Shown: positions 1-64,000 of the stretch, one piece after another
Position numbering within the stretch: position 1 is the stretch's first letter
Layout: the number at the start of each line of letters is the position of its first letter
NCBI GenBank assembly: GCA_014323545.1
Contig: CP058647.1
Span: 1,466,001-1,530,000, forward strand
From: Hyphobacterium sp. CCMP332
GTDB taxonomy: Bacteria; Bacteroidota; Bacteroidia; Cytophagales; CCMP332
Reading direction: 5' to 3'
Length of the DNA stretch: 64,000 nt
The notes under the pieces: generated by a model
Database searches by the model: none
Seen by the model: the letters and a program-made list of their open reading frames with translations, nothing else
What the model was told of the DNA's origin: nothing
Position numbers and translations under genes: made by a program

Positions 1-312
1 TTTGTCTGCAATTTTAACTCTGAAAATACTTTTCGAACCAGTAGTTTCAAATGAGTCGGAAATTTTATCATCGGTATAATAGGGAAAAAGTGAGGAGTTT
101 TCGTTTTTTCTTCCAGCAGTTATTCCTCCTGTGCTTGAAATAAACAACCAATGGTCTGAATGACTAACAACAGTCATAAAGAATGGAGACATTTGGTCGT
201 AATTGGAGATTTTATAAAAGGCTTCTCCACCTAATTCAACGTATTCACTATTGACCGATCTGCCTTCGTCTTTAAGGATAGGACTATTTGCGACAAACAA
301 TGATTGAGACAT
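1..312 (-). CDS. N-terminal part of a phosphorylase-like protein (cut by window edge)
   Basis: This is the first 104 codons of a minus-strand gene that runs off the left edge; the start is the ATG at 312-310. No signal peptide is visible, so a cytoplasmic protein is likely. The N-terminus contains SHSDHWLFISS and GGITAGRKN stretches that I associate, from memory only, with large Bacteroidota proteins annotated as cellobiose-phosphorylase-like (GH94/GH149-type, about 1100 residues). It lies 77 bp downstream of the GH3 gene in the same direction, so a role in breaking down imported beta-glucan oligosaccharides by phosphorolysis would fit. This is inference; only the fragment and its position are seen. 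Confidence 0.5.
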   Translation of the reverse strand, partial: MSQSLFVANSPILKDEGRSVNSEYVELGGEAFYKISNYDQMSPFFMTVVSHSDHWLFISSTGGITAGRKNENSSLFPYYTDDKISDSFETTGSKSIFRVKIADK

Positions 313-389
313 TTAAATTGCGATTTACCTCAGTATTTATATTTCAAACAATGTGTATTTCAAAGGATTATAAATGAATCCATTTGGAA

Positions 390-2660
390 TCAAAATCTAA
401 GGCCTGAGTTTAAATAAAATTGATTTGTCAAGCTGTCGATTTTTAATTCAAATATACCTTTTTCAAGAACCAGTTTATTGTTCATATTGACAAATGCCAA
501 TTCCCTGACGGGCAATTCAAATGTACAGGTCAAGGACTCACCGGCTTCCAAATAAATTTTCTGAAACCGCCGAAGTTGTTTGACAGCCGGTGAAATACTT
601 GCTACCAAATCACTTGAATACAATTGAACAACCTCTTTACCATCTCTTAAACCGGTATTGCTGATTTTAACATTAACTCTAATCGTATCATCCACATTGA
701 ATGTGTCAGAATTGATTTTAAAATTTTCATATTTAAATTCAGTATAACTCAAGCCATGTCCAAATTCATACTGTGGGTCAAATCCATTGAATCCAAAACC
801 AGCGTCTTTTTCATCCGATTTAAGATGGTCATAAGCCCATATGGATGCGGTATATTTTGGATATGTGATCGGCAGCCTGCCACTAGGGTTTTCTTCTCCG
901 TACAGGATTCCAGCAATTGCTCTTCCACCTTCATTGCCCGGCAAATAGGCCATTAGTACTGCATCTGCCAGAGCTTCAATATCACTAATTACTCTTGGGC
1001 GTGCTTCAACCAAAACCAGAACGATCGGTTTTCCTGTTTTCTTTAATTTTCTTATCATCTCGAGTTGAACTTCAGGCATTTTCAAATCTGTAATGTCGCT
1101 TGGTTTTTCGGTAGCCGGTATTTCGCCCAGGCAGGCAATAATGACATCTGCATTCCGCGCCGCGGACAGCAATTGCGATGAATTAATATCTTCATTATAA
1201 GTAGTCCCCTGCATAAAAGTTACCTTATCATGACCTGCAATTTGACGCATGGCTTCTAAAACGGTCATCTTTTCCAAATCATTATAGGCCGTGTCTGTGC
1301 CACTCCAGGTTCTTGTCCATGCCCCGTTTAAGTAATTGATAGAATTGGCAGCTACTCCGCATAAAAAAACCTTTTTCTCTTTGTCAATAGGAAGCAGCGA
1401 TGATTCATTCTTTAATAGTGTTATACTTTCAACGGCTCCCTTATAGGCTTCTTGAGCAAATTTTTCAGAACCAAAATCTTCAAAAAGTTCCTCAGGTTCC
1501 AGTGTTTTATCAAAGAGACCCATTCTTTTTTTAACTCTTAAAATTCTTCGCACAGCGTCATTGACACGACTCATGCTCACTTCACCCTCTTTTACAAGTT
1601 CCACCAGGTAATCTGAGAAGCTAGCATCATAAGGTTCCATACACATGTCCATTCCGGCATTTACGGCTATTTTGATTGCTTCTTTTTCATTGTTAGCCAC
1701 CCGATGCATTTTGTAGAGATTTGTTATATCATCCCAATCGGAAATTGTAAATCCCTCAAAACCCAGCTCTCCCTTAAGTACATCGGTGATCCAATACTTG
1801 TCTGCGTGAGAAGGTACTCCATTTAAGGTTCCGGAATTTAACATGACTGTCAGTGCACCATTTTCTACGGCTTTCTGAAATGGTGGCAAATAATACTGTC
1901 GCACTATTCTTTCGGGTAAATAGGTCGGGGATCTGTCTTTTCCGTTATATGGCATTCCGTAGCCAATGAAATGCTTTAGGCAAACCGCTGATTTATCAAA
2001 ATCAGAAATATCATCACCTTGTGCACCCTTGATATATGCCAGGCCCATTTCAGTGCTGAGATAGGTATCTTCTCCGAAACTTTCAAATATTCTTCCCCAT
2101 AAGGGTTGTTTGCTTACATCGAGAACCGGTGCATAATTCCAGGGAATTCCAGAAGCCTTAATTTCATAAGAAGTTACAGAACCGGTTTTCTTTGCTAATT
2201 CGGTATTCCAGGTTGCCGCCAATCCGAGCTGATGTGGAAATATCGTTGATTTAGCCGTGTAATTAGCGCCATGAACGGCATCAATGCCATAAATTATTGG
2301 AATTACCAATCTTGAATTCTTTTGATTGTATTCGTGCAGAATAGAAATTATTTTTCTCCATTCGCGCATTTCCATAGGATAGCTTCCCAGATTCTGTACC
2401 GAACCTACATGTTTGTTGATTATTAGCTCGGCCATTTTTTCCGCATCGAGTTCAATGGTATCGCGATGCATCCAGAATTCACCGCGAGCCAAGGCCATCA
2501 AACTGATATTGCACATTTGACCTGCCTTCTCTTCCAATGTCATTTGGTTGACAAGAGAATCTATAAAGGCTTCCTCTGTATCAATGACATCATTCTGCTT
2601 ACATGAGATTAAAAACAGAATGACATATGCGCTGACTATACAAATGAAACTCGTTTTCAT
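390..2660 (-). CDS. GH3 beta-glucosidase lipoprotein (probably beta-1,3-glucosidase)
   Basis: This 756-residue glycoside hydrolase family 3 enzyme removes terminal beta-linked glucose from oligosaccharides. A lipoprotein signal ends at LISC (Cys20), so it is membrane-anchored, periplasmic or surface. The GH3 N-terminal TIM barrel spans about 30-375; the nucleophile is Asp308 in the FTISDWD motif, and the KHF motif lies at 229-231. The alpha/beta sandwich domain (about 410-620) and C-terminal Fn3-like domain (DGKEVVQLY) complete a BglX-type architecture of normal length. It lies 9 bp after the GH16 gene in the same operon, so laminari-oligosaccharides are the likely substrate. The linkage preference is inferred from context. 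Confidence 0.93.
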   Translation of the reverse strand: MKTSFICIVSAYVILFLISCKQNDVIDTEEAFIDSLVNQMTLEEKAGQMCNISLMALARGEFWMHRDTIELDAEKMAELIINKHVGSVQNLGSYPMEMREWRKIISILHEYNQKNSRLVIPIIYGIDAVHGANYTAKSTIFPHQLGLAATWNTELAKKTGSVTSYEIKASGIPWNYAPVLDVSKQPLWGRIFESFGEDTYLSTEMGLAYIKGAQGDDISDFDKSAVCLKHFIGYGMPYNGKDRSPTYLPERIVRQYYLPPFQKAVENGALTVMLNSGTLNGVPSHADKYWITDVLKGELGFEGFTISDWDDITNLYKMHRVANNEKEAIKIAVNAGMDMCMEPYDASFSDYLVELVKEGEVSMSRVNDAVRRILRVKKRMGLFDKTLEPEELFEDFGSEKFAQEAYKGAVESITLLKNESSLLPIDKEKKVFLCGVAANSINYLNGAWTRTWSGTDTAYNDLEKMTVLEAMRQIAGHDKVTFMQGTTYNEDINSSQLLSAARNADVIIACLGEIPATEKPSDITDLKMPEVQLEMIRKLKKTGKPIVLVLVEARPRVISDIEALADAVLMAYLPGNEGGRAIAGILYGEENPSGRLPITYPKYTASIWAYDHLKSDEKDAGFGFNGFDPQYEFGHGLSYTEFKYENFKINSDTFNVDDTIRVNVKISNTGLRDGKEVVQLYSSDLVASISPAVKQLRRFQKIYLEAGESLTCTFELPVRELAFVNMNNKLVLEKGIFELKIDSLTNQFYLNSGLRF

Positions 2661-2669
2661 TGGCTGAGC

Positions 2670-3938
2670 TTATTTCTTACCATAAACTCTTACATAATCC
2701 AATATCATTTTTTGAGAAGAAACAGTTTCATCAATGCCTTGTTGGCCTCCCCATCCTCCGCCAATGGCGAGGTTTAAAATAATATTTTGTGGTTTATCGA
2801 AAGGCCATGATAAGGGCGAACTGGTATCTTCGTATTTAAGATATTCTCTGCCGTCTACGCTTGCTACAATTCCTTCAGGGCTCCAGTCGATAGCGTATAT
2901 ATGATAATTCTGATACATGCTATCTACATCTACAATACCCGTTTTCTGATTTCCAATTTTGAAATAATAGGCGCGACAATGAATAGAAGCATGCGCTTGC
3001 CCTTTGCCGGTATTATCATCCATTTCATAGCCAACACTTTCAAGTATGTCTATCTCCCCGCAATACGGCCATGATTTTTCATCAACATATTCATCGCCTA
3101 AGGTCCAGCCGGCGGCCCAATTACCCCTATAAGGAGGGACTTTTGCCCTGAATTCCATTCGTCCGTATAAAAATGTCACTTTTCCCCTTGTGGTTAATCT
3201 TGCAGAAGTCCAGGGATAACCCATATCATCTTTTCTGGCTTCAATGATCAAATTGCCATTTTCCAATCTGGCATTTTCAGTTTTTTTAACGGTATAATAT
3301 TGCAATTCATTATTGCCCCATCCCCAATTTCCTACATCATAAGTCCATTTGCTGGTATCGGGCTCACCAGTACCCTCAAATTCATCTGACCAGACTAATT
3401 CCAGCGAGTCACCTTCCATATTTTGCTCCATTACACGTGGTGTTCTCTGGTGTTTTCTAATAAGCTCAAATTCAATTTTATCGACTGAAACGTTTCCTTC
3501 AGTTAAATGCAAACTCATGGGGTGAATGCCCTTATTTAATGGGCTGCCATCAATTGACATTTCTACAAAGTCTTCCGTTCCATTATTTGCGAAAGCCAGG
3601 TTCCCGGTTATGTTATAGGTTCTGTCATCCTTATTTCCAATATAATCCTCTATCCAAAGAATGGATTTCTCAGCATTTGATTTTGCATAAATACTGACTT
3701 TATAACGTCCGGCGGTAGGTATATCTATTTCAAAATCTATATTGCTGCCAACCTTTGAAAAATCTACAGAGTTTTCATTTTTTGTAATATTTTCTGATTT
3801 GGCAATAAAGTTTTCTACTTCGAAAATTACCTTATTAGCATCGGCCGATTCATTTTCAACTTGCTCAGTATCAGTTTCTGAACAGGAAACAAGCATTATT
3901 AAGGATCCAAATGCGATGGCATATAAAATTCTTTTCAT
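2670..3938 (-). CDS. GH16 endo-beta-1,3-glucanase lipoprotein with N-terminal CBM-like domain
   Basis: This 422-residue endo-acting glucanase probably cleaves laminarin chains. Its lipobox is LVSC (Cys19). Residues about 36-160 form a beta-rich region resembling a CBM6-type carbohydrate-binding module; the GH16 jelly-roll follows at about 180-422. The catalytic motif GEIDILE gives nucleophile Glu295 and acid/base Glu300, with Asp297 between. The WGWGNNELQYY segment before it is typical of bacterial laminarinases. It lies 7 bp downstream of the sugar porter gene and 9 bp upstream of GH3, so these are almost certainly co-transcribed. Family assignment is firm; the exact glucan is inferred. Confidence 0.93.
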   Translation of the reverse strand: MKRILYAIAFGSLIMLVSCSETDTEQVENESADANKVIFEVENFIAKSENITKNENSVDFSKVGSNIDFEIDIPTAGRYKVSIYAKSNAEKSILWIEDYIGNKDDRTYNITGNLAFANNGTEDFVEMSIDGSPLNKGIHPMSLHLTEGNVSVDKIEFELIRKHQRTPRVMEQNMEGDSLELVWSDEFEGTGEPDTSKWTYDVGNWGWGNNELQYYTVKKTENARLENGNLIIEARKDDMGYPWTSARLTTRGKVTFLYGRMEFRAKVPPYRGNWAAGWTLGDEYVDEKSWPYCGEIDILESVGYEMDDNTGKGQAHASIHCRAYYFKIGNQKTGIVDVDSMYQNYHIYAIDWSPEGIVASVDGREYLKYEDTSSPLSWPFDKPQNIILNLAIGGGWGGQQGIDETVSSQKMILDYVRVYGKK

Positions 3939-3945
3939 CTTTAAT

Positions 3946-5508
3946 TTATTTTACTAATTGAGATTCTAATTCTTCCAGTGATTTGCCTTTTGTTTCCGGA
4001 ACCACCAAAAGGATAAATATTAATCCGGCTGCAGAAAAAAGGCCATAAATCAAAAATGTCAGTGAGCTGCCTAAATTCGCTAGCTCCCATGGGAATACAA
4101 GCTGAACTCCAAAACTTACGCCTGAATTGATCAAGCCAACAAAGGAAATTGCCAATCCGCGTATATAATTTGGAAACAGCTCAGAAAAAAGAACCCACAT
4201 GACCGGCCCTATGGAAATCGCAAAGGAAGCCACAAAGCCTAGTATTCCAAACAGGATCAAATAGGCATTCATGGTCACTGCTGAGGTAATCAATTCAGAT
4301 TCATAGGTCTGTGCTACAGATTCTCCCAAAGTATTTCTAATAGCTTCTTTAAAGCTGAGGTCGTTTTCATAGGTCCTTCCAATAATTGGAGCCAATTTAA
4401 CTTTATCCACTTGTTCAGGAAGCGATTTAATAGATGCTTCCGTTAAAGTATAGGATGCATTATTAAATCCATAGGCTAATAAAAACATACAAATGGCAAT
4501 ACCGGTGGTTCCTAAAATCAATAATGGTTTCCTTCCCAATTTGTCGATCATCAGGATTGCAAGCACCGTAAATATCAGATTGATCAAACCGACTAAAATT
4601 GCCTGGCTAAAAGAAGCATCCGTTCCTATTCCCGATTGCTCAAAGATCATAGGCGCATAGAAGAATACAGAGTTGATCCCGGTAATTTGTTGCAGGACCC
4701 CGATGACCAAGCCAATGGTCAAAACAAGTCTTAACGATGGTTTCAAAAGATCTTTTATGGGAGCTGTTTTAGGCTTGGACTTTTTCTCGGCTTCAATGCT
4801 GGCCTTTACGGATTCGATGATTTCTTTTGCTTCATCTTCAGAGGTAGCCCTTACCATTATTTCATAAGCCTCTTCGTATCTGCCTTTCATTGCCAACCAA
4901 CGCGGGCTGCTTGGCACAAGAAATAATCCAAAAAAATACAAAATCGCAGGAAGGGCTTCCAGACCTAGCATCCATCTCCAATTATATGCATCAAATTTCA
5001 AAGCAATGGCCCAGTTAGCATCAGATTCTCCCAATTGAAGAATTAAATAATTGGTAAAAAAAGCCACAGAGATTCCAAGTACAATATTGAGCTGATTAAA
5101 TGAAACCATTCTTCCACGCATGTCGGGTGGTGAAATTTCAGCGATGTACATTGGTGCAATAATCAAGGATGCTCCAACGCCCAAGCCTCCAATCATTCTT
5201 GCAATAACCAAAAAGATAAAGCTCGGTGCTATGGCAGAACCAATGGCAGAAACAAAATAAAGAATGGCAGCAATAGTTAAAATATTCTTCCGGCCGTATC
5301 TGTCACTTAGAGGCCCGGACATCAACATGGCAAGTGTGGCCGAGAGTGTTAAAGAGCTTACCGCCCAACCTAATTGAAGTTTTGTAAGGCTAAACTCCAG
5401 TTCAACAAATTTATTTACACCCGAGATAACAGATGCATCAAAACCCATTAAAAACCCTCCTAAGGCTACGATTAGCGCTGTAAGGACAATAAATTTCTTT
5501 TTCCCCAT
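3946..5508 (-). CDS. MFS sugar porter (SP family) inner-membrane transporter
   Basis: This 520-residue major facilitator of the sugar porter family imports glucose or small glucosides across the inner membrane. About 12 hydrophobic helices are visible. Family motifs are DRYGRK after helix 2, SPRWL at the end of the N-terminal half, DKLGRKP in the second half, and PETKGKSLEELE at the C-terminus. An unusually long hydrophilic insertion (about 350-410, between two helices of the second half) adds around 50 residues to the common length; similar insertions occur in XylE-like Bacteroidota porters. Lying between the two GH16 genes, it probably takes up the final hydrolysis products of the locus. 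Confidence 0.92.
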   Translation of the reverse strand: MGKKKFIVLTALIVALGGFLMGFDASVISGVNKFVELEFSLTKLQLGWAVSSLTLSATLAMLMSGPLSDRYGRKNILTIAAILYFVSAIGSAIAPSFIFLVIARMIGGLGVGASLIIAPMYIAEISPPDMRGRMVSFNQLNIVLGISVAFFTNYLILQLGESDANWAIALKFDAYNWRWMLGLEALPAILYFFGLFLVPSSPRWLAMKGRYEEAYEIMVRATSEDEAKEIIESVKASIEAEKKSKPKTAPIKDLLKPSLRLVLTIGLVIGVLQQITGINSVFFYAPMIFEQSGIGTDASFSQAILVGLINLIFTVLAILMIDKLGRKPLLILGTTGIAICMFLLAYGFNNASYTLTEASIKSLPEQVDKVKLAPIIGRTYENDLSFKEAIRNTLGESVAQTYESELITSAVTMNAYLILFGILGFVASFAISIGPVMWVLFSELFPNYIRGLAISFVGLINSGVSFGVQLVFPWELANLGSSLTFLIYGLFSAAGLIFILLVVPETKGKSLEELESQLVK

Positions 5509-5530
5509 TTTCTTTTCAAAAAACCCTCTC

Positions 5531-5650
5531 AGTATGGAATATTTCCAAATGCAAGACTTGTATCAGGTCTCAACTATGAAATTTGGAAAAATCCAGGCTC
5601 AGCAGATTTATAATTATTTGTAATGCTAAAAGAGGAAATACCTCCATACT
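5531..5650 (-). other. Structured intercistronic spacer between GH16 and MFS genes
   Basis: The 145-bp gap is the longest inside the glucan operon. It holds nested imperfect inverted repeats: an outer pair (about 5531-5546 with 5634-5650) and an inner pair (ATTTCCAAA near 5541 with TTTGGAAA near 5583). On the minus-strand transcript this could fold after the Calx-beta GH16 stop and before the porter start. There is no clear U-tract, so it is not an obvious terminator; RNA processing or stabilisation is possible. Confidence 0.4.
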
Positions 5651-5653
5651 TTA

Positions 5654-6898
5654 TTAATCATATTGAAATACCCTTATATAATCAACTATCATCCTTTGAG
5701 GAAAAACAGTACTGGCATCCGGATTACCAGGCCAGTTTCCACCTACTGCTACGTTGAAAATAAAGAAGAATTCATTTTGAAATTCTGTTCTGTCCGATGA
5801 TGAAGTACTGAAAGTAAAATAAGGCTCATCATCCACATACCATTTGATAAATCCCGGTTCCCATTCTATACTAAATACATGAAATTCATCAATAAATTTT
5901 CCGTTCGATAGCCGATAGTCACCACCCAGAAAAGAATGTGTATTTGAAGAATTTTTCCAATGTGCAGTTCCATGAACCTCGGAATCCTTTATACCGCCAC
6001 CTACTAACTCCATAATATCAATTTCGCCGCATCCCGGCCAGCTAACCTGATCAATATTGTCACCGAGCATCCACAAGGCAGGCCAAATTCCCTGGCCTTC
6101 TGGAAGTGCGGCTCTTATGTCCACACGACCGTATTGAAATTCAAATTTCCCTTTGGTTATCATTCGTGAAGAGGTATAGGGTGTGCCACCAAAGGAAATA
6201 TTTTCCTTGCGCGCCTCTATTATTAAGTTTCCATCTTCGAAATAAGTGTTTTGACTTCGGTAATATTGTAATTCATTATTTCCCCAGCCCCATTCTCCTC
6301 TTCCGGTTTCATGGGTCCAGTAATTGCTGTTCAGGCTGCCATCGTTAAATTCATCTTGCCAGATAAGCGACATTCCCGGGTATGTTAATGGCGTGGTATA
6401 TCCCGTTCCCGGAATGATTAAGGTGTCATTGTTGACTTCTTCGTCATCGTCTTTGATGACCACGTTGGCTGTGCCAAGGCTTACATTTAAACCTGAGACA
6501 TTTGTAATGTTCAGAATAAATTCTTCGAAATCTTCGGCTATATTATCGCCGATAATTCTTATATCTAAATTTTTTTGAGTTTCACCCGGGTTAAAAACGA
6601 TCTCACTTGGATTTTCCAGAGAGTAATCTTCACCTAGAAAGGCAGTGTATTCTTCTGCTGAAACCGTAATGCTGGCTGTGGTCGACAGCTCTCTGTCGAT
6701 TGTAAATGGTATTTGAATGGTTTGATCTTCATCAGTTTCTGTAATGGAAGGAATTTCGCCAATTGAAACATTTGCGAGGTTGTCGATTTGACCCTCATCA
6801 TCAGATTGACATGAGAGAAAAATGACGGATACTAATGGAAGGAAAAGTTTAGTAAAATTCAATTTCTTATTGGTGTTATTTATAAAAGGGAGCCGCAA
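5654..6898 (-). CDS. GH16 endo-beta-1,3-glucanase lipoprotein with Calx-beta domain
   Basis: This is the second laminarinase-type GH16 of the locus, 414 residues. The lipoprotein signal ends at FLSC (Cys30). A Calx-beta-like domain occupies about 42-152 (DYSLENPSEIVFNPGET and a DDDEE end typical of these domains), followed by GH16 from about 175. The catalytic motif GEIDIME gives Glu292 and Glu297. Its modular partner differs from that of the other GH16, suggesting a division of labour between surface attack on long chains and further cleavage in the periplasm; which one sits where cannot be told. It lies 36 bp after the PKD-lipoprotein gene. Confidence 0.92.
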   Translation of the reverse strand: MRLPFINNTNKKLNFTKLFLPLVSVIFLSCQSDDEGQIDNLANVSIGEIPSITETDEDQTIQIPFTIDRELSTTASITVSAEEYTAFLGEDYSLENPSEIVFNPGETQKNLDIRIIGDNIAEDFEEFILNITNVSGLNVSLGTANVVIKDDDEEVNNDTLIIPGTGYTTPLTYPGMSLIWQDEFNDGSLNSNYWTHETGRGEWGWGNNELQYYRSQNTYFEDGNLIIEARKENISFGGTPYTSSRMITKGKFEFQYGRVDIRAALPEGQGIWPALWMLGDNIDQVSWPGCGEIDIMELVGGGIKDSEVHGTAHWKNSSNTHSFLGGDYRLSNGKFIDEFHVFSIEWEPGFIKWYVDDEPYFTFSTSSSDRTEFQNEFFFIFNVAVGGNWPGNPDASTVFPQRMIVDYIRVFQYD

Positions 6899-6934
6899 GC
6901 GACTCCCAATTAATCATGATGAATAAAAACAAGG

Positions 6935-8434
6935 TTATTTAAACTCGAAATTTCTCACATAGAAGGTGCCATCAATTCCGTGATTTTCACCACCTACTTT
7001 AAGACCTATAAGGTCATAATCTGTTCTTGTTTTTGGGTCAACACCTTCAAACATACCATCAGATAAAGCCCAGGCAAATCTTACCCAAGTGTCCTGTGGC
7101 GTTGAACCAGTATCCTCATCTCTGTACAATGACCAGTCAGTCCAGAATTGTTCTGTAGCACTGGCATCTGCAATGAAAATATCTACTCTCTGAGAAAGAT
7201 CACCAGAGTAATCATTGGTACTTGGGAAATAAACTTCCACAACTACACTGTCAAAGTTGACCAACTGAGCATCGTAATCCAACTGGAATTTTAAGTCGGC
7301 AAATGGAGCAGTTCCTCTCACATATTCTCCAACTGCAGTAGAACCACCATCCGGGTCTGTTACACCGATGTTAATGGTTACATCCGAATTCGTTGGTACC
7401 AACTCCTGTACATCAGCAGCATCAGTAGAAGCAAATGTGTTGAACATCGCCGTTGGTGTTTCATCAGGAAGGTCTTCTCCAAAACCTCCGCCTCCGCCAC
7501 CGGAACCCAAATCTGGCTCTAATGAAGGATCAGAATAATTCACATATACAAATTTCCAGTATCCACCTGTTCCATAGTCAAAGCCTATAACCATGGTATC
7601 ATAACCGGTTGCCTGACCTATTGCCTCAATTTTAAAGGTTGTACTGCTCAATGGAATTACGCTTTCACCTGTTGGGCCTAATTTCGGAATTCCTATCCAA
7701 GCTCCATCACCAGTCAAAGTAACTTCAGAAGAGTTGGCATCATAAGTAAATGCATGCGTTCCGCTTAACCAAGCACTTACATCATCACCATTCAGGTTTC
7801 TCATGTTCGCTGCTTCAGCAGTGAAACAGGTTTCGTAATTTGGATCTGCAGGATCCCAAACACCGAACTCACCCCAGAAACTACCCATATCATCAAAAGT
7901 ATAAGTTCCATCTCTGTGGAAAGTAAAGGTTTGCTCATACAGGCAATCCCTGCTTCCATCATTTTCCAAACCTGGCCACCAATTATTTGGTATTTCCTTG
8001 CTTTCTCCCAATGACATTGAAGTACCTTCTCTAAATAGTTTCCATGTTTTAGTATCAGGACCAGTCAATAAAGTCAAAGCCGCGTTAGGATCGGTCACGG
8101 TAACATCATTTGATTTGGATGATGTAGTACCATTTGCACCTGTTGCAGTTAAAGTAACTGTATAGGTGCCAGCTGCTGCATATTGGTGTTCCGGATTTTC
8201 TTCAGTTGAAGTTTCAGAATCCCCAAAATCCCATGCATATGAAGTTGCATTTTGCGAAAAATTAGTGAATCTCACCAAAAGGAAATTAACTGAATCAACT
8301 TCAGACTGGAAGCTGGCTACAGTGGCTCCACTTGGTGTTCCACTACCGCTGTCGTCATCACCACATGATGTCAACATCAAAAATGGCACTGCTAATATCA
8401 GATACCATACTTTAAAAAAACTGTTTACTCTCAT
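6935..8434 (-). CDS. PKD-domain lipoprotein, likely surface glycan-binding protein
   Basis: This 499-residue lipoprotein has lipobox LTSC (Cys24) followed by acidic residues, common for surface export in Bacteroidota. A PKD domain spans about 38-115 (YAWDFGD motif). A glycine-rich linker near residue 315 separates the middle region from a C-terminal beta-rich domain that looks like a carbohydrate-binding jelly roll. No catalytic motif is seen. The position directly after susD is the usual place for the accessory surface glycan-binding protein (SusE/SGBP-B-like) that captures polysaccharide for the SusCD transporter. The binding role is inferred from position and architecture. Confidence 0.8.
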   Translation of the reverse strand: MRVNSFFKVWYLILAVPFLMLTSCGDDDSGSGTPSGATVASFQSEVDSVNFLLVRFTNFSQNATSYAWDFGDSETSTEENPEHQYAAAGTYTVTLTATGANGTTSSKSNDVTVTDPNAALTLLTGPDTKTWKLFREGTSMSLGESKEIPNNWWPGLENDGSRDCLYEQTFTFHRDGTYTFDDMGSFWGEFGVWDPADPNYETCFTAEAANMRNLNGDDVSAWLSGTHAFTYDANSSEVTLTGDGAWIGIPKLGPTGESVIPLSSTTFKIEAIGQATGYDTMVIGFDYGTGGYWKFVYVNYSDPSLEPDLGSGGGGGGFGEDLPDETPTAMFNTFASTDAADVQELVPTNSDVTINIGVTDPDGGSTAVGEYVRGTAPFADLKFQLDYDAQLVNFDSVVVEVYFPSTNDYSGDLSQRVDIFIADASATEQFWTDWSLYRDEDTGSTPQDTWVRFAWALSDGMFEGVDPKTRTDYDLIGLKVGGENHGIDGTFYVRNFEFK

Positions 8435-8483
8435 AATATTTAATTTATAATTATTGGTTGTTTATACTTATTTAAAATTCTTC

Positions 8484-10115
8484 TTAAGGAAATAATGCAG
8501 GTCCGGGATAAAGCGTTAAAGCACCATTAGTTACATCTGCTTCTCTCTGAGAAACGGGAATCCAAATATCTTCCGGGCTAAAATTGGCAGCTTTTTCAGG
8601 TTCTGCTGTAAACAAATCTGAGCTCGCTCTTCCGGAACGAACTAAATCGTACCATCTGTCTCCTTCCAAGGCAAATTCTGATCGTCTTTCATACCAAATG
8701 GCATCAAGTAGTGTCCAGCCTTGATCGTTCATCAATTGCGAAACAGTTCTGAAATTTCCCGTATTATCACCAGGGCCTGCCGCTCTTTCCCTCACCATGT
8801 CTACAAACATTTGTGCTTCACCGTCGGATCCTGTACCTCTGTGCAATGCTTCTGCCAACATTAAAAGCACATCGGCATATCTGATTACAAATACATTGGC
8901 ATCAATGGTCAATACCGCATCACCACCATTCGGATTGGTATATTCTTTATAAATAGGATATTTTTCCTGCCAGTATCCGGTATAATCGCTTGGGTTTTGA
9001 TCTGCATCATCGATAGCCGATGAGCCACAACTATTTCCGGAAATTGTGTCTACAGCCATATTAAGCTCATCCAGTGATAAAATAGAAACATTTCTTCTGA
9101 TAGTATCATCCGCTAAGAAATGGTCGTATAAACCCTGTGTAGGCAGCATAAATCCCCAGCCTGCATTGTAAGTCGGATGATCATCACAAAGACTTCTTAC
9201 GCCACATAATTGCGCAAATACGTTACCATCAATCCAGCTGCTCGGCCAGTTCCAATTGGATGGTGATATATTTGATTGCTGGATTTCGAAAACTGCTTCT
9301 GCTGTATTATTAGCACCATAGGCGTATAGGTCACGTAAATCATCTAATAACTGATACTGTCCACTGTTAACAACTTCTCTCAGTGCATCAGCTGCTTTGT
9401 CAAATTTCTGTGTATTATCATTATCCAGATCCGCCCAGTACAAGTAAATTTTACCTAATAATGCCTGAGCAGTTCCTTTTGTTACTCTACCTTTAAAAGA
9501 TTCAGAAGTAGTAAGAGGTAAGGCAGCTATTGCTGCTTCCAGATCGCCAACCATAAACGCAAACATTTCATTCATAGTGGCCCTTGGTTGATTGTATTCA
9601 TCGGGCAATAAAATGCGATCAATAATAGGAGAAGGCCCATAATGTCTGAATGCATCAAAATGATAATAAGCTCTTAGAAATCTGGCCTCAGCTTTATAAA
9701 TTGCTACAGTTGGAGATTCAATTTCAATATTTTGCAATACCAGGTTAGCTCTGTAAATACCGGTATAGCATCTGCTCCAAATCCAATTCGTTTCGTTGGT
9801 GTTTGGGTTATTGTTAAAATCATCAAACTCCTGCCATCCGGGTTGATCGGCATTTGTGGCATCTCCTCCAGCATTTGCATTATCTGATCTTATCTCAGCA
9901 TACATAACCGGACTCACCCAAAAACCACCGTGCATGGTCCATTGCAACGGATCATAAGCTGCAACCAGCGCATTAAATGCCTGTTGCTCATTTTTGTAAT
10001 AATTTGCTTCCAAATAAGAGGCCACCGGTTCAACATCCAGTTTCTCCTCCTTACAAGCCGTCATTATCAATAGCGATAATGCCATAAGAATTTTAAATCG
10101 TATTATTCTCTTCAT
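8484..10115 (-). CDS. susD: SusD/RagB-family glycan-binding lipoprotein
   Basis: This 543-residue SusD homologue is the surface lid of the SusC channel, where it binds oligosaccharides before import. The lipobox is MTAC (Cys21). Tetratricopeptide-like helices (EARFLRAYYHFDAFRHYG) and the C-terminal RagB region (YERRSEFALEGDRWYDLVR) are diagnostic. The length is normal for the family. It starts 11 bp after susC ends, the invariant pairing of this transporter. The substrate is presumed to be laminarin-derived, from the GH16/GH3 genes downstream. Confidence 0.96.
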   Translation of the reverse strand: MKRIIRFKILMALSLLIMTACKEEKLDVEPVASYLEANYYKNEQQAFNALVAAYDPLQWTMHGGFWVSPVMYAEIRSDNANAGGDATNADQPGWQEFDDFNNNPNTNETNWIWSRCYTGIYRANLVLQNIEIESPTVAIYKAEARFLRAYYHFDAFRHYGPSPIIDRILLPDEYNQPRATMNEMFAFMVGDLEAAIAALPLTTSESFKGRVTKGTAQALLGKIYLYWADLDNDNTQKFDKAADALREVVNSGQYQLLDDLRDLYAYGANNTAEAVFEIQQSNISPSNWNWPSSWIDGNVFAQLCGVRSLCDDHPTYNAGWGFMLPTQGLYDHFLADDTIRRNVSILSLDELNMAVDTISGNSCGSSAIDDADQNPSDYTGYWQEKYPIYKEYTNPNGGDAVLTIDANVFVIRYADVLLMLAEALHRGTGSDGEAQMFVDMVRERAAGPGDNTGNFRTVSQLMNDQGWTLLDAIWYERRSEFALEGDRWYDLVRSGRASSDLFTAEPEKAANFSPEDIWIPVSQREADVTNGALTLYPGPALFP

Positions 10116-10126
10116 CGTTAATTAAA

Positions 10127-13100
10127 TTAAAACGTCACATTCAAACCCGCACCCATTGCTCTGTTCTGAGGATAAAACCCTTTATCAATACCTGTATCCA
10201 GGATCCAGCCGTTATTAGATCCAATTTCAGGATCGAAACCGCTATAACCTGTTATGGTAATAAGGTTGTCAAAGGATATATAAAATCTCGCTTTGGATAT
10301 TAAGACTTTCTCAAGAATTTTTTGAGGCAGATTATATCCAATCTGAAGATTTCTCAATCTGGCAAAACTCGCATCCTCCACATAAAAGTCTGAAGGCCTT
10401 TGATTACCATTAGCATCATTAAGAACAAGTCTTGGATACTCTCCATCCGGATTTGATTCAGACCATCGGTCTAACCAGGTATCCTGATAATTATTGTATG
10501 GAATATCCTGTCTTTCATAGACTTTATAAACATCATTTCCGATGCTCACGTTCCATAACATTCGAATATCAAAGCCTCTGTAATCTACACTGAAATTGAA
10601 TCCCATTAATATATCCGCCCATGGTTTTCCTATATCGGTTATATCCTCCTCGGTGATTTCTCCATCGCCGTTTACATCAACAAATTTAATATCTCCAGCT
10701 TCGGCATCCGGTTGAATAAGATCACCATTGGAGTTGATGTATTGAAATACTTCACTCTGAGATTTAAATATTCCATCGGTTTTATATCCTCTAAAGTGAG
10801 ATACCGGAAGGCCTTGAGTCATCCTGGTGATTGTAAAATTTCTTACCGGCCATCCATATCCTTCTATAAAGGGGTTTTCACCTTCACCGGCAACTTTAAG
10901 TGCTTCATTCCAGTTTCTGGTAAAATTCATACCAGCGGCAAAACCAATATCGTTCCATCTGTTGTTATAATTTATCGCAAATTCAATTCCGCGATTTCTC
11001 ATTTCACCGGTATTCAGAATTGGAGCATTATTACCAACAAGTCCGGGAACTACTCCTGTCATTAATAAATCTTTTGTAGTTTTTGAATAAACATCAATAT
11101 CTGTTGAGAGTTTACCACTTAGGATATCCACTTCAAGACCGATATCCCACTGGACACTTTCTTCCCATTTGATATCCGGGTTTGAAATTGCTACAGGTGC
11201 TTCTCCAAAATACTGTGCCTCATTGCCTGGCCTTCCAAATTGATAAGTGAATCTATCATCACTCACAATTGAAGTAAAGGCGAGGTTGTTGATTCTGTCA
11301 TTACCATTCACACCCCAACTTGCTCTCAACTTTACAAAATCAAATGTTGGGAAATCGAAGAAATTTTCTTTTGAAATAACCCAACCTGCAGAGAATGATG
11401 GGAATAAACCGAATCTGTTATTAGGTCCGAATTTTGAAGAACCGTCTCTTCTAAGGGAAGCCGTAATGAGGTATTTCTCATCAAAATTATAGAGTACTCT
11501 ACCGAAATAACTTTGAAGTACTTCAGTTACTAATGCATTACCGTAATTCTGATCTGTAGTGTCTACACCGGCATCAATGTACCACCAGTTCGGGTTAAAC
11601 TGCTGTGATTGAGGAATATTCTGTCTTGATCCTCCTGCAAACTCACCATTTCTTTCTCTGTAAGACATACCAAGGATCGCATCAATTGAGTGAAATTTGA
11701 TCTTCTTTGAAAATGACAGAAAGTTTTCCCATCGAATGGTATTTTCAGAATAATAACCCTGAAAAGCTGTATTGTTTGGGTTCTGAAAATCCGAACGGAA
11801 GAAATAGGTTGGCGTAAATGAATTGTCATAGCTATACAAAATATCAGCTCCTACATCAGATCTAAATTTTAACCATTCAACCGGGCTTACTTCTGCGTAA
11901 ATATTACCTTGAAGTCGATTGGTTCTATTTCTGTTATTTGTAATGAATGTTCTTGCAAATGGATTGATGTACTCTTTTCTCACATAAGGTGAAATTGCAT
12001 ATCCATATGTGCTGTCATTATAAGCAGCATTAATAGGTGTAATTGGATCGTAATTAAAAGCGTCGGCCAATACAGAACCAAAAGCATTGTTTTCGGGTAC
12101 CGTTTGTCTTTCAGTATGAAGAATAGATAAATTCTGACCCAACATCAAATACTTATTTGCATAAGAACTGGAATTTAGTCTGGCTGTATACCTTTCAAAA
12201 TTTGACTTATCACCACCAATAACTCCGTCCTGATTCCAATATCCAAAGCTGAAGAAATATGAGTTTTTCTCAGTCGTTCTTCCAACAGAAAGGTTGTGAT
12301 TCATAGTTGTTGCGGGACTTACCACTTCTTCCATCCAATCAATATTCCTCGGTGCCTGTCCTATTTCAGGAAATGTTGGATCCAAAGTTGAAAGTGCATT
12401 AGAGTTTTCAAATTTTTCACGAATGGCTTTGACATAATCATCGGAGCCCATCATTTCAGGCAATCTCCAAGGGCTGGCCGTACTACCAAAACCATTGTAC
12501 TCAAAAGTGGCTTTGTCGGAGTCTCCTCTTCTGGTTGTTAGTATAATTACACCATTCGCACCTCTTGCTCCGTAAATTGCTGTAGATGCTGCATCTTTTA
12601 ATACCTCTACCGACTCTACATCATTGGGGTTGAGGTTTGAGATATCATCTACAACCAAACCATCAACTACATACAATGGATTATTATTCCCATTTGTACC
12701 AACTCCCCTGATGACTATGGATTGTGCCGCACCCGGTTGACCTGAAGCAGGAGCAATATAAACTCCACTAACCTGTCCTTGCAGTGTTTGCTCAACTCTT
12801 TGAAAGTTCAAGCCTTCAATTTCTTCTCTGCCTACACTGGATATAGCACCTGTAGAAACACTTTTCTTTTGTTCACCATATCCAATTACTACAACTTCCT
12901 CAAGTTGAACAGCATCATCTTTTAAATAAATATCAATTGTGGTTCTGCTTCCTACCTTAACAGACTGTGTTTTATACCCTATAAAAGAAAAGACTAACAC
13001 ACTGTTTGAGTCCTGAACAGTAATTGTATAATCACCATTAAAATCAGTAATGGTACCATTGACCGTTCCTTTTTCAAGGACACTTGCACCAGGCACTTCG

Positions 13101-13213
13101 CCATCATCAGAAGTGACGTTTCCTTTAATTTCTATTCCTTGGGCTAAAAGCTTTGATGGGATTAAAAGGATAATTATCCACAAAGCTAAATTTAGTGTAG
13201 AGTTTCTCATCAT
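10127..13213 (-). CDS. susC: SusC/RagA-family TonB-dependent outer-membrane transporter
   Basis: This 1028-residue SusC-type transporter imports oligosaccharides across the outer membrane using TonB energy. After a signal peptide ending near LLAQG come a carboxypeptidase-regulatory-like domain (about 25-105), a TonB box region (EEVVVIGYG), a plug domain with the SusC-typical VVDGLVV and GANGVIILTT segments, then a beta barrel ending in NVTF. It heads the minus-strand glucan operon. No TAnnTTTG promoter is found directly upstream, which fits activator-dependent expression through the repeats at 13281-13335. Confidence 0.96.
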   Translation of the reverse strand: MMRNSTLNLALWIIILLIPSKLLAQGIEIKGNVTSDDGEVPGASVLEKGTVNGTITDFNGDYTITVQDSNSVLVFSFIGYKTQSVKVGSRTTIDIYLKDDAVQLEEVVVIGYGEQKKSVSTGAISSVGREEIEGLNFQRVEQTLQGQVSGVYIAPASGQPGAAQSIVIRGVGTNGNNNPLYVVDGLVVDDISNLNPNDVESVEVLKDAASTAIYGARGANGVIILTTRRGDSDKATFEYNGFGSTASPWRLPEMMGSDDYVKAIREKFENSNALSTLDPTFPEIGQAPRNIDWMEEVVSPATTMNHNLSVGRTTEKNSYFFSFGYWNQDGVIGGDKSNFERYTARLNSSSYANKYLMLGQNLSILHTERQTVPENNAFGSVLADAFNYDPITPINAAYNDSTYGYAISPYVRKEYINPFARTFITNNRNRTNRLQGNIYAEVSPVEWLKFRSDVGADILYSYDNSFTPTYFFRSDFQNPNNTAFQGYYSENTIRWENFLSFSKKIKFHSIDAILGMSYRERNGEFAGGSRQNIPQSQQFNPNWWYIDAGVDTTDQNYGNALVTEVLQSYFGRVLYNFDEKYLITASLRRDGSSKFGPNNRFGLFPSFSAGWVISKENFFDFPTFDFVKLRASWGVNGNDRINNLAFTSIVSDDRFTYQFGRPGNEAQYFGEAPVAISNPDIKWEESVQWDIGLEVDILSGKLSTDIDVYSKTTKDLLMTGVVPGLVGNNAPILNTGEMRNRGIEFAINYNNRWNDIGFAAGMNFTRNWNEALKVAGEGENPFIEGYGWPVRNFTITRMTQGLPVSHFRGYKTDGIFKSQSEVFQYINSNGDLIQPDAEAGDIKFVDVNGDGEITEEDITDIGKPWADILMGFNFSVDYRGFDIRMLWNVSIGNDVYKVYERQDIPYNNYQDTWLDRWSESNPDGEYPRLVLNDANGNQRPSDFYVEDASFARLRNLQIGYNLPQKILEKVLISKARFYISFDNLITITGYSGFDPEIGSNNGWILDTGIDKGFYPQNRAMGAGLNVTF

Positions 13214-13280
13214 ATCTTGCGTATTGAGTATAAAGCGTTGTCAAAAATGACCATTAGGCCTTTCTAATACAAATGAAACA

Positions 13281-13335
13281 CTACATCATAAATACATCAA
13301 TAATCTAAAACACCTACATCATAAATACATCAATA
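13281..13335. promoter_or_regulatory. Phased TACATCA repeats between susC and its regulator
   Basis: A 22-bp sequence occurs twice exactly (13281-13302 and 13314-13335), offset by 33 bp. Each copy itself contains TACATCA twice, 11 bp apart, so heptamers start at 13282, 13293, 13315 and 13326. The spacing of 11, 22 and 11 bp puts all copies on one face of the helix. It lies 68 bp upstream of susC and 77 bp upstream of the divergent regulator. A multimeric operator for that regulator is the simplest reading. Confidence 0.65.
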
Positions 13336-13411
13336 TTTAAGAAATTAATGTATTATTATGATTGTTTAGCATATTTAAACAGATGTAATCAATTTTTCCT
13401 GCCCAAACATA

Positions 13412-16270
13412 TTGAAATGTAAATTCATCATATTGCTAATTCTGATTTCTTTTACTCAGATTTACGGAAGCATATTACCCGGATTACCACTCATAAGAAA
13501 TTACAATCCTGAAGAGTATTCAGGTGGCATACAGAATTGGCAAATAAGCCAGGATCGCAAGGGAATAATTTATATTGCAAATAATTTTGGTCTCTTGCAA
13601 TTCGATGGTAACGACTGGCATCAGTTTAACGTAACAAATGCCACGAAAATGAGAAGCCTTGCTATCGATGAAAACGGAAGAATTTATGCCGGTTATCAGG
13701 GTGATTTCGGATACTTTGAGGCAGATTCCATAGGCCAACTCATTTATATTTCTCTAAAATCAAAAATACCTAAAAAATACAGGGAAATTGATGAAACCTG
13801 GAAAACCTATTTCATAAAAGGGAAAGCCTATTTCTGTACCTTTTCATATGTGTATGTATATGAAGATGAACAAATCACGGTCATTGATCCTAAATCTATA
13901 CTTGATATTTCATTTGAAACCAAAAACAAAATCTATTCTCATATTCCTGGCAAAGGATTGCATGTAATTGAAAATGGAAGATTTCATTCCAAAGAACATA
14001 TGACGTTCTTTTCTGATAAAATTGTATCCTCTGTAACCAGTATTGATGAAAACAATTTACTAATTACCACGTCCAGAAATGGCATTTGGCTGCTTGGCCC
14101 AAAAGGAATTCGTCCTTTTAATCGAAATCTAAATGCATTATTTGAAGAAACCTTTATTAATTGTGCCCTGCTTCTCTCCAATGGAAATCTAGCTATCGGT
14201 ACTCAAAATAACGGAATCTATATTATTGATCTTGAAGGGAATATTCTTATCAATGTCAACAAGGAAAGAGGATTGCTGAGCCGAACCATACTCAGCATAT
14301 TTGAAGATCAAAATAAAAATATTTGGGTAGGACAAAATAACGGCATCTCTTTTTTAGAGGTTCAATCACCTTTTAGAGAAATCAATGAAAATATTGGACT
14401 TCCGGGAACTGGTTATTCAGCCATAAGCAGTCAAAATGATTTATATCTTGGTACCAATAATGGTGTTTATTCATTTGATGGCGAACCGCAAGAAGTGAGG
14501 GGTTCGGAAGGCCAAACCTATTTTCTTCAGGAAGTATCCGGAAATCTAATTTTAAATCACAACGAAGGAGCCTTTTTTATTAGTGATAACAATGCCGAAA
14601 ACTTCTTTAATGAAACCGGTTCTTGGATGTTTGTAAAGTGGTTCAACTATTATTTTCAAGGGTGCTATGATGGAATCTATGTCTATCGCAATAACCTTAA
14701 CAATAAAGTAGGTAAAATCAATTCTTATTATGAATCCTCAAGAATTCTGACTTTGGATAAAGACAGCATTTTGTGGGTTTCTCATGGATATAAGGGTTTG
14801 TTTAAAATTTCATTATCAAGAGAGCGATTACTAGATCCAAAAATTGAATTTTTTAACCAGGATAAGGGGCTGCCTACCAACCTTCAAAATACCATCACTA
14901 AAATTGATGGTGAAATAAAAGTCATATCAGAAGAGGGAATCTTAAATTACGAATACAAGAGTAAAACTTTTTCACAAGACAGCATTCTCAGTAGCTATTT
15001 TAAGGGAAGTCAGGTCAATGTAATGAAGCCCGATGTATTCGGTAATATTTATTTTATTACAAATACTTCTTTGGGGTTTTTAGAAAAAATAGGCCCGAAT
15101 AATTATGTAAAACACGACCAGTCTTTTAACAAGGTGCGAAAACTTCTGAACGATGACCTTCCCAATATTAATATTATAAATGCTAATCAAGTCTTATTTG
15201 GAGCAAAAGAAGGCTTTGTTTTATTCGACAGAAATAATTTCTATGAACAGTCAGAAGAGAAATTCTACACCTTGATTCGCGATGTTTATAACTCATACGA
15301 TACCTTGTTTACCTATTTGGCAGGAAATATGCATTTAAATGGCAGGTCAGGTAAACATCCCATCCCTGAAATAAACTACAAGCAAAACAACATTACGTTC
15401 CGATTTTCTTCTACTTCATACAGCACTACCACCTTACCTCAGTTTCAATATAAACTGGAAGGATTTAATAAAGAATGGAGTGAATGGACCAATGTCAATT
15501 CAAAAGATTACACGAATCTCAGGGAAGGAGAGTATATATTCAAAGTCAGATCTAAAAACGCACTCAATCAAATAAGTGAAATAGAGGAATTCAAATTTAC
15601 GGTGCTATCGCCCTGGTTCAGATCACCCTTGGCATATATAATTTATGTTGTCTTAAGTTTAACAGCATTAATTAGTCTGATGGTTGTTTTAGATAAGCGT
15701 TATGAAAAGGAAAAGCAAAAACTGGATAGAAAAAGATTAGAAGAAATAGGTGAAAAAGAAAAACAATTAGACACAATAACAAAGCAAAGTGAAAGTGAAA
15801 TTGAGCAGTTAAAAAATGAAAAATTACAATCCGAAATTGACTATATGAATTCTGAATTGGCTACGAATACCATGCATTTGCTGAATAAAAATGAATTTAT
15901 CAATGGTGTAAAATCGAATCTCGAATCCGTCGTTAAAAAAAGCACTAATGAAGAAGTAAAATCAAACATTAAGAAAATTGTAAAAGAAATAGAGAAAAAT
16001 GTTCAGGACGAAGATGATTGGGCCAATTTTCAAATTCATTTTGACAAGGTACACGGTGATTTTTCAAAAAGGTTTCAATCTGAATATCCAAAACTCAGCC
16101 CACAGGATATAAAGTTGAGCACCTATTTAAGGCTAAATTTATCAACCAAAGAAATTGCCAATCTTTTAAACATTTCGGTGAGAGGGGTAGAAATTGCAAG
16201 GTATCGATTGAGGAAAAAGTTAAATTTAGAACGCTCTCAAAATTTGACTGAATTTATCCTCAATTATTAG
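13412..16270 (+). CDS. Membrane-anchored propeller/Y_Y_Y regulator with LuxR-type HTH
   Basis: This 952-residue sensor-regulator is probably the control protein of the adjacent glucan locus. It starts at TTG 13412, the only start that retains the N-terminal signal segment; an in-frame stop lies just upstream. Two-component-regulator propeller repeats fill about 30-640 (DENGRIYAGYQGDFGYF, DQNKNIWVGQNNGISFL), a Y_Y_Y domain about 650-735, one transmembrane helix about 738-760, a coiled coil about 765-815, and a LuxR/GerE-like HTH in the last 60 residues (LSTKEIANLLNISVRGVE). There is no histidine kinase or receiver domain, unlike hybrid two-component systems. Ligand sensing by the periplasmic propeller is inferred. 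Confidence 0.85.
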   Translation: MKCKFIILLILISFTQIYGSILPGLPLIRNYNPEEYSGGIQNWQISQDRKGIIYIANNFGLLQFDGNDWHQFNVTNATKMRSLAIDENGRIYAGYQGDFGYFEADSIGQLIYISLKSKIPKKYREIDETWKTYFIKGKAYFCTFSYVYVYEDEQITVIDPKSILDISFETKNKIYSHIPGKGLHVIENGRFHSKEHMTFFSDKIVSSVTSIDENNLLITTSRNGIWLLGPKGIRPFNRNLNALFEETFINCALLLSNGNLAIGTQNNGIYIIDLEGNILINVNKERGLLSRTILSIFEDQNKNIWVGQNNGISFLEVQSPFREINENIGLPGTGYSAISSQNDLYLGTNNGVYSFDGEPQEVRGSEGQTYFLQEVSGNLILNHNEGAFFISDNNAENFFNETGSWMFVKWFNYYFQGCYDGIYVYRNNLNNKVGKINSYYESSRILTLDKDSILWVSHGYKGLFKISLSRERLLDPKIEFFNQDKGLPTNLQNTITKIDGEIKVISEEGILNYEYKSKTFSQDSILSSYFKGSQVNVMKPDVFGNIYFITNTSLGFLEKIGPNNYVKHDQSFNKVRKLLNDDLPNINIINANQVLFGAKEGFVLFDRNNFYEQSEEKFYTLIRDVYNSYDTLFTYLAGNMHLNGRSGKHPIPEINYKQNNITFRFSSTSYSTTTLPQFQYKLEGFNKEWSEWTNVNSKDYTNLREGEYIFKVRSKNALNQISEIEEFKFTVLSPWFRSPLAYIIYVVLSLTALISLMVVLDKRYEKEKQKLDRKRLEEIGEKEKQLDTITKQSESEIEQLKNEKLQSEIDYMNSELATNTMHLLNKNEFINGVKSNLESVVKKSTNEEVKSNIKKIVKEIEKNVQDEDDWANFQIHFDKVHGDFSKRFQSEYPKLSPQDIKLSTYLRLNLSTKEIANLLNISVRGVEIARYRLRKKLNLERSQNLTEFILNY

Positions 16271-16366
16271 TAAGCAGATATTGCAATTTTAAAATCCCAA
16301 AGGAATTAATGTATGTATTACCGGTGGGGTAAATTTATCGGAAAAAGCAAGTATTAAAATAACCCA

Positions 16367-17983
16367 TTACCAAAATAATGCATATAGTACTGCAGTTATA
16401 ATGCAAATGGCAAAAGCTGAAATATTAAATTTGGAGTCGGTTTTAAAATAACCTTTGGAGATATCAATTCCTTTTGGATCATCTTCACCCTTTCCCGAGA
16501 TATAAGAGACAATCACAATTATAATCATGGTCCCGATAGCCGTAAATCCCATTTGATTTAAAAAAGGCATACCGGGAACAAATTCCTTAAGTAATACTGC
16601 AATTGGAATTGAAAGCAGTGCCCCCCAAATAGCTGCTTTATTAGTGGCTTTTTTCCAGAACAATCCCAGTAAGAATACAGCCAGAATTCCTGGGCTAACG
16701 ATACCGGTATATTCCTGAATAAACTGAAAAGCCTGGTCTATTCCACCGAGCAAGGGTGCCATCACCGATGCAATAATTAAGGCTATCCCCGCTGTAATTC
16801 TACCTGTTCGTACCAATTGCTTGTTTCCCGCATTTTTATTAATATATGGTTTGTAAATATCCATTGTAAAAATGGTGGATGTAGAATTGAGCATTGAGGC
16901 GAGCGAAGACACAACAGCAGCCGCCAAAGCGGCAAAGGCTATCCCTTTTAAACCGGAAGGCAATAATTGTAATAACCACGGATAGGCTTTATCTGAAGCT
17001 CCCGCAGCCGGAATATTTGACTGCCCTGCTTCGCCCAATCGCAGCATAATTTCCGGGTCATTTACAATTACGTAGGCGGCAATTCCCGGGATAACTACAA
17101 TAAAAGGAATGACCAATTTTAAAAACCCGGCCAGGGCAATTCCCTTTTGAGCTTCTTTTAGTGATTTAGCAGCAAGCGTCCTTTGGATGATATATTGATT
17201 AAAGCCCCAGTAATATAAATTAGCCACCCAAAGCCCACCGATTAATATCCAAATTCCCGGCAAATTTTGATACTCAGGATTTGACTTATCTAAAATCATA
17301 TGAAATTTCTCAGGTGCAGAATCAATTAAATGACTAAAACCCTTTATTACACCAGCCCCATCAGAGACAACATTTAAAGCCAGGTAGGTGGTAATCAACC
17401 CACCAAGGATAAGAAATACCACTTGAATTACATCGGTCCATGCAACCGCAGATAAGCCACCATATAAGGAATAAGCTGCTGCAAATAAGGCCAATCCGAT
17501 CACTCCATAAAGCATCGGGATTCCAAGTGTAGTTTCAAGTGCCAGTGAGCCGAGATACAGTACGGAAGACAAATTGACAAATATGTAAAGCGCAATCCAA
17601 AACACCGCAAGAATTGTTTTGAGTTGTGTACTGTAACGTTTTTCAACAAACTCCGGAATTGTATAAAGCCCCTTATTGATGAAAACAGGTAGAAAATATT
17701 TTCCGACAATTAATAAGGTAATAGCTGCCATCCATTCGTATGAAGCAATGGAAAGACCCACTGCAAAACCCGATCCCGACATCCCAATAAATTGTTCTGC
17801 TGAAATATTTGCGGCAATTAGAGAAGCACCGATCGCCCACCAGGGTAGGGATTTTCCTGCAAGAAAATAGTCTTCAGCGCTTTTATCATGTCCCTTTTTG
17901 TCTCTTGAAACCCATAAACCGATTGTGATGATCAGCAAAGCATAAGCTGCAAATACAATAATATCAAGAGTAGAAAAATTCAT
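16367..17983 (-). CDS. SSS-family sodium/solute (probably sugar) symporter
   Basis: This 538-residue sodium:solute symporter has about 13-14 hydrophobic helices and resembles vSGLT-type sugar transporters. The early segment AEDYFLAGKSLPWW and the following ANISAEQFIGMSGSG motif are typical. I place the start at the ATG 17983-17981 (MNFSTLDIIVF); a longer frame up to 18082 would add 33 residues unlike the family. It lies 180 bp downstream of the GH53 gene on the same strand, so it may import galactose or galacto-oligosaccharides from that enzyme, or glucose for the neighbouring locus. The substrate is not determined. Confidence 0.9.
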   Translation of the reverse strand: MNFSTLDIIVFAAYALLIITIGLWVSRDKKGHDKSAEDYFLAGKSLPWWAIGASLIAANISAEQFIGMSGSGFAVGLSIASYEWMAAITLLIVGKYFLPVFINKGLYTIPEFVEKRYSTQLKTILAVFWIALYIFVNLSSVLYLGSLALETTLGIPMLYGVIGLALFAAAYSLYGGLSAVAWTDVIQVVFLILGGLITTYLALNVVSDGAGVIKGFSHLIDSAPEKFHMILDKSNPEYQNLPGIWILIGGLWVANLYYWGFNQYIIQRTLAAKSLKEAQKGIALAGFLKLVIPFIVVIPGIAAYVIVNDPEIMLRLGEAGQSNIPAAGASDKAYPWLLQLLPSGLKGIAFAALAAAVVSSLASMLNSTSTIFTMDIYKPYINKNAGNKQLVRTGRITAGIALIIASVMAPLLGGIDQAFQFIQEYTGIVSPGILAVFLLGLFWKKATNKAAIWGALLSIPIAVLLKEFVPGMPFLNQMGFTAIGTMIIIVIVSYISGKGEDDPKGIDISKGYFKTDSKFNISAFAICIITAVLYALFW

Positions 17984-18163
17984 TTTAGCATTTAGTCTAA
18001 ATTGATAATTGATTAAATATATTGTGAACATCAGATAAATTAATGAATAAGAAAAATTGCTTGTTCCGGATGACATCAACATTTACAAATTCAACCGAGA
18101 ATAAACTGTTTTGAATATTTATAAAATTAAATGCATTGAGTATTGGCAATCACTTTTTATTGA

Positions 18164-19333
18164 CTATTTAAGGTTTTCATTATAGAATTTCATGCCTTCA
18201 TTTGCTTTTTTATCTTGATCAAATAAAGTAGCGTTGTCCCAATGTGATCCAATGCCCCATCGTGTGCTACACCCCGTTGAAACCCAGGCGGGCTCCCAAT
18301 AAACAATTCCATTAGCCCCTGCTTCAAATACTTCTTTTTCAAGTTCCATCAAGAATTCCAGTTGACCTTCAGAAGAAATGTCAATTCCGGGAACCCCAGC
18401 ATCAACTCCTAATATATTACCGGCAGCATCGGCATTTCGAGTCGTAAAAGGATAAGCGGTTTCAACGATCATCAATTTTTTGTTGTGTTTTTTAATTAAT
18501 AACTCTAAGGCAATGCTTAGGTCATTTAATTCATAATCAGACCACATTGGGTAATAACTTAGGCCTATCCAATCAAAATCAATCACTCCATTGTCAAATG
18601 CCTCATCAAACCACCAGAGTCCGTTTTCGGGTTGGGCTATATGCAACATCACTTCAATATTCTTTCCGCTTTCCAGGGAAATATCCCTTACGGCCTTGAT
18701 TCCTTTATTTATCAAGGTAGAATTTCTATTCCAGTTTATTGGCCATTGAACGGGCTCTCCTGCTTGTAGTATTTCAGGATTTATTTCATTGCCAATCTGA
18801 ACCATGTCAGGTAGGAGATTCTCATTTGACAATTTTTTTAAGGTTTGATAGGTGTAATTGTAGAGTGAATCAGAAAGCGCTGGAAGATTATTGATTACTG
18901 ATCTCCATGCCTGGGGAATAGTTTGGCGACCGGGGTCGGCCCAGTCATCTGAATAATGAAAATCGAGAAGCACAGCCATATCCAATGCTCTGGCCCTGGC
19001 TATGGATTTTTTAACATCTTCAAAATTAGAATAATTAGTAAACCATGAAGGATCATGCCAAAGCCTCAATCGAACCAGGTTGCAACCATTATCTCTAAAT
19101 ATTTGATAGGGATCTTTTGGCACACCTTCCTCATCAAAATACAAGGCACCGCAATCCTCCATTTCATTGACATACGAAAGATCCGCACCATAATAGTTCA
19201 ACTGGATAGTATCGGCATAATCTTGAATTGGAATCGGCCCTTTTGAATTATCGTCCCCGTCACAGGCGAAAATAAAATGAGCCAAAACAATGATTAAAAT
19301 TGTCGATTTAAGAAATGAATTCTTTTGATTCAA
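18164..19333 (-). CDS. GH53 endo-beta-1,4-galactanase lipoprotein
   Basis: This 389-residue arabinogalactan endo-beta-1,4-galactosidase cleaves beta-1,4-galactan. It starts with TTG at 19333, with no ATG before the signal peptide; lipobox FAC (Cys24). The GH53 barrel begins with GADLSYVNEMEDCG, and the conserved RLRLW segment is at 88-92. The acid/base is Glu183 (QIGNEINPE) and the nucleophile Glu291 (MIVETAYP). The CSTRWGIGSHWDN end is also typical. A galactanase beside a beta-glucan locus is unusual; no SusCD pair specific to it is present in the window, so it may act with the SSS symporter or with transporters elsewhere. Confidence 0.92.
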   Translation of the reverse strand: MNQKNSFLKSTILIIVLAHFIFACDGDDNSKGPIPIQDYADTIQLNYYGADLSYVNEMEDCGALYFDEEGVPKDPYQIFRDNGCNLVRLRLWHDPSWFTNYSNFEDVKKSIARARALDMAVLLDFHYSDDWADPGRQTIPQAWRSVINNLPALSDSLYNYTYQTLKKLSNENLLPDMVQIGNEINPEILQAGEPVQWPINWNRNSTLINKGIKAVRDISLESGKNIEVMLHIAQPENGLWWFDEAFDNGVIDFDWIGLSYYPMWSDYELNDLSIALELLIKKHNKKLMIVETAYPFTTRNADAAGNILGVDAGVPGIDISSEGQLEFLMELEKEVFEAGANGIVYWEPAWVSTGCSTRWGIGSHWDNATLFDQDKKANEGMKFYNENLK

Positions 19334-19384
19334 AATTTAATATTGAAAGAGGCCGGAATTCAAATAAACAAAATTTTAGGGCCA

Positions 19385-20260
19385 TTAAAGCTGACCCTTT
19401 TTAAAACCATAAGTATTCTGACCAATAAAATCTTTGGGAAATTTATCATCTCCTTTAAATCCAATTTCAATTGTTCCGCTTTCTTCTGGAATATAATTGG
19501 TTTTAAAAATGTAATCCCATAGACTCAGACTTATTCCGTAATTCACTCCATAGCGTCCTTCAGGCAATACATAGGCATGATGATACAAATGCATCACAGG
19601 ATTATTAAAAATGTATTTTAATGGCCCCCAGGTAATTTTAACATTGGAATGATTCAAGTGGCCGATCGTTATGGCCAGGAAATGAACTATATAGGCTTGT
19701 TGGGGTTCAAAACCGCCTAATATCATGACTCCAAATGTTTTTAATGGTTTATAAAGTATATTTTCCATCCAATGGTATCTCAAATGTGCAGCAAAACCCA
19801 TTTCCTTCACACTGTGATGAACCTTGTGAAATTTCCATAAAAATGGATAACGGTGGAGAAGAACATGGGTAAACCATTGAACAAAATCGAGTATTATAAA
19901 GAAAATCACCAATTGCAACCAGGCCGGCCAGGCTTCCATATTTATGATAGCCAGACTGGCCATAGTAATATTCGCTTCGGCAAAAGCCAGTTCTAAAATT
20001 TTATAAACTCCGCTAATAACAATGGCAAAAACGAAAAAATTGAAAAACATATAAAAGCCATCTAACCAAAAATCTTTGCGAAATATTGCTTGATTCTTCC
20101 GCCAGGGAAAGGTCAGTTCAAGACCCCAGGCAAAAAGCGATATAACAATAAGCCCCCAGAAATAATTTGTGTACCAGGGTACTTCAAATATGATTGATTT
20201 CCAAGTCCATTCCACGGTTCCTAAAAAGGTATTGTAAAAGGCTTCAAAGTACTTTGACAT
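19385..20260 (-). CDS. Sterol desaturase / fatty acid hydroxylase superfamily membrane protein
   Basis: This 291-residue integral membrane di-iron protein has about four hydrophobic segments. The histidine clusters of the superfamily are present: HVLLH (132-136), HKVHH (145-149), HLNH (201-204) and HLYHH (224-228). Members hydroxylate or desaturate lipids, but the substrate cannot be read from sequence. It is the last gene of a minus-strand run with rhodanese and sulfite dehydrogenase genes, 13 bp after the rhodanese, so it may be co-transcribed although no functional link is known to me. Confidence 0.88.
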   Translation of the reverse strand: MSKYFEAFYNTFLGTVEWTWKSIIFEVPWYTNYFWGLIVISLFAWGLELTFPWRKNQAIFRKDFWLDGFYMFFNFFVFAIVISGVYKILELAFAEANITMASLAIINMEAWPAWLQLVIFFIILDFVQWFTHVLLHRYPFLWKFHKVHHSVKEMGFAAHLRYHWMENILYKPLKTFGVMILGGFEPQQAYIVHFLAITIGHLNHSNVKITWGPLKYIFNNPVMHLYHHAYVLPEGRYGVNYGISLSLWDYIFKTNYIPEESGTIEIGFKGDDKFPKDFIGQNTYGFKKGQL

Positions 20261-20273
20261 GGATATTAATTTT

Positions 20274-21215
20274 TTATAAATCTTGAAAAATATTTGTACT
20301 ATCGAAATAACTCCACTCTATCCAGGAGCCGTCATAATTTTTGACATTATTATATCCTAACAACTGGGAGAGTACAAAGGTTGTATGCGAGGAGCGAACT
20401 CCACTATGACAATACACAATAATTTGCTCCTCTTTATCCAAATTCAATTTTTTAAAAATATGTTCAAGAGAATCGCGCGATTTGAATTTCTTGTTGCCCG
20501 AAAAATTTATTGTTTCGGCCCAATTGAGATTTAAACTGTTTGGAATTCTTCCTGCTTTGTAAGCCCCTTTCTTATGCTTTTCACCTGAATATTCAATAGC
20601 AGAACGTGTATCCAGGATAATTGATTTTTTTGAAATGGCCACTTTGATCTCTGCATATGAAGCAAAATATTTCTTATTTAATTTCCGTGGCAATGCAAAC
20701 TCAGACTTTTCAACATTCTTATTTTCCTCTGTCAACTGACCACCTTTGGCCTTCCATTCATTTATTCCTCCATGCAAAAGTTTTACCTGATTAAAATTAT
20801 AATACTGAAGTACCCACCATAACCTGCTTGCTTCACATAGACCATTATCATCATAAATTATTATAGTATCGCTATTTTTTATCCCGATTTTTCTGAACAG
20901 CTTTTCAATCTGTTGGGAATTGGCCATCATGCCTTCGAATGGAAATGAGTCATTCTCTAACTCATATCTTTGGATATTCAAGGCGCCCGGAATGTGATGC
21001 TTTTTAAACTCATCAGCCTTTCGCATATCTACAATTTTAAGATTAGAATTTTTAATTGAAAGCAGCAATTCATCAACTTCAATTAAATATTGGCTATTGT
21101 ACTCCGATAGCTTTGTTCCTGAATTCTCAGTTAGGACTTTGCTTTCTTTTTTGCAAGCAAAACCCACAAATATTAAAAGGACCAAGCTAATTCTCCAATA
21201 CATACCAGTCCACAT
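20274..21215 (-). CDS. Two-domain rhodanese (sulfurtransferase) lipoprotein
   Basis: This 313-residue exported protein has two rhodanese domains, as in thiosulfate or mercaptopyruvate sulfurtransferases. The lipobox is GFAC (Cys21), placing it outside the cytoplasm. The N-terminal domain (about 45-165) has Asp in the YDDNG loop instead of the catalytic Cys; the C-terminal domain (about 185-305) carries Cys269 in YCHSGVRSS. This inactive/active pairing is normal. The gene overlaps the end of the cytochrome gene by 29 bp; a shorter start at 21203 would also keep the signal peptide. It probably supplies or processes sulfane sulfur or sulfite next to the sulfite dehydrogenase. Confidence 0.9.
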   Translation of the reverse strand: MWTGMYWRISLVLLIFVGFACKKESKVLTENSGTKLSEYNSQYLIEVDELLLSIKNSNLKIVDMRKADEFKKHHIPGALNIQRYELENDSFPFEGMMANSQQIEKLFRKIGIKNSDTIIIYDDNGLCEASRLWWVLQYYNFNQVKLLHGGINEWKAKGGQLTEENKNVEKSEFALPRKLNKKYFASYAEIKVAISKKSIILDTRSAIEYSGEKHKKGAYKAGRIPNSLNLNWAETINFSGNKKFKSRDSLEHIFKKLNLDKEEQIIVYCHSGVRSSHTTFVLSQLLGYNNVKNYDGSWIEWSYFDSTNIFQDL

Positions 21216-21657
21216 CTTTTAAATTTTCTCTTCTCCCTTTCTTTTTTGGTGGGTAATTGTTTACTAAATAGTTGACAATCACTTCCTGGTTCATTCCGAG
21301 ATCCCATAGATTTTGAGTTTCCTGCATCCATTTTATAGTTGAGTTCCAGCGTTCTCTATTCATTCTGTTTTGAATGATCAATTTTGAAGAATGGCAGCCT
21401 GTACAATTATTGACTACTGCCATCAGGCCTTCAGCTTCTACCAATCCTGTTCTTAGATGTATTCCGTTTTCAATTTTATCCGGATCATTTTTGGAATTGA
21501 CTTCAACCACAACAGTTTCTGATCTGAAAGCACTCAAATTTGGGTCATAAATATAGTAGCCAATCATAGCAGCAAGGACTACCGTCATGGTAAATACAAA
21601 AAGAACAACATAAATCGTCCTGTTTAATAAATAAATGAAATCCTTATCCTGAGACAT
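21187..21657 (-). CDS. Membrane-anchored c-type cytochrome, probable sulfite dehydrogenase subunit (SorB-like)
   Basis: This 156-residue protein has one N-terminal transmembrane helix (about 14-36) and a single heme site CTGCH near residue 84. The Met ligand could be one of the Met residues downstream. Its start overlaps the stop of the Moco subunit as TAATG, a sign of translational coupling, so it should accept electrons from sulfite oxidation and pass them to the respiratory chain. Similar cytochrome/molybdoenzyme pairs are the SorAB type. The assignment rests on heme motif and gene order rather than on strong sequence recall. Confidence 0.78.
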   Translation of the reverse strand: MSQDKDFIYLLNRTIYVVLFVFTMTVVLAAMIGYYIYDPNLSAFRSETVVVEVNSKNDPDKIENGIHLRTGLVEAEGLMAVVNNCTGCHSSKLIIQNRMNRERWNSTIKWMQETQNLWDLGMNQEVIVNYLVNNYPPKKKGRRENLKDVDWYVLEN

Positions 21658-22877
21658 TAAATCACTTTTACTGCTATTCTATGGCAGGCATTATTCAAAT
21701 ATCCTTTTGGGTTCCAGCCTGGTACGAGCATTGGTTGTGATTTTCCAGCTGAATCGGTGGCTTTGGCCCAAATTTCATAATAGCCCTTGCCCCGGAATTG
21801 TACATTTGCATTAAAATGTTGCCAGGCAAGACGATTAGCCGGCCTTTCAAGTTGACATTCATTCCAGGTAGATCCGAAATCCACAGAATATTCCATTCGC
21901 TTTACTTCCAATTCTCCGGCCCAGGCATGTCCGCGAATTTGAAGTGATTTTTTATTCCTAAGAATAGCACCAGACTTCGGAAAAGTAATCAAAGATTTAA
22001 CCGGCATAGATTCTATTATGCACATGTTTTCATCAGCCACTTTTTCTCCAGGAGCAACGGGATCACAAGGTAATCGATAAGCATCTCCACCCATTTTTGC
22101 ACCGTCATGAATTTTGTTTCTTATACTAATTCTGTTGACCCATTTTCCGGATGCAGATGCGGGATAGCCTCCAACTACTAGGCGAATGGGGTAACCGTGA
22201 ACCATTGGGATGTCTTCATCATTGAGTTGAAAAGCCAAAAGGGTTTCATCCTGTAGGGCTTTGTCTATTGGGCAACCTCTTGAAATTACTTCCTTGTCTT
22301 TAGCTTTGCTTAAATGCACATCTGAAGAATGATAACCAATATAAACCGCATCACTTTTGATTCCGACATCATTTAAAACATCTTTTAATCGTATGCCGGT
22401 CCATTTAGCACAATGTACTGCTCCTATCGTCCATTGATTCCCTTTTGCCGGAGGGTCAAACTCGCTTCGGCCATTGCCACCACATTCCAGTGTCAATTGA
22501 TAAGAATGTTGTTGAAATTTACTTTTAAGTTGTTCTAATGTATATGTTTTTTTGCTTGCTGCAGATTCACCATCTATTTTCAGAGTCCAGTCTTTAACAT
22601 TGTTGATCTCAGGGATCAATCCATTATTTCTGATAAACATTCTTGAATTGGGTGTAACTTTTTCATCCAGCAGGTGAGCCTGTGCTTCCATATTCAAGGG
22701 CCTGTCATTGAGAAGCACCATTTCTTTATGCTTATTAAATAATTGAAAAGGATCCGCTTCCTGAAGAGCAAGAGGTATATAACCTTCTGGCATATAGGCT
22801 CCGAAGACAATATCCGATGCCAAAAGGGCGGCAAATGAAGTCAAGCTAGCTTTTTTTACAAATTCTCGTCTCTTCAA
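21657..22877 (-). CDS. Sulfite oxidase-family molybdoenzyme, Tat-exported (SorA-like)
   Basis: This 406-residue molybdopterin oxidoreductase of the sulfite oxidase family probably oxidises sulfite to sulfate in the periplasm. The N-terminus has the twin-arginine signature RREFVKKA at 3-10 and a hydrophobic stretch ending near GAYMPEG. The Moco domain includes LECGGNGRSEF, with molybdenum ligand Cys132, and HCAKWTGIRLKD. The C-terminal dimerisation domain is of the Mo-co_dimer type. It is first of a four-gene minus-strand run with cytochrome, rhodanese and hydroxylase. YedY-type methionine sulfoxide reductase is less likely because of the dimerisation domain and cytochrome partner. Confidence 0.88.
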   Translation of the reverse strand: MKRREFVKKASLTSFAALLASDIVFGAYMPEGYIPLALQEADPFQLFNKHKEMVLLNDRPLNMEAQAHLLDEKVTPNSRMFIRNNGLIPEINNVKDWTLKIDGESAASKKTYTLEQLKSKFQQHSYQLTLECGGNGRSEFDPPAKGNQWTIGAVHCAKWTGIRLKDVLNDVGIKSDAVYIGYHSSDVHLSKAKDKEVISRGCPIDKALQDETLLAFQLNDEDIPMVHGYPIRLVVGGYPASASGKWVNRISIRNKIHDGAKMGGDAYRLPCDPVAPGEKVADENMCIIESMPVKSLITFPKSGAILRNKKSLQIRGHAWAGELEVKRMEYSVDFGSTWNECQLERPANRLAWQHFNANVQFRGKGYYEIWAKATDSAGKSQPMLVPGWNPKGYLNNACHRIAVKVI

Positions 22878-23017
22878 TTCTGGATTGATTTATTCTGCTA
22901 CTTATAAATCTTCACAAGTTATATCTAAATATAAAGGCCTTATGTTACAAATGTTACTGAATCAAAGAAATGGCTATAGTATTTTTCAAAGTTTTTGGGG
23001 AAACTAATACTATAATT

Positions 23018-23767
23018 ATGAATCAGGATTTCGATGCTAAATTTACGGGTTGGGCATTTATTATTGGTGCAATTCTCCTCTGGGGAGGATGGGCACTTTC
23101 ATCACATCATGTCGGCGAATACTTTGTGGCAGAAGATTTTGCTTCAATTGGTGAAAATGTATGGTATTGGATTTGGATGTACCGCATTCATATTTTCGGT
23201 TGGGTCACAATGGGTATTGCCATGTTTGCCTTCACTACATTGGTAACCAAAAAACCCATTCGAGTGGTAATGCTCCCCGGAATTGGAATGGTAGTGGTTG
23301 GCACATTTACCCTTGCAATAGCAGCTGCTTTCTATTACAATTACGGTGCCTGGGGAGTTGGTCAGACCATGGGAAAATCACCTGAAGAAATTCAGGCTTT
23401 TATGGATGGAATTCTATTTACAAATCAATATGTCACCTGTTTTATGCGGTTTGGAAGAATATTCTCAGGTGTAGGTCTGGTCTTACTGGGAGCGGGTTTT
23501 CTAAAGTGGAATATGTTTCCAAAATGGCTGGGGATTTTTACTTCATTACTCGGTCTGGTGGTTATGGGCATAATTCTGTTTATCCCTGATTACTGGGAAT
23601 TTTACAAACCTTTATTCCACATAAAAGTACTTTGGTTATTGGCAATGGGATTTACATTGTTGATAAAGGGAATTAATTATCAGTCTGTATTTAATAATTC
23701 CAGTAAAATAGATCTGACCCAGGTAAATGCGGAAAACCTTATAAATGAAATTGAGGTACTGAATTAA
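23018..23767 (+). CDS. Multi-pass membrane protein of unknown function
   Basis: This roughly 249-residue protein has about seven hydrophobic helices, a single His pair early on (SSHHVGEYF), and little hydrophilic sequence apart from the last 30 residues. I chose ATG 23018 (MNQDFDAKF); the longer frame from 22970 adds 16 residues that do not look like a leader. I do not recognise the family. It diverges from the sulfite dehydrogenase operon across a 140-bp gap, so shared regulation is possible, but nothing in the sequence proves a link. Confidence 0.7.
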   Translation: MNQDFDAKFTGWAFIIGAILLWGGWALSSHHVGEYFVAEDFASIGENVWYWIWMYRIHIFGWVTMGIAMFAFTTLVTKKPIRVVMLPGIGMVVVGTFTLAIAAAFYYNYGAWGVGQTMGKSPEEIQAFMDGILFTNQYVTCFMRFGRIFSGVGLVLLGAGFLKWNMFPKWLGIFTSLLGLVVMGIILFIPDYWEFYKPLFHIKVLWLLAMGFTLLIKGINYQSVFNNSSKIDLTQVNAENLINEIEVLN

Positions 23768-23933
23768 AAACAAAACAAATTGAGGCTTTTCATTTTTGAG
23801 ATTTCAAAAAATGGGAAATTTTCTTTTCTAAAATTTTGAATCTTTAGTAATTATTCAATTCTTGTTACACAGTTTTTCTTAAATTTCCTCACGAAACTTT
23901 CGGAATAATAGATTATAGATTAAAGCCAATCAT

Positions 23934-24710
23934 ATGAATAATAGTTTTCAATTCAGCCTTTGCATAATTTTTTGTTTAATCTTTATCGCTTGTGAGAGCG
24001 AAAATGATTCTTCTTCAAATCCGGTCAAAAATGAAGATATAAGTGGAGAATACGAGGGAAAAATTAATGTAACTAGTGTGGGTATTGGAACCGTGTTATA
24101 CAGCTTTGAGAGGGACAGTTCAAATATTTTCATAGGATATTATGAAGGAGTTGAATTTGCAGAGCTTAGTGTTACTGGAAACACTTTTCAAGGGGAGCCC
24201 TCCAGTGGAAATACATCTTTTTCATCCCTTTCAGGGCAATTGAGTGAAACCGGCATTTTTTTTTCCGGCTCTGATGCCGATGGTAATATAGTTTTCAGCT
24301 TCTCAGGAAATAAAATTGAACCCGGTACACGAAAAACCGCAGATATAGTCATTTCCGGAAATGATTATTTGATAACCGGAGAGTCTTGCTCTGAAGCCCC
24401 CTTGGACTATATTACCATACATAATTTTGAAAGGATAGGTGCACCAGAATTGGTTTCATTCCTCTCATTAAGTTTTGAAAGTGAACCGAGTCCCGGCACC
24501 TATAATGCGGTCTCCAAATCAACTCCTCCTTCAGCGTCTACCTTTAACGGAGATATTTCCATTCAGGGTAGATTTATTGATATAATTGGCGGATCTGTAG
24601 AAGTTTCATCAACAAGTCAGGGCTATGAAATATTGTTGGATAATATTGTTTTCGAACCGGATTCTGTCATCACAGTAGTAATGGAAGGTTCCATCGCCTG
24701 TGGTTCTTAA
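23934..24710 (+). CDS. Hypothetical lipoprotein, beta-rich
   Basis: This is a 258-residue exported lipoprotein with lipobox FIAC (Cys20). After an acidic and serine-rich tether the sequence is rich in Ser, Gly and Thr with alternating hydrophobics, as in beta-sandwich or lipocalin-like folds. No catalytic motif is visible. It stands alone between a membrane protein gene and a convergent GIY-YIG gene, ending 11 bp before the latter. I do not recognise its family. Confidence 0.75.
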   Translation: MNNSFQFSLCIIFCLIFIACESENDSSSNPVKNEDISGEYEGKINVTSVGIGTVLYSFERDSSNIFIGYYEGVEFAELSVTGNTFQGEPSSGNTSFSSLSGQLSETGIFFSGSDADGNIVFSFSGNKIEPGTRKTADIVISGNDYLITGESCSEAPLDYITIHNFERIGAPELVSFLSLSFESEPSPGTYNAVSKSTPPSASTFNGDISIQGRFIDIIGGSVEVSSTSQGYEILLDNIVFEPDSVITVVMEGSIACGS

Positions 24711-24721
24711 ATTTATCGAAA

Positions 24722-25045
24722 TTAAAATGTCTTCGAACTGGCAAACAAATCATTCAATAAGCGATAAAGCCATTTATGTAAATCCAGTTTCTTAATGCAT
24801 TCCTGATAATTCAATAAGATTCGAATAAGTTTCTGCCTTGACAGGTTTTTCAATTTCCTTTCAAGAATAGCAGCTCCTCTCTTATTTGGTTTTTCAATAG
24901 ACCAAATCAATTTCCAAGGAACACCTTTTCTGGTTGAGAAATTTCCTTTTTCATTATGTTTGATAAGTCTTTTTCTGACATCGACAGTTATGCCTTTATA
25001 AAACATGTCAATTCGTTTTGAATAGAGTACATAGACCCAATGCAT
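24722..25045 (-). CDS. Small GIY-YIG endonuclease-domain protein
   Basis: This 107-residue protein consists of a single GIY-YIG domain. VYVLYS at the N-terminus and YKGIT near residue 16 form the two-part motif; Arg24 in VRKRL and Glu78-region ILERKLK supply the other conserved positions. This is the stand-alone URI/YhbQ-like type often annotated as an endonuclease or, wrongly, as excinuclease UvrC. It lies just downstream of the tRNA-fMet terminator on the same strand. The biological role of these small proteins is unsettled. Confidence 0.85.
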   Translation of the reverse strand: MHWVYVLYSKRIDMFYKGITVDVRKRLIKHNEKGNFSTRKGVPWKLIWSIEKPNKRGAAILERKLKNLSRQKLIRILLNYQECIKKLDLHKWLYRLLNDLFASSKTF

Positions 25046-25194
25046 GGATAAAAGTTGACAATAATTGTAACATTCTTTTGTGCTATTGTGTGAATATGGT
25101 CTTCACATGTATGTGCAATTATTTTTCGTATGTAAGATTTCGAGTAGGGTCAGCTTGCTATGAAAAGAGAGTATGTAGTGGATTGAAACAAAAA

Positions 25195-25223
25195 TACCCT
25201 GACGAAGCAAGCTTGTCAGGGTA
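25195..25223 (-). terminator. Rho-independent terminator of the tRNA-fMet unit
   Basis: A perfect 9-bp stem (25195-25203 pairing with 25215-25223) with an 11-nt loop is followed, on the minus strand, by a U-rich run (plus-strand A run at 25189-25194). It ends transcription from the initiator tRNA promoter. Confidence 0.8.
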
Positions 25224-25247
25224 CTCTTCAGAAGAGCTCTGCTCTTC
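25224..25247 (-). other. Two mutually exclusive hairpins in the tRNA trailer
   Basis: Between the tRNA 3' end and the terminator lie three arms: CTCTTC (25224-25229), GAAGAGC (25231-25237) and GCTCTTC (25241-25247). The middle arm can pair with either neighbour, giving a 6-bp or a 7-bp hairpin. A role in tRNA 3' processing is possible. Confidence 0.5.
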
Positions 25248-25254
25248 TTCATTG

Positions 25255-25327
<73 letters not shown>

Positions 25328-25336
25328 ATGTGAATG

Positions 25337-25368
25337 CAAAGGTATATAGAATTAACATGCTTTTCCAA
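25337..25368 (-). promoter_or_regulatory. Promoter of tRNA-fMet
   Basis: On the minus strand a TTG (25368-25366), a 21-bp spacer and TACCTTTG (25344-25337) match the Bacteroidota -33/-7 consensus. Transcription would begin within a few bases of the tRNA 5' end at 25327. Confidence 0.75.
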
Positions 25369-25463
25369 GATTGATGAGGCTTTATTTTTGATTTGATTCA
25401 ATATTCCTCAATCAAAAACCTAGAAAACGCAATAATTGAGGTATTTTTGCAAAAAATTTCGAA

Positions 25464-26342
25464 TTGTCAGAACATAAAGCAGGATTTGTAAATATTATCG
25501 GAAAACCCAACGCGGGGAAATCCACTCTTATGAATCATTTCCTCGGAGAAAAAATTTCTATCATCACTCCAAAGGCACAAACCACTCGCCATAGAATAAT
25601 GGGAATTCTCAATTCTGATGATTTTCAAATCGTCTATTCGGATACCCCGGGTATTATTGATCCGGCCTACCAGCTTCAAAAAAACATGATGAAGTTTGTG
25701 GAGTCTTCGCTTGAAGATGCAGATATCGTATTATTTCTTGTGGATATCCGTGACGAACCGAAGACCTATAATTTCCTGCATAAAATTAAAAGATTGGAAA
25801 TGCCAGTTTATCTGCTTCTGAATAAAATTGATTTAGTGGATTCTGAAAAACTTAAAGTCCAAAAGGAAATATGGGAAAAAGAGGTAGAGGCAAATGCATA
25901 TTTTGAGATTTCTGCTAAACAAGGGATCAACACCGATTCTCTCCTGCAAAAAATTAAGAATGAATTACCGGAGCATCCTCCGTATTTTCCAAAAGATGAG
26001 TTTACCGATAAACCCGAACGTTTTTTTGTGTCTGAAATAATAAGGGAAAAAATATTCAAACTCTATAAAAAGGAAATTCCTTATTCATGTGAGGTAATTG
26101 TAGATGAATTTATCAATGAGGCTAAAATTTTACATCTCAGCGTCTCAATTTTAGTTGAAAGAACATCGCAGAGAATTATTATGATCGGAAAAGGCGGATC
26201 CATGCTAAAAAAAGTAGGAATAGAATCGCGAAAAGATCTTGAAGCTTTTTTTGGCAAACAGGTGTTTCTACAGACCTATGTGAAAGTGGAAAAAGACTGG
26301 AGAAAAAATAAAAGTAAACTGGAAAGATTGGGTTATAATTAA
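25464..26342 (+). CDS. era: GTPase Era
   Basis: This 292-residue GTPase acts in 30S ribosome assembly, binding the 3' end of 16S rRNA. The G1 motif GKPNAGKST lies near residues 13-21, DTPG at about 58, NKID at about 121 and a SAK motif near 151; the C-terminal half contains the KH RNA-binding domain (IGKGGSMLKK). It begins with TTG at 25464, since the protein sequence matches the family from that codon. A TATTTTTG element at 25442-25449 could be its -7 box but lacks a well-placed TTG. It is followed after 2 bp by der, forming a two-gene ribosome-assembly operon. Confidence 0.96.
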   Translation: MSEHKAGFVNIIGKPNAGKSTLMNHFLGEKISIITPKAQTTRHRIMGILNSDDFQIVYSDTPGIIDPAYQLQKNMMKFVESSLEDADIVLFLVDIRDEPKTYNFLHKIKRLEMPVYLLLNKIDLVDSEKLKVQKEIWEKEVEANAYFEISAKQGINTDSLLQKIKNELPEHPPYFPKDEFTDKPERFFVSEIIREKIFKLYKKEIPYSCEVIVDEFINEAKILHLSVSILVERTSQRIIMIGKGGSMLKKVGIESRKDLEAFFGKQVFLQTYVKVEKDWRKNKSKLERLGYN

Positions 26343-26344
26343 TT

Positions 26345-27652
26345 ATGGGAAATATTGTGGCCATTGTTGGCCGGCCCAATGTGGGCAAATCAACTTTATA
26401 TAATAGACTTGTCGGCGAAAGAGATGCCATTATGGATGATCAAAGTGGTGTCACTCGCGACAATCACTACGGCCGTGCTGAGTGGCAAGGCAATTTCTTT
26501 TCCGTAATAGATACAGGTGGTTATGTCAAAGGCTCGGAAGACGTATTTGAAGAGGCGATTAGAGATAAGGTAGAAGTTGCAATAGAGGAGGCCTCCGTGA
26601 TACTGTTTATGGTTGATGTAAAAACGGGAGTCACAGGATTGGATCAGGATTTTGCCAATGTCCTGAGAAAAAGTGAAAAACCTGTCATCGTTGTTGCCAA
26701 TAAAACCGACATGCACGATAAAATCTATCTGGCAGCCGAATTTCACAGTCTGGGTTTCAAAGAAATATTCCCGGTTTCCTCCGAAAATGGATTGGGCACG
26801 GGTGATCTGCTTGAAGAGATTGTAAAACATTTTGATACAGAAGGTGTGGAAGATCCATATGCTCACCTGCCTAAAATTGCCATTCTGGGTCGTCCCAATG
26901 CGGGTAAATCTTCTTTATTGAATTTTCTTACCGGCTCTGAAAGAAGTATCGTTACAGATATCCCGGGAACTACCAGAGATGCGGTGTTTACACATTATAA
27001 TGCCTATGGAAAAGAATTCATTCTCACCGACACCGCCGGGCTTAGGAGAAAGTCAAGATTAAAAGACAATATTGAATTCTACAGTAATCTCCGTACAATT
27101 AAAGCCATGGAAGATGCGGACGTATGTATTGTCATGATCGATGCAGGCAGGGGTTTCGAGTCTCAGGATATGAATATTGTCGCTTTGGCGCAAAGTCATA
27201 AAAAAGGCGTTGTGATTTTAGTCAACAAATGGGACCTGATTAAGAAAGAGACCAATACGGCCAGAGATTGGGAAAGAGAAATTCGAGATCGTCTGTCCGG
27301 AATGTCTCACATTCCGATTGTATTTACCTCAATTACAGAAAAAGTGAGGATTATGAAAGCAATTGAAATTGCAATTCAGGTTTATGAAGACAGAGCTAGT
27401 AAAATTTCAACTTCAAAGCTCAACGAAAAACTACTTCCTGAAATTGAAAGAAATCCACCTCCCTCTTATCGCGATAAACACATAAAAATTAAATATATAA
27501 CACAATTAAGTTCAAAAACTCCTGCTTTTGCACTTTTTTGTAATTTTCCAAATCACATTAAAGATCCTTATAAACGCTTTATAGAGAACAAATTACGCCA
27601 TCATTTTGGACTTAATGGTGTGCCCGTTAGTCTCATATTCAAAAAAAAATAG
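26345..27652 (+). CDS. der: Double GTPase Der (EngA)
   Basis: This 435-residue ribosome-biogenesis GTPase acts on the 50S subunit. Two tandem G domains are present: GRPNVGKST near residue 8 and GRPNAGKSS near 180, each with its own DT(G/A)G motif and NKxD motif (NKTD, NKWD). The C-terminal KH-like domain follows (about 350-435). The length is normal. It is co-transcribed with era with a 2-bp gap. Confidence 0.97.
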   Translation: MGNIVAIVGRPNVGKSTLYNRLVGERDAIMDDQSGVTRDNHYGRAEWQGNFFSVIDTGGYVKGSEDVFEEAIRDKVEVAIEEASVILFMVDVKTGVTGLDQDFANVLRKSEKPVIVVANKTDMHDKIYLAAEFHSLGFKEIFPVSSENGLGTGDLLEEIVKHFDTEGVEDPYAHLPKIAILGRPNAGKSSLLNFLTGSERSIVTDIPGTTRDAVFTHYNAYGKEFILTDTAGLRRKSRLKDNIEFYSNLRTIKAMEDADVCIVMIDAGRGFESQDMNIVALAQSHKKGVVILVNKWDLIKKETNTARDWEREIRDRLSGMSHIPIVFTSITEKVRIMKAIEIAIQVYEDRASKISTSKLNEKLLPEIERNPPPSYRDKHIKIKYITQLSSKTPAFALFCNFPNHIKDPYKRFIENKLRHHFGLNGVPVSLIFKKK

Positions 27653-27712
27653 ATATTTGTTCAAATAGAACAATGGAATTACATAATTTTACTTTTTAAA
27701 AATTACTCTGTT

Positions 27713-27955
27713 ATGAAAAATTTACTATCCTTACTAATTATCGCTGGAATGTTATTCTTCTCAGCTTGTGCAGGTGGAGGTTCATCTGAAGGTGAAGCTG
27801 AAACTACAGAAGTTGAAGAAACTACTATGGAAGAAGGAACTGAAGAAACTATGGAAGAAGCTCCTATGGAGGAAGAAACTATGGAATCAGATTCTACTGA
27901 AATGGATGACATGGAAGGTGAAGAAGAAGAAATGGAAGAAGAAACAATGGAATAA
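27713..27955 (+). CDS. Small Glu/Met/Thr-rich lipoprotein
   Basis: This 80-residue protein has a lipoprotein signal ending FSAC (Cys19), then a short Gly/Ser tether, then almost only Glu, Met, Thr and Asp arranged as irregular TMEE-type repeats. The mature part is strongly acidic and probably disordered. It may bind cations or act as a spacer at the envelope; I know no defined family. It is followed directly by a terminator, which indicates its own transcription unit, and the acidic repeats show no frameshift. Confidence 0.75.
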   Translation: MKNLLSLLIIAGMLFFSACAGGGSSEGEAETTEVEETTMEEGTEETMEEAPMEEETMESDSTEMDDMEGEEEEMEEETME

Positions 27956-27976
27956 TCTTCAATTCATTTAAAAAAT

Positions 27977-28017
27977 AACCGCGCCGGATGCATTATTGTG
28001 GAAAGCGTGGTTTTTTT
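27977..28017 (+). terminator. Terminator after the acidic lipoprotein, abutting the next start codon
   Basis: AACCGCGC (27977-27984) pairs with GCGTGGTT (28005-28012) with one G:U pair, and a run of seven T (28011-28017) follows. The T run touches the ATG of the SprT-like gene at 28018. Confidence 0.75.
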
Positions 28018-28623
28018 ATGCACTTACCTCAAGAACTAGAAAGTTATATTCCTCAAAACGCTTTTGAAATCATAAAAGCGTATTGGGAAAAGTATCCCTT
28101 CCAACTAAGACTGAGCAATCATAGACAATCCAAGAGTGGAGATTACAGATATTTACCTCAAAGCAAAGAACATCTTATTAGTGTCAATAAAAGTCTTAAC
28201 GAATACCAGTTTCTCTTTACACTTGTCCATGAAATAGCCCATCAATGGGTGAGGGTTTCATACAAAAGAAGACAGAGTCCTCATGGCAAAGCCTGGAAGG
28301 AAATGTTCAAACAACTTCTTGAACCCTTTGTGCTAATGAATGTATTTCCTGAAAGTATACACAAAGAGGTTATTAGACATATGAAAAATCCAAAGGCAAG
28401 CACTTCAGCCGATGTCAACTTATACAATGCCATGCAGGATGACGGAAATGTGGTATTCTTAAAAGATATTGGGGAAGGCTGTGAATTTAAAATCGGTAAA
28501 AAATGGTATACAAAAGGGCCGAAACGAAGAACGCGTTATCTGTGCTATTCCATTCCGGATAAGCGTAAATACACCATTTCCTCGATTGCTGCGATTGACT
28601 TAAGCGACACCCAACCTTCTTGA
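28018..28623 (+). CDS. SprT-like zinc metalloprotease-domain protein
   Basis: This 201-residue protein carries the SprT-like signature HEIAHQW with a following HGKAW motif giving the third zinc ligand region. SprT/Spartan-type proteins are thought to degrade DNA-protein crosslinks, but bacterial members are little studied. I chose ATG 28018 (MHLPQELESY) over 27988 because the longer version would be encoded by the terminator stem of the previous gene. The C-terminal zinc ribbon found in some members is absent. Its last 24 bp overlap the convergent gene. Confidence 0.85.
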   Translation: MHLPQELESYIPQNAFEIIKAYWEKYPFQLRLSNHRQSKSGDYRYLPQSKEHLISVNKSLNEYQFLFTLVHEIAHQWVRVSYKRRQSPHGKAWKEMFKQLLEPFVLMNVFPESIHKEVIRHMKNPKASTSADVNLYNAMQDDGNVVFLKDIGEGCEFKIGKKWYTKGPKRRTRYLCYSIPDKRKYTISSIAAIDLSDTQPS

Positions 28624-29172
28624 AATATCAGATTCAACTTTTTCAAAGAGTTGGTTTGGATGCATGGTTCGCCAATTGTCAATCTCTAAATTGCCTCCAA
28701 AATTGATGAAGGTGTCAATACCGTAATTGCTCCATTCCTGATAGACGAAATCCCTAAAGTTAATGGCAGCAATCCAGCCTTCATCTACTTCATCAAACCA
28801 TTCTTCATAATAGCAGTCATCCGATCCATGAAAATTGAAAACGTTTTCACCAATTAGAATAAAATGACTGATTTCCATGCGCAGTAAATGGTCAATGATA
28901 TTTCGTTTTAATTGCATAATATCATTTTCTATAGCATCATTCCATTCTCCGATAAATTCAATTATTGCATAATTTTTTTCATAATCAATAAAGAGGATTT
29001 TAATATAAAGAGTATCTGATCCGATATAATCCCAGGCAGGATCAATGTAATAACCATAGATAGTATCTGAATAAAGGTCGTAATTGTACTCCTTCCCATT
29101 AAATGGTGATAATGGGTCAAAGGAGGAGTCGTATAGCGACAACCATCTATAGTGGGGTTCTATATTATGCAT
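28600..29172 (-). CDS. Hypothetical protein, 190 residues
   Basis: This is an acidic, aromatic-rich soluble protein without signal peptide. Its start overlaps the end of murQ by 8 bp, so it is translationally coupled to murQ, and its end overlaps the convergent SprT-like gene by 24 bp. A region of alternating charged and hydrophobic residues about 45-110 suggests an alpha/beta fold. I do not recognise a family or active-site motif; the coupling makes a role near cell-wall recycling possible but unproven. Confidence 0.7.
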   Translation of the reverse strand: MHNIEPHYRWLSLYDSSFDPLSPFNGKEYNYDLYSDTIYGYYIDPAWDYIGSDTLYIKILFIDYEKNYAIIEFIGEWNDAIENDIMQLKRNIIDHLLRMEISHFILIGENVFNFHGSDDCYYEEWFDEVDEGWIAAINFRDFVYQEWSNYGIDTFINFGGNLEIDNWRTMHPNQLFEKVESDISRRLGVA

Positions 29173-29968
29173 TGTACTTTTCTAAAACCCTTCTGACAGA
29201 ACCGCTTTCTGCCAATAATTTTTCCGCTTCTGTTTCCTGCACGTTTAATGCATTCATAATCATCTTTTTCCCTCTTTCCAATAGCTTGTTGTTGGCCAAT
29301 TGCATATCGATCATTTTATTCCCTTTTATTCTACCCAAACCTATCATGGCTCCTGTGCTTATCATATTCAGAACCATTTTCTGAGCCGTGCCCGATTTCA
29401 TTCGTGTAGAACCTGTCACTACTTCCGGGCCTACCGGTATTTCGATTGGAAAGTCAGAATAAAGTGAAACTTCTGATCCCGGATTACATGTAATGCAGGC
29501 AGTACAAATGCCATTTGCCTGAGCTTCCTTGAGGCCACCCAAAACATAAGGCGTTTTCCCTGAAGCCGCGATTCCAATCAAAACATCAAGGCTGGAGATT
29601 TTATATACTGAAAGGTCTTTCCAGGCCTGAGAGGTGTCGTCTTCCGCAAATTCTACCGCTTTTCGAATCGCAGAATCTCCACCGGCAATCAGACCTATTA
29701 CCATATCATCGCTTACTCCAAAGGTTGGTGGGCATTCGGAAGCGTCGAGAATTCCCAGTCTTCCGCTTGTTCCTGCACCGATATAAAACAGCCTTCCACC
29801 GGATTTCATTTTTGGGATAAGAACCTTTAAAAGTGATTCAATTTCCGGTAAAATCTTTTCAACCTCATGGGCAACCTTTTTATCTTCCGTATTGATCATT
29901 GAGATAATCTCAAGAGGAGATTTATTTTCAAGGTCATCGTAATAAGAATCTTTTTCTGTAAGGCTCAT
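29165..29968 (-). CDS. murQ: N-acetylmuramic acid 6-phosphate etherase
   Basis: This 267-residue cytoplasmic lyase cleaves the D-lactyl ether of MurNAc 6-phosphate to give GlcNAc 6-phosphate in peptidoglycan recycling. The SIS domain contains GAGTSGRLGILDASECPP (about 62-79), the hallmark of MurQ, and later GSTRMKSGTAQK. The protein is somewhat shorter than the about 300-residue Proteobacterial enzyme but is complete in its motifs. It is the first gene of a two-gene run with the 190-residue hypothetical protein. The kinase or transporter that would supply its substrate is not in this window. Confidence 0.95.
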   Translation of the reverse strand: MSLTEKDSYYDDLENKSPLEIISMINTEDKKVAHEVEKILPEIESLLKVLIPKMKSGGRLFYIGAGTSGRLGILDASECPPTFGVSDDMVIGLIAGGDSAIRKAVEFAEDDTSQAWKDLSVYKISSLDVLIGIAASGKTPYVLGGLKEAQANGICTACITCNPGSEVSLYSDFPIEIPVGPEVVTGSTRMKSGTAQKMVLNMISTGAMIGLGRIKGNKMIDMQLANNKLLERGKKMIMNALNVQETEAEKLLAESGSVRRVLEKYNA

Positions 29969-30054
29969 AGTAAAAAAATTAGGGCTAAAAATATATTTTT
30001 AGTCCCATTGCTAATTTCTGTATTAATCAGCGAAAGGCATAAAATCAATTAAAA

Positions 30055-30645
30055 TTAATTTTTAAGGCTAAAAGATTGATGCAATTGCAATAAGTCCTTC
30101 AATATGCTTTTGTTTCCGGAATTATCAATAACATAATCAGTGTATTTCTCCATATCTTCTTCGCTCATCTGTTTATCAATTATGGAACGAACGGTTTCCT
30201 TACTTCTCTGGGGATCCCTTTCCAGTACTCTCTGAATTCTGAGTGTTTCGGGAGCTTTTACAAGGATAATTTTATCCAATTGTTTGTATGAACCCGAATC
30301 AATCAGTAAGGCGGCCTCTTTAATTATATAATTTCCCGATTGTTTTTTAATCCAGGTTTCAAAATCGAGACCTACCCGAGGATGAACAAGCCCGTTGATC
30401 AATTTCGTCTTTTCGGGATTGGAAAATACCACAGATCCCAAATAAACACGATTTAATTCTCCATCGAAAGAATAGGATTGCTCTCCAAAATTTTCAATTA
30501 TCTGAGATTTTAAGACAGAATCATTGCACATTAGCCATTTAGCTCTGGAATCTGCATCGTAAATACCTGTTCCCAATGTGGCAAATACCCTGGAGATGGT
30601 CGATTTGCCCGAACCTATTCCACCGGTGATCCCAATTTTTAGCAT
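30055..30645 (-). CDS. coaE: Dephospho-CoA kinase
   Basis: This 196-residue kinase performs the last step of coenzyme A synthesis, phosphorylating the 3' hydroxyl of dephospho-CoA. The P-loop GGIGSGKST lies at 8-16, and DADSRAKW (about 35) matches the conserved DAD motif. Length is typical. Its start overlaps the ybbR-like stop by one base (TAATG). It is the last gene of the long minus-strand operon running from the amino acid dehydrogenase. Confidence 0.95.
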   Translation of the reverse strand: MLKIGITGGIGSGKSTISRVFATLGTGIYDADSRAKWLMCNDSVLKSQIIENFGEQSYSFDGELNRVYLGSVVFSNPEKTKLINGLVHPRVGLDFETWIKKQSGNYIIKEAALLIDSGSYKQLDKIILVKAPETLRIQRVLERDPQRSKETVRSIIDKQMSEEDMEKYTDYVIDNSGNKSILKDLLQLHQSFSLKN

Positions 30646-31616
30646 TATTGAAGGGATATTATTACAGAATCCTGTGAAAGCACCGTTTCCTCCAACAGTT
30701 CCGGAATATTTTTTAACTCCAGCTTAATGCTTGAATCCCGGCTGTTCAATTTATTGTAATCTGCTATCACTATGAAGCTATCTAACATAATGGCCTCAAA
30801 ATTTTGCTCGCTTACCTTGAAACGAAAGTCAATGCTTTCCGGAATAATTTTATAGTCACCCTTCGGAAAATTTATCCCTTCAATAGAAATAATCATTTGC
30901 TTATCGATGATTCTCTCCACCTTGAAATAAACATTCACCGTTTCCCTGGTCAAACTCACAAGAGGGTTTGAAATAAAATCAAGTTCTATTTGCTCATCAA
31001 AATCTTCAGCAATTTCCCGATCGGGAAGACTAATTTTAAAATTATCTCTTAAGTTTTCTAAAATTGATTTAGGTCCGGTCAGACTAACCGAATCGGGAAC
31101 AATTATTATACTGTCTTTTAATCTGTGGCCCTCCGCAAATTTCAAACTCGACTCGTCAACACTCAAGGAAAGCTTTTTTTCTATTTTTCTGTCAAAATCT
31201 AGATATAGAGAATCATTTATAAACTTATTGAGTTTTACCTGTCCAAGTTTTTCGGAAATTGAATTTCTGTAATTATTGAGGCTCAAGGAATTATTTTCGT
31301 AGTTATCCGGGATTAGGGTCATAGGTTCCAAACCAAATCCAAATGACCAGGTCAACAAATCCCAACCAAAGCCGCTTACTTCAATTTTAGTAGAATTAGG
31401 CAAATCGTTTACAGGAATGAAATTTTCATCATCGTAAACAATATTTAAGGGAAAATTAATTACTGTAGTATAGGATTTATTTAGTGAATTAAAGACCCAA
31501 AAAACCGTAGCCGTAAAAAAACAGAGAGCAAAAATGCGCCATACGCTTTTGCTCTCTTTTTTAAATGGCTTTAAAAACCAATCTCCAAAGTCCTTAAACC
31601 TAGTGGACTCCGCCAT
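30645..31616 (-). CDS. YbbR-domain (CdaR-like) membrane protein
   Basis: This 323-residue protein has one transmembrane helix (about 27-45) and an extracytoplasmic part built from YbbR-type beta domains (segments with VSLTGP near 175 and repeats around 50-130 and 220-320). In Firmicutes YbbR/CdaR proteins regulate c-di-AMP cyclase; in Bacteroidota the role is not established. It sits between yajC and coaE, with one-base TAATG overlaps on both sides, an arrangement I recall as common in Bacteroidota. Confidence 0.82.
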   Translation of the reverse strand: MAESTRFKDFGDWFLKPFKKESKSVWRIFALCFFTATVFWVFNSLNKSYTTVINFPLNIVYDDENFIPVNDLPNSTKIEVSGFGWDLLTWSFGFGLEPMTLIPDNYENNSLSLNNYRNSISEKLGQVKLNKFINDSLYLDFDRKIEKKLSLSVDESSLKFAEGHRLKDSIIIVPDSVSLTGPKSILENLRDNFKISLPDREIAEDFDEQIELDFISNPLVSLTRETVNVYFKVERIIDKQMIISIEGINFPKGDYKIIPESIDFRFKVSEQNFEAIMLDSFIVIADYNKLNSRDSSIKLELKNIPELLEETVLSQDSVIISLQ

Positions 31617-31939
31617 TATTTTCCTTCAGTGATTCTTTTACTTGCATCCAATGAAAGGGCTGTTTTATCCACTTTTAATTTAGTATTGGTCCCAACATCA
31701 AGAATTACTTCATGATCAAGAACTTCAAATACTTTACCATGGATGCCTCCCACGGTTACAACGCTTGATCCTTTGCGAATTTCCTCCTGAAATTTTTTAG
31801 CGTCTTTTTGCTTTTTTTGCTGTGGTCTGATCATAAAAAAATAAAAGACCAATATTATTCCGCCAAAAAACAGGAATTGTATTAATCCGGAGTTTCCTCC
31901 TCCGGAACTTTGCAAAAATATAAATAGGTTTTGTGACAT
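31616..31939 (-). CDS. yajC: Preprotein translocase subunit YajC
   Basis: This 107-residue small inner-membrane protein associates with SecDF and the Sec translocon. One transmembrane helix (about 21-42) is followed by the signature FYFMIRPQQKKQKD and a compact cytoplasmic beta domain (GGIHGKVFEV). Both ends overlap neighbours by one base (TAATG), so its translation is probably coupled to DUF1573 upstream and the ybbR-like gene downstream. Confidence 0.93.
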   Translation of the reverse strand: MSQNLFIFLQSSGGGNSGLIQFLFFGGIILVFYFFMIRPQQKKQKDAKKFQEEIRKGSSVVTVGGIHGKVFEVLDHEVILDVGTNTKLKVDKTALSLDASKRITEGK

Positions 31940-32430
31940 TATGATGGCTGTTCAGCGCTTGGTTTTGGTGATTTAACCATACCCTTGATCAAAACTTCGG
32001 TTTGACTTGGTTGAGTATTGGCCGTAACTGTTACTACTTTATTTTGAACTCCTGATTTCCCTTTTGAATCAAAACGCACTTTTATTTTTCCTTCAGCTCC
32101 CGGTTCAATGGGATCTTTAGGCCAATCGGGGACAGTACATCCGCATGAGGCTTTGGCATTAGAAATAATAAGGGGTGCCTCGCCTGTATTGGTAAAAGCA
32201 AAAACATGCTCTACAACTTCACCGGATTCGATTTCTCCGAAATTGAATTCTTTTTCATTAAAGGTAATTACTGCTACTTCCACTTCAGATGGATCCACAT
32301 TTTCATCTGCAGTTTCAGGGACAGCAATCAATCTGTTGGCTGAAATTGAACCATCAGTATTTTGTGTATCATCACAGGCATAAAAAAACAATGCCAGTGC
32401 AGAAAACAATATTGCACTTAACTTTCTCAT
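31939..32430 (-). CDS. DUF1573 domain lipoprotein
   Basis: This 163-residue exported protein has a lipobox FYAC (Cys19) and one DUF1573 beta-sandwich domain (about 55-155), with the conserved SCGCTVPDWP segment and FTNTGEAPL. DUF1573 proteins are abundant in Bacteroidota and resemble the ASH/MSP immunoglobulin fold; function is unknown. It lies 14 bp after the YtxH-like gene and overlaps yajC by one base. Confidence 0.88.
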   Translation of the reverse strand: MRKLSAILFSALALFFYACDDTQNTDGSISANRLIAVPETADENVDPSEVEVAVITFNEKEFNFGEIESGEVVEHVFAFTNTGEAPLIISNAKASCGCTVPDWPKDPIEPGAEGKIKVRFDSKGKSGVQNKVVTVTANTQPSQTEVLIKGMVKSPKPSAEQPS

Positions 32431-32444
32431 TTCTATTAATTTAT

Positions 32445-32747
32445 TTATGATTCTTTGGTTTTTATTTGATTAATCAGTTGATCGACATCAGCCAAAAGTT
32501 TTTCAGCCTTGTTTTTGGCATCTGATACCACTTTAGCCGATCTGTCTTTGGCTTCCGACTTACCAATATTTAATTCTTCCTTTCCCAATTCATCGATTGT
32601 TTTACGGAGTTTTTCTCTGTAAGAATCCAACTGATACGTTAATTTTTTTCTCGTATTCTCACCTTTATCCGGTGCGAACAATATACCCAGTGCGGTACCT
32701 AAGCCGGCACCTACCAGAAATGCAAAAAATCCACTACCTCTTGCCAT
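32445..32747 (-). CDS. YtxH-like protein
   Basis: This 100-residue protein starts with a short glycine-rich hydrophobic stretch (AFLVGAGLGTALGILFAPDKG), the YtxH signature, followed by a charged helical region likely to form a coiled coil (about 35-98). Such proteins are linked to stress responses and membrane association in other bacteria without a defined mechanism. It is 10 bp after nusB in the operon. Confidence 0.85.
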   Translation of the reverse strand: MARGSGFFAFLVGAGLGTALGILFAPDKGENTRKKLTYQLDSYREKLRKTIDELGKEELNIGKSEAKDRSAKVVSDAKNKAEKLLADVDQLINQIKTKES

Positions 32748-32757
32748 AATTTTTTAA

Positions 32758-33921
32758 TTAATTGTTATCGATTAATCCTCTTCCGGATTTTTTAATTTTT
32801 TTACTTTTAAGCCATTCCTGCTTGACCTTATCCAAAATGCCATTTACAAAAGTTTTGCTTTTTGGCGTACTGTATTGTTTTGACAAATCAATGAATTCAT
32901 TGATTGTTACTTTAACAGGAATACTGGGAAAGTGTTCCAATTCACACATCGCGAGTTTAAGGATGATTTTATCCATCAAACTGACTCGCTCAGATTCCCA
33001 GTTTTTTGCCTTTGATGCTATCAATTCCTCATATTCCGCATCATTTTCAATTGTCAAATTAAATAATTTCTCATAAAAGGATTTATCATCCTCCCAGTTT
33101 TTAGCTAATGGTGCAAAGGGAAATTTATCACTTTTTTCATCAATTGACTTAAGTGTAAACTTCAGCATGCTTTTAACAATGCTTTTATTCTGAAACCATG
33201 AAATATCAATAGATTCAAATTGTGCTATTGATGCAGGATGGTTAAGAACAATTTCATTGAGCACCGTTCTGGCAATTTCTATTTCATCTTCAAAACGCAA
33301 GTCTTTTGAATTGCGTTCGATATATTTTTTGTATTCCTTATTTTTCTTCAGGCCTTCTTTGAAAAGACTTTCTATAAAATCCTGATCATCACCCCAATTT
33401 ATTTTTCTTTTTTCACAGGCTTTTTGAAAGTCTTTGTCCGACCTAATCAGCTCAACGATCTTATTGTTGTAAAATTTTAAGGTCTCTTCATCCGGTTTTG
33501 GAGCCATCGGACGATTTTTTACCGTTTCTATGGCTTCAATATTTACCATATCAGAAAGCTTTACCAAAAGTAAAAGTGCTTTTAGATATAGGTCAAAAAT
33601 GCTTTCAGCATGATTTGTAAGCTGTTTTCTATATGAATTGATATCTTTTTTTGTCTGCTCTTCATAAAAATGCCTGGCCTCGTACAAAGCTTCGGTCATG
33701 TCTTTATCGGAAGCCTCAAAATCATTTCTTTTAAATAACTCGGCTGCTTCCTTTTCCTTTTTTTTCAATTCTCCTTTATCCTGTTCTTCAAGAGAGTTTA
33801 AATCAGGGGCATAATGCAGCCTGATTCTATCAAGAGCCATTTGATGATTCGCTTTTCTACTTGAATAAAAGCCATAAGCGAGTTGTAAGGCTTTGGAACG
33901 TAAAATTCGCCTGTTAAGCAT
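32758..33921 (-). CDS. nusB: Transcription antitermination protein NusB, long Bacteroidota form
   Basis: This roughly 387-residue protein ends with a NusB domain (about 255-375; LAMCELEHFPSIPVKVTINEFIDLSKQYS), which in other bacteria binds boxA RNA with S10 to prevent premature termination of rRNA transcription. Standard NusB is 130-160 residues, so about 230 N-terminal residues are extra; they begin RRILRSKALQLAYGF, itself like a NusB start, so the NusB fold may be interrupted by a large helical insertion. I chose ATG 33921 over TTG 33927. The gene follows the dehydrogenase after 38 bp. Confidence 0.88.
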   Translation of the reverse strand: MLNRRILRSKALQLAYGFYSSRKANHQMALDRIRLHYAPDLNSLEEQDKGELKKKEKEAAELFKRNDFEASDKDMTEALYEARHFYEEQTKKDINSYRKQLTNHAESIFDLYLKALLLLVKLSDMVNIEAIETVKNRPMAPKPDEETLKFYNNKIVELIRSDKDFQKACEKRKINWGDDQDFIESLFKEGLKKNKEYKKYIERNSKDLRFEDEIEIARTVLNEIVLNHPASIAQFESIDISWFQNKSIVKSMLKFTLKSIDEKSDKFPFAPLAKNWEDDKSFYEKLFNLTIENDAEYEELIASKAKNWESERVSLMDKIILKLAMCELEHFPSIPVKVTINEFIDLSKQYSTPKSKTFVNGILDKVKQEWLKSKKIKKSGRGLIDNN

Positions 33922-33959
33922 ATGCAAATAAACGAAAAGGAGAGCTTATTTTTTCTTCC

Positions 33960-35060
33960 TTAAAAAGTTAGCTTGATTTTACCGACTTCTTCAATCCGCT
34001 TCTTGGCGATTGCCAGTGCCGCTTTTTGAGTATTGATACCTTCATCTTCTGATTTCTTCAAAATTGATAGCGTGGTATCATAAATATTTTCTGCTTTTTC
34101 AAAGGTGCTTGCCTTGCTAAATCCCATCAGTTCGGCATAAACATTCATAAGCCCCCCTGCATTGATTAAAAAATCCGGAGCATAAATTATCCCTTTTTCC
34201 AAACACATATCGCCATGTCTTTCTTCAATCGCCAATTGATTATTTGCTGCCCCGGCTACTATCTGACATTTGAGTTTGGCAATGGTATCGTCGTTAAGGG
34301 TGGCTCCCAATGCACAAGGTGCGTAAATATCCATTTCCTGATCGAAAATTGATTCCGGGTCTACTACTATGAGGTTGTGATATTTTTTGGTGACTTCTTC
34401 AATCTTTTCATCAAAAATATCTGAGATCATTACTGTTGCCCCGTCTTTTATTAAATGGTCGATCAAATAACTGCCCACGTGGCCGGCACCCTGTACCAAT
34501 ACTTTTTTTCCTTCGAGGCTATCTTTGCCATAGGCTTTTTTTGCACTGGCTTTCATGCCCATGTACACACCGTATGCCGTTACTGGTGATGGATCACCCG
34601 CACCGCCAAGGTTTTCGGAAAGACCTGTAACATGTTCGGTTTCCATACCAATGTATTCCATGTCTTTCTCTCCCATTCCTACATCTTCCGCCGTTATGTA
34701 TTTTCCTCCCAGGCTATCTACAAACTTTCCAAATCTTCGAAGCAGCGCTTCGTTTTTCATGGTTTTGGAATCTCCTATGATCACGGCCTTACCACCGCCA
34801 AGATTAAGTCCGGAAATTGCCGCTTTAAATGTCATCCCTCTTGATAATCGAAGCACATCTACTATGGCATCGTTATCGTTTTTATAAACCCACATTCTGG
34901 TGCCACCGAGTGCCGGGCCGAGTACGGTATTGTGAATTCCGATAATTGCTTTTAATCCTGTATGTGGGTCATTACAAAAAACCAATTGCTCGTGTTCGTA
35001 TTGTGTAATAGAATTAAAAACAGAGAATTCATCTTTTGATGCCGTTATTGTATCTGACAT
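33960..35060 (-). CDS. Leu/Phe/Val-type amino acid dehydrogenase
   Basis: This 366-residue NAD-dependent dehydrogenase of the Glu/Leu/Phe/Val family deaminates branched-chain or aromatic amino acids to 2-oxo acids. The substrate motif with catalytic lysine is LGGGKAVI (about 85-92), with TAEDVG following; the Rossmann segment is VQGAGHVGSYL (about 190). Length fits leucine dehydrogenase rather than hexameric glutamate dehydrogenase. It is first of the minus-strand operon leading to nusB and coaE. A TAATTTTG element at 35118-35111 may be its -7 box, though no TTG lies at the right distance. Confidence 0.92.
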   Translation of the reverse strand: MSDTITASKDEFSVFNSITQYEHEQLVFCNDPHTGLKAIIGIHNTVLGPALGGTRMWVYKNDNDAIVDVLRLSRGMTFKAAISGLNLGGGKAVIIGDSKTMKNEALLRRFGKFVDSLGGKYITAEDVGMGEKDMEYIGMETEHVTGLSENLGGAGDPSPVTAYGVYMGMKASAKKAYGKDSLEGKKVLVQGAGHVGSYLIDHLIKDGATVMISDIFDEKIEEVTKKYHNLIVVDPESIFDQEMDIYAPCALGATLNDDTIAKLKCQIVAGAANNQLAIEERHGDMCLEKGIIYAPDFLINAGGLMNVYAELMGFSKASTFEKAENIYDTTLSILKKSEDEGINTQKAALAIAKKRIEEVGKIKLTF

Positions 35061-35188
35061 AGGAATATTCTTAATGTTAATCGTAATTTGAATTTTTTAA
35101 TTTGCCGCTGCAAAATTACCGTATTGAGATTAAATTAAAAATTAAGCAGGCAAATGAACAATCTATTATTTTAAAAGGTTAAGAAGAA

Positions 35189-36973
35189 TTGAAAGCACTT
35201 CAATATCTCAACAAATATCTATATAAATACAGGCTTAGGCTTATCCTGGGGGTAATATTTGTCATTATTTCAAATATACTACAGATAATTCCGGCTTCCC
35301 TGGTTCGGCATGCCCTGGATTTAATGAGCGAAAGCTATGATTTGCTTCAATATTATAAAGACACCGATGTCCGCGATATAATTGAAGACAGCTTTATTTC
35401 AAGTGCATTGCTTTACGGCCTCATCATACTTCTGATGGTAGTTTTGAGAGGGATTTTCCTCTTTTTTACCAGGCAAACTATCATTGTCGTATCCCGATTA
35501 ATTGAGTTCGACCTAAAAAATGAAATCTACTGGCATTATCAAACACTCCCCCTCGCCTTTTATAGAAGAAATAATACCGGTGATCTGATGTCGCGTATTT
35601 CCGAAGATGTCAGTAAAGTGAGAATGTATCTCGGGCCTGCAATAATGTACGGCTTAAATTTGATCGTTCTTTTTATGATCTGTATTCCGGTTATGTTCAG
35701 TATCAATTCAAGATTGAGCTTGTATGTGCTTGCCCCTTTACCGGTGCTGTCTATCAGTATTTACTTTGTCAATAACCTTATCAATAAAAAATCGGAAATG
35801 ATTCAACAGAAACTTTCCGACCTCTCCACTTATGTCCAGGAGGCTTTTTCCGGAATTCGAGTTTTAAAGTCATTTGTTAGGGAAAAAGACTCAGTCAATA
35901 ATTTTACCAGAGAAAGCAATGACTATAAAACACGTTCTCTCGATCTCGCTTTTGTAAATGCTTTGTTCTTTCCACTGATCATGGCTTTGATTGGCTTGAG
36001 TACCATCTTTACTATTTATATTGGTGGATTGGAGGTGGCAAGAGGAAGCATTACGGTAGGCAATATCGGAGAATTTGTAATGTACGTCAATTACCTTGTT
36101 TGGCCGGTAACTTCATTGGGTTGGATCAGTTCAATCATTCAAAGAGCAGATGCATCTCAAAGAAGAATTAATCAATTCCTCGAAACGAAAACAGATATTA
36201 TTTCGGGAGATGATGATTCCAAAAAAATTGAGGGGGAAATTGAATTTAACAATGTTAGTTTCACCTACCCTGATTCCGGAATTCGGGCTCTAAAAAACAT
36301 CAGCTTTAAAGCTAAATCGGGTGAAACGATTGCCATAGTCGGCCATACAGGCTCTGGAAAATCAACCATCGCCAACTTGCTTACCCGCATGTACGACCCC
36401 ATTGATGGAGAGGTAAAAATTGACGATACCGATATCAAAAAACTGGATCTTACACATCTCCGCAATCAAATGGGTTATGTGCCTCAGGATGTGTTTTTAT
36501 TTAGCGACAGCATTTCAAAAAATATTGCATTTGGATCGGTCAATGAAAAACCGGAGCTGATAGAAGAAGCAGCCAGAGATGCCGATCTGTTTGATAATAT
36601 TAAGGATTTCCCTCAAGGATTTGATACGCGATTAGGTGAAAGAGGAATTACCCTTTCAGGAGGGCAAAAACAAAGAACTTCGATTGCGAGGGCATTAATT
36701 CGAAAACCGAAAATATTGATTCTGGATGATTGTCTTTCTGCCGTAGACACAAAAACTGAAAATGCCATTCTGGAAAGTTTAAGTAAGGTTTCTCACAATA
36801 TCACTACGCTCATCATTTCTCATCGTGTGTCTTCAGTAAAATTGGCAGATAAAATTCTGGTACTCGACGATGGCCAAATCATTGAGGAAGGAAGCCACGA
36901 AGAACTTATGCAAAACGATGGCCCTTACAAGGATTTATATAATAAACAGCTGGAAGGAGAAGAAGTAGAATAA
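35189..36973 (+). CDS. ABC exporter half-transporter (permease-ATPase fusion)
   Basis: This 594-residue type I ABC exporter has a six-helix transmembrane domain (about 15-320) and an ATPase domain (about 345-590). Walker A is GHTGSGKST (about 384), the signature LSGGQKQR (about 489), and Walker B is ILILDD (about 508), with Asp in place of the catalytic Glu. The H-loop is SHR (about 545). It starts with TTG 35189. The Asp substitution is typical of degenerate halves of heterodimeric exporters, yet no partner gene is adjacent. The substrate is unknown; MsbA-like lipid export is one option. Confidence 0.9.
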   Translation: MKALQYLNKYLYKYRLRLILGVIFVIISNILQIIPASLVRHALDLMSESYDLLQYYKDTDVRDIIEDSFISSALLYGLIILLMVVLRGIFLFFTRQTIIVVSRLIEFDLKNEIYWHYQTLPLAFYRRNNTGDLMSRISEDVSKVRMYLGPAIMYGLNLIVLFMICIPVMFSINSRLSLYVLAPLPVLSISIYFVNNLINKKSEMIQQKLSDLSTYVQEAFSGIRVLKSFVREKDSVNNFTRESNDYKTRSLDLAFVNALFFPLIMALIGLSTIFTIYIGGLEVARGSITVGNIGEFVMYVNYLVWPVTSLGWISSIIQRADASQRRINQFLETKTDIISGDDDSKKIEGEIEFNNVSFTYPDSGIRALKNISFKAKSGETIAIVGHTGSGKSTIANLLTRMYDPIDGEVKIDDTDIKKLDLTHLRNQMGYVPQDVFLFSDSISKNIAFGSVNEKPELIEEAARDADLFDNIKDFPQGFDTRLGERGITLSGGQKQRTSIARALIRKPKILILDDCLSAVDTKTENAILESLSKVSHNITTLIISHRVSSVKLADKILVLDDGQIIEEGSHEELMQNDGPYKDLYNKQLEGEEVE

Positions 36974-36977
36974 AAAA

Positions 36978-37000
36978 CCCTCTTATAAAAGAGGGCTCTT
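36978..37000 (+). terminator. Terminator after the ABC exporter
   Basis: CCCTCTT (36978-36984) pairs with AAGAGGG (36989-36995) around a 4-nt loop, followed by CTCTTT. It starts 5 bp after the exporter stop codon. The T-tract is short, so efficiency may be moderate. Confidence 0.6.
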
Positions 37001-37414
37001 TACAACCTTACCATAGATATTAGCAATTAATTTTATGAGTTTGTAATCATCCTTTTGAATTACACGATGATACAAAAGTACAACAGTGGAATTTCGTAAT
37101 TTTTATCGCTTATTAACAAAACTTTTTCATGTAATGAAACTATTGATTTCTTATATTTTTCAAATACCTACACAACTTTCTGCCGATCAAATTATTTAAA
37201 ACATTGCATTGATTTTTCACAACCTTTGATAATGAAATACCTGTTAAGTATATTTTTCATTTGCTTTTTATCGGGAGTCCGGGCTTAATACTAGAATTTG
37301 ATTTCGGATTGCCTTTCGGTCAATATTCTTTAATTTTTTTGAACCAAAACAAATAAGAACATTATTATTTTTAAAAGAATAAAGCCCCGAAAATTCGAGG
37401 CCTTATCGCTTTAA
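37001..37414. other. AT-rich intergenic region with an isolated signal-peptide ORF
   Basis: This gap of more than 400 bp between the exporter and the convergent S9 peptidase gene is AT-rich. Apart from the 18-codon ORF at 37232 I see no gene, RNA or repeat in it. It may hold the decayed remains of a gene. Confidence 0.5.
37232..37288 (+). pseudogene. Orphan signal-peptide ORF, possible gene remnant
   Basis: An 18-codon frame (ATG 37232, TAA 37286) reads MKYLLSIFFICFLSGVRA, a complete Sec signal peptide ending at an Ala-X-type cleavage site, then stops at once. Nothing recognisable follows in any frame. It is either the surviving 5' end of a lost secreted-protein gene or a tiny hydrophobic peptide. 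Confidence 0.45.
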
Positions 37415-39460
37415 TTATTTCAACCACTTATCCAGCCATGAGAAAAATTCTCTGTGCCAGACCAGTCCGTTTTGTGGTTTGAGAACCCAGTGACCTTCAT
37501 CAGGAAAATATAAAAATTTGCTTGGAATTCCTTTGAGTTGAGCCACCTGAAAAGCTTCCATTCCCTGATTCAGCGGAACCCTGAAATCCAGAGCACCGTG
37601 AATAACCATTATAGGCGTATTCCAGTTTTCTACATATCTATGAGGTGAATGTTTTTTGTACTCTTCTTTGAACTCATCCTGCCAGTAGGGGCCGCCGATG
37701 TCCCAATTGGCAAAAAACATTTCCTCAGTACTAGCATACCATGATTCCAAATTGAACAATCCACAATGTGAAATGAAGGTTTTAAAGCGATCTTCGTGAA
37801 TCCCTGCCAGATAATATACAGAATAACCACCGTAGCTGGCTCCTATTGCTCCCAATCTGTTTTCATCGACATAATCTTCTTTTGCCACATCGTCAATAGC
37901 TGCAAGGTAGTCTTTCATGGCCTGTCCGCCCCAGTCTCCACTGATTTGCTCGTTCCACTCCGTACCGAATGAAGGCAGACCTCTCCGGTTGGGGGCTACG
38001 ATTATATAATCATTGGCAGCCATTAATTGAAAATTCCATCGAAATGAGAAAAACTGACTGACAGGACTTTGAGGTCCCCCCTGGCAGTACAATAAGGCCG
38101 GGTATTTCTTTTTGGGGTCAAAATCAGGCGGATAAATCACCCAGGTCAACATGTCTTTTCCATCGCTGGTTTTAACAAAGCGTTTTTCAACTTTCCCCAT
38201 TTTTATACGCTCATATATATCCATATTGGCCATGGTCAGTGCCTTGTCTTTTCCGGATTTTATCTCAGCCTGATAAACCTCACTCGCCATAGACATCGTT
38301 TGCTTAATCCCCACAAGATTTTTTCCTGCGAGAGCCAGACTTCTGTAATTGTGATCCCCATTGGTGATTTGACGAATGGCTTCTTTTGAAATCTCGCTTT
38401 TGCCTAAACTGGCTGGTACCTGCAATTCAAAATATTGATAGGTTGCATTTATAGGAGCTAAAAAATAGATTGTTTTGCCATCATCAGACCATATGAAATC
38501 ATCGACCGTTTCATCCATTTTCTTAGTCAAAGCCACCTTATTGCCCGTCGAAACGTCCATGGTATAAACCACATTCTGGTCGGACTCGTAACCGTCTCTT
38601 GCCATCGACAACCAGGCCAGTTTTTTACCGTCTTTTGAAAATTTTGGGCTCTTATCATAACCCATCATTCCTTCAGTTAGGTTTTTAGTTTTAGCTGAGG
38701 CGAGATTGTATTGATACAAATCGCTATTGGTACTTACGGCCCAATCTTTACCGATTAATTTTTTACTCACGTAAACGATATTCTTACCATCCGGTGACCA
38801 GGTGATTTCTTCCGCTCCACCAAAAGGTGGCATCGGAGTATCCCATTTTTCTCCCGGCATTATATCAACCATGCTGGAATTCGAAATACTATCCGAATAA
38901 GGGGCAAAATGAACATGAGAAAAATACTCATCCTGCCAAACAGTCCAGTGTCTGTACATCAGATTATCAAAAATCATGGCTTCCGATCTGGGTACATCCG
39001 GGTACTTTTCAACCAGTGTCTTGCCGAGTTTGACTTCCTTGGAAAAGGAAATATGTTTTAAATCCGGGGCATAGGCAAAGTTCGAAACGGCTGCGTCAAA
39101 AAATGTAATTTGCTTTTCAGAACTCCCATCTGGATTTGCTTCAAACACCACTCCAGACTTTATAAAGCCTATTTTTTTACCGTCAGGGCGCCAGATGGCA
39201 TTGGAAATACTGACATCGCCTCCATCGATTATTTTGGATCTGGATCCTGAGGTAAAATCGTATATGTAAATCACTGTTTTGCCTTTGTCTGCCGCGAGGT
39301 CATAAGATCTGGAACTGTAAATCATTGATTTCTGATCCGGAGAAACTTCCACACCATAGACCCTGTCCATTTCCCAAAGTAATTCGGGATTTAGCCTGTC
39401 CTGTGCAAAAGCAAAATGAGTAATTAATAGAAATAAAATTATCGATTGAAGTTTTCTCAT
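37415..39460 (-). CDS. S9-family prolyl oligopeptidase-type peptidase, exported
   Basis: This 681-residue serine peptidase (acylaminoacyl-peptidase/DPP-like group) has a Sec signal peptide ending near FAFAQ. WD40-like PD40 propeller repeats (WSPDGKNIVY, FSKDGKKLAW) fill about 35-400; the alpha/beta hydrolase domain follows, with the catalytic triad Ser542 (GASYGGYS), Asp625 (GALDFRVP) and His657 (DEGHWV). The enzyme cleaves short peptides in the periplasm. It is a single gene; a TACTTTTG at 39516-39509 upstream could be a -7 box. Confidence 0.93.
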   Translation of the reverse strand: MRKLQSIILFLLITHFAFAQDRLNPELLWEMDRVYGVEVSPDQKSMIYSSRSYDLAADKGKTVIYIYDFTSGSRSKIIDGGDVSISNAIWRPDGKKIGFIKSGVVFEANPDGSSEKQITFFDAAVSNFAYAPDLKHISFSKEVKLGKTLVEKYPDVPRSEAMIFDNLMYRHWTVWQDEYFSHVHFAPYSDSISNSSMVDIMPGEKWDTPMPPFGGAEEITWSPDGKNIVYVSKKLIGKDWAVSTNSDLYQYNLASAKTKNLTEGMMGYDKSPKFSKDGKKLAWLSMARDGYESDQNVVYTMDVSTGNKVALTKKMDETVDDFIWSDDGKTIYFLAPINATYQYFELQVPASLGKSEISKEAIRQITNGDHNYRSLALAGKNLVGIKQTMSMASEVYQAEIKSGKDKALTMANMDIYERIKMGKVEKRFVKTSDGKDMLTWVIYPPDFDPKKKYPALLYCQGGPQSPVSQFFSFRWNFQLMAANDYIIVAPNRRGLPSFGTEWNEQISGDWGGQAMKDYLAAIDDVAKEDYVDENRLGAIGASYGGYSVYYLAGIHEDRFKTFISHCGLFNLESWYASTEEMFFANWDIGGPYWQDEFKEEYKKHSPHRYVENWNTPIMVIHGALDFRVPLNQGMEAFQVAQLKGIPSKFLYFPDEGHWVLKPQNGLVWHREFFSWLDKWLK

Positions 39461-39575
39461 AACATTTTAGGGTTAAACACTTTGAAAATTGAGCTATTCA
39501 ATAATTGACAAAAGTAAGAGTTGTTTTAAATTATAACATGATTTAGCCCGGAAGGTGAACGTTTCTGTCGATTTA

Positions 39576-39606
39576 TTGTTTAAGATATCGCTAAACAGTA
39601 CTTTTG
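39576..39606 (+). promoter_or_regulatory. Promoter of the His/Cys-rich small protein and metal-uptake locus
   Basis: TTG (39576-39578), a 20-bp spacer and TACTTTTG (39599-39606) match the Bacteroidota promoter consensus exactly. The expected start of transcription falls at or next to the ATG at 39612, which would leave little or no leader. Confidence 0.7.
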
Positions 39607-39611
39607 ATTTG

Positions 39612-39932
39612 ATGAATAAGGCAATTCGGCATGTAATCTCCATTTTTTTCTGCGGCCTAATAATGGTTGCACAAGGTGGATTTTTTCAATTGCATGAGCA
39701 TTCCTTGGAAGTTTTAAGTCATCAATGCAGTCACGATGGCGAGCACGATCAGAGCTATAGTGAACATTGTAGCATTTGTGAAATTCATGCTACTTTTCAA
39801 TTCGATATAAATTTACCCTTAACATTTGAAGTACTTCTGTTCGTAAATGACATATACGCTTTTGACCATGTTCAAGAATTATCCGAATCTTATTTTCAAC
39901 TAAACAACCGCGGCCCCCCTACCATTTCTTAA
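39612..39932 (+). CDS. Small His/Cys-rich exported protein preceding a TonB receptor
   Basis: This 106-residue protein has one N-terminal hydrophobic segment (about 7-22) and then clustered metal-type ligands: HEHS, HQCSHDGEHDQ and EHCSICEIHATFQF. Such Cys/His spacing suggests binding of a transition metal such as zinc, copper or nickel. I chose ATG 39612 because it sets a proper signal segment; the frame is open to GTG 39555. It lies 55 bp before the TonB receptor in the same direction. Comparable small proteins before Bacteroidota TonB receptors exist, but I know no established function. Confidence 0.7.
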   Translation: MNKAIRHVISIFFCGLIMVAQGGFFQLHEHSLEVLSHQCSHDGEHDQSYSEHCSICEIHATFQFDINLPLTFEVLLFVNDIYAFDHVQELSESYFQLNNRGPPTIS

Positions 39933-39987
39933 ACCGCTTTAGTTCCGGCCTTTTTAAAGGCGATTTTTCAATTTATTCCATTTTGTT

Positions 39988-42354
39988 ATGCTTAGACATA
40001 AGGCTTTTTTGGCCTTGATGTTATTGTATTCTCATTGGCTGTATGCACAGACTTTGACATTGGAAGGGCTGGTTCAGTCCTCGGATGGCGAAGCTCTGCC
40101 CGGTGCTTTACTTCATCTTCACGAACCCGATATCAATATCGCAAGTGATAATGCAGGACGTTTCAGTTTTAATAACTTAAAACCGGGCTATTATCATTTG
40201 CATGTCAATTTCATCGGTTTCCAAGAGCAGATTCTGGATATAGACCTCAATGAAAGTTTATATCTCAAAATAGAGCTTAAGGAAGCCTATAAAGAACTTG
40301 ACGAGGTAGTAGTGGAATCCAGCTTTATGAATAGTGATGTTGCTGATGCCTCACAGAGTATTCAGAATGTGAATAAGGAGCGTTTAATCAAATCCGGTGG
40401 TGGCTCATTTGTTAATTCTTTGGAAGAAATTCCGGGCATTTCGGCGATTAATACGGGCGTAGGTATTGCCAAACCTGTAATAAGAGGAATGAGTTTCAAC
40501 CGTGTATTGGTCAATGACAACGGAATAAAGCAGGAGGGCCAACAATGGGGTTCGGATCACGGGCTGGAAATCGATCAATTTAATGTTGGAAGAGTGGAAA
40601 TTGTTAAAGGGCCTGCCACCTTAATGTATGGCTCAGATGCATTGGGTGGAGCTATCAACATTTTACCCAATAGAATACCCGCTTCAGGAGAAGTAACCGG
40701 TGAAATAAGAGGTTTGTACCGAAGCAATAATGCGGCTTATGGAACATCATTTATGGTAGAAGGAGCCAAAAATTCGATTTATGCAAGAGCTCGTTTTTCA
40801 ACATTGGATTTTGCGGATTATAGAGTGCCGGCATCAGAATTTGTTTACAATACCTACCGTCTTAATATCGAAAATGAAAGACTGAAAAACACGGCGGGTA
40901 GAGAAAGAAATTCTGCCTTGACTCTTGGTTTGAGAAAATCCTGGGGTTCTGCAAATATTACTTATACCCGTTTTGATCAGAAAGCAGGCTTATTTGCCGG
41001 TGCGGTCGGTATTCCCAGAGCCTATGATCTTAATGATGATGGTGATATCAGAAATATAGATTTGCCGCGGCAACAAACGGTCCATGATAAGATTGTTTTG
41101 AATTCATTGGTGAAATTGGGCAATAACTGGCTTGAAACACAAATGGGATATCAAAACAACCATCGGGAGGAACGTACACTTCCTCATGCCCATGGCGTAG
41201 GACCAGTTCCCGAAGGTAATCTTGCTTTAAATCTGAATCTGCAAACTTTCACATTTAATTCCAGACTGCGCAGAAGGGTGAATGGAAAAACAAAAGACGT
41301 TTATGGCATTTCGGCTCAATATCAGCTAAATAAAGAGTCGGGTTATGAGCATTTGTTATCACCATTCACAGCGCTTCAAACCGGAATTTATGCAATGCGT
41401 CAATACGAGCTTTCTCCATCATTTATTTTAAGTGGTGGTTTAAGATTAGACTATGGAGAAATAAAAATAGAAGAGTTCTTTTCTCCTGTTTGGATCAACG
41501 CTGAGAGTGTAGATTATTACAGCCAGAGAAATCCTGAAATTGACAAATCCTTTTTTAACTATTCTGCATCAGCCGGTTTCTCCTGGTTTCCGGATCCCGA
41601 TTTGAATCTGAAAGTTAATCTTGGGAGAAGCTTCAGAATTCCAACGGCTGCGGAATTATCGATCAATGGTGTTCATCACGGAACTTTTCGACATGAACTA
41701 GGCAATAAGGATCTGAATTCAGAAATAGGCTATCAGGCTGATTTGGGAATTGTTTACAATAAAAAAACCATACAGTTTTCTTTTAGTCCTTATCTGAATT
41801 ATTTCAGAGATTATATCTATCTCAGTCCGACCAGTAGTTTTGGCTACACCGATCAGACCGGGAATTTGGTATTACTTCCCGAGGCCGGACAGACTTTTCA
41901 ATATAAACAGAATAACGCGCTTATTACTGGATTTGAAGTTCTGGCCGACTATCATTTCGTAAGTCATTGGCATGTGGAACTCGGTACTGAATATGTATAC
42001 AAATACAATTTAGATACAGAAATTCCATTGCCTTTTACGCCACCACCTTCCATTCATCTGGGTATGGATTACGATTGGAAATGGCAAAAAACAAGCTTTT
42101 CAATCGGTGGAAATGTGAAGAATTACTTTGATCAAAACAATGTGGACAGAAATGAAATGCCAACACCCGGATTTCAGCTATTTGGACTTTCGGCCAACAT
42201 CAATCGAAAGATTGGCAAAAATTCGATTAGTCTTTATACGCAGGTACGCAATCTTTTTGACAGAAAATATTTTAATCACCTGAGCAGGTACAGATTACTT
42301 AATCTGCCTGAACAGGGAAGAGACATAATTATAAACTTATTATACAATTTTTAA
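39988..42354 (+). CDS. TonB-dependent outer-membrane receptor, probably metal uptake
   Basis: This 788-residue receptor carries out TonB-driven uptake. A signal peptide ends near LYAQT; a carboxypeptidase-like domain spans about 22-105, a TonB box-like DEVVVESS lies near 110, the plug domain includes GPATLMYGSDALGGAINIL, and the C-terminal strand ends in LLYNF. It is much shorter than SusC proteins, and no SusD follows. The His-containing TLPHAHGVG segment and His-rich neighbours on both sides suggest a transition metal or metallophore rather than glycan. The substrate is inferred. Confidence 0.88.
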   Translation: MLRHKAFLALMLLYSHWLYAQTLTLEGLVQSSDGEALPGALLHLHEPDINIASDNAGRFSFNNLKPGYYHLHVNFIGFQEQILDIDLNESLYLKIELKEAYKELDEVVVESSFMNSDVADASQSIQNVNKERLIKSGGGSFVNSLEEIPGISAINTGVGIAKPVIRGMSFNRVLVNDNGIKQEGQQWGSDHGLEIDQFNVGRVEIVKGPATLMYGSDALGGAINILPNRIPASGEVTGEIRGLYRSNNAAYGTSFMVEGAKNSIYARARFSTLDFADYRVPASEFVYNTYRLNIENERLKNTAGRERNSALTLGLRKSWGSANITYTRFDQKAGLFAGAVGIPRAYDLNDDGDIRNIDLPRQQTVHDKIVLNSLVKLGNNWLETQMGYQNNHREERTLPHAHGVGPVPEGNLALNLNLQTFTFNSRLRRRVNGKTKDVYGISAQYQLNKESGYEHLLSPFTALQTGIYAMRQYELSPSFILSGGLRLDYGEIKIEEFFSPVWINAESVDYYSQRNPEIDKSFFNYSASAGFSWFPDPDLNLKVNLGRSFRIPTAAELSINGVHHGTFRHELGNKDLNSEIGYQADLGIVYNKKTIQFSFSPYLNYFRDYIYLSPTSSFGYTDQTGNLVLLPEAGQTFQYKQNNALITGFEVLADYHFVSHWHVELGTEYVYKYNLDTEIPLPFTPPPSIHLGMDYDWKWQKTSFSIGGNVKNYFDQNNVDRNEMPTPGFQLFGLSANINRKIGKNSISLYTQVRNLFDRKYFNHLSRYRLLNLPEQGRDIIINLLYNF

Positions 42355-42365
42355 ATAGAACAAAA

Positions 42366-43190
42366 ATGAAACATTTAATAAAATCAATATTAATTGCAGT
42401 AATGACTGTATTTTTAATTACAGCATGCGGTGATGATGATTCAGAACCACAGGATACATCAAAACCTATAATCTCGGATGTACATGTAGAAAATCATGAT
42501 CCCGGAGGTAAAATTGGATCAGGTGATGATGAAAAAGTCATGGCAGGTGAAGAAGGCGAAGTGCATTTTCAGCTGATGGACAACAGAGAACTGGGGAGCT
42601 GGAAAATTGATATCCACGATGCTTTTGATGGCCATGGGCATGGAAAAGTATTCGCAAATTATTCAATAATTCTCTCCGGAAATACTGGTGGAACAATGCA
42701 GGAAATTGAAGTTGATTTGGGAGAAATTCCTTCTGAGGCTACTGCGGGTGAGTATCACTGTATCATCAATGCCACAGATGCCGCGGGTAATAGTGCCGAT
42801 TTTGCTGAAGTGATTTTTATATTGTCAAATGGTACAGAACCACAATTGGAGCTAATTAGTCCTGATCTGGCAAATACAGAGCATATGGATAAAGGAATGA
42901 CTTTTACTATGGAAGGTACACTTACCGATGATACTGGAATTAAAAGTTTTGAGATTTACATGGAAGAGGAAGGGCACGACGACCACGACCATGGAAAAAC
43001 AGGCGAAGAAGCCATTTTATTGTTTGATAAAGATGATTTTGGAGACAATGTCCTTTCATTTGATCTTGCAGAAGCCGGTCAATTGACAATTCCTGCTGAC
43101 ATGGAAGACGGTAATTATTATATCAAATTTGTTTCAGGTGATTCCGATGGCAATACGATGATTGAGAAATTTGAGATTCACATTGAATAA
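42366..43190 (+). CDS. His-rich DUF4625-type lipoprotein
   Basis: This 274-residue lipoprotein has lipobox ITAC (Cys21) and an acidic tether. Two related Ig-like halves follow (about 35-155 and 160-274), each carrying a His cluster: HGHGK near 89 and GHDDHDHGK near 202. The arrangement resembles DUF4625 proteins as I remember them. The clusters are good candidates for metal capture at the cell surface, handing metal to the TonB receptor 11 bp upstream. A strong terminator follows, so the cassette of three genes ends here. Confidence 0.75.
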   Translation: MKHLIKSILIAVMTVFLITACGDDDSEPQDTSKPIISDVHVENHDPGGKIGSGDDEKVMAGEEGEVHFQLMDNRELGSWKIDIHDAFDGHGHGKVFANYSIILSGNTGGTMQEIEVDLGEIPSEATAGEYHCIINATDAAGNSADFAEVIFILSNGTEPQLELISPDLANTEHMDKGMTFTMEGTLTDDTGIKSFEIYMEEEGHDDHDHGKTGEEAILLFDKDDFGDNVLSFDLAEAGQLTIPADMEDGNYYIKFVSGDSDGNTMIEKFEIHIE

Positions 43191-43222
43191 TAAGTGATTC
43201 TAGCGAGACAAAATGGATTAAG

Positions 43223-43251
43223 GCCTCTTTTAACAAAAGGGGCTTTTTTTT
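43223..43251 (+). terminator. Terminator of the metal-uptake cassette
   Basis: A 9-bp stem with one G:U pair (43223-43231 with 43235-43243), a 3-nt loop and a run of eight T (43244-43251) form a strong rho-independent terminator. Confidence 0.85.
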
Positions 43252-43261
43252 GGTCAATTTA

Positions 43262-43411
43262 CTATTTCTTCCTTTTTGAATCTTTCAAAGCTTTATCAAT
43301 GATAAATTCAATCTGACCATTGGTGCTTCGAAATTCATCGGCGGCCCATTTTTCAAGCGCTTTGAAGGTTTCGGGGTCCAGCCTTAATACAAATGCTTTC
43401 TTCTTGGCCAT
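43262..43411 (-). CDS. Ribbon-helix-helix (Arc/MetJ-like) DNA-binding protein, 49 residues
   Basis: This 49-residue basic protein has a beta strand KKKAFVLRLD, then a turn and helix (PETFKALEKWAADE) and a second helix (STNGQIEFIIDKAL), the ribbon-helix-helix layout of Arc-type repressors. It begins 1 bp after the stop of the membrane protein gene (TAA-A-ATG) with a GGAGG just upstream, so it is the third cistron of the SPFH operon. Autoregulation through the inverted repeat at 44778-44796 is an attractive possibility, not shown. Confidence 0.85.
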   Translation of the reverse strand: MAKKKAFVLRLDPETFKALEKWAADEFRSTNGQIEFIIDKALKDSKRKK

Positions 43412-43412
43412 T

Positions 43413-43907
43413 TTATGCCTCCATTAATTTTTGCATTTCTATTTCCAGTTCATTTGGTTTTGTCGAACTGAGAAATAAAGTCTTGCCATTTTTCATTTTG
43501 AGTTCTAGCCCCATATTGCCTCGTGTAATCATGGCTTTTTTCTTTTGAAATAAACGCCTTCGATATCCCCAGCCACCTGCATAAAAAATTGGATTAATTT
43601 TTCGCACCGACCAGTTCACAACATCTGAAGGATTCACCTCCTGCCATTTTAGATTGAAAGGAAACATTTTGTATCTGATTTTGCCTTCGCGAATTTCGAA
43701 TTCCAACTTTACATTTAACATAACTACAAAAACAAGGATAAGAATAAACCACATTATTATTTGAATATAATAGGGCAATTCAGTGTTAAAATCATCATTT
43801 ACAGACATATAATAATAGCCGGCAATAGAGGGTACAAAACCAAAAAGTATAAAAATCCAGATAAATCCCTGACCAAGTTTACTCTCTTCCTTATAAAATG
43901 CCTGCAT
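43413..43907 (-). CDS. Two-helix membrane protein in SPFH operon
   Basis: This 164-residue protein has two transmembrane helices (about 12-32 and 43-65) followed by a basic, beta-rich cytoplasmic region (about 66-164) resembling bPH-type domains (KIRYKMFPFNLKWQEV). I know no named family. It starts 2 bp after the SPFH gene and ends 1 bp before the ribbon-helix-helix gene. A membrane-bound partner of the SPFH scaffold is the natural guess. Confidence 0.78.
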   Translation of the reverse strand: MQAFYKEESKLGQGFIWIFILFGFVPSIAGYYYMSVNDDFNTELPYYIQIIMWFILILVFVVMLNVKLEFEIREGKIRYKMFPFNLKWQEVNPSDVVNWSVRKINPIFYAGGWGYRRRLFQKKKAMITRGNMGLELKMKNGKTLFLSSTKPNELEIEMQKLMEA

Positions 43908-43909
43908 AA

Positions 43910-44761
43910 TTAATGATATAGTGTACCTGAATTCACGACCGGGCTCACATCTTTATCAGCGCATAATACAACCATCAGATTGCTCACCATAGCAGCCTTT
44001 TTTTCTTCATCCAAATCGATAATTTCTTTCTTACTGAGTTCTTCAAGTGCAATATCCACCATTCCCACAGCGCCCTCTACAATTTTCAATCTTGCAGCAA
44101 CTATGGCCGTTGCCTGTTGTCTTCGGAGCATGGCACCTGCAATTTCAGAAGCATAGGCCAAATAACCGATTCGCGCTTCTATGACATGGATTCCCGCTAT
44201 ATTTAATCGCTCCTTTAATTCCTCTTCTAAAGCGTGATTAACCTCTTCCAGACCGGAACGCAAAGTGATTTCTTTTTCCTCATCGTCAAAATTATCATAA
44301 GGGTAAGAGCCCGCCAGTTTTCTTACTGCAGCATCCGATTGCACTCTTACGAAATTGGCATAATCATCAACTTCAAATGCAGCTTTAAATGTCTCTTTCA
44401 CTTGCCATACAAGAATAATGCTTATTAAAATCGGGTTGCCCAGCTTATCGTTGACTTTAACTTTTTCGGAATCAAAGTTTCTGGCGCGCAGTGAAATTTT
44501 TCTTTTGATATAAAAAGGATTAACCCAAAAAAAGCCATTGGCCTTAACCGTTCCCATATAGTCTCCAAAAAGCACCAGCACTTTGGATTCATTGGGATTG
44601 ACAATCATAAATCCTATAATAAGAAAAGCTCCCAATGCCGTTAAAAACAAAAGCCAAGGCATTTTTAATGCAATCAGTCCTCCTATCGAACCTAATATTA
44701 TTATGGCACAAAGAATCACCATCGGATACCCTGATACCGGTTTTACTACTTTTTCATTCAT
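43910..44761 (-). CDS. SPFH/Band 7 domain membrane scaffold protein
   Basis: This 283-residue stomatin/prohibitin/flotillin-type protein has two N-terminal hydrophobic segments (about 12-60) and an SPFH domain (about 65-250; NKFF-like VNPFYIKRKISLRARNFDS, and DDYANFVRVQSDAAVRKLAGSYP). These proteins form oligomeric rings or microdomains in membranes and often control membrane proteases. ATG 44761 is chosen; a TTG start at 44767 adds two residues. It is first of a three-gene operon with its own consensus promoter. Confidence 0.9.
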   Translation of the reverse strand: MNEKVVKPVSGYPMVILCAIIILGSIGGLIALKMPWLLFLTALGAFLIIGFMIVNPNESKVLVLFGDYMGTVKANGFFWVNPFYIKRKISLRARNFDSEKVKVNDKLGNPILISIILVWQVKETFKAAFEVDDYANFVRVQSDAAVRKLAGSYPYDNFDDEEKEITLRSGLEEVNHALEEELKERLNIAGIHVIEARIGYLAYASEIAGAMLRRQQATAIVAARLKIVEGAVGMVDIALEELSKKEIIDLDEEKKAAMVSNLMVVLCADKDVSPVVNSGTLYH

Positions 44762-44777
44762 AATCAAAAATTTAAAA

Positions 44778-44796
44778 TGATATTATTTTGATATCA
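44778..44796. promoter_or_regulatory. Inverted repeat over the SPFH operon start (candidate operator)
   Basis: TGATAT (44778-44783) and ATATCA (44791-44796) form a perfect 6-bp inverted repeat around a 7-bp centre. It overlaps the end of the -7 box and the expected transcription start, 16 bp before the SPFH ATG. A repressor bound here would block the promoter. Confidence 0.5.
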
Positions 44797-44825
44797 AATA
44801 TATATTATACTTACGAAATTGTCAA
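44795..44825 (-). promoter_or_regulatory. Promoter of the SPFH operon
   Basis: On the minus strand TTG (44825-44823), a 20-bp spacer and TATATTTG (44802-44795) match the -33/-7 consensus. Transcription should begin near 44789. Confidence 0.78.
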
Positions 44826-44950
44826 GAAAAAGGTTTTGCCTATAGATTTACCTTTCAAACCGATTTAATCACGCTTCAATAATATATTTTTATAATCAGC
44901 AGCAACCTTCTCATTTTTACATTGTCTTTCCCATGAATTAGCAACCGGAA

Positions 44951-45502
44951 TTGGAATCGAGCCAGCATAGCGTACATCTGTATTTGGTGGATCAATGTAT
45001 AGAAGGAGATCGCAAGGCTCAGTTCGAATTGTATAAGTTGTATTCAAAAGCCATGTATAACATTTGCAGACGTATGATGGGAAATGATGATGAAGCCAGG
45101 GATGTGCTTCAGGATGCTTTTGTGTCTGCATTTACCAAACTGAGCAGTTTTAACAGAAATTCTACCTTCGGTGCCTGGCTAAAACGGATCGTCATCAATC
45201 ATTGTCTTAATGCCCTCAACAAAAAGAAATTGTATTTCGAAGAAATCAATGATCAAACGGAACTTGCACAGGCAGATGAGGGCCATGACCCCGATTACCT
45301 CAAACAGGGAGCTCAGAATATTTTAAAAGCTATCGATAAAATCAGCGAAGGCTGCAAGACGGTTTTGAACCTTTATCTTTTTGAAGGTTATGACCACAAG
45401 GAAATCGCCGAAATACTGGAAATCAGCGAGTCAACCTCAAAGGCCCAGTATTCAAAGGCGAAAAAGAAAATTAGAGACTTAATTGAATCCGGAGCGATAT
45501 GA
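44951..45502 (+). CDS. ECF RNA polymerase sigma factor
   Basis: This 183-residue ECF sigma-70 factor has region 2 (about 22-90; DEARDVLQDAFVSAFTKL) and region 4 with its HTH (about 125-180; GYDHKEIAEILEISESTSKAQYSKAKKKI). It starts with TTG 44951. Its last 4 bp overlap the next gene as ATGA, and that gene encodes a membrane protein, so the pair is a sigma/anti-sigma unit. The downstream envelope genes are the likely targets or partners. Confidence 0.93.
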   Translation: MESSQHSVHLYLVDQCIEGDRKAQFELYKLYSKAMYNICRRMMGNDDEARDVLQDAFVSAFTKLSSFNRNSTFGAWLKRIVINHCLNALNKKKLYFEEINDQTELAQADEGHDPDYLKQGAQNILKAIDKISEGCKTVLNLYLFEGYDHKEIAEILEISESTSKAQYSKAKKKIRDLIESGAI

Positions 45503-46026
45503 AGGATGAATTAAAAAAATACGTCGATAATAATCGGGAAGAGTTTGAATTAGATAATGATTCGCTCGATGGCCTTTGGCTAAATATTTCATCCAGAGTT
45601 CAGAAACAACAAAAGAAAGACAATTTCTGGAGGAGGGATGTATGGCGCATTGCTGCAATTATGCTTGTGTTTTTTGGTCTGGCCTGGCTTTTAATCGTCC
45701 GGCCGATCAGCCAAAATAAAAAACAATTCAGAGATATGTATTCCTTTTCACCCGAATTGGCAGAGGCTGAAGGCTACTATTCAAGTTTGATCGATGCAAA
45801 AATGGAGCAAATCAATTTTTACAGAGAAGAAATTGATCCGCAAATATTCGAAGATCTGGAGGCATTGGATGATGTGTTATTAGAACTGGAAAACGATCTT
45901 CGCGACAATATTGATAATGAAGAGGTGATTAATGCGATGATTAAAAATTATCGGATTAAACTAGAAATACTTGAACATATTCAAAGAGAGCTAGAGCAAA
46001 ATGAAAATGAAAAGATTGAATCTTAA
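45499..46026 (+). CDS. Probable membrane-bound anti-sigma factor
   Basis: This 175-residue protein has a soluble N-terminal segment (about 1-48), one transmembrane helix (about 51-68) and a helical extracytoplasmic C-terminal part (about 75-175). The topology and ATGA coupling to the ECF sigma gene identify it as the likely anti-sigma factor, although the N-terminal domain shows no clear zinc-binding motif. It overlaps the next gene by 26 bp. Confidence 0.8.
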   Translation: MKDELKKYVDNNREEFELDNDSLDGLWLNISSRVQKQQKKDNFWRRDVWRIAAIMLVFFGLAWLLIVRPISQNKKQFRDMYSFSPELAEAEGYYSSLIDAKMEQINFYREEIDPQIFEDLEALDDVLLELENDLRDNIDNEEVINAMIKNYRIKLEILEHIQRELEQNENEKIES

Positions 46027-47116
46027 ACCATCAATCCTATTTGTGCTCATTGCTGTCTTTCAATGGGCCATCGCCAAACCGAGCGAAGATATTGAACTCT
46101 CAAAGCGATACGTGCGGTCTTATAAGGTATCTCCAAATGTTCAGGTGGATCTCAGCAATAAATACGGCGATATAATTGTCAATACCTGGAACAAAGATTC
46201 GGTAAAATTTAAAATCAAAATCACTGCCTACGGCAAAAGCGACGAAGCCGTAGACAAACTTCTGGAACGTGTGAGTTTTGACCATACCAATTCGGGAAGA
46301 TTTTTGAAGTTCGAGACTATTTTTGATCGACAGTCAGGATCGTTTAAGGAATTCTGGAATAGCCTGGGCGATTATTCAAAGGTCCTCATTAATAAAAACA
46401 ATCTCAATATTGATTTTGAAATATACCTTCCTGAGAAATCCAATATGTATATCGAAAACAAATTCGGTGACATATACATCAATGAATACTCCGGCAGAAG
46501 TAAAATTGTTTTATCCCAGGGTGATGTAAAAATTAGCAATCAAAGCGGGCAGTTGAACCTCGATCTTAAATTCGGAAATGCCAGCATTCAAAATGTCAAA
46601 TTGGCTTATTTGAAACTGCAGATTGCTGATATTACCATCGCCAAAGCAGAAAAGCTCGATATTAGCTCCTCTTCGTCCACCATTAATATCAATGAAGTGG
46701 AACGCTTAAAAATTAATGCGAGAAATGATAAATACTTTTTGCGTCATATAAGCTCACTCAGTGGAGAAGCGACCTTTAGCACCATCAATATCGGCGACTT
46801 AAAAGAGGAAATCGTTGGAAGTACCAATTATTCAGATGTGAATATTGAATCCTTAAATGATGATGCCCGATTGATCAATATTAATTCTAAAGCTACCGAT
46901 ATGAAACTATGGCTGAACCCGGAAAAAGCTTATAATATCGACCTTATAGCAAAAGAAGACAATCTTGAAATTCCTCTCAACTGGAAATCCCTGAACAAGT
47001 ATTATACCGACTCGAAAAACAAATACATTAGAATTTCAGGTCAGGTGGAAGGAGAAAATCCTGTCCAGATCAATATCGATAATCAGGGAGGATCTTTAAA
47101 CATATTTGAAAAGTAA
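46001..47116 (+). CDS. DUF4097-type beta-helix putative adhesin, exported
   Basis: This 371-residue secreted protein has a signal peptide ending near WAIAKP and then many short beta repeats with Asn and Asp turns (SNKYGDIIVNTWN, IENKFGDIYINEYS, LDLKFGNASIQN), as in DUF4097/putative auto-transporter adhesin heads, which form beta helices. It belongs to the ECF operon, overlapping the anti-sigma gene by 26 bp. Function is unknown; an envelope-stress role is inferred from the operon. Confidence 0.82.
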   Translation: MKMKRLNLKPSILFVLIAVFQWAIAKPSEDIELSKRYVRSYKVSPNVQVDLSNKYGDIIVNTWNKDSVKFKIKITAYGKSDEAVDKLLERVSFDHTNSGRFLKFETIFDRQSGSFKEFWNSLGDYSKVLINKNNLNIDFEIYLPEKSNMYIENKFGDIYINEYSGRSKIVLSQGDVKISNQSGQLNLDLKFGNASIQNVKLAYLKLQIADITIAKAEKLDISSSSSTININEVERLKINARNDKYFLRHISSLSGEATFSTINIGDLKEEIVGSTNYSDVNIESLNDDARLININSKATDMKLWLNPEKAYNIDLIAKEDNLEIPLNWKSLNKYYTDSKNKYIRISGQVEGENPVQINIDNQGGSLNIFEK

Positions 47117-47121
47117 AATTT

Positions 47122-47646
47122 ATGAAATACCTCATTGTCATAAGCACCACAATAATCCTTTCAACATTTAATGTTGGCCACGCTCAAAATATCGAAAGCA
47201 TGGCAGGCTTGCGTTTGGGGGGCACCACAGCCCTCACTTATAAGAAGATGTTTTCCAATCTTGAGGCATTTGAAATCATGATGAGCGGACGCGAAAGAGG
47301 CATTCAATTGACAGCTCTTTATGAAAAACACAAACCCATGGCCTTCAGTCTGGGAGATAATTTTTATGGTTATTACGGATTTGGAGGACATATAGGCTAT
47401 CTGCAATCCGAACCTGTGTTGTTGAGGTCAGATTCATCGGGTCAATACCAATATCGCCTGCTCGATATAAGAAGAAAAACATTTTTCACAATGGGTGTAG
47501 ATGCCATTGTTGGAATCGAATATCATATTTATTCGGTTCCGATGGCTTTTGCATTGGATATTAAACCGGCCCTTGAGTTGGTTGGAATGCGCTATTTACG
47601 TTCGAGGGTTTTTGATTTTGGAGTTTCGGCTAAATACATATTTTAA
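47122..47646 (+). CDS. Small outer-membrane beta-barrel-like protein
   Basis: This 174-residue protein has a signal peptide ending GHAQN and alternating hydrophobic strands, finishing with an aromatic C-terminus (SAKYIF) as in outer-membrane barrels of about eight strands. It starts 5 bp after the DUF4097 gene. The family is not recognised with certainty. Confidence 0.75.
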   Translation: MKYLIVISTTIILSTFNVGHAQNIESMAGLRLGGTTALTYKKMFSNLEAFEIMMSGRERGIQLTALYEKHKPMAFSLGDNFYGYYGFGGHIGYLQSEPVLLRSDSSGQYQYRLLDIRRKTFFTMGVDAIVGIEYHIYSVPMAFALDIKPALELVGMRYLRSRVFDFGVSAKYIF

Positions 47647-47655
47647 AAAAATAAT

Positions 47656-48306
47656 ATGAAAAATTACATTGTTTTATTGATTGCCCTGATTCTTACCGAT
47701 GTAGTGAGAGCACAGGATGGTGAAATGCAAACGCTTTTTGGAAATGGAAGGCTGAGTGGTGCCTATGGCGCTTTTGATTTAAAAGTCAGCCCTGTAAATG
47801 ATGAAATAAATCTTCTTTTAGGAGGGCAGGCGGCCGTAATCTTTAATGAACATGCCTATATTGGCGTTGCGGGTTATGGCCTGTCAACCAGGGAAAAGTT
47901 CAATGGCATTGATGCCAGATTACCTGAAAATGACCCCAATCGGGATATTAGAATTGACATGTCGGGTTTTGGCTATGGCGGTCTTCTTTTTGGCTATACC
48001 GTAAGTCCCAATAGTCTGATTCATATCGATATACCGGTGCTGATCGGTGCAGGTGGAGTAGACCTTACCGATGATAACATTACAATTTCCGACAATGACT
48101 TTACGCTTAAGCCGAGTATTGAAAGTTCGGCCTTCTTTGTGGCTGAACCCGGTTTGAATATTGAAATTAATATGGCGAGATTTTTCAAACTCGGTCTGGG
48201 AGGAGGCTATCGTTATATCTATGGAACAGATCTCCAAAACTTACAAGACAGTGATCTTTCGGGCTGGACAGCGAATGTATCTATGAAGTTTGGAAAATTT
48301 GATTAA
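47656..48306 (+). CDS. Outer-membrane beta-barrel-like protein
   Basis: This 216-residue protein has a signal peptide ending VRAQD, Gly- and aromatic-rich amphipathic strands (YIGVAGYGLS, GFGYGGLLFGYTV), and a C-terminal VSMKFGKFD. It is 9 bp after the previous barrel gene and closes the ECF operon before a hairpin terminator. It probably sits in the outer membrane; no substrate can be named. Confidence 0.75.
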   Translation: MKNYIVLLIALILTDVVRAQDGEMQTLFGNGRLSGAYGAFDLKVSPVNDEINLLLGGQAAVIFNEHAYIGVAGYGLSTREKFNGIDARLPENDPNRDIRIDMSGFGYGGLLFGYTVSPNSLIHIDIPVLIGAGGVDLTDDNITISDNDFTLKPSIESSAFFVAEPGLNIEINMARFFKLGLGGGYRYIYGTDLQNLQDSDLSGWTANVSMKFGKFD

Positions 48307-48318
48307 TTGATCAAAATA

Positions 48319-48346
48319 AGCATGAATTAGTAGAATTCATGCTTTT
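48319..48346 (+). terminator. Terminator of the ECF-envelope operon
   Basis: A perfect 10-bp inverted repeat (48319-48328 with 48334-48343) with a 5-nt loop is followed by a T-rich stretch. It lies 12 bp after the last barrel gene. Confidence 0.7.
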
Positions 48347-48382
48347 GACTTTATTTTGCATGTAATTAGGTCCTGGCTTCCA

Positions 48383-49705
48383 ATGAACTATCGTAAACCA
48401 TTCATTCAGTTTTCCATACTGGTTTTAACCTTCCTTTTTATAAATGCCTGTAATAAAGCACCAAAAAAAGAGCTTTCTGGTACTATAGAAGAAGAAATTA
48501 TAGCCGAACAGGTGCCCGAGCCGCAATATTTATATGGAATTCAGATCGATTCTTTTGAAGTTAAAAAAGACAAGGTCAAACGAAATCAAAATTTATCTGA
48601 AATACTCAATCCCAGAAACGTTGACTATAAAACCATAGATCAGTTGGCCAGAAAGTCAAGAAAAATATTTGATGTCCGGAAAATTAAAACCGGCAATCCA
48701 TATACGCTCCTATGCGATAGAGACTCGGGTGCATCAGCAAAATTTATGATTTATGAGAAAAACCCAATTGAATACGTGGTATTTGATTTAAGGGATTCCA
48801 TTACTATTTACGAATCGAAAAAACCGGTAGACACCATTCGAAAAAGCTTTACCGGTGTGATTTACAATTCGCTTTATATGACCATTTTGGAAAATGGGGG
48901 CAATATTCAATTGGTAAATGCCCTTGCCGAAATGTATGCATGGCAAATTGATTTCTTTCGAATCCAGAAAAACGACAAGTTTAAAGTCATTTACGATGAA
49001 TTATTTGTGGACGGTGAATCTGTAGGTCTCCACAAAATTCTGGCCGCACAATTTGAACATTTTAACGATAATTTCAGCGCTTATTATTTTCACCAGGACG
49101 CAGAGCACGACTATTTTGATGACAATGGCGAAAGCCTGAGAAAGGCATTTTTGAAAGCTCCATTAAAGTATTCTAGAATTAGTTCAAAGTACACCATGAG
49201 GCGATATCACCCGGTACAGAAAAGATATAAGGCTCATTTGGGAACCGATTATGCTGCACCACAGGGCACTCCCATATATGCCGTTGGAGATGGTGTAATA
49301 GCGGAAGCCCGTTACAAAAAATACAATGGTAATTATGTTAAAATCCGCCACAACAGTGTGTATTCCACTCAGTATTTACACATGTACAAGATCAAATCGG
49401 GTATTAAACCGGGCAAAACAGTTAGGCAGGGTGATGTGATCGGATATGTGGGCAGTACTGGTCTGGCTACAGGGCCACATTGTTGTTTCCGATTTTGGAA
49501 AAACGGACATCAGGTCGATCCATTCAGACAAAAAATACCCCCATCAAAACCCGTTGCGGAATCAAATATGGAGTCATTTAAAAAGATTCAAAAAAAGTAT
49601 AAAAAGCAACTCAATAAGTTAGAATATCCTAAAGAAGATATCATTATTTGGGATAGCACGGATGCCCAAATAAGCATGCAGTCATCATTCAGACCCTATC
49701 TCTGA
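48383..49705 (+). CDS. M23-family peptidoglycan endopeptidase lipoprotein
   Basis: This 440-residue envelope peptidase probably cleaves peptidoglycan cross-links. ATG 48383 gives a lipoprotein signal ending INAC; a TTG frame from 48356 is less likely. The N-terminal half includes OapA/LysM-like regions (about 50-250), followed by the M23 domain from about 275: zinc ligands in HLGTDYAAPQG (His and Asp) and the QYLHM motif. The architecture resembles MepM/YebA. It overlaps the convergent lipoprotein gene by 10 bp. Confidence 0.9.
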   Translation: MNYRKPFIQFSILVLTFLFINACNKAPKKELSGTIEEEIIAEQVPEPQYLYGIQIDSFEVKKDKVKRNQNLSEILNPRNVDYKTIDQLARKSRKIFDVRKIKTGNPYTLLCDRDSGASAKFMIYEKNPIEYVVFDLRDSITIYESKKPVDTIRKSFTGVIYNSLYMTILENGGNIQLVNALAEMYAWQIDFFRIQKNDKFKVIYDELFVDGESVGLHKILAAQFEHFNDNFSAYYFHQDAEHDYFDDNGESLRKAFLKAPLKYSRISSKYTMRRYHPVQKRYKAHLGTDYAAPQGTPIYAVGDGVIAEARYKKYNGNYVKIRHNSVYSTQYLHMYKIKSGIKPGKTVRQGDVIGYVGSTGLATGPHCCFRFWKNGHQVDPFRQKIPPSKPVAESNMESFKKIQKKYKKQLNKLEYPKEDIIIWDSTDAQISMQSSFRPYL

Positions 49706-50544
49706 ACCTTTATTTCTAAGGTGCCAAAATTACCCAGCGTATCGCTAAAGTTTCTCAACTGTATAAGACCTCTTTTATTTTCTTCACTTAAAAAATAAAA
49801 GGTACTAATACTACTTATGGAATCAATGTAACGTCTTGTTGGGATACTGTCGATCGCTACAAGTGGCCCGTCATTATTAAGGGTACTAAAACTCTCGCTA
49901 AATATTCCGCGATCAAACCTGGTGTTTTTTCTTGTTGAAAAGGAGGACAGTTCAGCAATCAGGCTATCGTTGCCGGAACCAACATTCGGGCTTAATAGGG
50001 CCCAACTCAAAATAGAATCACGATACAGAATAAAATCTATCATTTCAGGGTTTTGTAAGGCTTCCTGAATCGTATAAACTTTCAAATCTTCGAGAGAAAT
50101 ACAATTGCCAAAATTAGAATTGTTCTGATCTCCAAATATGCTTGTGACCGTGTCAATTTTTTCGGCTACTTTGTATTCGTACATGGCCTCATCCGACAAA
50201 AGGTTATTGTCAAGTATTCTAAAAGACAAGATTGCCGTATCGCCCGAATTCTCTGTGCTGTCTATTACATAATAAAAACCTATAAACTGGCTGCTGGCAT
50301 TTTTAAAGGTAGTCTCACCTATCCTAAGAACGGGAAAATTTCCAGTAACGTGATCTACTTCAAGCGTATTGAGGCCATTGATTGCGCTTAAGGTAAGCTG
50401 AAAAAAAATACTGTCATCTTTTACAAAATATTCCTGGTCTGGACTTGAATCAAGACGAATATTGGGACCGAGGTCCATATCATTTGTGTCTTTGCAAGAA
50501 TAAAATACAAATGAAAATGATATGAACACAATTAAATTTTTCAA
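49696..50544 (-). CDS. Hypothetical lipoprotein, divergent member of tandem family
   Basis: This 282-residue lipoprotein has lipobox FYSC (Cys17). It is the most diverged and last in transcription order of four related lipoproteins. Its middle part (DQNNSNFGNC...YTIQEAL, and ALLSPNVGSG) lines up with the QSNSNIGGFF...STLSEAN and TLFSPVDPD parts of its neighbours. The other regions are Ig-like. No enzyme motif is seen. Confidence 0.72.
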   Translation of the reverse strand: MKNLIVFISFSFVFYSCKDTNDMDLGPNIRLDSSPDQEYFVKDDSIFFQLTLSAINGLNTLEVDHVTGNFPVLRIGETTFKNASSQFIGFYYVIDSTENSGDTAILSFRILDNNLLSDEAMYEYKVAEKIDTVTSIFGDQNNSNFGNCISLEDLKVYTIQEALQNPEMIDFILYRDSILSWALLSPNVGSGNDSLIAELSSFSTRKNTRFDRGIFSESFSTLNNDGPLVAIDSIPTRRYIDSISSISTFYFLSEENKRGLIQLRNFSDTLGNFGTLEIKVQR

Positions 50545-50582
50545 ATTTTAATCATTGAATTTTAAATTGATTATATATGAAT

Positions 50583-51779
50583 TTAATCTACTATCTTAAT
50601 ATCAAATTCGATACTACCGTTATTCCCCGTTACAAGGTTTCTAATTATCAATATCGCTTTTAAGCCCAGGGCTGTTTCAATAAGCACCACATCTCCTACC
50701 GCCAATTGATTGGCTTTTGTTCCTGAAACCAAACTTTCATCTATCTCCTGGGCTGTAATTGTTGAATAGTCTTTTGCGCTTTTTTGAATTTTTGTGTTAA
50801 ACCTGATAAACCAGTTGTTCAGAGCGCCTCCAAAAAGACCATCGGTATCCGGGTCAACCGGGCTAAACAATGTAGGTCCATTGGTTGCACCATTATAATA
50901 GAAGATTTCTACAGCTTCACCATTGGAGGCATTGGCTTCTGATAAAGTCGATACCTGTACTTGTCTTGCTAGAAAAAACCCACCAATATTGGAATTGCTT
51001 TGGGCTCCGAGAGTAATTCCTTTGTATTCTGTAAAAACAGGGATATCTGCTGCTGTGACCTGCCAATCTACGTTTACAATTGTACCTTTTTCATCACTGA
51101 TCTGAAATGAATAACTATAATCACCTTCAATATTTGGAACGGGTACGCCGGAAATATGTGCGGTAAAAAATGAATCATTGGGAACGTCATTTTCATTAAA
51201 GCCATTCAAGGCCAGGCCATCGTTTAATATTGACCAAGTATCTAATTTGTAAAACCCTTTTGTTGCTGTAATGGAAATATCAAAAGTGGTTCCTATGGCT
51301 AAAATTGTGTCCATATACACCGTAGAATCCGTGATATTTAAGCTTAAGTCAGCATTATCCGGAATGACATCTTCCAAAACTGTAATCGTCCAGCTTGTTT
51401 CAACAGAAACCCCATCAATGTCTTTTATACTCAGGATGTAATTGTAATCGCCGGCAGAAAAAGGAACTTCAATATTTTTAACGGATTCAGTGAAATTGTT
51501 AAAATCGGATACCGGGACATTTGAATAATTGTCGATTATATTGTTATCCAAACTGAGCGACCAGGAAGCCAGTACTGACTTTCCTTTGCTTGCTGAAAAA
51601 AGAATATCAAAACTCGCACCACCCATTAATGTATCTTTTCCATAAATGGTCGAGTCGGTAATAAGGAGGCTAATACTTGGGTTGCTGTTGGCCATATTTC
51701 CGGAGGGGCTATCGTCATCGGAACAAGCGAAAATTATGAGTACCAGGCTAAAAAAAAGGAAAATTTGTCTTATCATCAT
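50583..51779 (-). CDS. Ig-module lipoprotein, tandem family member 3
   Basis: This 398-residue lipoprotein has lipobox IFAC (Cys19). It is built of two Ig-like modules (about 33-135 and 142-245; each with a TDST motif, an ASKG/TKGF turn and a Trp-containing SWSL or TWSI strand) and one C-terminal domain (about 250-398) with EIFYYNGATNGPTLFSP. Module order is the same as in the neighbouring gene. Surface or periplasmic binding is possible; no function is known to me. It lies 15 bp after the 400-residue paralogue. Confidence 0.75.
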   Translation of the reverse strand: MMIRQIFLFFSLVLIIFACSDDDSPSGNMANSNPSISLLITDSTIYGKDTLMGGASFDILFSASKGKSVLASWSLSLDNNIIDNYSNVPVSDFNNFTESVKNIEVPFSAGDYNYILSIKDIDGVSVETSWTITVLEDVIPDNADLSLNITDSTVYMDTILAIGTTFDISITATKGFYKLDTWSILNDGLALNGFNENDVPNDSFFTAHISGVPVPNIEGDYSYSFQISDEKGTIVNVDWQVTAADIPVFTEYKGITLGAQSNSNIGGFFLARQVQVSTLSEANASNGEAVEIFYYNGATNGPTLFSPVDPDTDGLFGGALNNWFIRFNTKIQKSAKDYSTITAQEIDESLVSGTKANQLAVGDVVLIETALGLKAILIIRNLVTGNNGSIEFDIKIVD

Positions 51780-51794
51780 AGCATTAAAATAAAA

Positions 51795-52997
51795 TTAGTA
51801 AACCACTTTAAGGTCGAATGTAATACTACCATCATTTCCTGTGGCAAATGAGATCACTTTACCCATTCTTTTGATACCTGCTTCAGTTTCAAAAACGAAT
51901 ACATCATCAGCAGCCAATTGATTGGCTTTTGTTCCTGAAACGCTTGCAGTAGCAACATCATTAGGCGTGGCATTGTCAAAATCTAAAGAAGAAGACTTTT
52001 CTATTTTGGTGTCATTTTGAGTTGACCATGCACCTACAGCACCACCGAAAAAAGAACCAGCATCAGGATCAGTTGGGCTGAACAAAGTAGGACCATTAGT
52101 TGCTCCATTGTAGTAGAAAAGATCTACATCTGCACCATTAGAAGAATTGGCTTCGGATAGGAAATATACCGTTCCATCATCGATTTTAAGGAAACTTCCA
52201 AATGAAGTGCTAGACTGGGCTCCTAATTGAATATTATTGAATTCTATGAAACTGTTTGGGGCCTCGGCAGTGATTAACCAAGATACAGAACCCATAACTC
52301 CATCAAAACTTTTTACTTGAAATGTGAATTGGTAAACTCCCGCGTTATTAGGCACTTTTATATTTGTAATAGGAATTGTAAAATTATATTCATCAGGGAC
52401 ATCAAGTTCATCAAAAGCAGAAAGTGAAATACCATTTCTTAGAATTGACCATGTTTGCATATCCCTATTTCCTTTAGAAGCAGACACTAAAATACCAAAG
52501 GTAGTGCCTGTATTAAGAGTAAAATCAGAAGAAATAGTGGAGTCCGTAGCGATCAAACTAACTACAGGACCAATTGGAATTGAATTATCTTCTTCTACAA
52601 CGATCAACACACTATTCTCAACAACTATATTGTTTTTGTCTTTTAGACTAATGGTGTATAAATAATTCCCTACAGTTGGCGGTGTTTCAATGTCGCTAAT
52701 TACTTCGGTAAAATTTGAGGGGTCGCTCACTGGTACATCTATAAAGTCAGGTAATAATGATTCATTTAATGACAATGACCATGAAATCAATTCAAAATCA
52801 CCTTTTCTACCTGAAAATGCGATATTGAAATGACTACCTAATTTAACTGTATCACTGTAAGATACCGTACTATCTGTCAAAATTATATTTAGAGTGGGTA
52901 CTAAACTGACAGGACCTGAAGGACCACTGTTATCATCGGAACAAGCTATAAAAAGAAGGGCAATTAAAGCAAAAAGTTTAATTGGAAAATTTCTCAT
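51795..52997 (-). CDS. Ig-module lipoprotein, tandem family member 2
   Basis: This 400-residue lipoprotein has lipobox FIAC (Cys19), two Ig-like modules (about 30-140 and 145-245) and a C-terminal domain (about 250-400) nearly identical to that of the following 291-residue paralogue: DLFYYNGATNGPTLFSP is the same and so is nearly all of the last 110 residues. The DNA in that part is also very similar, so a recent duplication or gene conversion is likely. It is cut off from the upstream family member by a terminator. Confidence 0.77.
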   Translation of the reverse strand: MRNFPIKLFALIALLFIACSDDNSGPSGPVSLVPTLNIILTDSTVSYSDTVKLGSHFNIAFSGRKGDFELISWSLSLNESLLPDFIDVPVSDPSNFTEVISDIETPPTVGNYLYTISLKDKNNIVVENSVLIVVEEDNSIPIGPVVSLIATDSTISSDFTLNTGTTFGILVSASKGNRDMQTWSILRNGISLSAFDELDVPDEYNFTIPITNIKVPNNAGVYQFTFQVKSFDGVMGSVSWLITAEAPNSFIEFNNIQLGAQSSTSFGSFLKIDDGTVYFLSEANSSNGADVDLFYYNGATNGPTLFSPTDPDAGSFFGGAVGAWSTQNDTKIEKSSSLDFDNATPNDVATASVSGTKANQLAADDVFVFETEAGIKRMGKVISFATGNDGSITFDLKVVY

Positions 52998-53011
52998 AGC
53001 ATAAAAATAAA

Positions 53012-53041
53012 AAAACCCCGAGGATTACTCTCCGGGGTTTT
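53012..53041 (-). terminator. Terminator between first and second tandem lipoprotein genes
   Basis: An 8- to 9-bp stem (53012-53020 with 53033-53041, core CCCCG/CGGGG) is followed on the minus strand by a long U run (plus-strand A-rich 53003-53015). It lies 18 bp after the 291-residue gene. Confidence 0.8.
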
Positions 53042-53059
53042 CTATCTGAAAAAATAAAA

Positions 53060-53935
53060 TTAGTTAACTACTTTAAGGTCGACAGTAATGCTACCGTCAT
53101 TTCCTGTAGCAAGTGAGATCACTTTACCCATTCCTTTGATACCTGCTTCTGTTTCGAAAACGAAAACATCATCAGCAGCCAATTGATTGGCTTTTGTACC
53201 TGAAACGCTTACTGTAGCAACATCATTAGGTGTAGCATTGTCAAAGTCCAAAGTTGTAGACTTTTCAATTTTAGTGTCGTTTTGAGTTGACCATGAACCT
53301 ACAGCACCACCGAATAAAGATCCTGCATCAGGATCAGTTGGGCTAAATAAAGTTGGTCCGTTAGTCGCTCCATTGTAGTAGAATAAATCTACATCTGCTC
53401 CATTAGAAGAGTTAGCCTGAGCAAGGAACAATACGGTTCCGTCATCAGCTTTAAGGAAACTTCCAAAAGCAGTACTTGACTGTCCACCTAACTGAACATT
53501 ATCAATTTCAGTAAATGCCGCAGCATCTTCCGCTGTAACTACCCAAGATACAGAACCTGTTGCTCCGCCATTGTCAGTTATCTGGAAAGTATATTCGTAT
53601 GCACCTGCAGTACTAGGTACCGGTATATCAGAAACAGGTACAGTAAATGCTGAGTTGTCAGGTACATCAAGACCATCAAAATTAGATAGAGCAATACCGT
53701 CTCTTAAGATTGACCATGTATCCATATTTCTGTCGCCTTTAGAAGCAGATACTAAAATTCCAAATGAAGAACCAACAGTAAGGGTTACATCACCGGAAAC
53801 TGAAGAATCAGTAGCGATTAGGCCAACCACAGCGCCTTTTGGTGCCGGATCTTCTTCGTCATCACCACAAGAAGATAAAAACAATACACCTGCGATCGCA
53901 AGCATAGATAACATGTAATTCATTAACTTTTTCAT
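53060..53935 (-). CDS. Ig-module lipoprotein, tandem family member 1
   Basis: This 291-residue lipoprotein, first in transcription order, has lipobox LSSC (Cys23), one Ig-like module (about 35-135) and the shared C-terminal domain (about 140-291; DLFYYNGATNGPTLFSP, SVSGTKANQLAADDV). Its single Ig module best matches the second module of its neighbours. It has a consensus promoter and a strong terminator of its own, so it is probably the most highly expressed of the four. Confidence 0.78.
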   Translation of the reverse strand: MKKLMNYMLSMLAIAGVLFLSSCGDDEEDPAPKGAVVGLIATDSSVSGDVTLTVGSSFGILVSASKGDRNMDTWSILRDGIALSNFDGLDVPDNSAFTVPVSDIPVPSTAGAYEYTFQITDNGGATGSVSWVVTAEDAAAFTEIDNVQLGGQSSTAFGSFLKADDGTVLFLAQANSSNGADVDLFYYNGATNGPTLFSPTDPDAGSLFGGAVGSWSTQNDTKIEKSTTLDFDNATPNDVATVSVSGTKANQLAADDVFVFETEAGIKGMGKVISLATGNDGSITVDLKVVN

Positions 53936-53976
53936 ATTGATATTAAATTTAATTTTGTTTCAATTCAAAAGGGCTG

Positions 53977-54007
53977 CAAATATAAACTTTTTAAGATGTT
54001 TTAGCAA
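53977..54007 (-). promoter_or_regulatory. Promoter of the tandem lipoprotein genes
   Basis: On the minus strand TTG (54007-54005), a 20-bp spacer and TATATTTG (53984-53977) match the Bacteroidota consensus. The leader to the ATG at 53935 would be about 35 nt. Confidence 0.78.
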
Positions 54008-54102
54008 TCTGAGACTATTTTTAAAGAATATTTAATTGATTTTTAGATGTCTCTTTTTGCAATAATCTATTTCTTAAATTTGCGCCTTCAATTCATTCAA
54101 AA

Positions 54103-56274
54103 ATGCGATATACCAAGCCGATATATTTTCTAATTACAATAATCACATGCTTCACCCTACCTTCCGAAGCTCAAAAAAAGAAATTTGATCCCGGGAATAT
54201 TTTTGTCAACCCTGCCATAAGAGTAAAAACAGTCACATCTATCAATTGGATGAAAGACGGAAAGAATTACACTTCAAAGTCCAATAACAAAGTCATTCAA
54301 TACAATACCAGCTCAGGTGAAGAAGTAGTAACGCTTTTCGACGGAGACGAGCACAAAATCAGAATCAATGATTATTCCTTGAGTGCCGATGAAAGTCAAA
54401 TACTTCTTGAAACAAATAAGAAGAAAATCTATCGCAGATCGTATACGGCTGAATACTACATCTACGATTTAGAACAGAAAAACCTCACCAAACTCTCGGA
54501 TCAGGGGCCACAGCAATATGCCACATTTTCACCTGATGGAAGCAAGGTAGCATTTGCCAGAAACAACAATCTTTTTTACAAAGACCTGGCAGCAAATGAG
54601 GAAATACAAATTACTACCAATGGTGTAATAAATAAAATTATAAATGGTACCACCGATTGGGTTTATGAGGAGGAATTTGCCTTTGTAAAGGCATTTGAAT
54701 GGTCGCCAAAGGGGGATAAAATTGCATATTATGAGTTTGATGAAACCAATGTCCCCAGATACAATATGCAATTATGGGACAGCCTTTACCCGAGTGATTA
54801 TGTTTATAAATATCCAAAGGCCGGAGAGAAGAATTCCGATATTTCCATTTATATCTATCATTTAAAAAATAAGTCGAAAGTAAAAGCCAGTATGGATGGT
54901 CGTGTGGATTTTTATATCCCCAGAATGCAATGGACAGCGAATAACGATATTCTATCACTGATTCGGCTTGATAGATTACAACAAATCTTTGAAATTGTTC
55001 ATATCGGTGCCAACAGCGGCATGTCGCAAATAGAACTGCTGGAAAGACATAAGCAGTATTTTGACATTAATTTCTGTGATGATCTTTATTATCTGGAAAA
55101 CGGTAAGGAGTTTATCTATTCTTCAGAACAAAGCGGCTACAAACATTTTTGGATTTACAATACCGAAAATAAATCTTTGGATGCCATCACCAAAGGCAAA
55201 TGGGAAGTGGATGAGCTCATAGGAATTGATGAAAAATCGAAAAAATTGTACTTCACTTCTACCGAAGACAGCCACCTTGAGAGACAATTCTATGTTATTG
55301 GCTTTAATGGAAAAGGTAAAACAAAACTTAGCAATGGAGAGGGCTGGCACAGTATAGATATGAGCGATGATTGTGCATTTTATATTGACAAATATTCAAA
55401 ACCGGGAATGCCCCCAAAAATCAGTTTATACAATTCCGCAGGTAAAATAGTCAAGGTATTGGAAGACAATTCAGAGGTCAAAAAAACGATGGATTCATTT
55501 GATTGGATTGATAAAGAATTTATCAGCATGAACATCTTCGATTCGGTTGAATTGTACGGATACCTAATGAAACCGAGCAATTTTGATTCTTCTAAAAAAT
55601 ATCCGCTGATGATGTTTCTGTACGGTGGTCCGGGTGATCAGAAAGTGACCAAGACCTGGGATGGAAGCTCAAGGGAACTCTATAATAAAATGCTCGTTCA
55701 AAATGGATATGTAGTTGCTTGTTTTGACAACCGCGGAACCGGAGGCAGAGGAACAAAATTTAAAAAAGTAACCTATAAGGAATTAGGAAAATACGAAACA
55801 ATAGATCAGGTTGAGATTGCCAGAAAATTGGGTGAAAAATCCTATATCGATGAAAAAAGAATCGGTATCTGGGGCTGGAGTTACGGTGGATTTATGTCAA
55901 CTTCCTGTTTGTTTAAAGGCAATGATGTGTTCAAATTGGCCATTGCTGTAGCTCCGGTAACTAATTGGCGATTTTATGACAATATTTATACAGAGAGGTA
56001 CATGCAAAGGCCAAAAGACAATGCCTCGGGATACGATGATAATTCTCCCATAAATTTTGCCGACAGCCTCAAAGGAAAATATCTTCTGATACACGGTACC
56101 GCCGATGATAATGTCCATTTTCAAAATGCTGTTGAACTCCAGGAAAGGCTCATCAAATTGGGAAAACAATTTGATTCATTTTATTATCCGGGCAGCAATC
56201 ACAGCATTAATACCGGAGGAGCCAATGTCCATATTCACACGCTCATGCGCAATTATATTATTAATAATCTTTAA
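54103..56274 (+). CDS. Dipeptidyl peptidase IV-type serine peptidase, exported
   Basis: This 723-residue S9B peptidase removes X-Pro or X-Ala dipeptides from peptide N-termini. A signal peptide ends near PSEAQ. The beta-propeller domain (about 40-480) contains the substrate-binding double Glu in WVYEEEF (190-191). The hydrolase domain carries Ser593 (GWSYGG), Asp668 (GTADDNVH) and His700 (NHSI). TAAATTTG at 54075-54082 may be its -7 box. It leads a run of four plus-strand genes ending in cytochrome c. Confidence 0.94.
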   Translation: MRYTKPIYFLITIITCFTLPSEAQKKKFDPGNIFVNPAIRVKTVTSINWMKDGKNYTSKSNNKVIQYNTSSGEEVVTLFDGDEHKIRINDYSLSADESQILLETNKKKIYRRSYTAEYYIYDLEQKNLTKLSDQGPQQYATFSPDGSKVAFARNNNLFYKDLAANEEIQITTNGVINKIINGTTDWVYEEEFAFVKAFEWSPKGDKIAYYEFDETNVPRYNMQLWDSLYPSDYVYKYPKAGEKNSDISIYIYHLKNKSKVKASMDGRVDFYIPRMQWTANNDILSLIRLDRLQQIFEIVHIGANSGMSQIELLERHKQYFDINFCDDLYYLENGKEFIYSSEQSGYKHFWIYNTENKSLDAITKGKWEVDELIGIDEKSKKLYFTSTEDSHLERQFYVIGFNGKGKTKLSNGEGWHSIDMSDDCAFYIDKYSKPGMPPKISLYNSAGKIVKVLEDNSEVKKTMDSFDWIDKEFISMNIFDSVELYGYLMKPSNFDSSKKYPLMMFLYGGPGDQKVTKTWDGSSRELYNKMLVQNGYVVACFDNRGTGGRGTKFKKVTYKELGKYETIDQVEIARKLGEKSYIDEKRIGIWGWSYGGFMSTSCLFKGNDVFKLAIAVAPVTNWRFYDNIYTERYMQRPKDNASGYDDNSPINFADSLKGKYLLIHGTADDNVHFQNAVELQERLIKLGKQFDSFYYPGSNHSINTGGANVHIHTLMRNYIINNL

Positions 56275-56282
56275 TTATTACC

Positions 56283-56723
56283 ATGAAAAACACGATTTTA
56301 TTACTAGTTCTAAGTATTGTAATTTTTTCTTGTGAAAACACAGGACAATCCGGTTCCGAGAAAGACCTCAAACCAAAAGCAGATTCACTGCTAAAAGAGG
56401 TCATGAGAATACACGATGAAGTCATGCCTCAAACGCTGGTCCTTGAAAAACTCAAAAAGAAATTAAATTTAAAAATGGATTCACTGGAACTCGATTCAGG
56501 CATGGTTCTTGGCATTCAAAATACCGTAAACTCTATGGACACAGCCATTATCGGTATGCGCGATTGGATGTACAATTTTGAAAAACCGGCTGACAGTGTA
56601 AGTCTTAAAAATATTATTGAATATTACGAATTACAGATAGACATCATGGAAAAGGTTAAAAATCAAACCTTCACAATAATGCCTGAAGCCGAAGACAAAC
56701 TTTCAGAATTAGACAGTATTTAA
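56283..56723 (+). CDS. Small helical lipoprotein upstream of SCO1
   Basis: This 146-residue lipoprotein has lipobox FSC (Cys17) and a mature part that is almost entirely helical with coiled-coil potential (MRIHDEVMPQTLVLEKLKKK). Met and His are frequent in it (MRIHDEVMP), compatible with weak copper binding, though not proof. It begins 8 bp after the DPP-IV gene and lies 28 bp before SCO1. I do not know a function. Confidence 0.75.
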   Translation: MKNTILLLVLSIVIFSCENTGQSGSEKDLKPKADSLLKEVMRIHDEVMPQTLVLEKLKKKLNLKMDSLELDSGMVLGIQNTVNSMDTAIIGMRDWMYNFEKPADSVSLKNIIEYYELQIDIMEKVKNQTFTIMPEAEDKLSELDSI

Positions 56724-56751
56724 ACAATTCAGACAATAAAGTTATTACAGT

Positions 56752-57387
56752 ATGAATAGGTTTTTATCGCTTTCATTGCTATTCATCGCAATGGCATGTC
56801 ATCAGGAAAAAAGGCTCCCTATCATGGGGCCCCGGCAATATGATGTAAAAATCATAAACGGTGAAGAGCATACAGATACAATTTATACTACCATTCCCGA
56901 TTTTGAATTTATCAATCAGGATGGGAATTCATTTACTCCGGAAGACCTCAAGGGTAAAATTTATGTAGCCGACTTTTTTTTTACCACCTGCCCGAGCATT
57001 TGTCCTATCATGAAAACACAAATGCTTAGGATTCATGAGAAATACAAGGGGAATGATGAAATACATATTGTTTCTCACAGTATAGACCCAACACATGATA
57101 CCGTGGAAGTGCTCAGAGACTATGCTGACAGGCTGGAGATAAATACCAATTACTGGACATTCCTTACCGGTGATATGGATTCTATATTTAATGTGGCACA
57201 AAAAGGGTATTTGGTTTCTGCCAAACCTGATTCATTGGCTCCCGGCGGATTATTGCACAGTGGAGCTTTTATACTCGTTGACAAGGAAAAAAGAATTCGA
57301 GGTTATTACGATGGAACTATTGAGAAAGATGTGGATCAACTAATGAAAGACATGGATATTCTTTTATCCGAATACGATGGTGCTTAG
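56752..57387 (+). CDS. SCO1/SenC copper chaperone lipoprotein
   Basis: This 211-residue thioredoxin-fold protein delivers copper to cytochrome oxidase (CuA site). The lipobox is MAC (Cys16). The metal-binding Cys pair is C80-PSI-C84 with His169 (LLHSGAF), all three ligands present. It overlaps the cytochrome c gene by 11 bp, which fits a respiratory role. Confidence 0.94.
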   Translation: MNRFLSLSLLFIAMACHQEKRLPIMGPRQYDVKIINGEEHTDTIYTTIPDFEFINQDGNSFTPEDLKGKIYVADFFFTTCPSICPIMKTQMLRIHEKYKGNDEIHIVSHSIDPTHDTVEVLRDYADRLEINTNYWTFLTGDMDSIFNVAQKGYLVSAKPDSLAPGGLLHSGAFILVDKEKRIRGYYDGTIEKDVDQLMKDMDILLSEYDGA

Positions 57388-57820
57388 ACGATTTTACTTG
57401 TTCGTATTACTATCGGCAACTGTATTAATTATCGCTATTTCCATTCCTTCCTGTCAGGATCAAAAAGAGATTAAATTCAGAAAATACATGTCGATCGGCA
57501 AGCAGATATACATTCAGCGATGTCAGCATTGTCATGGCGAAAAGGGACAAGGATTGGGTAAACTTTATCCTCCGCTAGATTCCTCTGATTATCTTGTCGA
57601 AAACAGAGATTTATTGGCCTGTATTATCCGCAACGGACAGGTAGGGAAAATCGAAGTCAATGGTGTAGTGTACAATCAGGTAATGCCTGCTAATCCGGAT
57701 CTTCTGGAAGATGATATCGCACAGATAAGTACCTATATTTTAAATGCCTGGTCTAATGAGGCCGGTCTGTTTGAAAAAGAGGAAGTTTTGGAATCGCTTG
57801 GCAATTGCCAATCAGACTAA
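57377..57820 (+). CDS. Lipid-anchored monoheme cytochrome c
   Basis: This 147-residue class I cytochrome c is membrane-anchored through a signal ending IPSC (Cys26). The heme site is C49-QH-C52-H53, with an axial Met in QVMPANP near 103. It is translationally coupled to SCO1. It may transfer electrons to a terminal oxidase. The last 4 bp overlap the convergent peptidase gene. Confidence 0.92.
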   Translation: MVLRRFYLFVLLSATVLIIAISIPSCQDQKEIKFRKYMSIGKQIYIQRCQHCHGEKGQGLGKLYPPLDSSDYLVENRDLLACIIRNGQVGKIEVNGVVYNQVMPANPDLLEDDIAQISTYILNAWSNEAGLFEKEEVLESLGNCQSD

Positions 57821-59463
57821 AAAACTACTTCAACACTAACTTCCTCGGAACCTCTTTTTACCGATACCCTTGTCGTGTCTCCCTTTTTAAACATAGACAG
57901 GGCATTCATGTAAGCCATCATATCGGTGACTTCATTTTCACCCATTCGAATAACTACATCTCCTTTAAGAAGTCCCGCATTATCCGCAGGGCGGCCATCC
58001 GTGATGCCATCAATACGCATGCCTTTTCCGCTAAATGTATAATCGGGCACAACGCCTAGCGTAACCGAAAACCTGGGCGCCTGTTGATTGTCGCCTTCCT
58101 TGGTTTTTGTAAACTCAAGTTTATGATCTTTTACAGCAGATACCACATTCATTACATAAGAATAAACTTTGTACATCCCATCGTAATTGATTTTATCAAA
58201 ATCATCGCTTGGTTTGTGATAATCGGAATGCGCTCCGGTGAAAAGGTGTAAAACAGGAATATCTTCAAGATAAAAAGATGTATGATCTGAGGGGCCAACA
58301 CCATCGGGTTTTTCCACAATATTGAGAGATCCGGCTATTGACTCTGAATCGACGAGTGAATCCCAGATCGTAGAAGTGCCAATCCCAAAAACAGTGAGAG
58401 TTCCCGTTGAATCCAGACGTCCAACCATGTCCATATTGATCATATAATTAACATCTTCCAGGTCAATGGTCGGCTCATCGGTAAAATGCCCGGACCCTAA
58501 TAGGCCTTTTTCTTCACCGGAAAATGCAATAAAAAGAAAATTCTGATTGAGTTTTCTGGTTTTCTGAATAGTTCTGGCCAATTCAAGAAGCACTGCTGTT
58601 CCACTCGCATTGTCATCTGCGCCATTGTGAATGGCCTCGCTTTCACCACGATACAAAGAACCCTCATCGCCCATTCCCAAATGATCGTAATGCGCTCCGA
58701 TGACAACGGTACCTGAAGCATTATTATCAATATAGGCTATGACATTTTTGCCGCTTCTGTACTTGTCTTCCATTTCCACCTTTATACTTACAGAATCGCC
58801 GTTTTTAAATTCTTTTTCACCCGAATAAAAAACAACCGGTATATCCAGTCTTTCCATTTTTCTGGCGTAGTTTTTCCTCGGATCATTGGCCAGCTCACCG
58901 GGGTTGTAGAAAATGACGGCCTTTGCTCCATTTTCTTTTGCTGTTCGCACTCTGTTTCTCAGATCGTGATAAGCCTTGTATTTAGAATGAGGATGTATGC
59001 CATCGGGTGATGAAACATCAATTAGAAAGACTTTTCCTTCCGCTTTTCTGAGTCGTTTGTATTCATCAAGCCCTAATTCTTCAGCCTGGATTCCAAAACC
59101 CGCAATTATCAGTTCGGATATTACTTCACCATTACCAGAAAAATTCATTACGAAGTAGTCTTCATCTTTTTGAATTTCCTCGCCATTCAACATAAAGTGA
59201 TTTTCAGCAAATGTTTTGCCACTCAAAAATTCGAATTCCTGATAATAACCCTCGCTGCCTTTGGCCTCAATTCCGGCGATTTTAAATTCATTTGCTATAT
59301 ATTCAGCCGCCATTTCTTCGCCTTCCGTGCCGGTTTCCCTACCTTTTAATTCATCGGAAGCGAGATATTCTATATGCCTTTGAAAATTGGCTATAACTCG
59401 TTTAGGATTTTCTGAGGTGCTGCATGCGCTGGCAATAAGCACTATTGCGAGATATTTTTTCAT
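57817..59463 (-). CDS. M28-family aminopeptidase with PDZ domain, lipoprotein
   Basis: This 548-residue zinc peptidase has a lipobox SAC. ATG 59463 is chosen because it opens directly into the signal peptide; an ATG at 59481 would overlap the upstream gene. A PA-type insert (about 115-235) precedes the M28 catalytic part with metal ligands in GAHYDHLG, GADDNASG, SGEEKGLLGS, NMDMVGRLD and SDHTSF. The PDZ domain is at about 450-548 (GLLKGDVVIRMGENEV). It lies 5 bp after the propeller gene on the same strand. Confidence 0.93.
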   Translation of the reverse strand: MKKYLAIVLIASACSTSENPKRVIANFQRHIEYLASDELKGRETGTEGEEMAAEYIANEFKIAGIEAKGSEGYYQEFEFLSGKTFAENHFMLNGEEIQKDEDYFVMNFSGNGEVISELIIAGFGIQAEELGLDEYKRLRKAEGKVFLIDVSSPDGIHPHSKYKAYHDLRNRVRTAKENGAKAVIFYNPGELANDPRKNYARKMERLDIPVVFYSGEKEFKNGDSVSIKVEMEDKYRSGKNVIAYIDNNASGTVVIGAHYDHLGMGDEGSLYRGESEAIHNGADDNASGTAVLLELARTIQKTRKLNQNFLFIAFSGEEKGLLGSGHFTDEPTIDLEDVNYMINMDMVGRLDSTGTLTVFGIGTSTIWDSLVDSESIAGSLNIVEKPDGVGPSDHTSFYLEDIPVLHLFTGAHSDYHKPSDDFDKINYDGMYKVYSYVMNVVSAVKDHKLEFTKTKEGDNQQAPRFSVTLGVVPDYTFSGKGMRIDGITDGRPADNAGLLKGDVVIRMGENEVTDMMAYMNALSMFKKGDTTRVSVKRGSEEVSVEVVF

Positions 59464-59468
59464 AATTA

Positions 59469-60572
59469 TTAATCTATCCATTCTGCCAAAAATACATTGG
59501 TATCACGGCCGCCACCATTATTTCTATTGGACGAAAATACAAGATGTTTCCCATCGAATGAAAACATGGGGAAAGCATCAAATACAGGATCAAAAGTTAT
59601 TTGTTCTACATTCTCGCCACTGAGGTCTGTCATAAATAAATTGAATTGTCTGCCCGACTCAGATTTGTGATTGGATGCAAAGATGATTTTTTCGCCTCCC
59701 GGGTGAAAAAATGGTGCCCAATTGGCCTTGCCCAAATTGGTGATTTGCTTCATTTCTGAGCCGTCGGTATTGCAGGTGAATATTTCCAGGTTTGTAGGTT
59801 GTACAAAACCTTTTCTCAATAGGGATTTATAGGTTTCTGCTTCTTCGCCTTCTTTGGGTCTTGAAGCTCTAAATACCAATTTCTGACTATCAGGAGAAAA
59901 AAATGCGCCTCCGTCATAACCGAGTTCATCGGTGACCTGCATGAGATCCGTTCCATCCGTATTCATGGTCCAAAGTTCAAGATCGCCCGATCTTGTAGAC
60001 GTAAAAACGATTTTTGTGCCATCCGGTGAAATGGTGGCTTCGGCATCATAGCCGGGCTCATCGGTCAATTGCTCAACTATATTGCCATTGAGGTCTGATT
60101 TAAATATATCGTAGGAATCGTAAATGGGCCAAACGTATTTACCTTCCATAAACGGTGGCGCTTCCGGGCAAGAGTCTCCGCCGAGATGTGTAGAACCGTA
60201 AAGAATGTGTTGCCCGTCCGGATAAAAATAGGAGCATGTTGTTCTGCCCAGTCCAGTACTCAGCATAGGTGCTTTGTTTTCCGCCCCTTCAGAAACATTC
60301 ATCATAAATATCTGATCACATGAGACGCCCCATAGACCATAATTGCTTTGAAAGACCAATTTTTCATTGTCAAAGCTGAAATAAGCCTCTGCATTGTCAC
60401 CGCCAAAAGTGAGTTGTCTTAAATTTTTTAAATGCTTTTCCTGAGGATAAGACAAATCCACAATGACCGTGCTGTCATCTATTTTTCCTGGGTCCTCTAT
60501 CTCTTTTTTGGGTTTTTCATTCGAACAGGCTGCGATTATAAATAGGGCAAGAATTAGATTGAATAATTTCAT
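59469..60572 (-). CDS. TolB-like WD40/PD40 beta-propeller lipoprotein
   Basis: This 367-residue lipoprotein has lipobox IAAC, with ATG 60572 giving the natural signal peptide (15 residues shorter than the longest frame). The body is a six- or seven-bladed propeller of PD40 repeats: ISPDGTKIVFTSTRSGDLELW, FSPDSQKLVFRAS, FHPGGEKIIFASN and FSFDGKHLVFSSN. It has no hydrolase domain. It is co-transcribed with the M28 peptidase. A TATTTTTG (60599-60592) upstream could be a -7 box. Confidence 0.87.
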   Translation of the reverse strand: MKLFNLILALFIIAACSNEKPKKEIEDPGKIDDSTVIVDLSYPQEKHLKNLRQLTFGGDNAEAYFSFDNEKLVFQSNYGLWGVSCDQIFMMNVSEGAENKAPMLSTGLGRTTCSYFYPDGQHILYGSTHLGGDSCPEAPPFMEGKYVWPIYDSYDIFKSDLNGNIVEQLTDEPGYDAEATISPDGTKIVFTSTRSGDLELWTMNTDGTDLMQVTDELGYDGGAFFSPDSQKLVFRASRPKEGEEAETYKSLLRKGFVQPTNLEIFTCNTDGSEMKQITNLGKANWAPFFHPGGEKIIFASNHKSESGRQFNLFMTDLSGENVEQITFDPVFDAFPMFSFDGKHLVFSSNRNNGGGRDTNVFLAEWID

Positions 60573-60673
60573 TATTGTTTTTTTGAAGGCGCAAAAATAT
60601 AAAATCAAATCAAGCAAAATAAACCCATCTATTAATGAATGGTTTCTATTTTTACAAAATCAATTTAAAAAGC

Positions 60674-61171
60674 ATGAAATCTTATTTTATAAAGCTTGTT
60701 TTAATACTTGTTGTTTTTCAAATGATAATTGCTTGTTCAGAAAAGAAATCGAGGATCGAATCGTCCGGTGAGCGATATGAAGTGCCTTTTAAAAAACAAG
60801 GGGAATTAATATTTATATCCCGTGAAGGAGATACCATTCGCAAAATGGAATTGGAAATTGCCGATACAGAAGAAAAAAGAGCACAGGGGCTCATGTACAG
60901 AGCAAGGATGAGCGATGCGCAAGCCATGTTATTCTTATTTGAAAAAGAAGAACCCAGAAGTTTCTGGATGAAAAACACCTATATATCTCTGGATATCATT
61001 TTTGCAGATGAGGAAGGAAATATTGTTACGATTCAAAAAAATACCCGCCCTTATTCTGAAGATCCCGTTTTGTCTTACGATCCCGCATTATACGTCATAG
61101 AAGTAGTCGCAGGGTTTTGCGATCTCTATGGATTGGAGAAAGGCGATCGCTTTGAGTGGATCAGAAATTAA
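60674..61171 (+). CDS. DUF192 lipoprotein
   Basis: This 165-residue exported protein has lipobox IIAC; ATG 60674 is preferred over 60635 because it opens directly into the signal peptide. The DUF192 domain (about 45-163) has RAQGLMYRARM, FLFEKEEPRSFWMKNTYI and SLDIIFAD, characteristic of the family. Function is unknown in bacteria; archaeal members bind carbohydrate-like clefts in structures. It diverges from the propeller gene. Confidence 0.92.
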   Translation: MKSYFIKLVLILVVFQMIIACSEKKSRIESSGERYEVPFKKQGELIFISREGDTIRKMELEIADTEEKRAQGLMYRARMSDAQAMLFLFEKEEPRSFWMKNTYISLDIIFADEEGNIVTIQKNTRPYSEDPVLSYDPALYVIEVVAGFCDLYGLEKGDRFEWIRN

Positions 61172-61180
61172 AATCCCATC

Positions 61181-61208
61181 ATTCGTCATCCGTCTTTCGT
61201 CTTCCGTA
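61181..61208. repeat. Four tandem heptamers, (A/T)TYCGTM
   Basis: ATTCGTC, ATCCGTC, TTTCGTC and TTCCGTA follow each other directly. They begin 9 bp after the DUF192 stop codon in a region with no gene. Confidence 0.6.
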
Positions 61209-61295
61209 CTTTTTATTATTTATAAAAAAAGCAAAGACTTGCGACCCAGTGCCAATTCAAAGAATGAAACTTCTAATAGACCTTAATTCTTAATT

Positions 61296-61328
61296 AAAAA
61301 AAGCCCAATCGTTTTTCAACAATCGGGC
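61296..61328 (-). terminator. Terminator after rplU-rpmA
   Basis: On the minus strand a 9-bp stem with two G:U pairs (61328-61320 with 61311-61303), an 8-nt loop and a run of U (61302-61296) form a rho-independent terminator, 30 bp after rpmA. Confidence 0.82.
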
Positions 61329-61337
61329 CCCTCAATT

Positions 61338-61346
61338 TGTGGATAA
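61338..61346 (-). promoter_or_regulatory. Isolated DnaA box
   Basis: A perfect consensus DnaA box (TTATCCACA read on the minus strand) lies in the rpmA 3' region, between the stop codon and the terminator. Confidence 0.4.
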
Positions 61347-61357
61347 ATAATTTCTAA

Positions 61358-61630
61358 TTACTTGGCTTCTGCACCATTTGGAAGAACAGAAACAACTGAT
61401 TTTTTCTTAATGCCTGATACTTTGAACTCAACAGTTCCATCGATCAAGGCAAATAAAGTATGATCTCTTCCTAAACCGACATTATTACCCGGATGATGTT
61501 TCGTTCCTCTCTGGCGTACAATGATGTTTCCAGCGATTGCTTCCTGACCACCGTAGATTTTTACACCGAGTCGTTTACTTTCCGAATCTCTTCCGTTTCT
61601 GGTACTTCCGGCTCCTTTTTTATGTGCCAT
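61358..61630 (-). CDS. rpmA: 50S ribosomal protein L27
   Basis: This 90-residue ribosomal protein sits near the peptidyl transferase centre. The N-terminus [20 protein letters not shown] and the segment [18 protein letters not shown] are diagnostic. It lies 8 bp after rplU, in the usual L21-L27 operon, and ends ahead of a terminator. Confidence 0.98.
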
Positions 61631-61638
61631 GGTTTATC

Positions 61639-61947
61639 TTATTTAATGTTTTCTATTAATATCTGAGTGAAATCCTGTCTGTGACCGTTTTTCTTTTTGT
61701 ATCCTTTTCTTCTCTTTTTCTTAAAGACGATCACTTTATCTCCTTTTACATGTTCCAGAATTTTACCTGAAACTTTGGCGCCCTTTACTGTGGGTGCACC
61801 GACTTTAATTTTTCCTTTATCGTCGATAAGCATTACTTTATCGAATTCAACTTTATCGCCTTCTTTTCCTTTCAGAAGAGGGGCGTAAATCTTTTGGTCT
61901 TTTTCAACCTTGAATTGCTTACCGGAGATATCAACAATTGCGTACAT
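61639..61947 (-). CDS. rplU: 50S ribosomal protein L21
   Basis: This 102-residue large-subunit protein binds 23S rRNA. MYAIVDISGKQFKVEKDQ at the start and KKRRKGYKKKNGHRQ near the end are the family signatures. It is the first gene of the rplU-rpmA operon, with its promoter at 61974-62004. Confidence 0.98.
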   Translation of the reverse strand: MYAIVDISGKQFKVEKDQKIYAPLLKGKEGDKVEFDKVMLIDDKGKIKVGAPTVKGAKVSGKILEHVKGDKVIVFKKKRRKGYKKKNGHRQDFTQILIENIK

Positions 61948-61973
61948 TAGGTATCTTTTTCAAAAATGGAGTG

Positions 61974-62004
61974 CAAAGATAATCCTATACTTATAAATAG
62001 ACAA
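61974..62004 (-). promoter_or_regulatory. Promoter of rplU-rpmA
   Basis: On the minus strand TTG (62004-62002), a 20-bp spacer and TATCTTTG (61981-61974) match the consensus. The leader would be about 20 nt. Confidence 0.78.
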
Positions 62005-62028
62005 GCACCCGCCATGATTTATAAGTGA

Positions 62029-62159
62029 TGTGGATATGTGGATAAATATTACCTAGCTTATACACATTGTATTATAAGAAGTTTAAATTTAATTAACATT
62101 TTTATTTTACTGATATACAATGCTTTAAGTTAGTTATCCACATTTATGTATGTGGAAAA
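62029..62159. promoter_or_regulatory. Cluster of five DnaA-box-like sites between rplU and nrdB
   Basis: Sites are TGTGGATAT (62029, one mismatch), TGTGGATAA (62037, perfect), TTATACACA (62058, consensus variant), TTATCCACA (62134, perfect) and TGTGGAAAA (62151, one mismatch). An AT-rich stretch (about 62067-62130) lies between them. All lie between the two divergent promoters. It may control nrd expression by DnaA or be part of a replication origin. Confidence 0.65.
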
Positions 62160-62160
62160 G

Positions 62161-62192
62161 TTGTTAAAAGTTTTTTTGCTTTATTATCTTTG
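62161..62192 (+). promoter_or_regulatory. Promoter of nrdB-nrdA
   Basis: TTG (62161-62163), a 21-bp spacer and TATCTTTG (62185-62192) match the consensus. The DnaA-like site at 62151-62159 ends one base before the TTG. The leader to the ATG at 62346 is about 150 nt. Confidence 0.75.
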
Positions 62193-62345
62193 ACTTATGT
62201 CGGGCTTTTACAATATTTGTAGGCACCTGATTAAAAAATCAAGCACATTTTATTAAGGAATCATTAAGCAGGGGACTTAAAGCAGGAAACCGGCTGAAGG
62301 AGACCTTTTTTTTAAAAATTTTTTAACTAGAACCCTAACGCCAAA

Positions 62346-63323
62346 ATGGAAAAGCACGAAGAACTCCTACTAAAAGAAGACAAAAAACGATTTGTATTAT
62401 TTCCCATCAAGTACCACGACATTTGGGAAATGTATAAAAAAGAGGAGGCGAGTTTCTGGACGGCTGAAGAAATTGATTTAAACCAGGATCTTGTTGACTG
62501 GAACAACCTCAACGATGGCGAAAGACACTTCCTTTCTCATGTTCTTGCTTTCTTCGCCGCCAGCGATGGCATTGTCAATGAAAATCTTGCGGAGCACTTT
62601 CTCCACGAAGTTCAGTTTCCAGAAGCTAAATGCTTTTATGGTTTTCAGATCATGATGGAAAATATTCACTCTGAGACCTATTCTTTATTAATTGATACCT
62701 ATATAAAGGACCCCAAAGAAAAGGACCACCTTTTAAACGCAATCGAAACTGTGCCGGCCGTTAAGAAAAAAGCAGACTGGGCTTTGCGATGGATCGATAA
62801 TGGTGATTTTAAAGAAAGACTAATCGCATTTGCCGCCGTTGAGGGAATATTCTTTTCCGGAAGCTTTTGCTCGATTTTCTGGATGAAAAAAAGAGGCTTA
62901 ATGCCAGGTTTGAGTTTTTCTAATGAACTCATCTCAAGAGATGAAGGCCTGCACTGCGATTTTGCTTGTCTGCTTTACAACAACTACATCGAAAATAAAA
63001 TGCCCGAAGAGAAATTGAGGCAAATCATTCTCGACGCAGTGGAAATTGAAAAAGAATTTATTACAGATTCACTGCCGGTGGATTTGATAGGTATGAACTC
63101 CAAATTGATGAAACAATACATAGAGTTTGTTGCCGATAGGTTGCTATTGGAACTGAATTGCGAAAAAGAATTTAATTCAAAAAATCCATTTGATTTTATG
63201 GAAATGATTTCGCTTCAGGGTAAAACCAATTTCTTCGAGAAAAGGGTTGCAGAATATCAGAAGGCCGGGGTCATGGACAATGACAAGAAAGGCTTCAACT
63301 TCACCATGGATGAAGATTTTTAA
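62346..63323 (+). CDS. nrdB: Class I ribonucleotide reductase small subunit
   Basis: This 325-residue beta subunit houses the di-iron site and tyrosyl radical needed to make deoxyribonucleotides. Ligand positions are all present: Asp74, Glu105 and His108, Glu166, Glu200 and His203; the radical Tyr112 lies four residues after His108, as in classic Tyr-radical enzymes. It precedes nrdA by 32 bp. The unusually long leader and the DnaA-box cluster upstream suggest cell-cycle control. Confidence 0.96.
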
Positions 63324-63355
63324 AGAATTTTTGAGAAAATTATTAAAAGTATAAC

Positions 63356-64000
63356 ATGTTAGTAATCAAAAGAGACGGGAGACGAGAGTCTGTCCGATTC
63401 GACAAAATCACCACCCGAATTGAAAAACTTTGCAATGGTCTTGATATGGATTATATCAAACCCATTGAAATCGCCAAAAAAGTAATCGACGGATTATACG
63501 ATGGCGTAACGACCGAACAATTGGACCGATTGGCTGCAGAAACAGCCGCTTCAATGACCGTTAGGCATCCCGATTATGCCAAACTTGCTGCGAGAATTGA
63601 AGTGTCTAATTTGCATAAAAGAACTTCTTCTTCCTTTTCCAATACCATGAAGAGAATGTATTCTTATGTTGACCCGAAAACCGGGGACAATGCACCTCTT
63701 CTTTCAAAAGAAACTTATAAAGTAATCAAAGACAATGCTGCAAAACTCGACGCAGCCATTGATTACGAGAGAGATTTTACTTACGATTTTTTCGGCTTTA
63801 AAACACTGGAAAGATCCTACCTTATGAAACTCGACGGAGCCATTGTGGAAAGACCACAACACATGCTCATGAGAGTTTCTATTGGTATCCACGGCGATGA
63901 TCTGGATGCTGCTATCGAAACCTATAATTTGTTATCGGAGAAGTGGTTTACACACGCTACTCCGACTTTGTTTAATGCTGGTACACCTAAACCACAATTG
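63356..64000 (+). CDS. nrdA: Class I ribonucleotide reductase large subunit, N-terminal part
   Basis: The first 215 codons of the catalytic alpha subunit are present; the gene runs off the right edge. It starts at ATG 63356 ([17 protein letters not shown]), which begins an N-terminal ATP cone (about 1-90), the allosteric site that senses ATP/dATP. The conserved [15 protein letters not shown] and the [14 protein letters not shown] segments identify the reductase domain start. The catalytic cysteines lie mostly beyond the window. Confidence 0.96.

Follow-up and report, generated by a model that had tools for sequence, protein, structure and literature searches.

SusE/SusF-type surface lipoproteins bind glycans through a binding domain carried on a stalk, and are encoded downstream of SusC/SusD. 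The HmuY hemophores (PF14064: HmuY and Tfo, to which we take PinO, BfrB and BfrC to belong) are surface lipoproteins of Bacteroidota. DUF4466 (PF14725) is represented by 4ei0, the structure of Parabacteroides merdae PARMER_03218, in which an N-terminal beta-sandwich precedes a C-terminal fold. BtuH proteins are surface lipoproteins that bind B12 and whose head, according to the relevant passage of the BtuH paper, has no known structural homologue. The open-access literature, with subscription papers outside our scope, yielded nothing on DUF4466, PF14725 or PARMER_03218, nothing relevant on 4EI0, and no use of HmuY fold, HmuY-like fold or HmuY-like domain as a phrase; within the same open-access literature, we found no paper treating BtuH together with HmuY.

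The window analysed here is a stretch of 64,000 nt from contig CP058647.1 of Hyphobacterium sp. CCMP332 (GCA_014323545.1), and all coordinates are positions within it. We computed the paralogy, architecture, predicted fold, synteny and synonymous divergence of four lipoprotein genes (M1 to M4) which lie head to tail on the minus strand at 49696-53935 in the list of open reading frames, flanked by an M23 peptidase gene and a dipeptidyl peptidase IV (DPP-IV) gene. The first-pass annotation had described four tandem paralogous lipoproteins sharing a C-terminal domain, with two Ig-like modules each in M2 and M3 and one in M1, and this description holds. All four reading frames are present, YYNGATNGPTLFSP is exact in M1, M2 and M3 with ILYRDSILSWALLSP at that position in the diverged M4, and the module counts are as described, M4 having one Ig-like module as M1 does. 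The features are:

53060 to 53935, minus strand: M1 lipoprotein, 291 aa, signal peptide with Cys23
53525 to 53854, minus strand: single Ig-like module of M1
53063 to 53524, minus strand: C-domain of M1, predicted HmuY/DUF4466 fold
51795 to 52997, minus strand: M2 lipoprotein, 400 aa
52590 to 52919, minus strand: IgA module of M2
52260 to 52589, minus strand: IgB module of M2
51798 to 52259, minus strand: C-domain of M2
50583 to 51779, minus strand: M3 lipoprotein, 398 aa
51375 to 51710, minus strand: IgA module of M3
51045 to 51374, minus strand: IgB module of M3
50586 to 51044, minus strand: C-domain of M3
49696 to 50544, minus strand: M4 lipoprotein, 282 aa, TTG start
50158 to 50490, minus strand: diverged Ig-like module of M4
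49699 to 50157, minus strand: diverged C-domain of M4
53051 to 53350, minus strand: homogenised tract at the M1 3' end, 90% identical to 51786 to 52085, probable gene conversion
51786 to 52085, minus strand: homogenised tract at the M2 3' end, partner of 53051 to 53350
53005 to 53047, minus strand: stem-loop in the M1/M2 gap, resembling an intrinsic terminator, U-rich 3' side
53936 to 54102, no strand: M1/DPP-IV intergenic region, 167 bp
54103 to 56274, plus strand: dipeptidyl peptidase IV-type S9 peptidase (Pfam DPPIV_N and Peptidase_S9)

The stem-loop in the M1/M2 gap has a folding energy of -18 kcal/mol (z -3.67; 1 of 200 shuffles was equally stable) and is absent from the output of the simple terminator scan. 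Terminator-like sites numbered seven, against 3.4 (sd 1.9) in shuffles, and the promoter scan gave no excess (16 sites against 15.7). The 167-bp gap between M1 and the DPP-IV gene is possibly a shared control region.

When M2 was searched against the genome it retrieved M1 (E 2e-126) and M3 (E 1.8e-97), and the relatedness of M1, M2 and M3, judged from sequence, exceeds chance. M4 was not listed with M1 as the query, being too diverged for a single-sequence search; a profile from which all window sequences were excluded matched M4 over its full length (E 1.1e-19, 73 bits) and matched its C-domain alone (E 8e-9). M1-M3 form a clade with support of 100/100, the placement of M4 is weak (82/17, long branches), and of the four it is M4 that lies nearest to the sister-genus genes, which are single-copy. 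The modules had also been thought to be swapped between the genes, which the data contradict. In a tree of 12 Ig modules the outer modules of M2 and M3 fall together (98/98), the inner modules and the M1 module forming the unresolved rest of the same group (90/92), and the pairwise identities between M2 and M3 (IgA-IgA 41%, IgB-IgB 41%, crosswise 25% and 39%) agree with the tree, though in one case only modestly.

The near-identical ends of M1 and M2 had been ascribed to recent duplication or gene conversion, and recent homogenisation is backed by the synonymous sites. The two 3' ends are 90% identical over 300 nt (for the C-domains, identity is 86% at the protein level and 84% at the DNA level), and pS between the genes is 0.30 in the last 94 codons versus 0.66 upstream. 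Three permutation-based tests of unequal strength bear on this: the contrast at the best breakpoint in synonymous difference was reached by 1 of 3000 permutations, the pS contrast at the domain boundary by 126 of 20000, and a cruder contrast, of codon identity at identical residues, by 335 of 5000. The tract is probably a product of gene conversion, and is the one direct M1-M2 tract found. Synonymous divergence is uneven; since it is high or saturated beyond the tract, exchange is not frequent. For the M1-M3 comparison, 20 of the 25 residues in codons 176-200 are identical at a pS of 0.79, which rules against recent copying as the reason why M3 and M1 both have YYNGATNGPTLFSP; this match is protein-level conservation at near-saturated synonymous sites.

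The family had at first been given no known function. Structure prediction narrows this to a predicted HmuY/DUF4466 fold for the shared domain, which thereby loses its orphan status. The AlphaFold model of the M1 C-domain (pLDDT 91.8, pTM 0.87) was built from seven sequences, and the structural results concern M1 alone. When its Foldseek matches were aligned with VIA-align, this head scored highest with the DUF4466 crystal structure 4ei0 (Z 17.0, 142 residues, 2.4 A), followed by 6ewm (Z 10.3), 3h8t (10.1), 6r2h (10.0), 8b6a (9.2), 3u22 (8.7), 4gbs (8.6), 6eu8 (8.6) and 8b61 (7.9). These eight HmuY-type entries thus span Z 7.9-10.3, with unrelated rows from 4.2 downward; HmuY is named in the titles of four of them, and the other four we presume to be of the same type. 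In Foldseek's own ranking 4ei0 led (E 3e-5), 8b6a followed (E 0.003) and the other HmuY-type entries stood at E 0.048 or worse, and the full M1 model aligned with 4ei0 over 238 residues spanning both domains (Z 16.9, 10.5 A). The case for HmuY likeness rests on structure, given that profile-profile alignment was not significant: hhalign of 20 family C-domains (three of 23 rows having been dropped) with 13 of the 18 extracted HmuY sequences gave a probability of 32% over 32 columns. Other searches were set aside. Single-sequence PDB matches (interferon for M1, kinesin for M4) were chance, the top match of the PDB profile search, the HmuY-type 8b6a, lay mainly in the N-terminal region with the head adding 4.3 bits, and multi-domain and Ig-like chains took up the list that Foldseek gave for full-length M1. 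A common fold does not by itself show function.

Database models catch this group of lipoproteins only in places. M4 matches Pfam DUF4466 at 27.3 bits against a cut-off of 25, though only within positions 105-205 of the 307 in that profile, M1-M3 gave no DUF4466 match by hmmscan at E 1, and three of 23 family members have one at E 0.1. NCBIfam supplies no family name for the proteins, and Pfam and NCBIfam together give the group no consistent one. In genome G058 the window-free profile matches a 237-bit DUF4466 protein along almost all of its length (E 1.1e-9). We found three full-length DUF4466 proteins, and each is encoded in a SusC/SusD-lyase locus; by this yardstick, which is ours and not a published definition, the window array falls outside DUF4466 proper.

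The suggestion that these are surface proteins gains support from the residues that follow the lipid cysteine. Acidic residues at this place are a criterion for surface export in Bacteroidota, as set out in a section of PMC12578637, and each protein has at least two among the six (M1 5, M2 2, M3 3, M4 2), so that all four are probably exposed on the cell surface. Whilst a first scan of genome contigs found no relatives, 33 of the order's 98 genomes have family matches that cover 200 or more of the 293 profile positions. Copy number is not fixed among the relatives examined, as two sister-genus genomes (G001 and G002) have one copy each in the same place where the window has four. A DPP-IV homologue lies head to head with the family gene in the window and in G001, G002, G008, G012, G017 and G061. 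The array has neither a TonB-dependent transporter gene nor a SusC/SusD pair next to it; the end of the closest receptor gene is at 42354, some 7 kb away from M4. In three f22 genomes it is a FadL-type porin (PDB matches: FadL, TbuX and a similar outer-membrane protein), not DPP-IV, that stands beside the family gene, and the context therefore does not fix one ligand.

Taken together, we lean, by a little more than an even chance, towards M1-M4 being locally expanded surface lipoproteins that capture a non-heme ligand with a HmuY/DUF4466-fold head held on an Ig stalk. Surface exposure, the binding of a ligand, its delivery and any link with DPP-IV are what we infer. The lipid anchor and acidic export signal would keep the proteins outside the outer membrane, one or two Ig-like spacers would set the reach of the head, and the head would capture a soluble non-heme ligand and pass it on at the cell surface. 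This hand-over is proposed by analogy with HmuY and heme, SusE/F-type proteins and glycans, and BtuH-type proteins and B12. Peptides are the first candidate class of ligand, in view of the head-to-head DPP-IV gene, and acidic glycans are the second, in view of the SusC/SusD loci in which full-length DUF4466 proteins are encoded. The locus that has one gene in the sister genus has four here, the second Ig module of M2 and M3 groups with the Ig modules of the M1-M3 clade, and the homogenisation of the M1/M2 ends would be a later event.

Capture of heme itself by true HmuY homologues is suggested by the predicted fold of the head, and heme ligands do vary among HmuY relatives, Tfo using two methionines according to a passage in PMC6200708. 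We consider it very unlikely, however, because the four C-domains contain no histidine, with methionine counts of 1, 1, 0 and 1 and cysteine counts of 0, 0, 0 and 1 for M1 to M4, and that of M3 lacks all three residues, which makes HmuY-type heme ligation improbable. None of the C-domains offers a pair of axial heme ligands (His/His or Met/Met). In the alignment columns occupied in M1, no His, Met or Cys is common to 55% of 39 family members, and no receptor gene adjoins the array. M1-M4 gave no PF14064 match by hmmscan at E 1, nor did the whole genome at E 0.001. The array might otherwise serve to vary the cell surface, as antigens or adhesins changed through their modules and through gene conversion. 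The tandem paralogues with differing Ig number, the homogenised tract and the four copies against one in the sister genus are all consistent with this, but it seems unlikely given that the modules are not swapped, that synonymous divergence outside the M1-M2 tract is as high as described, and that no inverted repeats of at least 30 nt were found (those of at least 12 nt number 26 pairs, of which the 25 listed are 71-100% complementary, a count without a shuffle control).

We regard as similarly improbable that these are accessory or structural lipoproteins, for example in outer-membrane assembly, which bind another protein and not a nutrient. The portion of PMC12578637 on the Bacteroidota BAM describes the use of a FadL homologue together with surface lipoproteins, of which one has an Ig-like domain, and the f22 loci are similar in that all three homologues adjoin the FadL-type protein, two with a GDSL-type lipoprotein gene in between. 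Against this, no FadL-type gene adjoins the window array, whose neighbours were read, and a PDB sequence search with the GDSL-type lipoprotein of f22 gave no match at E 1, although this says little as the PDB set possibly lacks BAM entries. The f22 neighbours were not retained as BAM components, the GDSL-type protein lacking a match and the porin matching FadL and TbuX. A further alternative concerns one step, namely that adjacency to DPP-IV is a functionless relic of ancestral gene order, to which we give an even chance. Adjacency occurs in only six of the 31 other genomes, with no DPP-IV homologue within the examined stretch in the remaining 25, but the head-to-head layout, with a short gap or reading-frame overlap, recurs in all seven genomes, which belong to five families. 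A relic of this kind is compatible with ligand capture by M1-M4.

Ligand capture by these lipoproteins can be extended to a broader and rather doubtful proposal: that the HmuY fold is a general surface capture head of Bacteroidota beyond heme, that in this branch of Cytophagales it captures peptides under co-regulation with the divergent DPP-IV gene, and that the array supplies graded capture arms, its stalks having one module or two and a terminator acting as an attenuator. For a group of lipoproteins in Cytophagales, the analysis supplies a predicted fold, a superfamily and ligands that can be tested; it also connects DUF4466 to the HmuY hemophores. If HmuY-fold heads do serve non-heme ligands, then an annotation of 'HmuY-like' would not equate to heme uptake.

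Set beside the known systems, the array resembles each in part. No cobamide gene was recognised near it, which separates it from BtuH. The place of SusE/SusF-type genes downstream of SusC/SusD is where full-length DUF4466 genes sit, and the window array is not there. The HmuY family has in common with M1-M4 the predicted fold of the head, but here there is no PF14064 match, HmuY-type ligand set or adjoining receptor, and the Ig stalk is extra. DUF4466 proper adjoins SusC/SusD and lyase genes, as the array does not, and is matched by its Pfam model, unlike M1-M3; its structure 4ei0 nonetheless has the same two-part arrangement as that predicted for M1, to which M2 and M3 add an extra Ig module.

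Four complete open reading frames, all in one direction, occupy the minus strand between 49696 and 53935, and we name them M1 to M4 in order of transcription:

53060-53935, minus strand: M1, lipoprotein with one Ig-like module
51795-52997, minus strand: M2, lipoprotein with two Ig-like modules (outer IgA, inner IgB)
50583-51779, minus strand: M3, lipoprotein with two Ig-like modules (outer IgA, inner IgB)
49696-50544, minus strand: M4, lipoprotein with one Ig-like module

The gaps between consecutive genes are 62, 15 and 38 bp. Judged by eye, each protein has a signal peptide and lipid cysteine at its N terminus, and the six residues that follow the cysteine include five acidic residues in M1, two in M2, three in M3 and two in M4. 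PMC12578637 gives at least two acidic residues after the lipid cysteine as the criterion for a surface lipoprotein, and a surface export signal of lipoproteins is described in PMC5080379; by this signal rule M1-M4 would be located at the cell surface. The M1/M2 gap holds a stem-loop (-18 kcal/mol, z -3.67, with 1 of 200 shuffles equally good) that is absent from a simple terminator scan whose criteria are short loops and uninterrupted stems. Given this stem-loop, whose 3' side is rich in U on the transcribed strand, the cell may produce more of M1 than of M2-M4. At the other end of the array, the 3' end of M4 overlaps that of a convergent M23 peptidase gene (48356-49705) by 10 bases (49696-49705). 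O-glycosylation-type motifs (D-S/T-hydrophobic) number nine in M4, four in M3, three in M2 and none in M1.

A search with M1 as query has matches in 18 of 98 genomes of the order and does not list M4. A profile of 19 sequences, none from the window, matches 276 residues of M4 at E 1.1e-19 (8e-9 for the C-terminal domain alone) and the copies of the sister genus at 1.5e-15 (G001) and 7e-14 (G002), all E-values being for 98,000 sequences; on this sequence evidence M4 is a member of the family. The family profile matches 73 of the 98 genomes, many of these matches being confined to the signal peptide and Ig part; by our count, 33 of the 98 have one that spans 200 or more of the profile's 293 positions with an E-value no worse than 5e-18, a figure that includes the window genome as well as those from which profile rows were taken. 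M1-M4 are the only family locus in the window genome, a single contig of 3.33 Mb, where other profile matches cover at most 125 N-terminal positions with E-values of 1e-5 or weaker. A tree of 39 sequences unites M1-M3 in one clade (100/100) and places M4 weakly with the sister-genus copies (82/17, long branches), whose best match among the four window proteins is M4.

The first-pass annotation had observed the array correctly and had interpreted it partly correctly: copy number varies among relatives and the M1 and M2 ends have been homogenised, but the Ig modules are not swapped. There are four genes in the window and one full-length copy each in G001 and G002, where its neighbours agree with those of the window in kind and order (DPP-IV-type peptidase, small lipoprotein, SCO1 and cytochrome c genes, the last two identified by Pfam in the window); tandem pairs also occur in G071, G017 and G037. 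Between M1 and M2 the C-terminal domains share 86% identity with a dS of 0.67, the remaining five pairs having dS of at least 1.6 or being saturated. The synonymous difference between M1 and M2 is 0.66 before M1 residue 198 and 0.30 from there onward; the best-breakpoint statistic was reached in 1 of 3000 permutations, the contrast at the domain boundary in 126 of 20000, and a cruder and weaker codon-identity test gave 335 of 5000. The homogenised tract spans 300 nt at 90% identity and extends 9 nt beyond the stop codon, for which gene conversion or unequal exchange is the simplest reading. The motif YYNGATNGPTLFSP is common to M3 too, and this sharing is not recent, because the surrounding M1-M3 stretch has a pS of 0.79 despite 20 of 25 identical residues.

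As to the Ig modules, in a tree of 12 (six from the window, six from relatives) M2 IgA and M3 IgA, the outer modules, pair at 98/98, and a 90/92 group unites them with the M1 module and both inner modules, the branching order of these last three not being settled within it. Pairwise identities agree: M2 and M3 share 41% for IgA-IgA and 41% for IgB-IgB against 25% and 39% crosswise, and the M1 module is closest to M2 IgB (59%), then M3 IgB (47%). The grouping means that the extra module of M2 and M3 originated within this lineage and was gained by duplication or lost as a unit, with no swapping. A search for a phase-variation device found no inverted repeats of at least 30 nt; pairs of at least 12 nt number 26, mostly far apart and with no control for comparison, and we see no strong sign of such a device.

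The full M1 model, predicted from seven sequences, has a pLDDT of 77.8, and the C-terminal domain modelled alone reaches 91.8 with a pTM of 0.87. Foldseek matches this domain to 4ei0, a DUF4466 protein, at E 3e-5 and 7e-5 and to 8b6a at 0.003, its other HmuY-type rows lying at 0.048 or worse and interspersed with START/PR-10-type folds. When Foldseek's matches are re-examined with VIA-align, 4ei0 is again top (Z 17.0, 142 residues, 2.4 Å), followed by eight entries at Z 10.3-7.9 and then unrelated rows from 4.2 downward. Four of the eight carry HmuY in their titles (6ewm, 3h8t, 3u22, 6eu8), and PinO (6r2h), BfrB (8b6a), BfrC (8b61) and BF2707 (4gbs) we take to be of the HmuY family. Since best Z values of 7 to 8 commonly occur when a model has no clear match, the weight of the fold match rests on this one-family block and the gap beneath it. 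Full-length M1 aligns with 4ei0 at Z 16.9 over 238 residues across both domains at 10.5 Å, so the two domains are probably placed differently. At the sequence level, M4 exceeds the Pfam DUF4466 cut-off over part of that model only, and in the PDB the family profile finds 4ei0 at E 0.0018 and 8b6a at E 0.0005, the latter mainly by its N-terminal region; Pfam has no HmuY match for M1-M4, and hhalign of the family with 13 HmuY sequences was not significant.

As given in PMC6200708, HmuY holds heme via His134 and His166, and Tfo, according to its authors, via two methionines. None of the four window C-terminal domains has a histidine, methionines number 1, 1, 0 and 1 and cysteines 0, 0, 0 and 1 in M1 to M4, and no His, Met or Cys is common to 55% of the 39 family members in columns occupied in M1; these compositions make HmuY-type ligation by the window domains unlikely. 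Matches to PF14064 (HmuY) are present in the sister genus (loci L035 and L047, of G001 and G002) and absent from the window genome.

Apart from the window genome, 32 genomes have a full-length match, and neighbouring genes were examined in all of these but G050; the stretch was at most 1.5 kb per side in 11 of the 31. A DPP-IV homologue adjoins the family gene in six (G001, G002, G008, G012, G017 and G061), head to head in each as in the window; in G001 the longest reading frames of the two overlap by a few bases. With the window included, this adjacency spans families f1, f7, f11, f15 and f16. Full-length matches occur in three f22 genomes (G041, G069, G096), and in each of them a FadL-type porin (Pfam Toluene_X) precedes the family gene, with a GDSL-type lipoprotein between them in two of the three and, in G096, two shorter reading frames, the first without a Pfam match. 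This f22 row of porin, GDSL-type lipoprotein (split into two reading frames in L094) and family member, at L090, L092 and L094, is possibly a lipid-handling or BAM-like cluster. Three full-length DUF4466 proteins were found in overlapping samples of 98 and 295 genomes, each encoded in the order SusC, SusD, small lipoprotein, DUF4466, lyase:

L105, 4843-12665: SusC/SusD locus, DUF4466 as fourth gene
L111, 2358-13227: SusC/SusD locus, DUF4466 as fourth gene
L112, 1604-15441: SusC/SusD locus, DUF4466 as fourth gene

SusD was identified by Pfam at all three and the SusC-type receptor by Pfam at one and by eye at two. The lyases are alginate-lyase-like, heparinase-like or PL8 (Pfam Alginate_lyase, Hepar_II_III_C, below cut-off in one locus, and Lyase_8), and from this setting DUF4466 proteins may bind glycans at the cell surface. 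Elsewhere in the window, a SusC/SusD locus with GH3, two GH16 and a PKD lipoprotein (390-13213) probably targets a beta-glucan such as laminarin, and a TonB-dependent receptor followed by a histidine-rich DUF4625 lipoprotein (HGHGK, HDDHDHGK; 39988-43190) looks like a metal-capture pair.

Fold, architecture and synteny of M1-M4 are results of computation, and their ligand and its delivery we infer. We propose that M1-M4 serve as capture arms like BtuH2 and HmuY for a non-heme ligand, with peptides as the first candidate and acidic glycans as the second. HmuY is a surface lipoprotein partnered with the receptor HmuR, and RagAB and HmuYR are named in PMC12578637 as experimentally confirmed complexes of a barrel with a surface lipoprotein. 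BtuH2, as described in PMC8941943, combines Ig-like domains with a B12-binding head, and M1-M4, also proposed to be surface lipoproteins, would resemble it in having an Ig stalk that carries a globular ligand-binding head.
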